Assembly (NCBI RefSeq): GCF_016097555.1
Contig: NC_054702.1
Location: 83,480,124 to 83,544,123 of the forward strand
DNA length: 64,000 bases
DNA from: Gigantopelta aegis
Lineage: Eukaryota; Mollusca; Gastropoda; Neomphalida; Peltospiridae
Reading direction: 5' to 3'
The notes below the pieces were generated by a model, which was given only the letters and a program-made list of their open reading frames with translations, ran no database searches and had not been told where the DNA came from. Position numbers and translations under genes: made by a program. Positions 1 through 64,000 of this stretch are shown here, piece after piece (position 1 is the first letter of the stretch; each line of letters opens with the position of its first letter).

Positions 1-440
1 GTACCAGTTCAGTGATCAGTGACACATGTAAGTGTGATGTGAACGAACAGCAGCTGTGTCTTCTAATATATAACTGATGACTGCTTGTTGATTTATCACC
101 ATCATTTATTAACCTAGCCATTCGGGTACATTATGCAAGACCACCTGGTCTTCTGTTCGCCATCACAAGCAATAGTGCTGTAAAGCAAAACAAATGCAAA
201 ATGTACATGTGTTTTATTATACTTTTATCACTCCACAATATGCTCTGTTCTTATATAAAAAAAACCCCAACCAAGCAATAAAAAGATACATCATTGAAAG
301 CCAAGTGATATAGGCTTGAACAATAATTTGAAGATCATTATAATCCAGACCCCTGAGATAATATCACTAAAATAGGCAAACTATTTAACCGAATAAGCTA
401 AAACCTGTACAAAAGATTTGGTATATCTATTATTATCGAA

Positions 441-763
441 GGGCGGGATGTAGCCCAGTGTTAAAGCGTTCACTTAATGTGCGGTCGGTCTAGGATCATC
501 TCCGTTGGTGGACCCATTGGGCTATTTCTCGTTCCTTCCAGTGTTCCACAACTGGTGTAACAAAGGCTGTAGTATGTACTATCCTGTCTGTGGGATAGTG
601 CATATAAAAGATCCCTTGCTGCTAATTGAAAAGAGTAGCCCATGAAGTGGCAACAACAGGTTTCCTCTCTCAATATCTGTGTGGTCCTTAACCACATGTC
701 TGACACCATATAACTGTAAATAAAATGGTGAGTGCATCGTTAAATAAAATATTTCCTTCCTTC
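441..763 (+). mobile_element. Full-length tRNA-derived SINE, type A
   Basis: The tRNA-like head carries a box A (TAGCCCAGTGTTAAAGCG) and a box B-like GGTCTAGGATC. The body contains 'ccattgggctatttctcg' and 'aaaagatcccttgctgcta', and the tail ends TTAAATAAAATATTTCCTTCC. An 11-bp target duplication (TTATTATCGAA) flanks it at 430-440 and 765-775. Confidence 0.9.
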
Positions 764-2559
764 GTTATTATCGAAAGTTGGATACACTTTTATAAACACT
801 ATCAAAATAAAAATAATAAACAATTTTGAATTAAAATCCATGTTGTTCAAAACCACTACTAATGAAATATTCACCATTTAATTAAATCCCAATTCCTTAT
901 AGGCATTTGTGAATCTTATGACTCAAATATACTTATGTAAATAGTCAACAACAAAACACACAAATTAAACATCCAGGGATGCCAAAATGCATCTCCTTGT
1001 TAATGACTGCAGTAATATATTGTCTATATCGCATCCATTTTAGTAGCCAATCTGACCAAAGCATAATTATGGCACCAAAATCAAAGCTCTAGGGAAATTG
1101 AATTGTATGATGATGATACTGGAAATATACATTGCAAACATTACTGTAATAGCTAGATCAGGTTAGCACTACCAGCCAAAGAAGAGTAAGTGCAGTCGTG
1201 AAATTCAGTCCCACTAAAAGGAGATTTACAACTGCAACATTTAGTTTTTATTGATTTCTCTCCTCTGTGTTACTTTGAATTAATTTTTAAATGCTGTTGA
1301 TTGGTGATGCATTTTCACATAACATAAAACCTCAAGTTTCTGCAAGCACAACAGTTAAGAGTTATACAGACTGTCTTCCCAAAGTAACTTGTGTAATATC
1401 TTTGGCAATACACCAATTGTAATTTTATCAGTCATCTAGAAATGGTTTCTTTGAACATGTCTGCATGCATTGAATGATGTGTGATTATAGCACTGACAAA
1501 TATCTTGTATAACATTCAAGAAATAATTATCAGTTTTATATATTTTAACAGGTAAATTATTGAAAGACATGAAAATATCTCAAATGGCTTAAAGAATAAC
1601 TCAGGTAGGTATTTAGAATAATAATTTAAAAAACACTTGCACAATTTTGAGCATTTTCACAAATGTTTAACAGTAACTGGAACAGCTTCATTCTGTTTTA
1701 GTACAAATAAAAAAAAGAGACAAAAAATGCAGATAAGGTTTGAATTAGATGCCAACTGTTACAAACCCAGCCATGGTATGTGTATGGTTTAGACATCATA
1801 AATCACGAAATGCTTCACTTGAATAATACATGTTCCTCCCTAGCTTAAAGCATTTAATTTAGTGCTAGATGTAAACCTGTACAAAGTTAGGACATATTAC
1901 GTTGAGCCTGGACATGTAAATCAACCCAGACTTAGCTAAAACGTTCCTGGTTTAAACAGGTAAACCACCACCAGACTAGTAACACTGTACACTAGGTAAC
2001 TGCCATTTTTACACTGGTTTTACCACATGCATTCTTTCGTCCGAAGTTTATCGGTTAAGAATAATCATATTGATTATAGCATTACATGTTGCACAGAGGT
2101 ATACAGATAGCAGCCTGCGTAGCTCATTGTGAGAAATGAAAAGGAATGCTGTGCCAATAATATTAGGTTTTTCCAAATATTCTTCTTCCAGGATTACCAT
2201 TCAAAGTTTTCCACAAATGTCAGCATTAATTCTTTAAACTATATCTAACATATGAAGTTCTAATGCCCTTCAACCTTTAATTTAAAAAGAAAATTAATTC
2301 CAAGGTCACTACTTAATTAAAAAATATAACATTAAAATAAACCAATCATTTTACCATAATATAAATCTTAACCCAACTTAAATAAACCAATCATTTTACC
2401 ATAATATAAATCTTATCCAACTTTATTACAATTTGTAATCTATGTGAATCATTCTTTTAAAAGACTTCAGCAAACAATTTCAAGATTATGAACACATATG
2501 TATTTTGATGAGAACTTGCACAACCTCCTCCATCACCTCCCTGAAACATATTGATCTCA
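764..2559. other. AT-rich intergenic DNA
   Basis: Beyond one 45-bp duplication near 2340, nothing recognisable. No exon-like open stretch with matching splice sites. Confidence 0.5.
2336..2425. repeat. 45-bp unit duplicated in tandem
   Basis: 'accaatcattttaccataat' occurs at 2341 and 2386 with the same flanks. Confidence 0.85.
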
Positions 2560-2901
2560 AAACCTTAACTAAACATTTTATTTTACATTTTATAAATTAT
2601 CTATTAGGTATTAAACATTAAAGTTTCAGCCTATATGACTATCTTCCTTTTATGCTTTAACAATAACATACGTTAAAAAAAAAAATGTATCCACACAGCT
2701 AGGACAAACATATGTACTTCAAAAGAAAGAATAAGTCTTTGAGTGACATTGAATTGGAAATATTCGCTGCTGCGAAATAAAACCCACACTACTGCGCAGC
2801 TTGCAATACATGTCTGTATGCTGTACAGCTCTCTGCTTTATTGGCAAGAAGAACAGGTGGCAGCCCAAGTACAGACAGACCGGTTAGACTGGATATACTC
2901 G
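2560..2901 (-). CDS. Terminal exon with stop codon and poly(A) signal of the - strand gene
   Basis: Coding from 2901 to 2789 (stop TAG), then about 210 bases of 3' untranslated sequence to an AATAAA at 2577-2582 on the - strand. The acceptor is TTCATTGTCAG. The encoded segment contains SISSLTGLSVLGLPPVLLAN, a likely second membrane helix, and ends RHVLQAAQ. Confidence 0.4.
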
Positions 2902-5900
2902 CTGACAATGAAACCTGCTTTTAGTATTACACATTTAAGACTGGTATCATTATAACTGTTCAGCACTGATGAATATCTTAAAGTAAGTTTTTGTCTTAAT
3001 AAAAATTAATGTTGGTTTTTGTCTTAATAAAATAGTTTTGCTTTGTTTTAATGTCATTAGAACTTAATTTAAATGTTCTCAAAATATCAAAGGAAATAAC
3101 AGATGATTTCAAAAAATACATTATTATTTTAACATCATATTTAGACTTTGAGAGAAAAATTATCACAGAATAACAGTAAAGGATTAAAGTAATATTTATG
3201 CACTTTCCTACAGAACAAAACAAAAAATCACAAACCATGGTCAGCACGAGAAAAACTCATTTATGGATCCACCCAATGCTATTGATCAAATCAAGCACTC
3301 CCCTACCAATAAGAACCTGAATAACATGATTTTCTAGTATAGTATCAGGACAGACCCTAAATATTCTTCAGTATTTGTGGAGGGAGCAAATAAGTTGGAC
3401 AATCAAGTTAAAGGGAGACCACTCCTAAAACAAGTTATTTTTGTCCTTCTCATGTTTCCAGTTTGGCCAACTGAAACATTCATTCATTCTACATGTACTT
3501 TAATATGTGGTGTGCTAAGGAGTGGTGAGGGGTTCAGATGAAGTTATAAATCAGGCTATTTCTTTGAGTTAAAATACCTGTCCCCAACTGGGTCTAACAA
3601 ATGTTCATATTTCCAAGGTTAAAGGGCAATAACTCGTGAAAAATGGTTAATTGTCATAAAAGTCAAACTTGATCTGTAACAGTATAAGATAAGGTAAGAT
3701 AAAATTTATTGCATTTAAACACTGCACATGGGAACAGAGTGCACAAAATGACAAACAAATTGCAATATCAACAAACAATGACTGATAAAGATATACATAA
3801 AATTTCAGCTCGATATCTTAAAGCATTGCAAAAAAACTAAATCTGGAAAACACATTTTCCTATTTCCTAAGTTCAAGGGCCATAACTATCAAAAATAGGT
3901 AAATTGCCATAAAAGACAAACTTGATCAGTAACAGTATATGATAGAGCTATACACAAACTTTCAGCTCAATATCTTGAGGCATTGCAAAAACAAATTTAA
4001 AAATCTGGAAAACATTTCCATATTTCCTAAGTTCAAGGGCCACAACTCTTCAAAACTAGGAAAATCACCATGAAAATCAAACTTGAGATGTAACAGTACA
4101 TGAGAAAGATATATACAAAATTTCAACTCAATATCTGCAGGAATTACCAAACAAAATTCCAGAAAATTATATGTGGGGCAGACGGACAGACGGACAGACG
4201 AACAGGAGGATGGAGACAAAACCTCCATTTGGATGTGACGTTCCAGTACACATCACACAAATATACATGAACTGGTGACTTAGCAAAAGTAGATTATCTA
4301 GTTACATGTACTGGTGGTGTCAGACCATTCTCTGAAAACACTGGCTGTAACCCGACCCACTCGTACACATGTTGGTTTGCTGTAATCCAAGTCTTTCCAC
4401 CTCTACTTCCCCTTACAGACATAGGTCTGTACATGCAGGTAGACAATTGGTGTGTACTACACACACTAGTGTCAGGCATGAGACATACTATATCTCTCTT
4501 TTTTTTAAGCAGACCTTTAAGTCATGTGTTAATACAAATAGTATAGACTTAGACACTTATCTTTCCTGTAGTAATATATAATAGAATTTTATATATATAT
4601 ATTGTATATTTGTTTGTTTTGTTTAACTACACCATACTAGCGCATATTGATTTATTAATCACCAGCTACTGGATGTCTAAATGGTAATTTTGATTATCAT
4701 AGACATGAAACCTGCTACATTTTTCCATTAGCAGCCAGAGATCTTTTATATGCACCACCCTACAGACAGGATAGCACATATCACAGCCTTTGATATACCA
4801 GTAGTGGTGCACTAGCTGAACAAGAAATAGCTCAAATGGCCCTCCAACAGGGATCGATCCTATACCTATTGTGCATCAGGTGTGCGCTTTACCACTTGGC
4901 TACGTCCCACCCTTTATATTGTATGTATGCAAACATCTACTCATTTGTACAATTCTCAGAGGCTTGTTTTATATGAACATCTGTTCACTTGTAACAAGTA
5001 AAAACTGTTTCGCTCAAAGACAAATGTAATAATAACTGGTAACTCATTCATTATCCTGCACTTCTATATTAAATAGATTTTCCCCATATGCCTTAAAGGT
5101 GCAGTCGTGGCTCTCTATCCTGTAATATAGCTTACCAAAACACAAATACAATACAGCTTTAATAAACTTGCATCTCTGCAGGTTTTCACCATGATGCGGG
5201 ATCGAACTCAGTCAGTAGAATGCTCACAACAGGATCAAATCACCTCAGTGGAACTATTCTCCGATTGGGTTTTTCCACCAGTCCTAACTAGTCAAAAGTC
5301 ATGGTATGTGCTGTCCTGTGTGGAAAAGTGCGTACAAAAGATCCCTTGCTACTAATGGATAAATGTAGTGAATTTCCTTTCTAGGACTATATGTCAGAAT
5401 TACCAATTGATTAATGACAGTTTTGGCAAGAAATTTAAGAACACAGCAAAAATATATGTATACATATAATACAAATTTATGGTACTGAGAAACCGTCTAA
5501 ACCGGACCCTAAACAAATCAGAATCTGGGGGCAGGATTTAGCTCAGGCGGTTGAGTGCTCGCTTGAAGTGTCTCAGAATCAAACCACCTCAGTGGATCCA
5601 TTCAACTGACTGGGCTTTTTCTCGTTCCAATCAGTACACCACAACTGTTCATGGTATGTGCTTTTCTGTGGGAAAGTGCATATAAAAGATACCTTGCTGC
5701 ATTAGGAAAAATATAGCAGGTTTCCTTTGATGACTACGTCTCAGAATTACTTAATATTTGACAACCAATAGCTGATGATTAATTAATCAATGTTCTCTTG
5801 GGGTGTCATTAAACAAAACAAACTTTTAAAATCAGAATCTGGCCAAAACCAGTGAAGTTTCATTCTCCAAAATGTTTTAACTGCTAAAACGTGACCCTCT

Positions 5901-7978
5901 AAACACCAGATCCTGTCTCAATCAGATAAATATAGCGGCCTCGGTGGCGTCGTGGTAGGCCATCGATCTACAGGCTGGTAGGTACTGGGTTCGGATCCCA
6001 GTCGAGGCATGGGATTTTTAATGCCTCTCAAAATCTGTGTGGTCCTTAACCATATATCTGACGCCATATAAGCATAAATAAAATGTGTTGAGTGCGTCGT
6101 TAAATAAAACATTTCTTTCTTTCAATCAGATAAATAGGACAACAGCGTGATTCAGTTTCGACAGATTTCACTGTACTATGTTTTTGAACCATGAATTTAA
6201 GTACATAACAAAATGTGTTTTTTAGCAACACCACAAAAAGTTAAGCCCAGGAAAATAAAAGAATTTCACAGTACATGTATTACACTTAACAATGCATCAT
6301 TATGTGACCTAAATTTGAAAATCTATTCTAAATAATAATATAAATATACTCAAGATTGCATCTTTATAACATACATGTATGCAACAACACACTTGATACA
6401 ATGATAGCCTTAAACCAGATTACCTGTGAACAGAACTGAACTCATGATGTTGCCAACATATCCGCCAAGAATATTACCTGCCTTGTCAACAGCATCACTG
6501 CAGGGCTGACATTCTAAGCTATGATGTAAGTTTCCACATATTTTAAATATGATACATTCCACCAGCTGGAAGCTGAGTCGACACCAGCGCAAAGTGGTTT
6601 AACAAGTGGTGACCTATGACCAGCTCAGTGCACACATGCGAATGTACCCCAAAGTTCCACCAGGCATGAATGCATGTCCCACACAGTCATGATCAATGAA
6701 CCAAGGTCCGACTGGCTGGCTACCCGTCTGTTATGCATGCTACAGATAAAACTGAATACTAGTAATAAGATCACTGGCCCTCAAGAGGATACAATTTAGT
6801 CATGGCTCTTGTGATCAACCTTGAAAAACAATTTGTATTGCTGTTTCATTTCAGGGTAATATAAATTCATGACATATAACGATCTATTTGTTTTATGAAA
6901 AGACTAGCATTGAGCTATGATGTGATCACATAATACACGTCCAACAAGGTTAATAGCTGGGCTTCATGTTGTGGTGAAGTTACAGCACTCATAATCCTGA
7001 CCAGTCTCCCAACCACACTGTCTATTGATTCGGCAGCCTATTTCAGACACCGTACAATCCTACTGAATGCAAAATGTACAACTGCCTAAAATATGTGTTC
7101 AACGTTTCTGCCAGAGGGTACGAAGGGTAAAAAATATATGTACCCTAAAATCTTAGATATTAATGGATACAATTTTCTTCTTTTTTTCGATGGAAATGTT
7201 TTATTTAATGACGCACTCAGCACATTTTATTTACGGTTATATGGCGTCAGACATATGGTTAAGGACCACACAGATATTGAGAGAGGAAACCCACTGTCAC
7301 CACTTTATGGGCTACTCTTTTCAATTAGCAGCAAGGGATCTTTTATATGCACATCCCACAGACAGGATAGTACACACCACGGCCTTCGATATACTAGTCA
7401 TGGTGCACTGGCTGGAACGAGAAATAGCCCAATGGGCCCACCGACGGGGATCGATCCCAGACAGACCGCGCATCGAGCAGGCACTTTGCCACTGGGCTAT
7501 GTCCCATCCTTTTTTTTTCGATGGATTAAAGTAAGTGAACTGCTGTTTAAAATTTGTCAAAGTACATGAAATGCAGTGTCCAATGTTAAAAGATTTCAAA
7601 CCCATAACCACCTTGTATGGGCACTAATGATCAGTTTTGTTTGTATTATGTACCCTCAAATTACTTTCTGGCAGAAAGCCAGGCACTCTTCAGTACAATT
7701 TAATAGAACTAGTACATTTTGTACATTTATTAAACATGATTGTAAGGTAAACACAAGAAAAATACCAACCATGGATCAAAATGTTTGTTACACATGCAGT
7801 TGTTTTTAACAAGTGACAGAAATACATTTACCTGAAACAATGCAACTCAGGAAATGTTATGAACAGTTTTTACTGGTTATGTTAATTTTAGCTGGAATCT
7901 GGTTAAAAGTCCAACCTACTATCAACTTGACCATCTGCTGATGTTTTGAACAAATCTTAGTAAATATAATTTCAGATC

Positions 7979-8014
<36 letters not shown>

Positions 8015-11000
8015 GCGTGTGCGTGTGACCCAAGAGAGACTACATAGACACACAATTAACATCTCAAGTTACAATGCTCATAGCAGGAAGGAAAGTGTGC
8101 CAGATAGCAAAATATAGCAGTGTCATCTGAAACTGGGTTTTAGAGAACATTCGCTTTTTCACCAGTATCTAGTTACAGGATTGTATACTTTGCAAAGATC
8201 ACTTGTCAAAATGTAGCTTTGTAATCAGCTCACGAACTCGAATTATATGGGTGGTTTTTTTAAGTATTCATTGACATCCCAATCAATAAATATTAAGGGC
8301 ATGGGCTACTCTTTCTGTTAGCAGCAAGGAATCTTTTATATGCACCATCCCACACAGGATAGCACATACCACACCTTTGATAAACCAGTTGTGGTACACT
8401 GGCTGGAGCGATGTAGTTATACATGTGTAATTAAAAAATTAGCTTTGTTAATTTGACACTGCATGTTTAATATTTAAGGTAACCATATCTCCTAGCTGAG
8501 AGAAAGAGTAGAAAAAACCCATCACATATGCTACTCCCTCAATAACAATAATGGTTTTAAAATACATTTTCCCATAGGAAAGACCTTTAATGTACCAGTT
8601 GTGGTGCGAGCATTGGATGAAGTGGAAAATAACGATTCTATCGAAAAGGATCAATCATGCTACGGTCCATTTTCCATCTGCGCAATTTTTGTTGCAGCAT
8701 GGGTTCAGTTTTTGGTGCAGTTTTTGACGCAGCATGGGTGCAGTTTTTGATGCAGCATGGGTGCAGTTTTTGATGCAGCATGGGTGCAGTTTTTGTTGCA
8801 GCATGGGTTCAGTTTTTGGTGCAGTTTTTGACGCAGCATGGGTGCAGTTTTTGATGCAGCATGGGCGCAGTTTTTGATGCAGCATGGATAGAGTTTTTGA
8901 TGCAGCATGGATAGAGTTTTTGACGCAGCATGGATGCAATTTTTGACACAGCATGGATGCAGTTTTTAATGAAGCATGGATACAGTTTTTGATGCAGCAT
9001 GGATGAAGAATACAGATTCATACTTTGTAAAACAGGTTCATTTAAAATCACGGCCACAGTAATTATTTTTTTGGTTGTCCATATTCCACATTTTGTGCCT
9101 GTTACACATTAAAAACTGCACATGTGAAAAATGACCCTAACAGACAGACAGAAGCTCCACTGGTGAACAGCACCCAGGTGTCATATATTAAGAGAAGAAC
9201 GACTAGAGGACAAGACCACCTAACTATCAGTTTATCCTATCTCACCTGTATCTGATTACAGTGTCACCAACTCTGGCATAATGCCATAGTGTTTCTCAAC
9301 CACCAATAAATAAATGAATGTCCACTGATAAATGTTGCTGATTATTACTTTTTAAAAAATATTCAGATCTTAAAGATTGCTAGCCAGAAACCAGACAACA
9401 TGGACGAGAAACCGTGCAGTATTGTGCATAACACAGAAAAAAACATTATTTTTACTTAAGCTTTACATCTGCAATTGTTTAAGTACGAAATGTAGGCCAT
9501 GTGACTAGCTCTGGCACTCGCCAATTTTAAAAACAATTGGCAAATTTTACTTTAATTTGGTGAAATAATTTCATGTAATAATTAGTATTTTGTTACAAAA
9601 TAACTGGGTTTCTGCCATTTTTAAAGTTTAATAGATAATTTGGTGAACTTTTCTTCTTCTAGCCCAGAGATAGCTCTGATACAATCAGACATTTAAACAG
9701 AGAAATTAATTACTGCCATTTGCATTTGACTTTAAAACAAAATCTTAATAGAATTATGTCAAAATCAAAATCTTCCAGTGATACATTTCAACTACTTTGT
9801 AAATGTTTTTTTAATTTTATTATTATTGTTCTATGACATTTTTTGTTAAAACCACATCAAATACATAATGTTATGTTTAAAAGGTATAGTTAGTGTTTAG
9901 ATATGTCATTATGAAAATTAAAATTGTTTTGTGTTGATATTTAGCTCGTGATGTGATGTATACTACTCAAAAGAATTTAAGGGTCAAAAATTTATAACCA
10001 AATAAGTTTCAGAGTATTAGATTGATGATGTAAACTACACCAAATTTTTTATTTATTGTTCCATATTTACCAAAAACCACAAATAAACGTCACTGTATAC
10101 AAGAAAGTCACATGACATGCTGTCAAAGTTGAAGGTTGTCAAACATGGATTTTACACATTAGAACATTCGTTTAATAGTGTGTGAATCCACCCCTGGCGC
10201 GAATACACTCGACACATCGTTGCCTCATGCTGTTGATCAGACGTCTGAAGAACTCTTGGGGAATGGCCTGCCACTCTGCCATAAGAAGTTGACCCAGATC
10301 ATGAAGGTTGGCCGGAGGGGCATGGTTATTCCGAACTCTCCTGCCTAATTCGTCCCAGGCGTGCTCTATTGGGGCCAAGTCAGGCGAATATGCTGGCCAA
10401 TCCATCCTGGCGATACCTTGTTGTCTAAGAAAGTCCGTTACCACCCTGGCGCGGTGGGGTCTGGCATTGTCATCCTGCAGAACTGCCCCGCCGCCAATCT
10501 GCTGAAGGCCTGGGAGAACCAACGGCCGGATAATCTCATTCAGATAGCGGATTCCATTCAGACTGCCATCCACCACATAGAGGGGGGTCCTGTGGTGGAT
10601 AGAGATGCCGCCCCACAATATGATGCTGCCACCACTGAAACGGTGACGTTGTCTAACGTTAACGTCAGCGAAGCGCTCCCCAGGACGTCTGTAGGCACGA
10701 ACCCGACCATCGTTGAACTGGAGACTAAACCTGGACTCATCAGTGAACATCACTCGACCCCACTGAACACGTTGCCACCGCAGATGAAGCATGCACCAGT
10801 GACTTCTGGCCGTTCTGTGACGTGGTAGGAGTGGTGGTCGAACAGCTCTCAGACGATTGCGTATGGTTTGATCAGACACTCGAGTTCCAGTCGCAGTCCG
10901 CAGATTGTCACGTAATCGGCGTGCAGTGGTTGTGCGTTGACGTAGAGCCATATTGGTGATGTAGCGGTCCTCTCTATTTGTAGTGCTTCGGGGTCTTCCC

Positions 11001-11976
11001 GAACGTGGACGATTTCGAACAGAATTCGTTGCTTGGTACCGTTGCCACAGTCGGCCAACGACACTCTGACTGACACCAAGTCTCAGAGCAACATTTCTTT
11101 GCGTATTGCCATCCTGAAGCCAAGCAATAGCCCTTCCTCGATCTTCGATAGTCAGTTGAAGTCGTACCATTGTCGAATTTGGAGTGTGCACTGTACACGA
11201 ACGCAAGCTCCAATTATACGGAAATTCAGCATTGGGAACATGGAATACACGTGCAAAGCGTGCAAATGAAGCGCTTTGTGAAAAAGCAAGTTATGGGCAC
11301 TTAGCAGACCTTTCGCTTTCGCCCTGATTTACGTGCAAATGTAAGCATGTTTTCGCCATTAGAACTAGTCGACTGTCAATGACAGTGGATTTTAATTCAT
11401 TTATGGGTTGCTTAGACCCACTTTCGTCAAAATGGAACAATACCATGCGTGACATTATGGTCTAGCTAATATAATTGACATTCAGAAAATAATGTCGAAA
11501 ATATCGTCTGACCCTTAAATTCTTTTGAGTAGTATACATTGTTACAATCAACATTTTATAATGGTCTAAAGTACATCATTTAACATAATGTAAAGTAACA
11601 TCCTTAAACATTATAGATTAATTATTATATTGTTTCAAAAGTGTATAAACATTGTCATAAGGGAGCATATATATATACTATGTAATAAAGAGTTTTAGGG
11701 CATAATAACTGACCTCTGAATTGACTAATAACTTTAGGATCACAGTAGCAGTTAACCTACACACACCATAGCAACATAACATCTTTGGTATTAATGTTGC
11801 TCCAATAGTTAACATACATAGCAACATACCACAAGGGACTGAAGCCCCACACATACATACTTAACCCACTGAATACGGTTGCTCTGTATGGAAGTGTAAA
11901 ACAAGACGGATAGTAGGGCTAGAAAAATCACCTTTCTCTGCCAGCCGATGTAGGAGTGGCTCAAACAATTTAACGA
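2789..11976 (-). CDS. C-terminal part of an unrecognised small membrane protein gene (4 exons, 5' incomplete)
   Basis: Four short exons on the - strand, 11932-11976, 9246-9294, 6424-6497 and 2789-2901 (stop TAG at 2789-2791), each have AG before and, except the last, GT after. The donors are GTGATT, GTGAGA and GTAATC. The phases fit at all three junctions, giving about 94 residues without a stop. The pieces read VKLFEPLLHRLAEK, then TLWHYARVGDTVIRY, then DAVDKAGNILGGYVGNIMSS, then SISSLTGLSVLGLPPVLLAN. The third piece has a G-x-x-GG-x-x-G pattern, and it and the fourth look like packed membrane helices. A Tc1 element lies in the first intron. I do not recognise the family; a small mitochondrial or endomembrane protein is possible. 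These exons could be chance matches, though the phase agreement argues otherwise. Confidence 0.42.
3640..4215 (-). repeat. Diverged tandem of a roughly 170-bp molluscan repeat ending in (GGACAGAC)n
   Basis: About three units with 'tttcctaagttcaagggcca', 'caaacttgatc' and 'atttcagctcgatatctt' in the same order. It ends in 'cggacagacggacagacg'. The same family is present in opposite orientation at 60300-60960. Confidence 0.75.
4608..4915 (-). mobile_element. SINE type B
   Basis: Tail 'tgttttgtttaactacacc' at left, tRNA-like head ('ccacttggctacgtcccac') at right. Moderately diverged. Confidence 0.8.
5195..5425 (+). mobile_element. Old SINE type B copy
   Basis: Body pieces 'catggtatgtgctgtcctg' and 'aaaagatcccttgctacta' are clear; the head and tail are degraded. 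Confidence 0.6.
5527..5826 (+). mobile_element. SINE type B
   Basis: Head 'ggatttagctcaggcggttg', body and tail 'gtcattaaacaaaacaaac' are all recognisable. Confidence 0.8.
5937..6122 (+). mobile_element. Mosaic SINE: 'ggcctcggtggcgtcgtgg' head joined to a type A tail
   Basis: The tRNA-like head (box B 'gggttcggatcccag') is followed after about 85 bases by the type A end ('ccttaaccatatatctgacg', 'gcgtcgttaaataaaac'). The middle body is missing. Confidence 0.8.
6424..6497 (-). CDS. Exon encoding the glycine-zipper helix DAVDKAGNILGGYVGNIMSS
   Basis: 74 bases, acceptor AGCCCTGCAG and donor CAG/GTAATC. The reading frame chosen by phase is the only one without stops. Small residues spaced three or four apart suggest a packed membrane helix. 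Confidence 0.45.
7104..7679. mobile_element. Inverted-repeat element with 'gtttctgcca' ends
   Basis: The left end GTTTCTGCCAGAGGGTA is mirrored at the right (reverse: GCTTTCTGCCAGAAAG). A SINE was inserted later at 7195-7511. A second copy is at 47061-47300. Confidence 0.55.
7195..7511 (-). mobile_element. Full-length SINE, type A
   Basis: Reverse orientation, with a 14-bp target duplication TTTTTTTCGATGGA at 7181-7194 and 7512-7525. It is inserted inside an older inverted-repeat element (7104-7679). Confidence 0.9.
7981..8028. repeat. (GT)n microsatellite
   Basis: About 24 GT units with GC interruptions at the right end. Confidence 0.95.
8296..8413 (-). mobile_element. SINE body fragment
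   Basis: Contains 'gggctactctttctgttag', 'tatatgcaccatccca' and 'gtggtacactggctgg'; both ends are missing. Confidence 0.7.
8690..9003. repeat. 24-bp minisatellite
   Basis: About 12 copies of a unit like 'gtgcagtttttgatgcagca' + tggg. The period is a multiple of three, so on the - strand more than one frame stays open and gives spurious eight-residue repeat proteins. Confidence 0.9.
9246..9294 (-). CDS. Exon encoding TLWHYARVGDTVIRY
   Basis: 49 bases, with a strong donor CAG/GTGAGA. The acceptor TTGAG follows a T-rich stretch. It ends with two bases (AG) that join the T of the next exon to give Ser. Confidence 0.42.
9961..9986 (+). repeat. Left terminal inverted repeat of the Tc1-like element
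   Basis: 26 bp, an exact reverse complement of the right end; preceded by TA. Identity stops after GGGTCA, so the repeat is 26 bp. Confidence 0.93.
10172..11170 (-). CDS. Tc1-like transposase (DD34E)
   Basis: 332 residues from the methionine at 11170; the frame is open 12 codons further up to 11206, but the product from MVRLQL has the usual length for the family. Residues about 5-50 form a first helix-turn-helix. A GRPR motif (58-61) follows, then a second helix-turn-helix to about 120. The catalytic triad is D144 (MFTDESRFSL), D234 (LQDDNARPH) and E269 (DLAPIEHAWDE), with exactly 34 residues between the last two. WGGIS at 186-190 is the usual strand before the second Asp. The protein binds the terminal repeats and does cut-and-paste transposition in the nucleus. 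I see no stop or frameshift, so it may be functional. Confidence 0.93.
   Translation of the reverse strand: MVRLQLTIEDRGRAIAWLQDGNTQRNVALRLGVSQSVVGRLWQRYQATNSVRNRPRSGRPRSTTNREDRYITNMALRQRTTTARRLRDNLRTATGTRVSDQTIRNRLRAVRPPLLPRHRTARSHWCMLHLRWQRVQWGRVMFTDESRFSLQFNDGRVRAYRRPGERFADVNVRQRHRFSGGSIILWGGISIHHRTPLYVVDGSLNGIRYLNEIIRPLVLPGLQQIGGGAVLQDDNARPHRARVVTDFLRQQGIARMDWPAYSPDLAPIEHAWDELGRRVRNNHAPPANLHDLGQLLMAEWQAIPQEFFRRLINSMRQRCVECIRARGGFTHY
11509..11534 (-). repeat. Right terminal inverted repeat of the Tc1-like element
   Basis: Exact reverse complement of 9961-9986; followed by TA. Confidence 0.93.
11932..11976 (-). CDS. Exon encoding VKLFEPLLHRLAEK of the unrecognised - strand gene
   Basis: 45 bases between a CTGTATCCAG acceptor and a GTGATT donor. 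It starts with two bases completing a codon and ends with one spare G. That G plus AA from the next exon gives Glu. Confidence 0.42.
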
Positions 11977-12469
11977 CTGGATACAGATTGACAGCGATCA
12001 TTTATAATCATTCCAAAAATTTGCATCGAACAGTATTTATGATAAATAAAACTGCAAGCACACCTTTTGAATTGATCATAATAGCTAATATTACTGGAAT
12101 ATTAAATTACACTGCTGTATTACAAGTTATTGTGTTGATTTTGTTGACTCTAGTACTCATGCAAGGAAGCGCACTCTCATTTAATTTTATTTTTTTATAT
12201 GTCATTTTGCGATATGCCTTCCACCGGATATATTATACGGTTTAAGTCATGGAAGAAAAACAAAAGTCGAATGTGTGGAATGCAATACAATGGCATGATT
12301 TGGCATCCATGTTCAGCACTGGAATTAAGATGCATAATGCTATTTTACTTTATTCCTTAGTCTCATTATCACCTAGTGTAAGTGTCAGGTACTTGGGTCT
12401 GGGTCGAGTTTGATACCAGAGTACTCGAGTCCAATATTTTGGACTCGAGGAGACCCTACAGGTTGGAAT

Positions 12470-12800
12470 AAAGACTGGAATGTAAGCCAATCACTAACCA
12501 GTGCTCCATGACTGATGTAGTAAAGGTCATGGTATGCGCTATTCTGCCTATATGCATAAGAACGGAAGATTGAGAAATAACTGAAAATGTTATCCGACTA
12601 ATAACAAAGCTAAAATTAAAGCAACTTGAGGTATGGAGGGGCTTTACATCATCACCATTGTGTGTATAAAATGCTAATAAAATCTGTGTCACCCATTAGT
12701 AGATTATTTATTGTGCTGTGTCATTAAACATTTAACCATTCTTGTAGGAAAGTGTATATAAAAGATATATTTCTACCAACCATTAGCATATAGCAGTGGA
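12470..12800 (+). mobile_element. Fragments of an old SINE type B copy
   Basis: Scattered matches ('aaccagtgctccatgactg', 'gtcatggtatgcgctattc', 'gaaagtgtatataaaagat') suggest a broken copy. Confidence 0.4.
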
Positions 12801-14086
12801 TTAACATCTGTTCTTAGCAGATGGTCCAGGTAATTGTGTTTTATGCCCAGGACAATGTACTTGAACCTTAACTGCTATAATACAGTGGGCTAAAAACTTT
12901 CTTTGCCACATCCCCCATGAGACAGGTTTAATCATGTTGTGGTGAGGCTGGAAACAAAGCAGGGTCCAAACCAGTGCACGGCAGGCAGGCTGCCTGCCTG
13001 TACGGTGGAATGACACACTTGCCTATTCCAGTAGAACACGTTTGATGACACTCTGTTGTCACAACCCACTTTCAACACGACACTACAGCTGGCCATTTAG
13101 ATGATCGACACACACCACAGTACACCACTTTTATCTGTGGCTAGCTAGTACATGTATGTCAAACATGACCACAGTCGCACATGGTCTACAATGTTAGTGA
13201 AGAAGCTACTTCTGTTTCTGTTGCATACATTTAGGCTAGTTTTTGTACCATGTTATGTTGGTGTTATCTATTATAATCACATTAAAGTATTGCAAGTGGT
13301 CTTATTAATGGCATAAACTGCATGTAGAAAAAGTATTTCATGTTCAACTTGTCAACTGTATAATTATAATATTACATCAAAGAACAGTCAGAACAATACA
13401 CACCATTTTCTTTAATAAACCAATCATGGAGAACAAGTGGTCCCACCAGTTGACAGAGATGTGTTATGCTAGGCTGCACTGTATAATAACTTAAGAGTAT
13501 ATACAGATAAGATTCAATAAGCCAAGCCAAGAATCCATGTAAAGATATATACTGTTCATAAAAAATTATAGGAGCTAACAGACTATAGTCTATCCCACAG
13601 GGAACTCCTTTTTTATACTATGAAATTTACTACAAATTATTTATTTATGAGCCGACTGATTTGTAAATTGCATACAAAAAGAGTCCCTTTTTTATTTTCA
13701 AAACACTTTTAGTTTTCTTCTTATGTCAAACCAAACTGAAGTTATTTACAAAAAACATTTTAATACATTGATGGGACTGACTATAGTAAGATTATCAACA
13801 ATATTTATCAATGACACCTTGAAATCCTCGTAACTATATCAAAGGTTCTGTTTTTAGAAACCATTTTTTTCCCCAGTCTATATAGGTTAATTCACATTTA
13901 ATCAGAATACTTGGGAGCATGAAAACGAATCTAGTTTTATGACCTTCCACATGGTCTTTAACAATTAAAGGAACAATATCATACTTGGATGCTCATGTTT
14001 TAGTATGGATTATAAATATACAGAACTTCACATACGTTGTTTTCGCTTCCTATTTATTGCATGAGTTTATTTTATGCAAGAATATA

Positions 14087-14117
14087 TACCACGAGACTGC
14101 GAAGCGGTCGAGTGGTA
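14087..14117. repeat. 31-bp hairpin with a GC-rich centre
   Basis: 'taccacgagactgcgaagcg' is followed by its imperfect mirror ending 'gagtggta'. It stands out in very AT-rich DNA. Confidence 0.6.
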
Positions 14118-14689
14118 TGTTCTTTCACAAAATATTTATTACATACCTTCTTTTTATGTTTTACAAAAATAGTTTTTAATTTAACGTCATAACAACACTT
14201 TATTAAATCTATGATCAAAACTCCTTTCATGGATTCATTTAACGTCAAGAATCATACTCTGCGGCAGCCTTGTGTAATGTTTCAAATACGATATGACATC
14301 ATTTGTAAATCATATATGACATAAGTAAATAAAAGGCACTAACTGCAGTAAAAAGATAAAAAGGAATTCCCCATTTAAAAGTTCCGGTCCAGATTGCACA
14401 TATGTGCAATACAGGATAAATTTATTACACGGTTTCAAAAGGCCTTTATCACTATAGTAAGATTGAATAGGTATGTAATAAATATAGTTTTATGACTAAA
14501 AGGATATGCATATTTGAACTACATAAGGACTCAAACTTAAGAATGTGTTACCTTTTTAAAAACATATTTGCCACACACAGAATGCTCACCTATCACAAAT
14601 TTCAGACTGCCAAAAGCAGTTTTAAACCAGTAACTTCTGCAATAAATTAATATAATTTAAAATGCAGAAACTGTCCCCTCGAACTGCCA

Positions 14690-15030
14690 TTAGTGAAGCT
14701 CCTGAACAATGGCAATTCATATTACAGCTATGGCATTTGCCAAGAGTACCATTGTTAAGTTCAAGTTCTGCTACATGTAAATAAAAAGTTACTTATTTCA
14801 ACAATGTTATTTATTATCAGTTGTAATATTACATAATTCTGAAAAAAGCACCACTTTATATTATGCTATTAGTGAAACTCCTGAACAATGGCAATTCATA
14901 TTATAACTATGGCATTTGCTAACAGTACAACTGTTAAGTTCAAGCTCTGCTTATGTAAATAATTTTTTTATTTCAACAAAAATATTTATTATCAATTGTA
15001 ATATTATATCATTCTAAAAAAACACCTTAT
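14690..15030. repeat. 179-bp tandem duplication
   Basis: 'ctcctgaacaatggcaattc' at about 14700 and 14879; the rest of the unit is repeated with scattered changes. Confidence 0.85.
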
Positions 15031-15552
15031 ATACATCAACAGTGCACACCCAATTAATAGTGATGTCAGTTTTGAATAGTTTCACTGTATTGTAAGGCAT
15101 ACATCTTGGAGATTATAGTTGGCAGTGTTGGCTGGTATCCCTAGAAGCAACATGCACACACATGCCGGCAAGAAGTCAGCCATTGTTTGGAAGAACCACA
15201 TGACCCACAGACACACAAACACAACAGGATCATAGGAACCTAGTCCCATGCCTGGTCTCTCTATAGTCAGTTATTATATGTAGATACTTTGTCACCACAA
15301 AACACACACTGCTAACAATGCATACATTTTATGCGTATGTCAGTACTGTGTGTAATCTGTGATCTGTTATGACAGCCGGTGTGTTAACATTTATGCAATA
15401 ATACATTAAAAAAATATTTAGGAACAAAATTCTTACTTTTTTTCAAAACATATTTCTTTTAAAATAAAGGAAATTTATTTAAAGTAAAATTTAACTATAA
15501 ACATTATATTAATACGTAAAAATCTTTGTTTTTCAGTGGTTTGCAAGTTAAA

Positions 15553-15845
15553 AGTTTGTTTTGTTTAACAACACCTCTAGTTAGAAACAAAAATGTATTT
15601 ATTAATCATCGCCTAATTTTGACACAGTCTTAGAGAAATCCCTCTCAATTTTTCCCATTAGCAGCAAGAGACCTTTAATATGCACTTTCCAACACAGGAT
15701 AGCACACACCATGGCTTTTTAAATACCAGTCATGGGGTACTGGTTGGTATAGGGAAAGACCCAGAGAATGGGTAAACTGAGGTGGTTTGATCCTATGATG
15801 CAAGCACCTCAGATAAATGCTCTACTGACTGAACTATATCCTACG
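15553..15845 (-). mobile_element. SINE type B
   Basis: 'gtttgttttgtttaacaac' tail to head region at 15845; diverged in the box B area. Confidence 0.75.
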
Positions 15846-16379
15846 ATTCAGTTTGAAAATTCTCTGATTAAAAATCAATTATTTTTTAATATCAAATCTA
15901 AAGCTGTGTCTACATGTATATAATTCACATTTATGAACAATATAATTTGAAAGTTTGTGATATAAAATTTATCAGTAGTCTAATTCTATATTTACATTAA
16001 ACAAATAAACATTGTTTTGTTTTTTAATGTAATGACACGTGACATCAAAACTACAAGTTTGATCCATGTAGTTTAGCTGATTTATTCTAGGTTTTAGTTT
16101 GTGATTTATGAGCTAAATACAAAAAGCCTTAATGCAGAGCTAAGCCTGAAAGCTGACACCATCACGGCTGACAGGAAAGCAACACCAAATTTCTCATCTT
16201 TCAACTTTTTTAGGACACTAAATTTTAATTGTGATGAAACAGAGTTGAAGGTTCAATATCTTCCTTTTTTAATTTTTTAAAATAAACAAGGCATGGGAAA
16301 TACTGCAAATGCCCTAGCAGTTTAGAAATAATACTGTGGTATCATAAAATTCTGATAAGAAATGAAGTTGGTAGCTGAA

Positions 16380-16650
16380 ATTATTATCTTTATTAACAGT
16401 GACCGTGAACTTTTGATGCAGAGGCAAAATGCAAACTTGTTCAACATGTCATGATCCTATTCTTAAGTGATCCTATTCCTATATGTGAAGTTTCATGAAA
16501 ATCGGATAACAAATAATGTTAGTAGAGTAATGAGAAAATTAAATTTTAATAAGTGACCTTGAACTTTGACACAGATGAAATGCAAACTTGTTCAATATAT
16601 TCCTATATGTGAATTTTCATTAAAAACTTGGATGAGAAATATAGTAGTGG
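16380..16650. repeat. Diverged dispersed repeat, two related halves
   Basis: 'aatgcaaacttgttcaa' followed by 'cctatatgtgaa' occurs twice (about 16428 and 16576), each after 'gtgac...tgaactttga'. Confidence 0.6.
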
Positions 16651-17204
16651 TGACGGTGTGTATTATATATGTACATACGTACATATGTTTGGGTAAGAGC
16701 TACAACTAAAATTAGGTCAGCCTAAAATAGGTACATGCCAAATGCATTTATTTTGCCATATTTATCAAAGATGTGCATCTGACACCATACAAATGTGACA
16801 ATTTAAAAGTAAAATAGTAATAATGAAACAAGCCAGTAGGTGATGGTGGGGCGTCACCTACATGATATGCACTAGTAAATTATGCCAGTGTATATGCATG
16901 ATCATGGGTAAGAACAGCTGTTGATATTTAATGAATATCGACTTGAAATACGAGGGACATTTTGACAAGGAAATTTGGCCAACTTTCACAACAGCTGCGT
17001 GGATAATTTGTTACAATAATTAAATCAAACATTGCTTTGAGTTGCACCTTATCACAAGGTATGCCAAATGAATAACCTGGCTGCATTTATCCCATTATGG
17101 GCAAACATGTCATTTTTCTAAAGTCTGTCCTAGAATTTTTTTTATAAAATGTGTTCAAGACCGTGTAACTACAATCATCTCAATAAGCTATGTGTCCACT
17201 TGTG

Positions 17205-17537
17205 CAGAAGGAAGGAAGGAAATGTTTTATCTAATGACACACTCAACACATTTTATTTATGGTTATATGGCGTCAGACATGTGGTTAAGGACCACACAGA
17301 TATTGAGAGAGGAAGTCCGCTGTCACCACTTCATGAGCTATTCTTTTTGATTAGCAGCAAGGGATGTTTTATATGCTCCATCCCACAGACAGGATAGTAC
17401 ATACCACGGCCTTTGTTTCACCAGTTGTGGAGCACTGGCTGGAACGAGAAATAGCCCAATGGGTCCACCGACGGGGATCGATCCTAGACCAACCGCACAT
17501 CAAGCGAACACTTTACCACTAGGCTACATCCCGCCCC
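17205..17537 (-). mobile_element. Full-length SINE, type A
   Basis: Reverse orientation, GGAAGGAAGGAAATG tail end at left and tRNA-like head at right. Target duplication CCACTTGTG at 17196-17204 and 17538-17546. Confidence 0.9.
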
Positions 17538-17677
17538 CCACTTGTGTGGATGCGAAAGCAGATGCAGACATTTTTTGTGTGTGTGTCCATTTATGCGGTT
17601 GCCAGTTCAGTTTTGTATCCACTTGTGTGTTTTCATACATTTTTCAGTACAAACTTCCACATTTACCACTAAATGAT

Positions 17678-17792
17678 CTGGGCCCCATTTTACGAAGCAA
17701 TCTTAGCCCTAAGATCACCTTATGTGCATACAGTAGATATGCACTAATAAGGTGATCTTAATGCTAAGGTTGCTTTGTGGATTGGGGCCCAG
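17678..17792. repeat. 115-bp foldback (hairpin) element
   Basis: Ends CTGGGCCCC and GGGGCCCAG. The arms carry 'aagatcaccttatgtgcat' and its near mirror 'atgcactaataaggtgatctt', separated by about 8 bases. Confidence 0.85.
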
Positions 17793-18192
17793 GTTGGCAA
17801 AAACATTTATGAAGCCATACACCGGACCACACCGGACAAATAGACAGTCCTATGTTATTTCACCATGTGGGATTTTAGCTATGTCCATATCAGTGTCCAC
17901 ATACACACAAATGGACACACTACCACACAACTGAATGCATGTATAACACTATCTACAATGATCTCTCATAATTGAATTTATGTATAACACTATTTACAAC
18001 CATCTCTTACAACTGAATGTATGTACAACACTACGTCCAACTTATTTTTCAGGTTTTGTATGTGTCCTTTATAAGCACACTGTGTCTCTGCCAAATGTAT
18101 GTATGAACAACAAATACGTTAAGGAGGACTTATGTAAGAGACCAAACCTCAATGGAGTATTTATTTCATAACGATCATTCTGCATTTCACAG

Positions 18193-18318
18193 GGCTATGC
18201 TCTGCTGGTCCGCAAAAATAAGGCAACCGCCTTGTATCCTGTGACTTCTGACATGGGTCACATGATGTACAGTCATGCATTCTCCACTGGATGGACTGTA
18301 TGCTGTAACAAGCCATAA
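18193..18318 (+). other. Protein-like open segment, possible exon
   Basis: After a TTTCACAG acceptor, 41 codons stay open to TAA. They read GYALLVRKNKATALYPVTSD then MGHMMYSHAFSTGWTVCCNK. A donor-like GTATGC lies at 18289. Composition is less AT-rich than the surroundings. No family recognised and no partner exon found. Confidence 0.18.
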
Positions 18319-18704
18319 CCAGGGAGATGCACTGCAGTCCTCGAAATAATGAAGCCAGTGACAGGTCAACAGGGGTCAGAGGAATCATTTAACCATGACT
18401 TGCAGTCCCATCTGGAGACACGTTTTCTCACCAGCTTCATGCACAATTTACAGTTACATGTCCATACGCTATAACTCCCCCATTGTTCTGCTAAAAATGT
18501 CAACAAGTTGATAAGTTCAAACATAACAGTGAGTGTTAACGAATCACAAAGTACCACCAAGCGACATGTATTTGCCATAATGAGACTGTCACAATTACAG
18601 GTACACAATAGAAAACAATCCACAGGAGCCCTCTAAACATTAACATATGTCTGTCAGAGAAGATCTAGGTTAGTAAATGATAATTTACCACTTTCATGAC
18701 TACA

Positions 18705-18975
18705 TTAGTCAAACAGCTGGTATTTAGCTCAGACAGTAAGGCCCAAGGTGCATGTGTCATAGGATTGCATCACCTCAGTAGACCCCCCTCCCCACCCCAC
18801 ACACATACACACCTCTTTTCCGATTGTTCTCCCCATCCCAACCAATGCACCATAACTGGTAAATTAAAGGACATGGTATGTACTGTTCTGTCTGTGGGAA
18901 AGTGCATATAAAAGATCACTTGCTACTAATGAAAAATGTAGCGGGTTTCCTCTATATGTCAGAATTACCAAATGT
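18705..18975 (+). mobile_element. SINE type B, diverged
   Basis: 'gtatttagctcagacagtaa' head and 'gaaagtgcatataaaagatc' body; the tail is lost. Confidence 0.6.
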
Positions 18976-18984
18976 TTGGTAAAC

Positions 18985-19120
18985 CCTCTACATTTTTCCA
19001 TAAATAGCAAGAGATTTTTTTATATGCACTTTCCTACTGATACCACAGCCTTTGATATACCAGTTGTGGTGCACTGGTTGGGACGGGAAATAACCCAATC
19101 AGAGTATGGATCCACTAAGG
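18985..19120 (-). mobile_element. SINE type B fragment
   Basis: Reverse copy directly after the previous one ('atatgcactttcctac', 'gataccagttgtggtgcac'-like sequence). Confidence 0.6.
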
Positions 19121-20384
19121 TGAAGGACCACAAAGATAATCAGAGTGGAAACCCGTTGCCACCATACCATAGCCTACTATTGAATGGTGAATACAACACA
19201 CAATCAGCAATGTATTCTAAATGTTTTAACCACTGACCATTGATTATATGTTATCCAACACTATAAATACACTGCAATGTATATTAAAATAGTTTTCAGT
19301 GGTTCTTGTATGTAGTACCTCCCATTCCTTGCTTACAATAAAAAGCTTTTCAGGTGAGGATCGCATTTGCTATTACTATAACCTAACAATCCGGAATAAA
19401 TATGGGAGCTAGTTGTTCTACGAACATTACGTCATATGTCGGTGTGCACTCTACAAATGTATTGGTGAAATGCCAATACTTGGCCATAAAGTGTTTGGTA
19501 AATTAATGCCCAATACTCAAAGCTGATCTTACTAATTCACTGCAAACACCATTCTACGCATTCAGTCATAAAAATAGTTCCAGGCAACCATCATCACTTT
19601 GTCGGCAAATGATAAGATAAATACCAATTTTGCTGAGGCATCACATGCTAGCCAGAATGAATCGGACACTGTTACATGGGGGAAGAACTGATAAAAAAAA
19701 CCCACAGCTTCAAAGATACACTTTCCATATTTTCTAGCATTTCCTCATAATTCCAAACAAGATCAATCTATTACAAGACCGCGACATGCCAGGAGCCATC
19801 ATTATCGGAGTTACACAAGTTGTGGATAAAATAGTCTTCCACGTAAAACAGAATTGCACAATTAACCCTAGAGAGCTTACTTACGTTTCAAGTTGAGACT
19901 GGAAGGAAATAATGTAAACGTTGTATTTAAAATTCTAAAAATATCGCAGTGTAGATATTTCAATGCTTAAAAAGACTAGTAAGCTAATTGATTACATGAT
20001 AGGATGTTTCCAAGTTTCCTTGGTGTTTGTATGAAAGCCAAACACTTGATATGGTTAATTATGGGAATAGTTAAAAGCTGTAACATTCCTTAAATTCACC
20101 AAACAGGTAGAACGTATTGGAGAAGTGTAACATAAACCGGATAATAATGTCCTTATGGTTTCATAATTACAAACAGCTACACAAATAGATACATGCAGTG
20201 CAGTACAGTAAAATTAATTATTTTACGGCTAGGACATGTGTATAGAGTAATAATACCACTATACCAAAAACTTAGCTTACAAAAATGTCTGCTGAAAGAT
20301 ACCTCAACATACCATTTAATCAACAGCCATTAAATATAAGGAATGTGGCAATTATCACTTGCTCTAGTGTTAAATATATCAAAA

Positions 20385-20500
20385 GATGATGGTATGTGTT
20401 GTCCTGTCTACGAAAAAGTGCACGTAAAAGATCCATTGCTACCGAGGGAAAATTTAGCAGGTTTTGTCTGTAGTATTACCAACTGTTTGACATCAATTTA
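20385..20500 (+). mobile_element. SINE body fragment
   Basis: 'gatggtatgtgttgtcctg' and 'aaaagatccattgctaccg' mark a short diverged piece. Confidence 0.5.
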
Positions 20501-20560
20501 TCAAAGTGCTCTAGGAGTACTGCTAAGTACTAAAAATATACTAGAACATGAAAATCAGAA

Positions 20561-20737
20561 CGAAGGAAGGAAATGTTTTATTTAACGACGCACTCAACAC
20601 ATTTTAATTACAGTTATATGGCATCAGACATATGGCTAAGGACAACCCAGATATAGAGAGAGGAAACCCGCTGTCGCCACTTCATGGGCTACTCTTTTTG
20701 ATTAGCAGCAAGCGATCTTTTATATGCACCATCCCAA
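20561..20737 (-). mobile_element. SINE type A, truncated before the tRNA head
   Basis: Starts with the GAAGGAAGGAAATG tail and stops at 'tatatgcaccatccca', in the middle of the body. Confidence 0.85.
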
Positions 20738-21389
20738 AAGTTTTTCAACATTTAGTCTAGGCCTAAATTTTAATACCATGTATCTTACATTTTCCGTACA
20801 TGCACATGGGACAAGATAAGATTTCTCTGAATATTTAGTTAACCGTTGATAAAAAAAAAAAAAAAAATCTTGAGTTGAGATTACATCAACAGAGTTGACA
20901 ATATTGGTTTGCATTATTGTATAGTTTATAATAAAAAAAAAAATAAAAAAAATTGTTTTGGTTTAGTACATTATTTTCTTTTGTTTATGACTTTCTACAC
21001 TGTAGTCATAATAATTAACCAAAAATATCACTGTAATAATTACTGCTGACAGTTTATACACAACATGTTATCCTAACACAAGACTGCACCGACCCAGCAG
21101 TCCAGGGTACATGAAGCATATTATGTACTGTGCTATATTTAGTGTGTGTTGTAGCTATATAATCAAACAATTTGAGCTGGAGGAGAAATGCTGTCTGGAA
21201 GCCAGGTAAACTGTTGGCTGCTGGGCATGCAATCAGTGTGTGCTGGTAGAGGTGGTGGTGGTGGAGAAACTACACAAGTATGTGAGATATATGTTAAGGA
21301 ATTTCACTATTGTCACTGTGACTACCACTTGCCCACGAGGACACAACTGTCACACAGGTGTGCGTGCAGCTGATATTTTCTAAGATATC

Positions 21390-22000
21390 GGATCACTCAC
21401 CTTCACTGGCTGATGGGTATTACATAATTAAATTGTTCGCCTTTCACAAAAATAAAGAGTTCATACACAAAATGTACAAAGCAAATCTGTTCAAAATGTT
21501 ATATTTAATATCCTCACCTTCACTGGTGATGCATATTACATTATTCAATTGTCCACCTTTCACAAAAATAAAGAGTTCACACACAAAATGAACAAAAGAA
21601 ATCTGTTCAAAGTGTTGTGTGTAATTTTCTCACTTCTACAGGTGATTGTTTTATTGGATAATTAAATTGTCCACCATTCACAAAAATGAAGTACATACAG
21701 AAAATGTACAAAGCATGTGTATTACATCATTTAATCGTCCACCTTTCATAAAAATAGAATACATACTCAAAGTGTACAAAGGAAATCTGTTCGAAATGCT
21801 ATATTTAATTTCCTCACCTTCACTGGCTAATGTGTTTTACATCATTAAATTGTCCACCTTTCATAAAAATAGAGTACATACTCAAAGTGTGTAAAGGAAA
21901 TCTGTTCAAAATGTTATTTTATTCATATTTAATTTTCTCACTTTTACTGGTGATATTTTATTAAATAATTAAATTCTCCACCTTTGACAAAAATACTGGA
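21390..22000. repeat. Tandem array of a roughly 116-124-bp unit, about five copies
   Basis: Units start with 'cctcaccttcactgg' at about 21396, 21512, 21628 (diverged), 21812 and 21936, and contain 'ttaaattgtccacctttcac'. Confidence 0.85.
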
Positions 22001-22533
22001 AACAAACATACAAGTGAATCTTACATATAGCATGGCAGCATGTGGCATTCCGTTAATTTAATTACTCTGAAGACATGGCGGCACACTACATGCCGCTATT
22101 AGTATGACATCATGAAAAAATGTCATTGCAGCACAGATATGAAAAAGTTAAAATGTTAATTAGTTCATATTTAATTTGCCAATGCTGATAAAGGACACAT
22201 TATCAATCACTGATCAAAACTTAAAATCTTAGTTTAAGCTATAATGTGACTGCTTGTGGGGGTAAAAAAATTAAATGAATGCCAGTGCACAATTTTGGGA
22301 TGATAAATAAACTTAAAAGGTTGTATTATACTAAATAAAATTGTATAGGTGACAATGTTAACATATGTGGTTATATGATATATATCAACAAAACTATGAC
22401 CCATAGGAATACTTCCCCAAAGTATTAACTGAAGAAAGTGGAACTTTTCATGTCTTAATCATTTACAAAATAATGTAATGTTTGTACAACAACCATTTTG
22501 CACAAAATTTATTACTTGGTTTTTCAGGTACCC

Positions 22534-22797
22534 AGGGAAGGAAATGTTTTATTTAACAATGCACTCAACACATTTTATTTACAGTTATATGACATCAGAC
22601 ATATGGTTAAGGACCACACACATTTTGAGAAAGCAAACCCGCTGTCGCCATTTCATGGGCTACCCTTTTATATGCACCATCCCACAGACAGGGTAGTGCA
22701 CTGGCTGGAATGAAAAATAGCCCAATGGGCCCACCAACGGGGATCGATCCCAGACCAACCGAGAATCGATTGAGCGCTTTACCACTGGTCTACGTTC
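22534..22797 (-). mobile_element. SINE type A with an internal deletion
   Basis: The tail, body and head are present, but the segment between 'tgggctac' and 'ttttatatgcacc' is shortened. The head runs into the tandem array at 22798. Confidence 0.85.
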
Positions 22798-23030
22798 AGC
22801 ACTAGATACCCAGGGATACATGTTTCAAACACAAGGATACTGGACTCGGTGCTACTCAATGAAATAACACTGCATATATTTACCACTGGGCTACGTTTCG
22901 CACTAGATACCCAGGGATACACGTTTCAAACAAGGATACTGAACTCGGTGCTACTCAATGAAATAACACTGCATACATTTACCACTGGGCTACGTTCCGC
23001 ACTAGATACCCAAGGCAGGCCTTCTAGAAT
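22798..23030. repeat. Roughly 100-bp tandem array, first block
   Basis: Units start 'cactagatacccagggatac' at 22799, 22901 and 23000. Each ends with 'taccactgggctacgtt', which is the end of the SINE tRNA head, so the array grew from the neighbouring SINE. Confidence 0.85.
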
Positions 23031-23108
23031 ACGGTGGACCGATGCCGAAGCCAGTGTTTTTTGGATTCGGGCCAGTAAAAGTTACTTTGTGCAATCCCGA
23101 TGGCAAGT

Positions 23109-23111
<3 letters not shown>

Positions 23112-23139
<28 letters not shown>
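23112..23139. repeat. Poly(A) run
   Basis: Continuous A tract of about 28 bases after GGTA. Confidence 0.9.
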
Positions 23140-23142
<3 letters not shown>

Positions 23143-23643
23143 ACAACACTACAATCATACAAAAACAAAAGAAACATCTACAAGTCACTTCTTTCTATTT
23201 GCTGTCACATGCAATATTTCACTAACAAATAGTTGGCCACCAGTAATCTCTGACCCATCCATGACATTAATATACCTACTGATATAACTTTATTAAAGTT
23301 ATAAAGTGTAAACATTGGAAAAACAAAAGTTCATTGTTTTGCCGCCATTTAGTTTTTTACACTGAAATCCAAAGATTTGTTACTCTAATACTAATAATAT
23401 GCAAAACGGTAACCAGTCTTTTATTAGTTTTAAAGGTTGCATGTCACTATTTACAAATACTTTGAATGTGTAAATTATTAATTTAATTTATAAAATATAA
23501 CATAAATGCAAAAAAGTTTTTTTTTTATTTATAAAAGCTTAAGAAAACAGTATCATGAAATAGATAAATTTAATAAAGTACCCATTTAATAAAGTACCCA
23601 ATTACTAATACCAAGTGCAAAATTACTAATATGGTGTCTGTTG

Positions 23644-23680
23644 GAGGGGGGGTGGGGGGGGGGGGGGGGGGGTGGGGTGC
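23644..23680 (+). repeat. Long G tract with G-quadruplex potential
   Basis: Runs of G interrupted by single T residues, with one run over 20 G. Confidence 0.9.
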
Positions 23681-24127
23681 TTAAACTGAAATACATGTAC
23701 ACTTTATGCTAGTAAAGGTTCTTAATTGTTTCTTTTTTCTTTTTTTTGAGGGGTGGGTAAGTTCCCATTCATAAGTAAATGAATAATGTTGTTAATTGTT
23801 GTAATATCTTGGTAACATGGATTATTTTTTATTTTATTTTAAAATTTTAATAGGTACGGTAACTTTATAACTGATGAAAACTATTTGCATATTTTTCTAA
23901 ACAAACCATAAAGCATGCCCAATGAGCCTATCTGTTGTGTACATTGACAAATTGATTAAACATGATCTCAGTATGAAAAATGGACATTAAAAAGTTAATT
24001 ATTTTAATTTACAGTTTTTTTGTTTTATTAACAGTCAAAATTGGGCAAGTGAATTTTTCACCATGGCCAGTGAATTTTCAAATCCACTGGCCCTATGGCA
24101 AGTGAATTTTAAAAATATTCTAGAACC

Positions 24128-24410
24128 CCTGCAGGGATACACGTTTCAAACACAAGGATACTGGACTCGGTGCTACTCAATCAAATAACACTGCATACAT
24201 TTACCACTGGGCTAAGTTCCGCACTAGATACCCAGGAATACACGTTTCAAACACAAGGATACTGGACTCGGTGCTACTCAATGAAATAACACTGCATACA
24301 TTTACCACTGGGCTATGTTCCACACTAGATACCCAGGGATACACGTTTCAAACACAAGGATACTGGACTCAGTGCTATTCAGTGAAATAACACTGCATAC
24401 ATTTATTTCC
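24128..24410. repeat. Same roughly 100-bp array, second block
   Basis: Units at 24128, 24222 and 24323 match those at 22798-23030. About 1.1 kb of unrelated AT-rich DNA separates the blocks. Confidence 0.85.
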
Positions 24411-24893
24411 CAGCTAAAACAATGTTTTCGACAAAAAATGCTTCGACTCAACCAGATGTTATTTGGTTTAGTGCTACCTAAATGTGCCATAAGAACACTG
24501 ATGAGATATATAGCAATACAGTGAGACCTTTTAAGTAGCATCACACATGAATTGTCACCGATTTCAGGTACTGGTAATACTTTGCTAGAAAACAGGGGCC
24601 AGGGTGGATATACCTGAACCCTGAAGGATGTTTGCATCTGGATTTTTCACGCATTTAAAAATACAGCCTGTGATCTGCATAAAATATATCTTATGTTGTA
24701 AAGCTAACATTTGTATACAGTATATAGCATATAGTAGTTTAAGACAACCAACGAAACCATAAAGTATAGAGTACAATAAAAAATATTATAAAGTACACTT
24801 CAGAAGGCCAACCATTGTACACAAGATACAGTACCATATAAAACAGCCTACCGTTGCACAAAATATAGAGTATGTAAATTTAAAACAGCCTAC

Positions 24894-24984
24894 CGTTCCA
24901 CACTCCTCCAAACTGGTGTATAGAAGATAGCATCATCTCTGATGGTGAACACATGGGACTGGGTATGATCATACTAAAGTCGTG
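24894..24984 (-). CDS. Possible earlier exon of the - strand gene
   Basis: 91 bases between a TTCAGGTAG acceptor and a CG/GTAGGC donor. In the phase that fits the exon at 11976 it reads HDFSMIIPSPMCSP... and ends QFGGVWN, joining as N-V-VKLF. An ATG in it (MIIPSP) could be the start codon, which would give a protein of about 119 residues. A second open frame (FTIRDDAIFYTPVWRSVE) looks equally protein-like but does not join the 11976 exon. The intron would be 12.9 kb. Confidence 0.22.
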
Positions 24985-25403
24985 CTACCTGAATAACAGA
25001 TCCACCGATACAGACTCACCAGTTATATTATACAACGTTGTGGAAGCAGTTGCTTAGAAACCCACTGGTCTGTTCGTCAGGGGCACAAAACAGGCCCTCT
25101 GGTTGCTAATGTCATCTGGGTGTACCCTGCAGTGTGGGCACTCACACTGTGTGTGTGTGTGTGGGGGGGAAATAAGATTAAGTAATCTACAGAAGAACGG
25201 CCGCCACTGATTGGTGTGCAATGCTCGGTTAATGACTGCAAGGTAATTAGCAAGATAAGCGAAATCTCCAAACAATGAGGGTGAATTAGCAGTAGTTGTA
25301 ACATCACAATGAGACAAGTATTTACAGTGGGATCTCAAACTATCACATCACTAAGGATACACTACCAATGTGATCAATTTAATTTAATAAGGTATTAAAA
25401 ATA

Positions 25404-25472
25404 ATGGAAATAGGAAATATTTTATTTAACGATGCACTCAACACATTGTATTTATGGTTATATGGTGTCGGT
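25404..25472 (-). mobile_element. SINE type A tail fragment
   Basis: Only 'atattttatttaacgatgc' to 'ttatatggtgtcgg' remains. Confidence 0.7.
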
Positions 25473-25732
25473 AAAAATAATGGATTTTATCCATTCAATG
25501 CATTCATTGTTGTAAGTCAACTAAATAAATAACACACTTGTATTTGTAAAGAAAGTGGTATTTGATTGTTTTTGTTTTTTTATTTCATATACCTATAAAG
25601 ATATCACCTTTTAATAAAATTATAAAAACAAATCAATCTATATCAACAGATATAAGCATATTGTGTTTTTAGAGACATTGCCCCAGCTAATGCAATATGA
25701 CTTTTAAAAATATCTAGTAACTTGATGGTTAA

Positions 25733-25885
25733 AAGTTTTTGTTTAATGACACCACTAGAGCAGAGGAAACTGGCTACATTTTTCACATTAGCAGCAAAAT
25801 ATTTTTATTAGTACTTTGCCACAGAGAGGACAACCCATACCACAGACTTTGATATGCCAGTCATGGGGTATATGTTGGGATGGAG
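25733..25885 (-). mobile_element. SINE type B fragment
   Basis: 'gtttaatgacaccactagag' tail and 'gatatgccagtcatggggta' body, reverse orientation. Confidence 0.6.
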
Positions 25886-26468
25886 AAATTTAAGTCTTAG
25901 ACATAGTTCTAGGAAGAACCAAAACATTACAGTTCACTGCAAATATAAATTAAAATTTCATGAGAAATGAAGAATAAATATTTTAGAATGATGCATGAAA
26001 CATTACAATCAAAATCACATCAGCAAAACCAAGCCAATGAATGTTTAATCATAATCATCAAATCATCATCATTTGTCACCAAGTCAAAGCTTTATTGCAT
26101 CAATAAGAGAATTCAAATTCTACTTTTATCCATGGTGAATCATAAATTTCAATTTAAATCAGTTTGACTGCATGCTATATTTCTTATGTATGTAACACTG
26201 CATTCGAATAATTGAAATGTGAAATACTACAATAAATCTGACACTCCAAAATGGAAAAAAAGGTTTTCTTTAAGTTTAAGAAAATCTATGGATGGTAATA
26301 AACTAGGACTTTCTTCACCCTCTACATAAAACAAACTAAGAAATGTCATATCTGTATAATATATCAATTTTCATGATTTATGTAATGCAAGAAACCCCAA
26401 CAGAAAATGAAATTTAAAAAAATTCTTCAGCAGTAAAACTGCAAAGGCGTAGCATTTTCAGAGAACCA

Positions 26469-26753
26469 ATGACTTCTGGAAATAAGCCAGAACTATACCT
26501 TGAGCATCCTCCCACTACTAAGGAGATGGAAACTAGATCAATACCCTTAGAAACTCTTCATGCTATAAATAGAGCCAAGACATTTCTAAATATACCAGAC
26601 AGCAGAGAGGGCAAGACGTGGGGCTATGCTCCTAGTTCCAACCTTCTCGATGATAAGTGTGCTATTTTACTAATAAGGAAACCAAGACGAGACCAGGGAT
26701 CAAATGTTAATATTTCCCCCTGCTATCACAATATCTTTACAGGAGATCATTAA
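26469..26753 (+). other. Unrecognised 94-codon open frame
   Basis: Starts MTSGNKPELYLEHPP and ends in a TAA. Codons look balanced, but no domain or splice partner is seen. It may be part of an old transposon copy. Confidence 0.15.
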
Positions 26754-26771
26754 ACTGCAGACAGGGGACGT

Positions 26772-26990
26772 TCAGTACTGTTTGTGCATGGGCAGAACTT
26801 GCAGTGCGTCCCACATAGTTTCCAGCACAACTGATGTAACATACTGACATGGCTGGTTCAAGATAAAAGCAAAGCTGAGGTATCTGGTCTGACAGATATG
26901 TGCATAGTTAATTATCTGGATGTATAACGGAATGCTGGGTACAGGGTCCAACACATTATTCTGTAACCTGAATGATGTCGGCAAGTTAAA
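26772..26990 (-). other. Protein-like open segment with a good acceptor, possible exon
   Basis: On the - strand a T-rich tract and TCATTCAG acceptor precede about 63 open codons, including VLDPVPSIPLYIQIINYAHI and VVLETMWDALQVLPMHKQ. A weak donor (GTACTG) follows. I do not recognise it, and the phases do not link it to the other - strand exons. Confidence 0.2.
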
Positions 26991-27047
26991 AAAAATTAAA
27001 CCGTACAGTTGGGTGCTTATCTATAAATATATAAAAAAAAAGAGTTA

Positions 27048-27345
27048 AAAGTTTGTTTTGTTTAACAACATCACTAGAGCATATTGACTTAATAATCATC
27101 AGCTATTGGATGTCAAATATTAGGTTAGTTTAAGAGGAAATCTGCTACTTTTTTTCCATTATTAGGTAGAGATCTTTTGATATGCACTTTCCCCACAGAC
27201 AGGATAGCACATACATGTGCCATGGCCTTTGATATACCAGTTGTGGTGCACTGGTTACAACAAGAAATAGCCCAATAAGCCCACCTATGGGTATCGATCC
27301 CCGACTGACAGCACATCAGACGAACACTTTACCACTGGGTTACAA
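27048..27345 (-). mobile_element. SINE type B, nearly full length
   Basis: Tail 'gttttgtttaacaacatcac' at left and head 'accactgggttaca' at right. It directly abuts the 48-bp tandem array. Confidence 0.8.
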
Positions 27346-27347
27346 CC

Positions 27348-27580
27348 ATCCTCATGTCTATAAATAAAAGTGCACCTCACATTTCAATTTCTAACTGCCT
27401 CTTGTCTACAAATAAAAGTGCACCTCACATTTCAATTTCTAACTGCCCCTTGTCTATAAATAAAAGTGCACCTCACATTTCAATTTCTAACTGCCCCATG
27501 TCTATAAATAAAAGTGCACCTCACATTTCAATTTCTAACTGCCCCATGTCTATAAATAAAAATGCACCTCACATTTAAAA
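27348..27580. repeat. 48-bp tandem array, five copies
   Basis: Unit 'tgtctataaataaaagtgca' then 'cctcacatttcaatttctaa'. The copies are nearly identical. The period of 48 keeps one frame open (repeating SINKSAPHISISNCP), which I take as chance. Confidence 0.92.
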
Positions 27581-28109
27581 TTTTAAACATTAACTCCGAA
27601 GATGAAAGGTCAACAAATCTAAAGTACTCATCAACCTAATGCCATTCCATTTCTCCACTCCCACATAGTCAGTCACACACACAAAATTCTAGTAATGAAA
27701 GAAATGGAGTATTTGTTTAACAACCTTTGTGCACATTAATTAGATGGCAAAAACATGCTAATAGGGATACTAAGTTTAGAATGCCTCCATCTTGGCAAAA
27801 GTAGCCTTGTATATAATATATGCACTTTCTCTCAGACAAGACGGACCATTAAGTGTCATTTATTATCCCAGTGGTCATTCATAAAGTTATGAGAAAATAT
27901 ATTTGATACCTTAATCGTTTTGAATTAATAGGATTCTTGTTTATAAAAATATGAGAAAGTGAATAAAACAAAAATGATGGCAATACTGAAAATTTAAAAG
28001 AATATAGACTGGTTTATATAGTTTATAAATAAATATGTATACCGGTATACTGAAACAAAAATATTGGGGAGTACAAAAATAGAATAAACTCTTTGCAAAT
28101 TATCACTAA

Positions 28110-28276
<167 letters not shown>

Positions 28277-29147
28277 TCAGAGGATTGGCTCAAACACATA
28301 CTTCACCATATGCAAAATCCAAACTACACTTATATATAGCAGAACAGAACCCACCTACTATAAAAAAAACTCCACTAATATACACCATAAATGGAATATA
28401 TAACAACAATTCAAAATGATCCCAAAATCAATAAAATGTTATGTGGAATAAAACCAATTTTAAATGACTGACCAAACTGGAAAAGGAATGCTAATTTCTG
28501 GCATAATTCCAACCAAGTCCACACCATGCCCAATGAATGAGTTGGGAACACAGGAAAGCAGGTTTATCAAGAGGACGTATATGTATTACATATAAATAAC
28601 TGACGAAACTTGGTGGGTGACCAAGACCCTCAAGTGAACTATGTTAGATATCCATATGTTCATCTATAAATTTATTCTTCTCCGATTATTAGTACACATA
28701 TTTTCATTACCATATGTTATACACAGGTAATTTTTATTATATACAGAGATATACAACATGCAATAATACAAGTTGTAATCACCATATGTTATGCATGGGT
28801 CATTCTTAACACACAAATGTATAACATCCTAGTTAATGAATATCTAAATAAACTTTATTTTATATCTTTAGTTCTATCTCCTATAAAACCAACTGAAAAA
28901 ATTGTTGTTATAACAGAATAATTAAATTTCTGTTATATTCATTACAACGTAACGTCATCTCATTGGTTCAGACGTCGCAACGGGAGTTTGTTAATTTATC
29001 GATGAACGTCATATTTGATATATAGGCAAGTTGTCTTATTGAGCGTTATTGTTTATGGACCAAAAGTAATTCAAAATAAAGTATGAAAATAAAGTATGAA
29101 GTTTTAGTGTTATTATTAGCAAGTATGATTCAAATTTGATTATAAGT

Positions 29148-29300
29148 ATTGTCTGTTATTTCTTTTCTTTTACATTCATCAGGGTATGAACAAAACAAAT
29201 CATCTGCAAACTTATGTGAGAACGGCTTCGCCGATTCACGGAGTTTACAGATGATTTGTTTTGTTCATACCCTGATGAACGTAAAAGAAATAAAAGACAA
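29148..29300. repeat. 153-bp foldback element with a GC-rich tip
   Basis: The arms 'catcagggtatgaacaaaac' and its complement 'gttttgttcataccctgatg' pair almost perfectly. The tip is 'cggcttcgccg'. Confidence 0.85.
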
Positions 29301-29544
29301 TCCTTAACTAAACTTCTATTCTCCACCTGTAACATACACATTTAAAATTTTACTTAGATTTTGAATTAGGTAGCAAAAAAAAAAACCAAAAAAAAATACA
29401 AGTCAAGCTAGGAATTTCCGTACATATGGAAGTGAGTAATGAACAGCATACACTAATAGATTTGCAGAACTATACTACCCAGGAGGGCAGGGGTGCAATG
29501 TCCAAAAAGGTCACCTACCGTATTCCAAATTCAGTAATATTATA

Positions 29545-30249
29545 CAGTCAGACCTCGCTACGACGACTGTCGTTACTAAGACATTTACACCATCTGACCA
29601 CAAATTGTCGGGGGAAAAACCTACATCAATGTCATTCTGTTCATTACACTGGAATTCACACCTTCTGACAACGACAGAGTAAACTGGGAACAAACGTGCA
29701 TCCGACATCTGAAAACACCTTTTTACAACAACATTTCGTCGTCAGCCAACAGTGTCACATGATGTCCGAGTTACCGATGTCGGCTAAATCTGTAGACGTG
29801 TATTGCTTTTGAAAATAAGTCTTTAGTCTCATTCAATTAAAGGATTAACTTCGAACAATCAAGTGTACTAGTTTTATAACATTTTGTAAACAAAGTAGGT
29901 ATGGTACCAATCGATTAGATTGACAATAAATGTGCCTTGATTAATAATAATAATATAGGTAGTATTTATTAATGGTCTGTGACCCATCCCCGTTGTCTGG
30001 CCCATCAGGCTATTTCTCATTGCAGCCACTGCACCACGACTGGTATATTAAATGATGTGGTATGTGCTATCCTGTCTGAGTGGGTGCATATAAAATATCC
30101 CTTGCTACTATTGACACTCAATAACCGATGATTAAAAAATTAATGTGCTCTTGTGATATCATTAAATAAAATAATTTTTATAATGACAATTTTGATTAAT
30201 GACAAAGTGACCCAGGGACGAACGTGGTCATTGTAACAAGGTCTGACTC
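29545..30249. mobile_element. TA-flanked inverted-repeat element (pogo/Tc1-type miniature)
   Basis: The left end CAGTCAGACCTCGCTAC and the right end, read in reverse GAGTCAGACCTTGTTAC, form imperfect inverted repeats. TA flanks both sides (29543-29544, 30250-30251). No transposase frame inside; a SINE fragment is nested in it. Confidence 0.65.
29970..30180 (+). mobile_element. SINE type B, head-truncated, nested in a TA-flanked element
   Basis: 'tgcaccacgactggtatatt' body and 'aataaaataa' tail. It lies inside the element at 29545-30249. Confidence 0.7.
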
Positions 30250-30554
30250 TATATTATATAGATTCCCTTGGTATTTGATGTTTATGGGCGTGTGCATTCA
30301 CCCCAGCACCCTCCCCCTAGATCTGCACCTGGATGCTAAGAATGTAAAACCAAATTTTAGTACCCTTATGGTTAAAAATATCTCCGTACATACCAAAGTG
30401 TTATTTCCCACCAGAACATCACGTGAGACATAACACCTTGATTTCATACGACCAGCAGACTACAGCCGTACAGGAATGTTAATCAAACAAGTTTAGTGAT
30501 TTAAACTGAAATCAATTAACGGGTAATAAATAGGATAATAAACTTGCTACTATT

Positions 30555-30655
30555 TCATATCATGTTTATATGTCTCTCGTGAAAAAATTTCATTGTCACA
30601 TGCTAAAGCTCGTGACAATAGAAAATTATTTCACTCAGAACCTGAACCTGATATG
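30555..30655. repeat. Foldback element related to 49670-49763
   Basis: 'tttcatatcatgtttatatg' at the left and 'gaacctgatatgaaa' at the right, with 'gctcgtgacaat' near the tip as in the other copy ('gtcacgagct'). Confidence 0.5.
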
Positions 30656-30743
30656 AAAGGGAAGCTCATTTAATATCCTATAATTATTTCATGGTAACAA
30701 AAAACCCACATATACCCACCCCAGCATAGACTTTCATCTGAAA

Positions 30744-30953
30744 ATGTTGCTCAACATTCAACTGTCTGGTAATAGCCTAGAATATACTGACCACAGGCAA
30801 ATCAGAGATGATTTTGATGCCCCTAGCTATCATGAGCACATTCTTAATGAACCCAAAGAGGATGTTCCCATGAAATGTGTGCCTGAGCATTTAGCGACTG
30901 TGAGCACAAGTGATATTAATGTATTACATGTTGCATCCAGATTAAATAAATAA
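30744..30953 (+). other. Unrecognised 69-codon open frame
   Basis: The segment DDFDAPSYHEHILNEPKEDV and the following residues have protein-like composition. No domain is recognised. Possibly a remnant of a mobile-element gene. Confidence 0.15.
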
Positions 30954-30959
30954 ATGCAC

Positions 30960-31925
30960 ATAATTTGGATGCAAGATTAATACTAATCAATACATTTATG
31001 AATACATTGTGTACATTACAAGAAAAGGAAGTTAGCAAGGAAAAAATATTGCAAGCTGACAGTTAAGTGTTACTGTTAGTAATGTGTACATTAGGAACAT
31101 AAATTTGCTGACAATATGAAGGGCTCACCCTGTCTATAGCTTAATTAATCTTTCTTTTTTCAAATACAAAGTGGCTATGGGATTTAGTATTCTTTATATA
31201 AAATTCTGTTTAAATTAACCAAATTTTTAATAGAATATAAGCAAGTACTCGACAGATCTGAAAATTGTCTAAAACAAAATTCTTGAGCTCTGAAAATGCA
31301 AATTAGGAAACATGGATTCAGCTCTTACGCAGTCTGAGTAACAACAGAAGCAGAACATCCAGGAATGTGGAACTGCAGTAATTCCTCCCTACATTGCCAC
31401 TTACTGAGTTATTTGTGCCGTCTATACTTGGATTAACACTGCATTGGTTCTTTTTATTGTAATGTGCAGACCTAACAATAGTGTAATCTACTTCTAGCAG
31501 CAATCCATAACTTCCTTTGGTATGTTACCCTGACAACCCACATGCTTTGATATTTATGCCATTATTAGTTAACCAAGCTTATTTTTATAGCTGCAGTACT
31601 AAATAAAAATGAGGTGGCAAATTTAGTAATTAATTTTCAAAATTTATAAAACTTTTTAAAAATTTACGTTTTTTTTTTTTTAATTTGTGGGGAAGTGCAG
31701 GAATTATTTTAAATAATGATAAAATATAATGAAGTAAACCATATATGTACATAAATAATTTTCTTACACACCTGTTGGTGAGAACTCCATGCATTATTTT
31801 TTTTTATAACACATGGTGTTACATAACTTTTCACAAACACCCACCTTCCCCAGTAATATTTAGCAACACATAATACTCCCTTCCCTAGAATATTATTTAA
31901 TTACCAATACTTATTGGCCCATTAG
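30960..31925. other. AT-rich DNA without recognisable features
   Basis: No ORF with protein-like composition and no repeat structure seen. Confidence 0.5.
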
Positions 31926-31929
31926 TTTG

Positions 31930-33990
31930 GTTTAATATGCACATCATGTTCAGATTGGTATGCAAATTGTGTTGAGTCTGGTCTGCTCATTGCTATGTTT
32001 GTTCATTATGTTCCCAATAACATCTGCATAGTATGTTCCAAGTTTCACGTACATACATCATGTTTGGTTTTGTATGCACATGTTTTACATTTGGTGTGCA
32101 CATATTATGCTCCATGGGTTTTTTTTTATATGCAGAGTTTGCATGGCGTGCAAATTGTGTTCGAGTTTGGTGTGCACACTTCATTTAGTTTGGTGTGTTC
32201 ATCACATTCCCAGTTTGGTTTGTACATTATGTTCAGATTATGGTGTGTGCATTATGGTCAAAGTCTGATAACAATAATCAAAGTTTGATGCATATCTGCA
32301 CTACATCCAGGTTTAGTATGTGTAAACAATATGTTTGACATGTGTATAACCTGTATGGTCCGAGTTTGATAAGAGCATTATGTTCATTGTAGGTCTTCAC
32401 AATATTTTGTTATTACCTGTATGGTCCGAGTTTGCATTTTCAGTGTAGGTCCACACAATAGATGTTGAGTTTATGAATGCAAATACTCATCAGTATGTAA
32501 AATATTTCAGTTTGTTCTCTGCCCTATTTAATGAGTTTTGTGTACACAATTTGTTCTGAATATGTTATATGCTCCACAATGTCAATATATTCAGTGTTGG
32601 GTTTATGTGCAACGAATATAATCCACATTTAGTATGTACCACATGTACAGTTTTGTGCACGATATAATTCAAAGTTAGGCATGCATAACATATTCAATTT
32701 TGTGAGCATATTCTGTTTGGAGTTTGGAACATATATACAGTGTAACACACTACACTGGTGTGCATATATTCAGAGTTGATGCACAATATGATTATAACTG
32801 GGTTCAGAGTTCAAAAGATGCGCAAAACGTTTATAGCTTGGTATGTGCAATATGTTTAGTTCGACATGAGTAATATGTTCAGTTTGACATAAGTAATGTT
32901 ATGTTTGATGTCAGTAATATGTTCAGTTTGACATGACTAATATGTTCAGTTTGATGTGATATGTTCAGTTTAATGTGAGCAATATGTTCAGTTTAATGTG
33001 AGCAATATGTTCAGTTTGACATCAGTAATATGTTCAGTTTGACTGAGTAATATGTTCAATTTGATGTGAGCAATATGTTCAGTTTAATGCAGGTAATATG
33101 TTCAGCTTGATGTGAGTAATATGTTCAGTTTGACTGAGTAATATGTTCAATTTGATGTGAGCAATATGTTCAGTTTAATGCGGGTAATATGTTCAGCTTG
33201 ATGTGAGTCATATGTTCAGTTTGATGTGAATAATATGTTCAGTTTGATGTGAATAATATGTTCAGTTTGATTTGAGCAATATGTTCAGTTTGACATAAGT
33301 AATATCTTCAGTTTGACATGAGTAATATATTCATTTTGATGTGTAATATGTTCAGTTTGATGTGTAATATGTTCAGTTTGATGTGTGTAATAGGTTCAGT
33401 TTGATTTGTGTAATATATTGTTTTATGTGTGCAATATGTTCAGTCTGATGTGTGTAATATGTTCAGTTTGATGTGTGTAATAGGTTCAGTTTGATTTGTG
33501 TAATATGTTCAGTCTGATGTGTGTAATAGGTTCAGTTTGATTTGTGTAATATGTTCAGTTTTAAGTGTGCAATATGTTCACCTTGATATGTGTAAGATTT
33601 TCAGTTTGATATCTATTATATGTTCAATTTTATATGTGCAATATTTTAATTTAATATATGTTCAGCCCAGTATTTGTAACATGTTCAGTTTGGTATGTGT
33701 AATGTGGCAATTTAGAATGTGTAATGTTCAGTTGTATGGTTGTAATATGTTAAATTTGATGTGTGCATTATGTTCCATTTGATATGTGTAATATGTTCAA
33801 TTTGATGTGTGTAATATGTTCAATTTGATGTGTGTAATATGTTCAATTTGATGCGTGTAATATGTTCAGTTTAGTATCTGTCATATGTTATTTGTTGTGT
33901 GTAATACGTTCAATTTGATGTGTGTAATATGTTCAGTTTAGTATCTGTCATATGTTGTTTGTTGTGTGTAATATGTTTAAGGTTTTGTAT
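31930..33990. repeat. 2-kb array of a roughly 23-bp unit
   Basis: The core unit is 'aatatgttcagtttgatgtg' + tgt, with length variants of 18 to 23. It is clear from about 32850 to 33980 and degenerate from about 31930. More than 45 units. Confidence 0.9.
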
Positions 33991-33999
33991 GTATACGTT

Positions 34000-35990
34000 T
34001 GTTTTAAGTTTTGTTTGTAATATAAGAACTCTGAATGTTTTAGATGGCAATAGCAGGGTTGAAATTTAAACATTATGGTGGTTAGCAGGACCAATTACAA
34101 CAAGCTAACTTTTTTTCTTTTTTTTTATTTGTTCTTAGCCAAAAAAATTGTTACTTCAGATAACTGGATGATTGCCAATGTTTAACCCTGTAATAGTTTA
34201 CAAATTTTACATCATTCTCCACACTGCAGATTTTTATTTATCCAACTGGGTTTATTTCATAATTTTTATTTTCTAACCATGTCTTTAAGCTAATATTCCT
34301 TTTCTCTAAACTAATAATGAACTGCTTTGTAACCAAGTTCTGTATAGAAAAACTATTTAGTTTGTCTGAATTCTAAATACATGTTTATCGTCTGCGTTTT
34401 TCAGACTACTGGCATAAACATTAGATTACACCAAACTGTTTTGACCTGATTTGATTTAGGGGCCATTTCAAAACTCCAACATGTCTCTCCATATATGTAC
34501 ATTGGATTGCACTTTACCAGGGATGGGTGCTGAAATATAACGCTGAATTCTTTACTCGTGGGTAGGGAGAAGATATAGCTCAGTGATAAGTGATGGCCGT
34601 TTGGGGTATGATGAGTCATTATTGAGTAGGACAATTTTGAATTATTTATAAAAATGGACGGGTGGGGTGAGTTTTATGTTTGAATAGCATATGAAGCTTA
34701 TTTAAAAATAATTTTATCTAATTTTGTATAACGTTTATTTTTTTCACTGGGCATTTCTAAAACAAATATCTAATAATAATAAGAAGAAGAAAAAGATTAC
34801 AGAGTTTATTTTTTTGGTGGGGAAGGGGATGTTCTGTCCCAACCAGTGCTATTGTCTATGAAAGGAAGCATAGAAAGACCCCTTGCTAATTTTAGGAAGG
34901 AGAAGTAATGGTAGTTGGTCCCCTCACCCTTCTGGAAGTGGAGGGGGGTGGACCTGATCCACAACCTGGAAGATTATGCACCCCACCTGCCCCCTCCCCC
35001 TATTGCAACTGAAAGGCAGACATATCTTCCCCACCCTATTACTGGCATGTTCCGAGACCCATGTCTTCACATTAATAATGTCCATATTATAGGACCCAAA
35101 TATCTCTCCATCCTTTCCATGCGAAATATTTTACTGGAAATCTTTACTTTTAAAACTGTGTATGTGTACACATTCACCATATATCTATGTCACGATCCAA
35201 ATAAAGTACCAAACCCTGAAAGTTATTCTTTACAGCATTTTGATATGACCCCCTAAACCAAGAACATTTACATCCAGTGAAATCAACAAGATCATTCCGT
35301 TTAACACTGTGTCCTACAATGGTGATACTGTTAGCTTTTTGGGCAACATATGCTTATTAGTGAAGAAAAACAAGTTATTTATAGTTTAGCTGATTTTGTT
35401 TCGTTTTTATTTATTAGTAAACATTATAAGATGGTGACTAGAGACAACAGAGCTGTTAAAAAATTAAAACATTAATTTATTTCTCTTAACATTTATATAA
35501 ATAATGCATTAAATGTGAATTATTTTATTCTTATTATTTTAAAATATATATGTTCAATTATGTCCTACAGTAACTAGTATTAATCAAAATAGTAGTTGAA
35601 AGTTTTTTTAAAGGAAGTTGTATTCCATACTCTACTAGCTATGCCCCTTGTATGGCTGTGCATGTTTTACATAGTTCCACAGTATGTCATTTTGTTCTAC
35701 ATTTTATACACTACTGAGAACTATTTAAAAGAATACAATGTACAGGTTCTTTCATGTTCACTTCCATCCTCAAGTGAAGTTAAAATTACATCATAAAAAA
35801 AATGCAATACACCTGTAAAATATCGCACAGCTGTGCAATCTGTTTGCATACTTTTCTCTGGTAGGCGAACTATTTTTGGCAATCCAAGACCAGCATTATG
35901 GCACCCAAGCAGTGTGTGATACCAAGTTGGGTAAAGAATGGCCATGGATAGCGGTATGTCTTAGATAAAATATGGGCTTGTATTCACGAC
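34000..35990. other. AT-rich DNA, no supported gene
   Basis: Open frames of 60 to 113 codons occur (for example at 34915) but have low-complexity composition and no domain. A weak tRNA-like or SINE scrap lies near 34560-34900. Confidence 0.4.
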
Positions 35991-36779
35991 TGACACGTGG
36001 TCAAGTTATGGAAATTCGCTGAAATCAACAAATGTATTGCACGAAGTGGGTGGAGCACCGGTGCATGTCCACGCAATACACAAGCTAACAGCAGTACACG
36101 TTGGCAAACACCCACTCGAAAAGTGAACAAGAAAAACGGAAAAATACACAAAACAAACAATACCTCTCCATATAGGAATAAATGATGGGTCGGGACTGTC
36201 TACCATGTTTCTCCGAATGGTACTGTGGCAAATATTTAGGTCGACCAACGTCATAATTTCGGAGCTGTTAACAATTCGTCCTTCACTCGCGAGTGCTGGC
36301 AACAGACTGAGCGCCGCGACCGCAAGGGTTCTCCTTCAACCCCGACCAGATCTACTCACACATGGGTCAAAGAACAGCCTAATGTGATAATGGGTATTTT
36401 GGGTACATACTATTTACACACTGTGAATAAACGGCTAGCAAAATGGAAAAAGCGAAAAATTTGACACATGTACGAACATACATGCCCGTACACGAAACGC
36501 AAGGACAGGCGATGACCGCTGAGATGAAAAAGTTAAAATAAGTACTTAAAAATTACTATTATCAAATCTCCAGAAACAAGACGACTAAAGAATGGTTTAT
36601 AAACATGCATCGCTAAATACTTTACATTTTCTCCCATGATAATGCGGGGAATTCCACAAAAAACACATCGTACAATTTTTCATCGACTCGATTTCTGCCG
36701 CCATATTGGCTGAAACCAGTCGCTGGTTCGATGCAATAAATGAGCATTTCTACAAAAAATATACAAGCTTCTTCCTAAC

Positions 36780-36897
36780 CTCCACCCTGGTTAGATCGCT
36801 TGGTGACCCCGTTATCTGTTTCTCCGTCCAGGGGCCTTTTTCTCGAGTCCAAGGTGTCCATTTCCGACCCGTTCATCCCGTCGTAGTTGACTGCCAT
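36780..36897 (-). CDS. Probable first coding exon of an hnRNP K-like RNA-binding protein
   Basis: ATG at 36897 (- strand) in good context (A at -3, G at +4), then 39 codons rich in charged residues, ending at a GGAG/GTTAGG donor with phase 1. The alternative donor is after 36786. The segment DSRKRPLDGETDNGVTKRSN has two basic clusters about ten residues apart with acidic residues between, as in the bipartite nuclear signal at the N-terminus of hnRNP K. Surrounding DNA is richer in CpG than the rest of the window, as expected at a promoter. I found no KH-domain exons to the left, so the identity is tentative; another nuclear RNA-binding protein is possible. Confidence 0.42.
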
Positions 36898-37200
36898 TAT
36901 GGAGTTGGGCCTGTTCTCGTGGGGTAACGTACCGCACGGCGCATGACTCACGAGACTTGTCAGGGCGCATCCTAACATAATTGTGGATTTCTTATCTTAT
37001 TTTTATGTACAATTTCACTCAAAAACTGTACATATCATCCATAAAAATACCCTCGACACATTAAACATAAATCGCAACGATTATTACGGGTGCGAAAGGG
37101 GCGTGGCACTCCTTCACGACGATTACATGATAGGGGTGCCACGCCCCCCTCTCGGCATCCCTATTCCGTTTTCAACGAAGGGTTTTGTGTAAGAAAAAAT
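36898..37200 (-). promoter_or_regulatory. Promoter-like, CpG-richer flank of the 36.8-kb exon
   Basis: Higher G+C and several CG dinucleotides (GCGCATGACTCACGAG and others) interrupt otherwise AT-rich DNA just upstream of the predicted start codon. No TATA box stands out. The CpG-rich patch extends left to about 36000. Confidence 0.3.
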
Positions 37201-37658
37201 GTTATGTATTTAAATACTGCACGTTCAAAGGTAATAGTTTATTGATACCCTATGTAATAAAGCGTAATATATGATAACAATGAATAACAGAAATATATAC
37301 TGAGGGATAAAGGCAATCATTTTCAAGTAGCTAAAGGCATATTCGCCCTACACCCTTAATAGGTTGTAAAACGAAAACCTTTTTAATAAACACGTTAACA
37401 TTTTGCGTGATAAATCGTACAAAATCTATGTATAATTCACAGACTGGGAAAATCGTAATATATTGAATGTATTTGCTTCGCAGAATTTTATTTGTTACCC
37501 AATGTCAGAAAGGAGCACGTTAGGAAATTTCTTGGTACAAAATACTTCGAGGAAACACAAGGTTTGCTTATTTTTAATGGGTTGATTGGAATATATTTTA
37601 TTATTATTTTATTTTATTAGTATTATTGTACATCATATTTTATTTATTTATTTTATAC

Positions 37659-37659
<1 letters not shown>

Positions 37660-37744
<85 letters not shown>
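37660..37744. repeat. (TA)n microsatellite
   Basis: About 42 uninterrupted TA units. Confidence 0.97.
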
Positions 37745-37748
<4 letters not shown>

Positions 37749-39520
37749 TATATGCAATAAAATGTAGTTTTAACAAGAATTTTTTTTTAGGAAAAATATT
37801 ATACATATTCATTGTATTACACACGTTGTGTATTATATATAATAACGTGTACATTATAGAAGTATGGAAACACATTAATTTTGTACCTAATTTTAACGCC
37901 CGTAGTAACCAGGTGGCTGGGTGTGTACCCCTACTTGAGGCCCCAAAAAGTTACTTTTTTGTTATTTATTTATTTATTGTTACCCCACCAAAGTGTGTGT
38001 CCCCACACACCCTCCGCACTTCACATATTGTTCCTACAGGCCTGTTCAATAACATTCTGTGGCTTAATCTCAAGCAAGCACGCAGCAGAGGTGATCTGTA
38101 TTTGTTCTTTAAAATATCATTCATTGGTCATACAAATAACATTTACAAAAACTTGTAACAACGCCTCGATATAATGTGTTATTAATCGCTGATTCAGCAC
38201 TACGCTCATTAAAAGCACTTCTTGACGTGTGGAGACGTGGAAGTATTCAATAAAATCAATACATTCCTTTTCCTGGTCCTGTCTCAGTGAGTCGTGTTGC
38301 TTGTTTCACTACATACGAAAAAACTAATAATAATTATCTCACTTTTTTTTCTGCAGTATAATACAGAATAAATATACTGGACTTCGAAGATATACATATA
38401 AGCAATAAGGTCAATTTTATTAGAATACTCCCTAATAATTTTCATGTTGCAAATTAATGTTCGGGAATCAGTCGTGACCTGATTCGATTCATTTAACCGG
38501 TTTCTGTCACGCCCAAACAAACACGACTAAGCTGCAGAGAATTCCATGCTTTCTCTGCACAGTAGCCAACCAGAAGGTAAAAACAGAAAATAAAGTGGAT
38601 AACTGTAAATCTTTTGTTGTATAATTACCTAATTTAACAAGCATCGTTAGCACGTGATTACGCCGGCAGTTTGACAGCCGAAGGTCACCAAGGGCGATAT
38701 ACATATTCACAAAGGCGGGTTGAGTTAATGAATAAACATGACGTATTGATTCGTTCGTCAGGGTGTAATAACGGCTGCTGTCTACAGGTCTATAACCCTG
38801 CCCAGTTGTATTTTACAGTAGGCCTTCTATTATGACATTTTAGTGTTAATTATTTGCACGTATGCGAACCCCATGTTGTGATATAATTGATTATTATGAG
38901 AAAATATATCTTTGTTCTAAACTAATAATAGAATAAATATACTGTATAGTCAAATTAAAATCCACTGGCAAATGCAGAGAAGAGTCACAGGGATTCCGTT
39001 CTAATAAATTTAAAATGACAAAAAACAACAACACTAAACTGTCCTGCAAACGTGTCTCGGAGCATCTTTATTTAAACATTATTCGGGTAGCATAATATTA
39101 CGAATTAATCTTAAAACGGGCGAGGTTGGGGTTAGTGGTTGTGGGTGAAGGAAAGTGCGGCTAGGCCGTTGGTTTTCATCTGGGGTGGGTGACTGGGTGA
39201 GATGAACCAATGCAGATGTATAATAAAATTATGTCCACTTTAGTTTCTACTGCTGTTAACTAAGTGGTCGAAAAAAATTTTTACTTGTAAATATATTTAA
39301 TTTATTCCAAAATCTTTATTCAACTAACTATATACTAGAAATCATCATGTTTTACATATAATCAACATTTAGGTGTATGATTGAATTATGGCTACTGGGC
39401 CTACTTGGCCATTAATAATATCTAAAATAATAATAATTTCGTTAATTTTTAGCTGAAGATATTCGATTAAAATGCCCAGCAACACGACATAAATAGTAGC
39501 TAGTGTTAACTGTGGAAGAA
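37745..39520. other. Unassigned DNA between the TA repeat and the AT-hook remnant
   Basis: No domain or consistent exon chain seen on either strand. Confidence 0.4.
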
Positions 39521-39522
39521 TA

Positions 39523-39555
<33 letters not shown>
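39521..39555. repeat. (TA)n microsatellite
   Basis: About 17 TA units. Confidence 0.95.
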
Positions 39556-39556
<1 letters not shown>

Positions 39557-39733
39557 CAAATCACGTAAACGTGCGAAGGAAAATTTCCTATGCCATAGAT
39601 TATGTTGGGAGGGAGATAGAGATGTTTATGCACTTCCCCTCCCCCAGTTGAAAATCGAATTAATAAACACACACACACACCATTTGCTGGCAATTCTGGT
39701 GCCTTTGTATTTATAAAACCTGAAATGGCCTGA

Positions 39734-40039
39734 ATGTATTGTATCTCATATAAAGATTCATCTCCATCTTATGACGATCCGGTTGAGGCGGATCTATTCT
39801 TCCCAGTGTGAGACACCCCCCTCCCTAAAAAAAAACCCAAACAGCGTTGCCCTTCTGATAAGAGAAAAAAACTCCAAAACAAATTAGGTGATCAATGCTA
39901 TCGTAACGTGCTGGCCTTGGAAAATATTCAGAAGAAAGAAGGAAGGAAAGAAAAGGACAAAGTGTGTTTCCAGAAACCCGACTCTGCTTTAAGAAAAAGG
40001 GGCCGACCTAAAAAAAAATATGTCGATGTATTATTATAG
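39734..40039 (+). pseudogene. Open frame with an AT-hook and one in-frame TGA
   Basis: A frame starting with ATG at 39734 runs 25 codons to TGA (39809-39811), then 75 more codons to TAG (40037-40039). The second part is very basic and ends with LRKRGRPKKKYVDVLL, where RGRPKKK is a classical AT-hook that binds the minor groove of AT-rich DNA. Earlier segments such as CPSDKRKKLQNKLGDQCYRN are lysine-rich and look like protein rather than random sequence. The TGA overlaps a good donor (CCAGT/GTGAGA), so the first part could instead be an exon. It could be a retro-copied gene fragment with one stop, or part of an unfinished gene model. I do not recognise a family. Confidence 0.3.
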
Positions 40040-40984
40040 CGGGGTGTTGCTTTTTTTGGTGGGTTTTATTATTATTATTTTATTATTTAAAAAAATTAAT
40101 ATTATAGTGATAAAAAATATGTAGGTGAAAAGAGTACATAGACTATATAACATTGTATTAGAATCCGTAGTAGGTGAAGGTAAAGCAGTTAATAAGCAAC
40201 GCTATGAAAAGTTAGTTAATTATTTTCTGTGGTGGCAGCAATTCTTCGTTTTCTTCATTATCAATATCTATGGCATTAACATATACAATCTAATTAAAAT
40301 TAGCTCCACTATTACATGTGGATCTAACAGCAGCCAGTTGGAGCTCATGTCCACCAATCAAAACCTTACTTGCAGAATCATGCCAGTGATTTGAAAATAA
40401 TTTGAAAACATTTCGAATTATCCTGAGGGTAGGCCTATACGACATGTTTCATGTGTGTGTTATATTTGTTATATCTGAAAGTGTCCGTACAAGTAACTTG
40501 AAAAGCAAGGCAACCACGAGCCGCACCACTATTTTTTTACACTGCCGCGCTTGGACCCGGTTATCACAGCCATACTATACAATCAAATACGTCTGAAATT
40601 GATTGCTCTGTGACACATAGGTTAACCTGAAACTGACTGCTTTGTATAAACGCATAAATTAACTGTAAAAATAAGTACTGTAAATAAGTTTTCGTTGGAA
40701 ACTTTAGCGATTAAATTTATTTTAAACCTGGTTTTTGAGGATATTTAAAAAGTAGAATACTACAGTAACATTCGTGTCCATTAGATACCATTTATCTCAC
40801 AACTAATTACTTGAGGATGTATCCAACTCGCTTTCACTCGTTAAATAAGTAATTTAAATCAACTCTTTGAATCCAGCTGCCACTTGCGTACATACATGTA
40901 CTATCATAAAATGTCCACAGTTTATATTAAAATTCTAAATAATATAACTGGTATGAGACCGAAATTAGAATTATCTCCCTTTTA

Positions 40985-41222
40985 TAGCAACACTTCCGCT
41001 GAACACTTCCTGTTTAGTTCTTAGATTTGATCACTTAAAAATATTTTCTTTATTTTAAATTTACATCGATTATGTTAATTGAAATTTATTTTCATTTCAT
41101 TAACATATCTTTTAATACTTATTTTGTGTGTGAAAAGCCTTAATTAAGTTTTGTTAAAAAATGCCATAAATCAATCTACAGTAACCGAGTCCAGGTGAAA
41201 GTTCATTATTTCATAATCGATA
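40985..41222 (+). promoter_or_regulatory. Likely promoter and 5' untranslated region of the dehydrogenase-RING gene
   Basis: Two ETS-type sites, ACTTCCGCT (40992-41000) and ACTTCCTGT (41005-41013), lie about 215 bases upstream of the ATG. Such sites are common in TATA-less promoters of metabolic and housekeeping genes. The assignment rests on position and motif only. Confidence 0.25.
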
Positions 41223-41271
41223 ATGAAAATTGCTGTTTTAGGATGTGGTCTCATGGGTGTAAGAATAGCAG
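41223..41271 (+). CDS. Exon 1 of the dehydrogenase-RING gene: start codon and glycine-rich loop
   Basis: Sixteen codons plus one base encode the first beta strand (KIAVLG) and the dinucleotide-binding GxGxxG loop. It ends with donor GTATAT, phase 1. Its length and content match the usual first exon of this fold. Confidence 0.85.
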
Positions 41272-44200
41272 GTATATTTCTAACATTTTAATATTAATGG
41301 TGGCAAATTTTGTTGTGCTGTAAGGATTAATAATAATTATCAATCTTTCTTATAATAAGTGTGTAAAGCAGGACTTTCCTTTGGCACTGTCACTAACCCT
41401 AACCCTAACTCTATTTATGAACAGTATTTATAATGTTCTTTATACGTGACAGTGCCAAAGGAAAGTCCTGCCCATTTTTTTTAGTCCCTCAAAATGTATC
41501 TTCTATACTACTACCATCGATGTCCCAAACTGTGTTCACCTAACAACAACAAAATTAATACAATATTTACGGAAATACTATTCTACATGTTTCAGCTATT
41601 ATACGTGAAACAAAATAGATTGCATCAGTTAACGTGAAAAATCAACAATCATACAATCATACAATGTGGACGTAAAAGTACTATTTAAAACAAATCCATT
41701 CTAGTAAACAAAAGTGAATCACCGTCTAGTAAGCAGGAAAGAGTGCAATGTTTCTAACAGCATTCAGGTGCATGCATTTGCAAAAAGTATCGTATCACAC
41801 GTGCGGTTCTTCATTTTCCATTTTTAAGGTCACTACATGAAAAATACATGTTTGTTAACTATGCACAGTTGACAAACACTTCGTTGAATTTTTTTTTTAA
41901 ATGGAACAATTCAATTTGCCAACACTTGATGTCAATACTGATAGGCATTACGTTCATATCAGTGAATAGTTGGTAAAATATAATTTTTTTAATGAATTGA
42001 TTCATAATTAACACAATTTATACACTCAAAATTATTTACAATTGTTATGAATGGACTGAATATTATTCACTACAACAGAGGCACAAAAATGTAGCGGGGA
42101 GGGACATAGCTCGGTGGTAAATCGTTCACTTGATGCATGGTCGGTCTGGGATCGATCCCTGTCGGTGGGCCCATTGGGCTATTTCTCGCTCCAGCCAGTG
42201 CACCACGACTGGCATACCTTTTGCAGATCAAATACAATAATTAAAAACAAATTCTAACAACATGAGGCATAAAAATTAAATGATTTGGCCTTGTTGATCA
42301 GGCATGTGTGAGGTCATGTGACACACACCAAATGTTATTTCATCTTCCTCCATTTTAAGTCAGTTTCTACAAGCCATGTGGACCCGATATCGGTAATTTT
42401 AAGGAATAAACAAAAAAGACTTCTAAAGTAAACTTAATGGTCTTAGGGGTTTATAAAGTTTTCTATTTAGATACTTACTTGTCTGAACTTTATTGTTAAT
42501 GAAAATGTTCCTGAACTGTGAAGAGAAATCTCACAAATGAACAACATGCAGACAATAAACAAGAAAACAAACTGAATGGAGTTGCAAGCTTAACGCAGTT
42601 AGGGACATTGACAATACTACTAACACAACAGGAAATGGCTACTATGCATGTTCAATGTTGTCACAGAAGTCCTCATGTCAGCAGGCTAAATTAGCTGAAG
42701 ATTCGCCTTGATCAATTTAACTTTGTCCTGGCATTAAACTTAAGGTGACATCAGTGTCGCCTTGTAAACGCAGTGACCACTTTCCTTGTACACAGTTGCG
42801 GATGAATGGTGAATTTGAGGAATACCTATTCATAGATAATAATTAAGTGTTAAATATCTGAACGTTCGAAGTGACACTGGCGGCACAAAATCATGCTTGT
42901 CTAGCTCAGACACTAAAAGTAAAATGCACTACTGACTGTTGAAGCATATAAATTTTAGTAACTTAATTTATTTTGTGTACTAGTATATCCAATTTTTTTG
43001 TTTAATTTTGAAATTAATTTTCTTACTGAAACTTATTCATAAGCAACTTATTTCGTACTGTCACTTGATCTTGATGAGTAGGTCAGTTCGCTTCAGTTAA
43101 AGAGTTTCTTATTAGTGCCATTTTATTAATGCTCCATTGCTTGTTGTTTGTTCTGTTATTTATAAGTAAATTATAAATACTAGTGGTTCATTTTGTTCTG
43201 ATTGTCACCTATCATAAGAACAAAGTGTGCCTTATTACTTTAGGCCTATTACAATTTTGTTATGATATTAAATTACATTTACACTATCTGTAACTGTGTA
43301 TGACAATAAAAATCAGCCAGCAGAAAAAGGGATTGGTCTGCTTTTTAGACGAAGACAAACAAAATGAACAGAGTATTATTATCCCACATTAAGGAGTCCG
43401 TTTTAGAAATGTTGAAGTTTTTATTAAAATAGTCTTTTTAGTCTTTGAGCAAGTTATTTGTACACTGACCGCTTCATCAAAATTTAAGCTTTGGGTCGCG
43501 ACTCTATTATTAGAATGATAGACAAACATATTTCCTATATTCGTTTCGATGTTAATTGTTTTCGTTTTAATTATGGGAATTACATTTTCATGAAATACAC
43601 ATTTGTTTGGAGACAAGTTTCACTCATTTTCTCATAATGAATAGATTAAACATACAAATAAAGATCGATATTATTACAGTACTATTTTATTTTTATTATT
43701 AGTTAATAAAAAAATAAAAAGCCTCTCTCTTGTTAAAAACTTGGCACTCTCAAAGTTCGAGAGAAAAGTGACTTCACCATATAATTTGGACTTTGCATGT
43801 AGCAGTAATGTTTACTTTTTGTTACTTTAGTAAAAAAATGTGTAAAATGTTTCCACATAATCACTTCATAGTAAGAATCTGTGTTCTTTTTTTTAACCCC
43901 CTCGCCAAAAATCATTTAATTTTTAACTAAATTAATTAGACCAGTCTTGACTGACTCATTTATTGTTTTATTTTTCATGTATATTACGTATGCATTAAAG
44001 TAGTATTCAATACAATGCTAGAATGCAACTGAAATAATTTTTTCTTCAAATATATATTTTTGACATTACTTACTGAAACTTATTCATAAGCAACTTATTT
44101 CGTACTGTCACTTGATCTTGATGAGTAGGCCAGTTCGCTTCAGTTAAAGAGTTTCTTATTAGTGCCATTTTATTAATGCTACATTGCTTGTTGTTTGTTC

Positions 44201-47200
44201 TGTTATTTATAAGTAAATTAAAAATACTAGTTGTTCATTTTGTTCTGATTGTCACCTCTCATAGATTGTCCCTATTTTATGTTTTTGTAGACTTTGTCGG
44301 TTTTATTTTTATCTGAAAATTCAAATTATCAGCATGTTTGTTTCGTTTTAAAAGCATATCCTGGCATTGCCTTTTTCCTCCCCTGGCATAATGTTTGTAC
44401 ACTTGTGAATATGTTGATAATTGTGTCATTATTAAAGGGAAGTAACTCAAACATCAGCCTTATGCGTTGGAAAGATGCATACCTGGACCACCAACACACA
44501 TTGATACTTTAAGAAACGAAAAACGCATAATTTTAGAGTTAATAAAAAAATCATGATTATTCCTGCTAACTGGGGGCAGCCATTTTCTTTTGTTTTCGCT
44601 GCTTCCGGTATTCTAGTTTGTGGCGAAGTGATGTCAGCTTCTTCCAACTCCTGTATGCACAGTGTAAACAAACACAGTAATTTACGACAAGGCGCTTCGC
44701 TTTCATCAACCTGAATTGTAAAACAGCATAAATGACTTGATAATACATGTATACTAAACTATTTAACTTTATTTTTCAATTTGCATTAATAGAACGAAAT
44801 AGGGTTTTAGTATTTTTCTCTCTTAAAAAATCCAAAGAAAAAATGCATACTAGTATTAGGCCTATTGGTAGACTACGTTGGAACAAAAACGACCACTCAC
44901 GATACCCAAGTGATAATGTTCTTTTCTTTGGGACTACGTAATTACCATTTTAGGAATGGCAGGTATACCCCAATACCCTGTGATGTGAAAAAAATACCGC
45001 CTGTATGTAATTTTGTGTCTAGATGGCGGTAATTAATAGCTTGTCTACCTATCAAATATACACCTGCCAATCAGGAATCACAGGTGGAGGCCACTGAAAG
45101 TACCGGTACAGATTAATTAACTAAGAAAACTCTCCGTTTATCATTTCAGTATGTAGGTTATCACATGGACAAAACATGAGACAGTTATTTCGACACTTTG
45201 ACAATGGTGGTTTATTTTGGATTGTAAAATAATATATATTTATTGCTGGCTACTGGGATGGATATTATTACAGAACATTGAGCAAAAATTAGGTACGTTT
45301 GTTTCTTCTGTTCTAAGACTAATTCCTGACATGGCACATTAAATATTATGTCACCACTGTCCCGCCAGGGGGCGTATTCACTGGGATGGTACAAAATAGC
45401 TGCAGCCATTATGTATAATAGTCGTCATATTTCATTTTAAAAATGGTAAACATGTGACGGCTATTACATATAATGGCCATTTTGCTCTATCCCACTGAAT
45501 TTATCTGGTGAGTAGGTTGTTACATAACACTTAATGCATCACATCAGGAATTAGTCGTAGAACTAAAGAAACAAACGTAGCGGTTTGTTGATTTTTGCGG
45601 ATAGTGAAACAGGCATTCATCGCAATGTTCTGTAATAATATCCATCTCAGTAAGTGAACAATAAATATTTATTATGCAAAATAAACTGGCTACAAAACAA
45701 ATCAACGATGTACCATATTTTGTCTATGCATTGAGCTGCTCTGTATTTGAGAAACCTACATACTGAATTGATAAACTGACTGTTTACTTAATTGATCTAT
45801 TCTTTTAGGTGTCTCCACCTATGATTCCTAATTAGCAGGTGTATATTTGTTAGATTACCAGACTAAGCAATTGCCACCATCTAAACTCAAACGAATATGT
45901 AGGGCCTACCGGTATGATTGACATCAAATGGTATTGTGATGCATGTTTTACCAATCTGATGTGTCATGTCATGTCCTAATATTAGTCTTTGTTTAATAGT
46001 ATATGGAGAAAATTTTGGCACATATTTTATTAGCATAGGACCTGTGTCACCATATTGCTGAGGAAAATTAAAACGTTCTCCAAGAAATAACCTGTCACCC
46101 CTAAAATGGTAATGAACATTATCAAGTGCCAGGGTTTATTATACTGTAAATTTATTATATAATACTGTTGATTAAAGGCGCAGACCCTCGTTTTAGATGG
46201 TGAAAATGGACACTAAGTTGTTTTTTTTTAATGTACAAACCTGCAATACACATTTGGATATGGTTATAAAAGAGAGAAGCAAAGGTCTGCAATCTTCAGT
46301 CAGGGAAAGATCGTCTTAAAATAACTGGAGCTTGTCTTCATAACCAAAACTTCTCAGATGAACGTCCATTTGTAGAATTAAGAAACATGAATTTTTGGGT
46401 ATTGCAAAAACCTGGATGACCAGAACCACTACAGTTGTACAAAAATTAATATTCTAAATAATAAAATGTAAGTACTTGTAATTTAAATTATCAAAAATGG
46501 CTTTTATAGTGAAAACTGTGCCGTAGTGTTTAAAAACTAGGGTCTGTCCCTTTAAGTAGACTGTCTCATCTAAAATCACAGAATAGAGCAATTATGTAGT
46601 CCCAAAGAAAAGAAAATTATTACTTTGTTATCGTGGGTGGTAATTTTTGCTCGAACGTACCAATAGGCCTAATAGTATGCATTTTTTCTTTGTTTTCTTT
46701 TTAGAGAGAAAAATTGGGTAATGTTTGTAATTTCACGATGGATTCAATGTAAAGTGTTTTGACTGTGTATTTTAAACAAACATTCTGTTTTTATTTTAGG
46801 TGAACTTGCATATCATGGACACAGAGTTAAAATATTTGACAGCAATGGGAATGCTTTGGATAAAGTATTTGAACGACTGCAAGATGATAAAAGGATGTTG
46901 CATGAAGAAGGCCTGATACCACAGGAAAAATTTATTGTATGATGTTAATATTCATGTTCAATAACTTAATTTAGATAATTCATAAATAACTACTGTAAAA
47001 TACAGTATTTTATTAATGTGGATTTTATGTTTTGCACAAAAGAAAATGTTCCATGTCAGGGTTTCTGCCAAAGGGTTAAACGGGTATGGTGCCATACCGA
47101 AATTGTTTTGCAATTATTTTTTTTAAGTCAACCTTTTGACAAAATTTATTACTCTTATAATTACTGTATGATTTTCTTAACCCTAAACTTAACCCATTTT

Positions 47201-50200
47201 CTTTCTAGGGAAGGCACCCCATACCCCTTGTTGACTGGTTGACTGTGGTTGAATCCAGTTCCACAGCACCATACCCAAACATTTCTTTCTGTCAGAAACA
47301 CTGCATGTTTATGGAACATTTGTTTTTTATATTCTTGAGTGATCGACAAAGACAAAATGGATTTGAGCTCATTTGTTAATCCCACTAGTAAAGAAAGGGC
47401 ACACTGATACCACCTATTCAAGTAAGAAGAGGCCAAATAATCTGTGGTTGAAAGCATTCTTCAGTGTCACTCATTGTCATTAAAGGATCAACTTAATTTG
47501 TTTTAGTTCCATGGCTAACCTTTAAAACCAATTTAATTAAATCTCTTTGGTATTAAATATCATATTTGTGGTATTATTTTTTTTTTTTAAACAAACACAC
47601 ACATATGCATGTGTGCACATAAAATTAATTTTAAAAAAAACAAAAAAACTTCCTCCTAAATCATCCTTATAACCTCACCTAATAATGGGGGGGGGGTTGA
47701 ACTGACAAATATTTGGAAGCAGACTGACTTAAATGGGGTGAACTGGTTTCAGGGTGAAACATCAGATAGCCCTCATTTTACACGACTAGTATTAAATGTA
47801 TGATTAAGCATCAATGTATAGTTATTTTATGATTTTTCTTGCTGTGGTATGTTCCATTGATTTGATTTTCTGAATGGAACATTTGTAGAACTTGTGTGAA
47901 TCAACTATTGATATACATGTAGATAGTGCTTATTATATTCCTATTTTCTGTTATAGGGCCAAGTGTATTGTATGAGTCGCCTGGAGGAAACTGTTCGGGA
48001 CGCTGATTTTATATTTGAAGTTATTATTGAGAAACTTGATGCTAAGAAGGATATTTTTGAAAGTAAGTTCCAGTACTTGAGGACAGATTTCTATTTTGAA
48101 ACATTACTAGTTTTTTCTTTATTCATTCATTTCAACTTATTTTCGTGCTCATATCCAATTACGGTTCAAGCATGCTATCCTGGGCACACCCCTTAGCTAT
48201 CTGAGTTGTCTGTTCAGGACATTGGGTTAGTTGTTAATTGTTAGTGGTTAGTGAGAGAGAAAAGGGTGTAGTGGCCTTACACCTACCCACTGAGTCATTA
48301 AAACTCTGGGTGGGAGTCGGTAGCGAGCTGCGAACCCTGTACCTACCAGCTTTATGTCAGATGGCTTAACCATGACGCCACTGAGGCCAGTTCTAGTTTC
48401 TTCTAAATTTCCTGTTAATGCTTGTGTAGAAATCTGTTCACTAACTTGTTTGATTTTAGTATAGATAAGCATCCTGCTATTTACAAAAATACTTATTTTT
48501 CTCATATACTCTGTATTAATAGGTCTGCCTAAAGATTTGCCTTTTAGTGTTATTACTGTTTCTTTAAGCATTTCATTATCTGTAAATGGTATTTTGCTCT
48601 CCTGCACCAGTAACATTTAAGCTTAATAATGTGAACAGTGTTATGTCTACTTGTATCGTTTATGCATTAGTAGGTGTAGATGACTGTAGTCAATTTCAGG
48701 TTGTGGATCATGAAAATAAACTTTTATATTTAATCACTGGTTATTTCATCCCTATCTGCTCATCCAGAATTCTATTCTGACATATATTCTGTTATCCATC
48801 ATGACGTCAAACTTAACAGCTGTCTTTAGAAATTCAGTTTGACTTTCTAAAATGGGACCGGCCTCGGTGGCGTCGTGGCAGGCCATCGGTCTACAGGCTG
48901 GTAGGTACTGGGTTCGGATCCCAGTCGAGGCATGGGATTTTTAATCCAGATACCGACTCCAAACCCTGAGTGAGTGCTCCGCAAGGCTCAATGGGTAGGT
49001 GTAAACCACTTGCACCGACCAGTGATCCATAACTGGTTCACCAAAGGCCATGGTTTGTGCTATCCTGCCTGTGGGAAGCGCAAATAAAAGATCCCTTGCT
49101 GCCTGTCATAAAAAGAGTAGCCTATGTGGCGACAGCGGGTTTCCTCTAAAAAAAAGTGTCAGAATGACCATATGTTTGACGTCCAATAGCCGATGATAAG
49201 ATAAAAAAATCAATGTGCTCTAGCGGCGTCGTTAAATAAAACAAACTTTACTTTTTCTAAAATGGCTAACACAGACCTGCTTACTCTTGCTGATTTTTGT
49301 TAATTATCATGGACAAATTGACAGAATCTGAATAATCAGAACAAGCAGAGGAACTATAAATGTGCTGTCTTACTCTCCCGTAATGTGAGAAACATATTTA
49401 GGCTCTGAACATGCATGCAGCGATTTCCATTTGTATGTGCCATTTTTTAAATGAGGCATTGTTCAATGTTTTATGCATTCTATGACCATGTCTGACCATC
49501 CAAAAAGTATCTTCACACAGTCTGTAGTCTGGCGGCAGGAACGACTATGCTTATTACTAATAGGTGTCTCAAATTAATAATAACTTGTGTTCTGATTTCT
49601 GATGACCAACGGTAAGGGTAAACAGATCTACAAACAATAGTTATAGGATATTAAACAAGCTTCCGTTTCGTATCTTGTTTATGTCCCGAGTGAAATAATG
49701 TTCAATTGTCACGAGCTTTAGCAAGTGAGAATGAAAATTATTTCATGAGTGACATAAACATGATATAAAATCTGAATTTATATCACTCAATTCATTTGGT
49801 TGACGTTTCTGTTAGGTTGTAGTCTGTATAAAATCTGAATTTATATCACTCAATTCATTTGGTTGACGTTTCTGTTAGGTTGTAGTCTGCCAATTGATGA
49901 CGTCATCGTGTGACTTCGAATTGTTACATCCCACTTGGCATTCTAGTGGGACGTATCACTTTGATATGTACCAAGATATTTTTAACGATATGGAAAATAA
50001 TAAAACATTGCATCTAATCATGAAAATAATTTTTAAGAACATAAATATTAATTTAGTGCTCATTAAAGTTTATAATGTTTTATGTAATCTTTCTTCAATG
50101 TGTTAAGGTTTCTAATGCCACAGCTCAGTAGACTAGTTTCTGTTTCTAGGAGTATCACACTTGTGCAAAGCTGATGCAGTGATCGCATCCAACACGATGG

Positions 50201-53200
50201 GTCTCAGCATTGACGAACTTACTGAGAGAACGGTTGGCAAAGAGGTAAGACATTGGTTAAATTTGGCTTAGTATGTTTCGTTGTTCATGGTAATATTCAC
50301 AAACATGCATGTGCACACACACATATGTGCACACACACAGAGAGTGAAACTTCATTATTGCAACCACATGTCGGTCTGACTATAATTGGCTTTAACGGTG
50401 TGATAGTCCTAATGCATTACCAAGGTTAATAAATAGAGGATATTTCATGTTTTTTGTCAACTATGATTTATATCTCATTGAGTGAAATTTGCAATCATAT
50501 CTTACGAGTCGCGCTTGCATGTGATATGATTGCAAACTTCACATGAAATATCCTCTATTTATTATATAACGTTTGGCAATTTACCTTTATTTTTCAAAAT
50601 GCCAGCAGCAAAATAGTTCCAGCTGTCTTACAGTGATGATAACACTTTCTACAGTGATAATAACACATTTTAGAGTGAAATAGTGAAATTTTATTTCACT
50701 GATATTTTAAAGGTAGGGTCAATTCAAACAAGAGCCTTATTTGTTGGAAAGATGCATACCTGGACCACCAACACATACCGACACTTTAGCAAATAAAAAA
50801 CACGTAATTTTAGAGTTAATGAAAAAACATGATTATTCCTGCTAACTGGGGGCAGCCATTTTGTTTTGTTTTTGTGACGTCCGGTGGGATAGCTTGGGGC
50901 AAAGTGACGTCAGCTCCTGACCATCTTCTGTATGTACAGTGTAAACAAAAGCAGTAATTTTCAACAAGGCGTTTCTCTTTGATCAACCTGACTTGTAAAA
51001 CAGCATAAATGACGTAATAATATAATAAACTATTTAACTAAATATATTTCAAGTTGCATTTACGGAACAAAATGGGGTTATAGTATTTTTTTCTGTTAAA
51101 TAATCCAAAGAAAAAATGTACACTATTAGGCCTATTGATATGCTACGTTGGAGCAAAAACGACAACCCATGATACCCAAGTGATAATTTTCTTTTCTTTG
51201 GGACTACGTAATTGGTCAGTTCTGTGGTTTTAGATGGAAAAGTCTACTTAATCAATAGTTGTATATAACTATTTAAAGTAATAAACCATGTCCATTACCA
51301 TTTTAGGGGAGACTGGTAATATTCCACAACACTGGTATGTATTTTTGTGTCTAGACAGCGTCAATTGGCTCATCAATTGGCTTGTCTGGTTACCAATCAA
51401 ATACACACCTGCCAATCAGGAATCACAGGTAGAAGCAACCAACAGCATAGACCAATTAACTAAGAAAACACTCCATGTATCATTTCAGTACGTAGGTTAA
51501 TGCATGGACAAAACATTGTTAATTATTTCAACTTGTTGTGTAGCCACTTTGACAATGGTATTTTATTTTGTATTGAAAAATAATATATATATATAGTGCT
51601 GGATATACTTATTGCTGGCTTACTGGGATGTGTATTATTACAGAACATTGCAATGTATGACTATTTATCATCCCGCAAAAACCAGGTAGATTGTGTTTCT
51701 CTAGTTCTAAGGCTCATTCCTGACGTTATGCGTTAAGTATTACGTAACCACCAGCTCGCCAGAGGGCTTACTCACTGAGATGGTACAAAATGGCTGCGCC
51801 CGTTATATATAATAGCCGTCACATTTAACCGTTTTATTAATTAACTATACAATTATACTTGTTGATATTAAGCAATAATGTGCATTATATATCGTTGAAT
51901 ATGCATACCAGGCCAAATGCCTTAATTGTCCGTTCCTTTAAGATATGTCACTAAATGTTATATAATAATGGTAATTATTGCTGGAACACCACCATCTTGG
52001 GGATTATAGGTGTCCACTGCCACCAAAATAACACAGATCCATGTGCGACTCCCGGGTCCTGTGACTGGATGCAGCTAATCTGTATACTGCCTGTTAAAGG
52101 GATTATCCTCAGTTTGATGCATTGTAAAATGTTTGCAGCTAATCAAATCTTTTAATGACTAAAATTATATATTTTTTCTTGTTTTGTAAATATCAGTGTC
52201 TGTACATTCAGTGTGTTTTTGATTGTCTTAATATAGTAGCCCAAACTGGATTTGATCTCTAAATAATTTTGTATGTACAAAAAAATATATATCGGAAAAT
52301 AAAATGCAGTTTGACCGAGTACAAACATTAGGATGATCAAAAACACATTTACTATACAGCCACTAATATTTTATTAAAATATATATATATATATGTATAA
52401 TTTCAGTCATTAAAAAGTCTCTGTTGGTCAGCAACATGTTGACCATTGCAGCAAACTTGAGATAAGATAAGATAGGTAGTGCAGTGGTTGTATTTTAAGG
52501 TAAAACTTTAATCAAAATGCTCATTAGGTCTACCATTACTGGTTGTAATCTGTAATAGCAAGATAAAACATTCCATTCTTAAAAATATTTGTAAAACTTT
52601 CTAATATAATTCATGATGAAAAATTGTGATCAATTTGTAACATAAATGTATTTGTAATTTTCTTTCAATTTCATTAACATTTAATTTATAATAAGCAAAC
52701 CACAGTAATAAAATATGTTATAAATTTTCATGACTATTATCTCCCTTGTACTGAATATATTTGCAGAGAACACTGGGACTTCGCTTTTTGTTTCCTGTTT
52801 ACTACATCCCTGAGCTGGAGATAACTCCTGGACCTAACACCTCTGCTATCACAATAGAAAAAGGTATTTATATGCAGTTTGATGTAAACTCAAACCAAAC
52901 CCTCATTAAATAAAAATAAAAATTCATTATCCCATTTATTGACTTTGTTTGTAAAATATGGAAGAATAACCTTTGTTTATTTTTAATGTAATTTTTTACA
53001 GATTTAATCCATTGAGTTTGTTTGTTACAGTGAGAGTGTTGCTTGAAAAAATGGGGAAAACCCTGTTTTTCCGATCAGGAGGAAATCCACTGATACTGTC
53101 AGAAGAACAAAGAGAGGCAAGGAAATGTGGTAGGTGTCGGTAGCTGTCATATTCCTCCAACGTGATGTGTTTTTTACAGGTCAATTGATGTGTATACGGA

Positions 53201-56200
53201 CATGTTAGTGAGTTAATTTCATTGAAGACGCCTGTAACTCGGATTTAACCGAAAAGTACACAGACATGTGTTATTAGGAAAGTAATATTTCAAAGGAAGG
53301 CCAATTGCATTAATTTCGTGTCTCATTTTTGTCTGCCCACTGTCACTCACATTAATTTAGGGATGTATTAAGTTCAGTATGTACAGTAATTCACTACTTG
53401 TGTTTTATAATATGTAAAATATCAACAAATAGCTTTGACATATACCGATTAACATAGAATCGGTTGACATTTTACATATTGAAAAACACTTGTGACAAAT
53501 CTTTTATTTATTTTATAGAAGCAATAAAAAATAATGATTTTTTAACTTTCTAATTAATATATATATTTTTTTAATAGATATGTAATATACCACAGTCTGT
53601 CATACAGCAAGAAAGTCTGAATTCAGTATGTGTAGACAATATATATACATAAATATGTTTTTAGTATATATATTTTGTATATACAGCAACAAAACTAAAG
53701 GTATTTCAGTGTTAAATAAATGTTTATTTTACAGTTACATTCCTGAATGGACATATATCTTATGTTGTCGGGCAACATAATTGGGAGTCTTACCTAATAC
53801 TGGAATTGTATTCCCTGACATGTTAGATATTCTCTATTGTTTCAGATTTCTGTGGTTTTCAATGTCTCATATATCAAAATGTATTTGGAGTTACGCCCCT
53901 TGACTAGTAAAATTTCCAAGCTTCATTTTCATTACATAACAGATTTCAACAAAATCAAAAGACTCTGCATACAACTTTGGACCTATATTAAATTCAGGAA
54001 ATTAAATTTTTAATAGATAACTTGTAAAACATGATGAATTGGAAATTTACACGCTCAGGACAGGTTTATTTAGCAGATTACAGTTTACAGTTTTAAAGGG
54101 ACACACCCTAGTTCGGCTAGTTGTTAACCATTACGGCGTTGTTTTTCGCTATTAAACCCATTTTTCCCCAAATAAAATTGCACTTTACTTACCGTTTATT
54201 ATTTAGAATATACATTTCTATTCACCTGAAGTGTTTTTTGGTAATCCTGGTAATCCTTGTGTTTGTAATACCACAAAATGCATTTTTCGTATTTCATAAA
54301 ATGGCACGGGCCTCTGAGAAAAAACTGTTGAGCAGACAAGGTCTAATCTATTTTTAGAGGGGATATTTCCATTTCAATGTCACAGACGTTGGTATACCAT
54401 GTGACCGTTATCATTTTGGTTCGGTTTGTTTTCTCTTGCACGGTTCGCGCAATCAACATCTGATTTGTTGTCGTTTGCTTGTTGTTCATTTGTGAGATTT
54501 TTCTTCACAGTTCGTGAACATTTTCAGTAACAATAAAGTTCAGACAAGTAAGTGTCTCAATACAAAATGTTACAAACCCTTAAAACCAATAATTTTGCTA
54601 CGTCTTACGATATCTGGAGAGGGGATACAACCAGGACAGAACAGTTGGAACATGTCCAGGAGAGGTGAAAGGAACGCACCCCCAAGTCTGTTAAATTTGT
54701 CGTGACGTAGGCATTGTTGTGCTTCGAGCGACATCTACCGGTGACATCAGAATACTAACTTTCAAAATTATTTCAAGCAATTAGGACATGGGGATTCCCA
54801 TGGTATTTATCGATATAAAACCTGCTTTTTCACTCCATTTTATAAAAACGTGATCTAAGTGTGTTACAGGTTTGTAGATTAACCAAATTATAATTTATTT
54901 TCGCTGGATGGAACTAGGGTGTGCGGCTTTAAGGAAGGTTTTTGATAGATATGTGTGTATCTAAAATTGATTAGTTTGAAGATTAATAGGAAGTTTTGCT
55001 TTAATATTTATGTTGATATTCATTACTGAATTTATGATAAATACATTCTGTAATTTAAAAAATTCAAATAGTCTGTTTGCCATGGCACTAAACCTTACAC
55101 TTTGATACCCACAATTGTTCTTTATGGTTTTTGCACCTTTGGAAAATGCTGATTGAGGATCTGAGGGGTGCAAACTTGGCACCCTTGAGCTTTACGAAAT
55201 ATTTACTTGGCTGTCAAACAAAGAACTCTGATACTTTATCACTCATGTGCATCATACTCCATCAGCACCTTCCAAAGATGCAAAAACCACAAAGAACAAT
55301 TGTGGGTACCGAACTGCAAAGTTCAGCCAAAAATAAAGATTTTACAAACAGACTAAAGTTAAATGACCAAACTATTCACCACATGTACAATTTTACAAAC
55401 AGACTAAAGTTAAATGACCAAACTATTCACCACATGTACAATTTTGCACAATTTTTATTAAATATTTGATGAACATGTTTATTCTTAATCTACATTCTTT
55501 CTTCTTCTTCTTCTTTTTTTGCATGTAGCTCGTCTTGAACAGATAAAACTGGGTGCATATGAAAAATGTGTTCCTGCCCTTTCCCACCGTGGCAACATAA
55601 CTCCAAAGGCACAAGAAGAGTGTGAGTTAAAGATAATTGGCTTAATTAGGGAAATATTATACATATTAAACTACATGGGCTTCATATGTCGTAGTATAAA
55701 ACAGTGTTACAGACAAAGTAATTATACTGTATTACATAACTGTCATCTGTAGCAATTAAAATAATTTTATATCATAAAAGGCAGTTAAGTATGCTTTTAA
55801 CCACTATTATTCGATTCAAAATGGTTATTTTTTAGTGTGATGTTCCTGATGTCTTACACTGTAATAAATTGTTTGATTAGATGGAACATTTTGTTTTCAA
55901 AATCTTGATTTGTGATATTTCTAGTCAGTTGAAAATTGATTAGCAATTACTGTTTAATGTTTTAAAATGGTGTAGCGATCTCTGAATCTTGCATAGCGAA
56001 TCGCAATGCGATACTGAACTAAATGTTCCCTGTTAGATACTTTTGTTGTTAGTATGTTTCTCCTGAATGTATACACAAGTAGTAGATGTACATGAAGTGA
56101 ATTAATCATTAAATAAACCTTTGCATCACTGTTCCGTTTCTAAATATTTTTCATTTCCTGTTTCAGCTCTTGTAGCCAGTGACTTGGACCGAGACTGTGC

Positions 56201-56354
56201 GATCTGCATGGATCGACTGCGCGACTGCTTGATGCAGCCCTGTCACCACATGGTCACATGTTACGAGTGTTCCAAAATGCTCTTCAACAGGAAAGATGGA
56301 TGTCCAATATGCCGCAAAAATATCAAAGAACTCATAAAAGTGTATCATTCCTGA
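41223..56354 (+). CDS. 3-hydroxyacyl-CoA dehydrogenase-like NAD-binding domain fused to a C-terminal RING finger (8 exons)
   Basis: Exons are 41223-41271, 46800-46936, 47957-48062, 50150-50244, 52767-52863, 53031-53129, 55529-55621 and 56167-56354. All introns are GT-AG, and the 864 coding bases give 287 residues. The start is fixed by an in-frame TAA nine bases upstream, and -3 is A. Residues 1-30 are a Rossmann beta-alpha-beta unit: GCGLMG at 7-12 and the acidic strand end FD at 29-30. Then come ADFIFEVIIEKLDAKKDIFE (78-97), ASNT (110-113) and FPVYYIPELEI (138-148), all in the order of the 3HCDH/lambda-crystallin family. In active enzymes a His and a Glu 12 residues later are catalytic; here the His position is R135, the nearby Asn is F138, and the Glu is kept (E147). 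The second dehydrogenase domain is absent. A linker (about 179-235) leads to a RING with ligands C236, C239, C251, H253, C257, C260, C271 and C274. Inferred role: a ubiquitin ligase with a nucleotide-sensing or dimerising module. No name is assigned. Confidence 0.88.
41368..41471. repeat. 104-bp foldback element with perfect 26-bp arms
   Basis: 41368-41393 and 41446-41471 are exact reverse complements (starting GCAGGACTTTCCTTTGGCAC). The loop begins with three CTAACC-type telomere-like repeats. It lies about 100 bases into intron 1. Confidence 0.88.
42095..42218 (+). mobile_element. SINE type A, head and first part of body only
   Basis: Clear box A and box B ('ggtctgggatcgatccc'), then the body stops at 'cacgactggcatacc'. 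Located in intron 1 of the dehydrogenase-RING gene. Confidence 0.85.
43022..43216 (+). repeat. 195-bp direct repeat, left copy
   Basis: Nearly identical to 44069-44263 (starts CTTACTGAAACTTATTC, ends with TCATA). The pair encloses 852 bases. Confidence 0.9.
44069..44263 (+). repeat. 195-bp direct repeat, right copy
   Basis: Same length as the left copy with only a few substitutions. Confidence 0.9.
44432..45440 (+). repeat. Copy of the TTAA-flanked 1.2-kb element, left arm of an inverted repeat
   Basis: It shares long stretches with 50707-51830 (e.g. 'gaaagatgcatacctggacc', 'attattcctgctaactgggg'). Its end is mirrored from 45454 onward. Confidence 0.75.
45454..46735 (-). repeat. Inverted copy of the same element, right arm
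   Basis: It reads in reverse the segments 'aatcacaggtggaggcc', 'acattgagcaaaaattag'-type sequence and 'tctttgggactacgtaat'. It is interrupted by the TTAA miniature at 46172-46555 and lacks the outer end. Exon 2 begins just 65 bases after it. Confidence 0.65.
46172..46555. mobile_element. TTAA-flanked miniature transposon (piggyBac-type)
   Basis: TTAA at 46172-46175 and 46552-46555. The ends read TTAAAGGCGCAGACCCTCG and, in reverse, TTAAAGGGACAGACCCTAG. Non-coding. It sits inside the inverted copy of the 44.4-kb repeat, within intron 1. Confidence 0.75.
46800..46936 (+). CDS. Exon 2: helix A, second strand and acidic cofactor-selecting residue
   Basis: The acceptor is TTATTTTAG. The exon continues the Rossmann unit (GELAYHGHRVKIFD), with D30 at the end of strand 2. 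That position normally contacts the adenosine ribose and favours NAD over NADP. Donor GTATGA, phase 0. Confidence 0.85.
47061..47300. mobile_element. Second copy of the 'gtttctgcca' inverted-repeat element
   Basis: Starts GTTTCTGCCAAAGGG and ends with TGTCAGAAAC; 'tatggtgccata' near the left is mirrored by 'caccataccc' at right. In intron 2. Confidence 0.55.
47957..48062 (+). CDS. Exon 3: ADFIFEVIIE strand of the NAD-binding domain
   Basis: It encodes residues 63-97, including the strand-helix segment 'ADFIFEVIIEKLDAKKDIF', a hallmark of the 3HCDH N-terminal domain, where E83 is the conserved acid. The donor is a consensus GTAAGT, phase 1. Reading past this donor runs into a SINE in the intron. 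Confidence 0.88.
48122..48398 (-). mobile_element. SINE type C
   Basis: Reverse copy of a third family with head 'ggcctcagtggcgtcatgg' and tail 'aaaataagttgaaatgaatg'. It starts about 60 bases after exon 3 of the dehydrogenase-RING gene. Confidence 0.8.
48856..49253 (+). mobile_element. Mosaic SINE: 'ggcctcggtggcgtcgtgg' head with a type B tail
   Basis: About 398 bp, with the same head as 5937, a middle part found in type A and B copies ('aaaagatcccttgctgcc') and the type B tail ('gcggcgtcgttaaataaaac'). Lies in intron 3. Confidence 0.82.
49670..49763. repeat. Foldback element
   Basis: 'atcttgtttatgtcccgag' is mirrored by 'catgagtgacataaacatgat'. A related hairpin is at 30555-30655. Confidence 0.6.
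49764..49889. repeat. 63-bp exact tandem duplication
   Basis: 'tataaaatctgaatttatat' starts at 49764 and 49827; the two 63-base units appear identical. Confidence 0.95.
50150..50244 (+). CDS. Exon 4: ASNT segment
   Basis: It encodes residues 98-129. 'AVIASNTMGLSIDEL' matches the family segment that usually reads SNTS or SSTS. Methionine replaces the Ser that normally helps bind substrate (M114). Donor GTAAGA, phase 0. Confidence 0.87.
50430..50706. repeat. Foldback element with adjoining 'agtgataacac' repeats
   Basis: 'aatagaggatatttcatg' and 'catgaaatatcctctattta' form the outer arms, and 'gcaatcatatc' / 'gatatgattgc' the inner. A reverse-oriented relative is at 61080-61425. Confidence 0.75.
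50707..51941. mobile_element. TTAA-flanked 1.2-kb element, reference copy
   Basis: TTAA at 50707-50710 and 51938-51941. The ends are TTAAAGGTAGGGTCAATT and, in reverse, TTAAAGGAACGGACAATT. It matches 44432-45440 over about a kilobase. Non-coding; in intron 4. Confidence 0.7.
52767..52863 (+). CDS. Exon 5: segment carrying the altered active-site motif
   Basis: It encodes residues 130-161. The motif GLRFLFPVYYIPELEI aligns with the family motif HxxNPxxxxxLVE. R135 replaces the catalytic His and F138 the Asn, while E147 is retained. The YYIP stretch resembles the lambda-crystallin (L-gulonate dehydrogenase) branch. Phase 1. Confidence 0.86.
53031..53129 (+). CDS. Exon 6: end of the NAD-binding domain
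   Basis: It encodes 'VRVLLEKMGKTLFFRSGGNP', the last helix and strand of the Rossmann domain, then the start of the linker. In ordinary family members the next segment is a GFxxNR motif leading into the C-terminal domain; it is not present. The acceptor at 53029-53030 gives the right phase; an AG at 53000-53001 does not. Confidence 0.84.
54093..54932. mobile_element. TTAA-flanked 840-bp miniature transposon
   Basis: TTAA at 54093-54096 and 54929-54932. The ends are TTAAAGGGACACACCCTAGTT and, in reverse, TTAAAGCCGCACACCCTAGTT. Related at the ends to 46172-46555. No transposase. Located in intron 6. Confidence 0.75.
55106..55308. repeat. 203-bp inverted-repeat element in intron 6
   Basis: Arms of about 48 bases: 'acccacaattgttctttatgg' region and its mirror ending 'aagaacaattgtgggta'. 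It ends about 220 bases before exon 7. Confidence 0.75.
55339..55441. repeat. 51-bp tandem duplication
   Basis: 'attttacaaacagactaaag' at 55339 and 55390, about 90 bases before exon 7. Confidence 0.93.
55529..55621 (+). CDS. Exon 7: linker between dehydrogenase and RING
   Basis: It encodes 'ARLEQIKLGAYEKCVPALSH' and a short polar stretch, with no recognised domain. A T-rich tract precedes the acceptor. The donor GTGAGT after base 55621 is the one that keeps the frame into the RING exon; an overlapping GT two bases upstream does not. Confidence 0.78.
56167..56354 (+). CDS. Exon 8: C-terminal RING finger
   Basis: It encodes residues 226-287. The spacing C-x2-C-x11-C-x-H-x3-C-x2-C-x10-C-x2-C is a C3HC4 RING of the IAP/MUL1/neuralized type. 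It is followed by a short hydrophobic tail (IKELIKVYHS) at the extreme C-terminus, as in RINGs that dimerise through their tail. The stop is TGA at 56352-56354. Confidence 0.9.
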
Positions 56355-57290
56355 TGGATTTGTAATTTTTTGACAAAACACTTGCACATATATAGGCAAA
56401 TTCATGACATTGAATAGGTTGTGTTGATTATGTGCTATTTGCCTAATTGTTATAATTTGAAATATTTTATATCAGTATTTGCCTTGATAGTCCTTTCTTT
56501 TTCTAAGGATACATCTTTTGTTTACAAGATTGTTTCAGAATTTGATTTCATACTTTTGATGAGTTGGTTTAATCAAAGGGCAAAATGTGACATATCCTAT
56601 TTTACTAGTCTTTCTATTAAAAAGAAATACCATTATTTGAAGTAGAAAGATCTATGTTTTTTTCTAAATTTAGATGTACATTGTATTGTTAAATAGTAAT
56701 TGTAAATATTATTTAATCATATGTAGGATTGACAATGATGTGATTAATACTAAAGAAGATGGTGAGTGAAGGTTTCAAGTAACTTGCCAACTGAACCAGA
56801 TGTAGATTATTGTTTAACATCTTGTTTAAAGAGAAAATCATAGCAATATTTATAACTATACTTCATACAAGTGAAGTCTTTATGGAGGTTCAGAATATGA
56901 CAATTTTTCTAAATATTTATATCAATTCCATGTTTAAAGCCAGGTTTTTAACCATATATTTTACTTTTTTATTGGGTTGTAGAATTTTAGTAACCATTAA
57001 ATTTATTTTAAATTGTATTATAAAAGAAAATGAATTGTGTATTATCCAGTATTACTCAAATTGTATTACTTAACGTTATGCTACTTTCATATTGGAAATA
57101 GTGCAGTAAATCTTCCACTATTTATTATTACTGTATACCAGTGATTTCATTTTGTATATTCATTTAATTTGACCATTATGTTACAAAGTAGTACAAGAAA
57201 CTGATATGAAACTGGTTGATGTTTAATCCCATGCAAAGATTATCATCAAAAATAATAAATAAAAAACAAATTTGGGGACATTGGCATTGT
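56355..57290 (+). other. 3' untranslated region of the dehydrogenase-RING gene, with candidate poly(A) signals
   Basis: AT-rich, with no further coding signal. Overlapping AATAAA hexamers occur at 57254-57263, followed by a G/T-rich stretch, so a transcript of this extent is plausible. The exact 3' end is not shown by the sequence. Confidence 0.35.
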
Positions 57291-57984
57291 GATTTAATGA
57301 AAAACAACTGCTACATTATTGATTATTGGTATTTTCTTTAACTCATTGTCAATTTAACAAGCTAATTATTCACTCAATTTCAGATATACTCACAAATTAA
57401 ATTACAAATATGTTGTATTTGTGGCAGGTAGCTTGCTTCTGGCAGTGAAATACAACTGCACATTTTTCAGATTTTGATTTTAAATATTTTTCACAATGCA
57501 TGCAAAACTCTGGGTCATATTTCACAATGTTCGATCAATAATGTTGGACTTGTACTACTTATATAGTTGTATATATTGTACTTTTTATGGCATTTATTTA
57601 TTGTGATGGCTTATTTGTTATATAGTATTTATTTTGACCTACATTTTTCTGCCATGTTCTTTGTTACTGACTGCTTGATTGACTGACTGACTGACTGACT
57701 AACTGACTGACTAACTAACACAGGGTTTTTCTTATTGTATCACCCAGATTGTTTTTCTTATCAATTTCTTATCTAAAAGAGAAAATCCCTAATTGACATG
57801 TATGCTTCATGACCATAATTTGTGTGTTAGCTTTGTGTACAACAACTATCAATTGGTCTGCTTTGCATAAGTTCCAACCCTCCTATTCTGAGTGGGAAAC
57901 TTTTGTTTTAAAGCTTTCACTCACAGTTTTCGGTCTACCATTATTGATAAAAAAAATGCAGTTTTTTCATATATTTTTTTAATT

Positions 57985-58345
57985 ATCATATAACCATAAT
58001 AGTGATTTCCCTAGAAATTTGGCACGGCATGGTAGATCAAACACTTTTGGGGCATTTTCACCATTTTCGTGGCACTTATTTTTTTATTAAAAATACACAA
58101 AAATTAATTGAAATAAACATTAATGTAATTTATGTGCTTGCTTTAATAAATGAATGGCAAAAGATATAAAAGGCATATTTTATTAATTAATAATACCTTT
58201 TGGGGTGTTTTATAAAGGCAATTTTAGAAATAATTAGTGAAAAAGGCTTGTTTAATCTCAGGGCAGCATGGTGCTGATTACAGCAAGACTATTGAGGCAT
58301 GGTGCTGCACCATGCTGAAACAAGCTAGGGAAAACACAACATAAT
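57985..58345. repeat. Dispersed repeat with 'ggcatggtgct' motifs
   Basis: 'ggcacggcatggtagatcaa' and, later, 'ggcatggtgctgcaccatgc' look like the two ends of a repeat whose terminal phrase is 'ctagggaaaacac'. Confidence 0.45.
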
Positions 58346-59407
58346 GACATTTTCAAGTTCCTTGTGAAAGATAGAAAATCATTTGTGAAAAGAAGCCATA
58401 AAGAACTTCAACCTGATTGTACTTATTTTTGGACATATAGTGCAATAAACACCGATTCTCAGCTGTCAGTTGTCTATATCTTTGAGGATTTTATGCACCT
58501 ATTATCCATTAACGTTTTCATATGTAAAAAAATTGAAACAGTCAAACCATAGCGACGCTATGAGGACGGTTCCATGTGACATCACAATACTTGAACTAGA
58601 ACATGTATACACGTCTGCAGCACTCTATGGGTTAATATTACATATTGTCCGTTGTTGGTACCATTTTTGTAGGCCTACACAAAACTTATTTTATTTGTCT
58701 TTTTAGGGATCATATGAGGCCAGCATATTGAGTGTCAGATTATGTTGTATGATTTATGTAATTATTTTGCATGTGTAAATATCTTTATATTCTGTGAATG
58801 ATAAATATCAAGTTATGTTGTATGACAATCTGAGGTCAGATCTTACATTTTGTGCACATCGTCTTTGTTAACAGATCTAACTCAAATCAACATCGCATTT
58901 TACCATGTCCAGATGACCTTTCATTTTACCAGTCAAAGTACGGCAGACAAATTTACCAACAGATTAAGGACTTTTGAATGACAGCCTTTTTGTTACTGTT
59001 AATCATGAAATTAATGTGAGGAAGATATTAATGTGAAAAATGCTTCTGATGTATCGGCACAATAACTACTTAATGCATTAATTTTTAACCAATATGACCA
59101 GCAGGAATTTTTTTTAATCCCAAAGCCAAACAACACCAACACAGTCAAATGTGTTCATCTGTTATATATTTTATGCCATTACACTGTAATCATGCAATGA
59201 ACAAGAAACAAAAAGGTAAAAGTATAATGCATTCTGGACAAGCGAAATGAACAGTCCATGAATTGTTGTTGTTCACACTAAGTATATTTACTTTGTTAGC
59301 TCCACACCTTGTCATTTCTGTGGTTTTTCAGCACAAGAGGTGGAGGAAATTACTTCTGACTCACACAAATGGCTAGCTTCCACTGGTTTGACTGTCAGAA
59401 CAAATAT

Positions 59408-59640
59408 CAACCAGCCTCGGTGGTGCAGTGGTTAGCAGCCCGGTACCTAGATCAAGTTCTTAAGGGCTCAGTGGGTAGGTGTAAGGTCACTACACCCTCT
59501 TCTCTCTCACTAATCACTAACCAATTAACATCTAACTCACTGCCCTGGACAGACAGTCCAGATAGCTGTGGTGTGTGCCCAGGACAGAGTGCTTGAACCT
59601 TAATTGGATATAAGCACGAAAATAAGTTGAAATGAATGGA
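59408..59640 (+). mobile_element. SINE type C
   Basis: Head 'cagcctcggtggtgcagtgg', body 'ctcagtgggtaggtgtaagg' and tail 'aaaataagttgaaatgaatg'. Same family as 48122-48398. Confidence 0.8.
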
Positions 59641-60299
59641 TGAACAAATATCAGCTGCTGGTGTTAAATTGACGTTTGCTTAGACTTGGATACGGTTTTA
59701 ACGTGCTCATATACCTGTATGGTTTCGAGCACACCTACCCCGAGTCCGGCCTCCGATAAGATTGGTGGTCTGATTCAGGGCAGGAAAACCTAACTACTAT
59801 AGAAATTTAGAAATTTAATGCCAAAATAATAAGTAAAAATATGCATTAAAAACATTAATAATTTTTGACTGCGTCCTTAATACATATATAACCCTATTCT
59901 ACATAATAGTAATAAAAATTTAATTTGATGCAATTTTAAATGGGGAAGTCTATAAATATATAATTTACCTATATAATAAAATTATTTAGTCCCCAGAGGT
60001 AAGGAGGACGGGTAGGGGGGTAGGCCCAGCCCACAGAAAAGTTATATTTGATGTTTGCTAATACATGCAGTATTATCTTCTACTAAATGCATTAACAACA
60101 TTTTTAGTATGTATCTCTCCCAATGCAATAATATGACACATTATTTTCATGATTTACAATACTTTTTGTTGTTTTAAACAAAAGATTATCTAGACAAAAA
60201 CTGGCAATGGCTTATGTCAGATCTTCTAATGAAGACCTAACAGAGCAGACAGTAAGATCAGATTTCAGTGAGACTATGTGTTATAATGTTGATGTTTAT

Positions 60300-60960
60300 T
60301 AGTCCTCTACCGGTGGGGACTATAGGTTTCATCTCCGTCTTTCTTTCTGTCTGTCCGTCTGTTTGTCTGGATGTTTTTTTAACGGTACTTTTTGTGTATA
60401 GCATTATCATGTATTGTTACAGATCGTGTCTGACTTTCATTTTTGACAGACAGGCTCTTCAACCTAGGAGATACAAAAATTTGTTTTCTGGATGGATTTT
60501 TGTTTTGTGATGCCTTAAGATAATGAGCTGAAATTTGTGTGTATAGGTTTATAATGTTCTATTACAGATCAAGTTTGACTTTTATAGCAGTTTACCCTTT
60601 TGACAAAGTTATGGCCCTTGAACTTAGGAGATATGAAAATTTCCAGACTTTTTGTTTTTGTTGCAGTATCTGAAGATATTGAGATGAAATTTTTTTTATG
60701 TGACTTTATTATGTACAAGTTTAATTTTCATGATGATGTACCCATTTTTCGCAGAGTTATGGACCTTGAATTTTAGGAGGTACAAAAATATGTTAGGCCA
60801 TTAGCCCTCAGTCCAGGCTAGTGAATTTTTGGTCTGGGTAAATGGAAATTATCAACTGTATTACTATATTACATCTATAGGGCACTAGCCAAAGCTTCTG
60901 CAAGGTCTAGTGACTTTCTCAAACATTTGTTGAACACTGTGGTAGAGGACAAGTATTGCT
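60300..60960 (+). repeat. Same repeat family as 3640-4215, opposite orientation
   Basis: Starts 'ctaccggtggggactatagg', then 'ctgtctgtccgtctg', then repeated 'agatatgaaaatt' and 'gagatgaaattt' units. It ends near 'gtggtagaggacaag', which mirrors its start. Confidence 0.75.
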
Positions 60961-61079
60961 TTAGCAGTACTTTTAGAATGTTTATTTTTACTTTGTTTTA
61001 AATTATGATGTTGTTTTGTTCATTGACTGTGATATTTTGAAGACGTATTTTGATTAAAAAAACTAAACAAAATTTTTTG

Positions 61080-61425
61080 TTATGTAATTTTTTAAAATTA
61101 TATAACATTTAGTGAAATATCTTAAAATATCAGTGAAATAAAAGTGTTATCAGTCACTCAGTGACGATAACACATTTTAGAGTGAATATTTCACTCTAGA
61201 ATGTGTTATCATCACTGTATAAAGTGTTATCTTCACTGTAAAAAAGCAGGAACTATTTTGCTGCTGGCATTTTAAAAATGAAGGCAAATTGCCAAAAGTT
61301 ATATAATAAATAGAAAATTTCATGAAATTTGCAATCATATACCCGTGAGATATGATTGCAAACTTCACTTCGATGAGATATAAATCATATTTGACAAAAA
61401 ACATGAAATATCCTCAATGTATAAA
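61080..61425. repeat. Reverse-oriented relative of the 50.4-kb foldback element
   Basis: It shares 'ttttgctgctggcattt', 'gatatgattgcaaacttca' and 'aacatgaaatatcctc' with 50430-50706 in opposite orientation. Confidence 0.75.
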
Positions 61426-62130
61426 CAAACATTACTTTTATGGATAGCTGTTTTTATTGTACACCCTTGGATACATCCTATAATCTAATCCTATTGTCTG
61501 TTTCTCAGAAATTCAGTTAACACCTCACCTTGATTTTTAAAACATATCTTTCAGGTGACTCAATTGAGTTTATGTAATCCCATTGCAACCGTGTAAATCA
61601 TATCCCAGATTTAGTGTACAAATGAAAAGTGGGTTGTAGTATTAAATCAGACTTGGCAAGCAATGTGTGAAAAACTAATTGTTTCTGTAATTTTCAGGGG
61701 CTGTAACACATCAACTCTCCCAAACATTGAGCTATTAAACTTTTAACATATTTAATTAAAAGCGAAAAATGTTATGTAGTGACATGGGATAAATATTATT
61801 GTATAACTTATGTGTAAATAAAAAGAACTTGATTGTTTGTTCTAGTACATGCTTCTAAATAATCACCTGCCTACCGTTTATCAAATGACCCTGGTCTGAT
61901 TATTTGACGGAGTTATGTCCCTTAGAATATGTTGCAGTCTCAAATTTCAGGCAAAATTCAATGGGGCATATCCAACACCAACAATTATGATGTGTTCACA
62001 TTGATACAGTGGTAATCAAATGCGTTTTGGCATCATTTCAAGCCATTCGCACTTAACTGGTTTTGGAGTGCCCACATCGCAATGATAGTTAATTGCATAC
62101 AAGTGTCCACGACAGGAAACCAAAAAAACA

Positions 62131-62352
62131 CTGGCTTCATTGGCGTAGTGGTTAAACCACTTTATTAAGACTGGTGGGTACTGATGTCGCATCTTGTTAC
62201 CGACTCCCACTCGGAGCTCAGTAGGGAGGTGTAAGGCCACGACACAGACTTCTCCCACTAGCCAGTAACTAACATTCCAATATACTACCCAGATAGATGT
62301 ATGTCTAAGACAACATACCTGAATCGTAACACAAAAAGCAAGTTAAAATAAA
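62131..62352 (+). mobile_element. SINE type C, diverged
   Basis: Head 'actggcttcattggcgtagtgg' region and 'aggtgtaaggccacgacac'; the tail is 'aaaagcaagttaaaataaaa'. Confidence 0.7.
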
Positions 62353-62759
62353 ACATAGGTCAACGTATTTTTGGTGAATTGGTGTCAAAACGGTTTGAAA
62401 ATTAATTCAGCTGTAACAGTTTCACATTGTTTTAAGGGTTGTTAATAAGTAAACCGTCATAAGGAGGGCAAACCCAAAAACAAAAACGAATGAATATTTG
62501 ACCACACGACAGGACGAAAAAGACATCGGCTATTGGGTGTCAAACAATAATAAATAATTGAATAAATAAATTTTCAACATCTGTTTAAAAATTCAAAAGT
62601 TAAATAAAAACACTGTGTAAAGTGGGAAAGAAATACAAATATAACAAGTAAGTAAAATTAAAGTACAGAATACACCTGGGTATCTTGGAGAAACTTCAGG
62701 ATGGAATCAGCCCAACCAAATAAAGCATGAAACAAAAAGGCAACTAATTAATATTGATA

Positions 62760-63540
62760 TTGTGAGTATACTTTATTGCTTGTATTGCATATAAATGTTA
62801 CATGTCGAACTTCCGTCCTTGTTATAAAAAAATATTATAGTAGAACTATACATGTATAATGATAGTGGTATATCGGTAACGTACAATGTATAGCATACAC
62901 GATGAACAACACAGTGTTGTGCTAGTCCGATGATCAGCAATATGCTAACAACTGTAATGTATGTTTTAAAGAAACCGTCTAAAAATTTCTGTACACGACA
63001 ACCAGATACACATGCGACTGCTTAAAATTACAATTATGTCTGTACTTTGTTGTGGTTTTTATGTATTACCAAGAGAAAAGTAATTACTAATTTAAAAAAA
63101 GAACGAAAAGATAATACATAATTTATATAATGTCGGGTGATATATTTGTGGCTTATCAAACAAATATACATCTTATGTCGCATGCAAAATATATTATGCG
63201 GCTATTAATGTACTGTCGTCAGTATTATTTAGTGTAGATAAATTTACACAAAGTTATTAACAATTTGTCTTTAAACAAAATTTAAACAAATGCCCATTTC
63301 TGGTTAAGATCATTTGAAACCAATAGTAAAACCATGTATTATTAAAAAATGTTTTAAAAGAAGCGAATCCTTTTATTATTTGGAATGGTTCTGGGGATGA
63401 ACATGTCTGCCATCGTGCCAATAGTGGGTGCTACCACTCTAAACATAACAGAGTATCTCTCCAAACCCCATGTTTAGAACCAAATTAGGATAGATCTGTT
63501 TGCAGTGTTTCCAGGATCGTGCCGAATTACATTTAAGGGT
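62760..63540 (-). other. Possible 3' untranslated region of a - strand gene lying beyond the right edge
   Basis: A reverse AATAAA is at 62772-62777, and the following 700 bases carry no recognisable repeat. No coding exon is seen before the window ends. Confidence 0.2.
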
Positions 63541-63548
63541 GGTTTGGA

Positions 63549-63590
63549 GGAATTTTTTTTTTTTTTTTTTTTTTTTTCTTTTTTTTTAAA
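63549..63590. repeat. Poly(T) tract
   Basis: About 38 T with one C; could be the reversed A tail of a retro-element, but no body is recognised to the left. Confidence 0.9.
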
Positions 63591-64000
63591 TTATATTTTT
63601 ACTCTTCACGTAGGGCCTACATATTAATTTTTAAAAATCGAAAAAAAATTACATTGAAAAACTAGAGTGGCACTTTTTTTTAGATAGGGTCGGGTTTTTG
63701 AAAACTACTTTACGCCTTAATGCATCTGCAAATGCCTGTATGGTATACGTACTTGCGTAATATGTTTCATATTAATATTGCAATAACATCAACCATTCAA
63801 AACAAAATGGTTTCCATTATTGTTGACGTTTATGAAACATCCAGTTTTCAAAGTTGTGATAAGTAGTAAGATACCTGAACATCTACTATCCAACAGTGAC
63901 GAATTATTTTATTTATTTTACAAGGATATACCAGAACATAGAAACTATATTTGAACACACTTGGAACAATACAGAAGTCTAAATAAATTGGTTTTATACA

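What the first reader, a model, noticed from the sequence alone, without database searches (positions are those of the whole stretch)
41223..56354. A dehydrogenase NAD-binding domain fused to a RING ubiquitin ligase
The spliced reading frame shows a 3HCDH/lambda-crystallin Rossmann domain (GCGLMG at 7-12, ADFIFEVIIE at 78-87, YYIP at 141-144) directly followed by an IAP/MUL1-type RING at the extreme C-terminus. The usual C-terminal dehydrogenase domain is absent. All eight exons join in phase, so this is not a chance neighbour. A cofactor- or metabolite-responsive E3 ligase, or a dimerised scaffold, is an attractive inference. The exon boundaries are seen; the function is not known.
Basis: partly seen in the sequence, partly recalled or inferred. 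Interest (0 to 1): 0.88.

Follow-up and report, generated by a model that had tools for sequence, protein, structure and literature searches.

The report
Dead dehydrogenase domain on a ubiquitin ligase
This snail gene makes a protein that joins a cofactor-binding enzyme domain, with its catalytic residues replaced, to a ubiquitin-ligase tip; the same protein occurs in many invertebrates and corals, where databases often name it as an ordinary dehydrogenase.

Summary
Eight GT-AG exons (41223-56354, +) join in phase into 287 residues, identical to a database protein of the vent snail Gigantopelta aegis named "3-hydroxybutyryl-CoA dehydrogenase-like". Pfam finds 3HCDH_N (E 4e-39) and a C3HC4 RING (E 2.6e-14), but no C-terminal dehydrogenase domain. 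The fusion is old: 112 of 120 listed homologues carry both domains, from molluscs, arthropods and echinoderms to corals. The main new point: the head is a pseudoenzyme. The catalytic His is Arg in 95 of 95 aligned members and the catalytic Ser is Leu/Met/Ile in 95 of 95; both residues are kept in 37 of 37 ordinary relatives. The cofactor loop GxGxxG stays in 84 of 85. The RING keeps its zinc ligands, linchpin Arg and an IAP/MDM2-type aromatic tail. Best reading: a RING-dimerised E3 ligase whose dead, probably NAD(H)-binding head senses cofactor state or recruits a target. Ligase activity, binding and gating are inferred. Six paper searches for the fusion found none.

The parts
41223..41271 (+). 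exon 1: ATG start, first beta strand and GxGxxG cofactor loop (aa 1-16)
46800..46936 (+). exon 2: Rossmann domain, D30 at the end of strand 2 (to aa 62)
47957..48062 (+). exon 3: Rossmann domain, invariant E83 and K92, E/D87 (aa 63-97)
50150..50244 (+). exon 4: Rossmann domain with the lost catalytic Ser position (M114) (to aa 129)
52767..52863 (+). exon 5: former active-site motif, catalytic His replaced by R135; E145 and E147 (aa 130-161)
53031..53129 (+). exon 6: end of the Rossmann domain, R176, start of the linker helix (to aa 194)
55529..55621 (+). exon 7: linker, rest of helix 186-206 and low-confidence loop with invariant P210 (to aa 225)
56167..56354 (+). exon 8: C3HC4 RING (aa 233-280), aromatic C-terminal tail and stop codon

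Best explanation
It is an animal family of RING E3 ubiquitin ligases whose N-terminal half is a catalytically dead 3-hydroxyacyl-CoA dehydrogenase cofactor domain. The dehydrogenase's own C-terminal domain, which normally makes the dimer and forms one wall of the active-site cleft, is gone, and a tail-type RING that probably dimerises stands in its place. I propose that the head binds NAD(H) or a related nucleotide without turning over substrate, and that this state, or a target docked on the remodelled pocket, controls what the RING dimer ubiquitinates. Shown: gene structure, fusion, conservation, loss of Ser and His, absence of the C-terminal domain, intact RING and tail residues. Inferred: dimerisation, E3 activity, NAD(H) binding, and gating or recruitment.
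Against: I found no biochemical data for any member. The conserved GxGxxG may only keep the fold. Eight of 95 members have Ser and one Gln instead of D30, so strict NAD preference is not universal. The helix that helps IAP RINGs dimerise would lie in a low-confidence stretch here. The retained triad Glu (E147) leaves a residual chance of some chemistry. One database row (Ridgeia P0064) has a different tail. Nothing tests gating.
Confidence: 0.55

Rival explanations
1. Docking module: the dead dehydrogenase domain is kept only as a protein-recognition surface, for example to capture beta-oxidation enzymes or other partners for ubiquitination, and any bound cofactor is structural.
For: Family-specific invariant residues on and after the old active-site segment (R135, E145, R176) suit a new interface as well as a ligand pocket. 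The second half of the domain (116-178) is better conserved (20 of 63 columns at 90% or more) than the cofactor half (14 of 115).
Against: GxGxxG is kept in 84 of 85 and E83 and K92 in 95 of 95, more than a pure surface would seem to need.
Confidence: 0.3
2. Non-canonical enzyme: the domain still carries out a redox reaction using Arg135/Glu147, and the RING only controls its turnover or dimerisation.
For: Fold and Glu147 retained; many database entries name it a dehydrogenase.
Against: Catalytic Ser and His are both gone in 95 of 95, and the C-terminal domain that borders the active-site cleft is absent.
Confidence: 0.07
3. RING as a dimer scaffold only, without E3 activity.
For: The RING sits where the dimerisation domain was; dimerisation alone could explain its retention (inference).
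Against: Linchpin R275, I/V238 and the tail aromatic, which matter for E2~Ub activation, are kept in 95, 95 and 93 of 95; a pure scaffold need not keep them.
Confidence: 0.06
4. Artefact: two neighbouring genes joined by wrong splicing.
For: None beyond the absence of Gigantopelta cDNA in my tools.
Against: Identical database model; same fusion in 112 of 120 listed homologues, 29 of them known only from source 'lgn' on contigs of 996-2341 bases.
Confidence: 0.01

Closest known systems
L-3-hydroxyacyl-CoA / 3-hydroxybutyryl-CoA dehydrogenases (HADH, Hbd, FadB2; Pfam 3HCDH_N + 3HCDH)
   Same: N-terminal Rossmann fold over residues 1-183, GxGxxG, Asp after strand 2, Glu147 of the catalytic motif.
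   Different: Catalytic Ser and His replaced in 95 of 95; C-terminal helical domain absent; a RING in its place.
C-terminal dimeric RING E3s: cIAP1/2, BIRC7, MDM2/MDM4, MUL1
   Same: C3HC4-type RING at the very C-terminus, linchpin Arg, aromatic residue third from the end, basic residue two before it.
   Different: No BIR or other IAP/MDM2/MUL1 domain among the Pfam matches; the partner domain is a dehydrogenase head.
CtBP co-repressors (recalled, not from a call)
   Same: Dehydrogenase fold used as an NAD(H) sensor in regulation.
   Different: Different dehydrogenase family, catalytic residues kept, no RING (all recalled).

Membership tests
3-hydroxyacyl-CoA dehydrogenase (active enzyme) | Rossmann 3HCDH_N domain | tested here: met
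3-hydroxyacyl-CoA dehydrogenase (active enzyme) | Catalytic Ser, His and Glu (Ser117, His136, Glu148 in A2HBD, motif HXFXPXXXMXLXE; PMC11476959, passages) | tested here: not met
   Ser 0 of 95, His 0 of 95 (Arg 95 of 95), Glu 95 of 95; canonical set S, H and E each 37 of 37
3-hydroxyacyl-CoA dehydrogenase (active enzyme) | C-terminal helical domain (PF00725) | tested here: not met
   No Pfam match at E up to 1; best tblastn match of 7 canonical C-terminal domains in the window E 0.16; PF00725 in 0 of 120 listed homologues
3-hydroxyacyl-CoA dehydrogenase (active enzyme) | NAD(H) binding | not testable with these tools
   Loop motif kept in 84 of 85; binding itself not testable
RING-type E3 ubiquitin ligase | Eight C3HC4 zinc ligands | tested here: met
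   95 of 95 at all eight positions; zf-C3HC4_3 53.2 bits against cut-off 27
RING-type E3 ubiquitin ligase | Linchpin Arg after the last zinc Cys and hydrophobic residue between the first two Cys | tested here: met
   R275 95 of 95; I/V238 95 of 95; the role of these positions is recalled
RING-type E3 ubiquitin ligase | Ubiquitin ligase activity | not testable with these tools
   Needs an in vitro assay
Dimeric tail-type RING (IAP/MDM2/MUL1-like) | Phe/Tyr in the C-terminal tail | tested here: met
   Y/F at 285 in 93 of 95, His in 2; feature from PMC6349121 (passages)
Dimeric tail-type RING (IAP/MDM2/MUL1-like) | Helix before the RING that joins the dimer in IAPs | tested here: inconclusive
   Stretch 217-229 has pLDDT under 50
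IAP family | BIR domain | tested here: not met
   No BIR match among the 17 Pfam families at E up to 1

The most novel reading that the evidence does not exclude
An ancient animal ubiquitin ligase directly gated by cellular redox or acyl-CoA state: a dead dehydrogenase head reads NAD+/NADH (or a nucleotide-like ligand) and switches a RING dimer on or off. It would have arisen before the cnidarian-bilaterian split, and no vertebrate or insect counterpart turned up in my lists.
Probability: 0.3. Interest if true: 0.88.

Novelty: new variant of a known kind. Interest (0 to 1): 0.63.

Why it matters
If the reading is right, a conserved ubiquitin ligase has been overlooked because automatic annotation often names it after its dead half. 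It would give a direct, testable link between metabolic cofactors and protein ubiquitination inside one small polypeptide, with natural variants (the D30-to-Ser bivalves) as built-in tests. It also suggests a domain swap in which a dehydrogenase's dimerisation domain was replaced by a dimerising RING. Invertebrate database entries called '3-hydroxybutyryl-CoA dehydrogenase' that belong to this family would need renaming, because pathway reconstructions may count them as beta-oxidation enzymes.

Tried and rejected
Chance neighbour or splicing artefact: rejected. Special tie to lambda-crystallin: not supported; the family profile scores FHMPC dehydrogenase (E 7.1e-27) and HADH (4.1e-25) a little above human CRYL1 (9.6e-24), and by fold they are tied within about 1 Z. 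Active beta-oxidation enzyme: rejected on catalytic residues and missing domain. Mollusc-only invention: rejected. A C-terminal 3HCDH exon in the window: none found with 7 query domains.

Led nowhere: paper searches for the fusion (0 papers each, in a library of open PMC papers only; one search listed 15 of 44, none on this by title). In the human E3-ome paper (PMC13061254) a term search of the main text found no 'dehydrogenase', 'Rossmann' or 'NAD'; its supplements were not read. A term search of the Gigantopelta genome paper (PMC7895826) found none of the dehydrogenase terms and one 'ubiquitin' passage. A single-sequence model of the RING alone was poor (mean pLDDT 70.7, helical) and was not used. 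In one search only residues 1-185 were well tested against solved folds. The NCBIfam scan of three family members gave, in the rows shown, only matches below the curated cut-offs. Rfam at gathering threshold found nothing in the window.

Limits of the absence claim: no chordate or insect is named in the rows shown. This is weak evidence of loss.

Full report
The gene. Joining the eight exons in the finding's span gives an 864-base coding sequence with GT-AG introns throughout and a 287-residue product. The identical protein is in public databases as '3-hydroxybutyryl-CoA dehydrogenase-like [Gigantopelta aegis]' (P0001), which also tells the organism, a peltospirid snail. tblastn of the Lingula homologue against the raw window hits all eight exons (E 6e-24 to 8e-4); the Nematostella homologue hits six of eight.

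The fusion is old. One search found 143 proteins and listed 120: all 120 carry PF02737, 112 also carry PF13920, none carries PF00725. The eight without a RING match are short, cut inside the RING, or end in sequence that looks like a missed or skipped exon. Named hosts include gastropods, bivalves, cephalopods and a chiton, a brachiopod, annelids, nemerteans, hemichordates, echinoderms, a priapulid, a sea spider, myriapods, mites, ticks, a spider, a flatworm, rotifers, and corals and a sea anemone; the grouping of names into phyla is general knowledge. The search with a cnidarian profile shows a sharp gap: apart from one 178-residue fragment (P0157, 4.8e-11), family members reach down to E 8.5e-51 and the next proteins, which mostly carry PF00725, begin at 1.6e-25. 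A quick maximum-likelihood tree of 72 rows, four of them canonical proteins as a distant outgroup, separates cnidarians, deuterostomes, ecdysozoans and lophotrochozoans much as species do. Cautions: SH-aLRT support only, 25 of 69 inner branches open, long outgroup branches, and the fast-evolving rotifers fall beside gastropods, against the species tree. This points to one origin before the cnidarian-bilaterian split and mostly vertical descent. No chordate or insect is named in any list I saw; given list cut-offs and unnamed rows, loss there is a weak inference.

Expression. Twenty-nine rows known only from source 'lgn' carry both domains on contigs of 996-2341 bases. The Gigantopelta gene spans 15 kb, so such contigs are best explained as spliced transcripts; this is inference from length, and I had no Gigantopelta RNA.

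A pseudoenzyme. Published structures put Ser, His and Glu at the catalytic centre (Ser117, His136, Glu148 in A2HBD, motif HXFXPXXXMXLXE: PMC11476959, passages; Ser137 and His158 in human HADH: PMC6333283, passages). I aligned 95 of the 128 proteins then in hand; 33 were dropped, namely 28 short, truncated, near-duplicate, odd-ended or oversized family rows and 5 non-family rows. I then added 37 canonical PF00725-bearing relatives returned by the searches. Ser: 0 of 95 against 37 of 37. His: 0 of 95 (Arg in all 95) against 37 of 37. Glu: 95 of 95 and 37 of 37. Family-specific invariants are R135, E145 and R176 (95 of 95 each, 0 of 37 canonical). Of 31 family sequences outside that alignment, 30 have the Arg motif and one (Strigamia P0101) lacks the segment. 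Meanwhile GxGxxG is present in 84 of 85 members with letters at those sites, the exception being an octopus model with an odd start. D30 is Asp in 86 of 95 (34 of 37 canonical); eight have Ser, of which the five named are Mya, Ruditapes, Dreissena, Mercenaria and Mactra, and one rotifer row has Gln. Catalytic residues were therefore lost before the family radiated, while the cofactor loop was kept.

A working-looking RING. All eight zinc ligands, P272 and R275 are in 95 of 95; position 238 is I/V in 95 of 95. Among solved structures the RING alone is closest by sequence to MDM4, cIAP1, MUL1, cIAP2, MDM2 and MGRN1. Position 285 is Tyr/Phe in 93 of 95 and one or two residues follow it; 283 is Lys/Arg in 86 of 95. 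Of 22 RING-bearing rows outside the alignment, 21 have an aromatic third from the end; Ridgeia P0064 does not. In cIAP1, tail residues Arg614 and Phe616 of one subunit contact the donor ubiquitin held by the other, which explains why dimerisation is needed; the same paper notes this for dimeric RINGs with Phe or Tyr in the tail (PMC6349121, passages).

Mechanism. [quoted passage not shown] Here that domain is missing and a tail-type RING stands in its place, so the simplest picture is a RING-held pair of cofactor domains. The head should not be able to do the usual chemistry; its conserved loop suggests that it still binds a dinucleotide, and the invariant Arg/Glu set near the old active site suggests a new ligand or partner site. 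My estimates: real fusion 0.99, pseudoenzyme 0.92, active E3 0.8, dinucleotide binding 0.65, gating by that ligand 0.35. The docking-module rival remains open.

Novelty. The proteins are in databases, and some UniRef rows are called 'RING-type domain-containing protein', so the sequences are not new. Six paper searches for the fusion returned no paper, in a library limited to openly licensed PMC articles. I file it as a new variant of a known kind: a RING E3 with a head not described in what I could search.

Noticed in passing
P0028, P0030, P0031, P0035, P0036, P0039, P0040, P0049 (homologues): In eight members, five of them named bivalves (Mya, Ruditapes, Dreissena, Mercenaria, Mactra), the cofactor-site Asp30 is Ser; this may shift or drop NAD preference and would be a natural test of cofactor binding.
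   Followed up: partly
P0069 (Chamberlinius hualienensis): A millipede model joins a PX domain (PF00787) in front of the dehydrogenase-RING protein (478 aa); it may be real or a gene-model fusion.
   Followed up: no
window 44444-45243 and 50721-51594: Two direct copies (84-91% identical in pieces) of a dispersed repeat of about 800 bases in introns 1 and 4, with an inverted piece near 46552-46662.
   Followed up: no
window 10172-11290, strand -: A 372-aa open frame matching DDE_3 above its cut-off and HTH_Tnp_Tc3_2 just below: a Tc1/mariner-like transposase.
   Followed up: partly
window 7090-7569 and 17351-17755 (+), 42070-42240 (-): Nearly the same frame fragment (around RNSPMGPPTGIDPR) recurs: a dispersed short repeat, probably SINE-like.
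   Followed up: no
window 49764-49889: A perfect 63-base tandem duplication in intron 3, upstream of exon 4.
   Followed up: no
P0080 (Pomacea), P0078 (Paralvinella), P0090 (Bulinus): Database models of this gene that stop before the RING, apparently by missing the last exon, leaving a protein that looks like a plain dehydrogenase fragment.
   Followed up: partly
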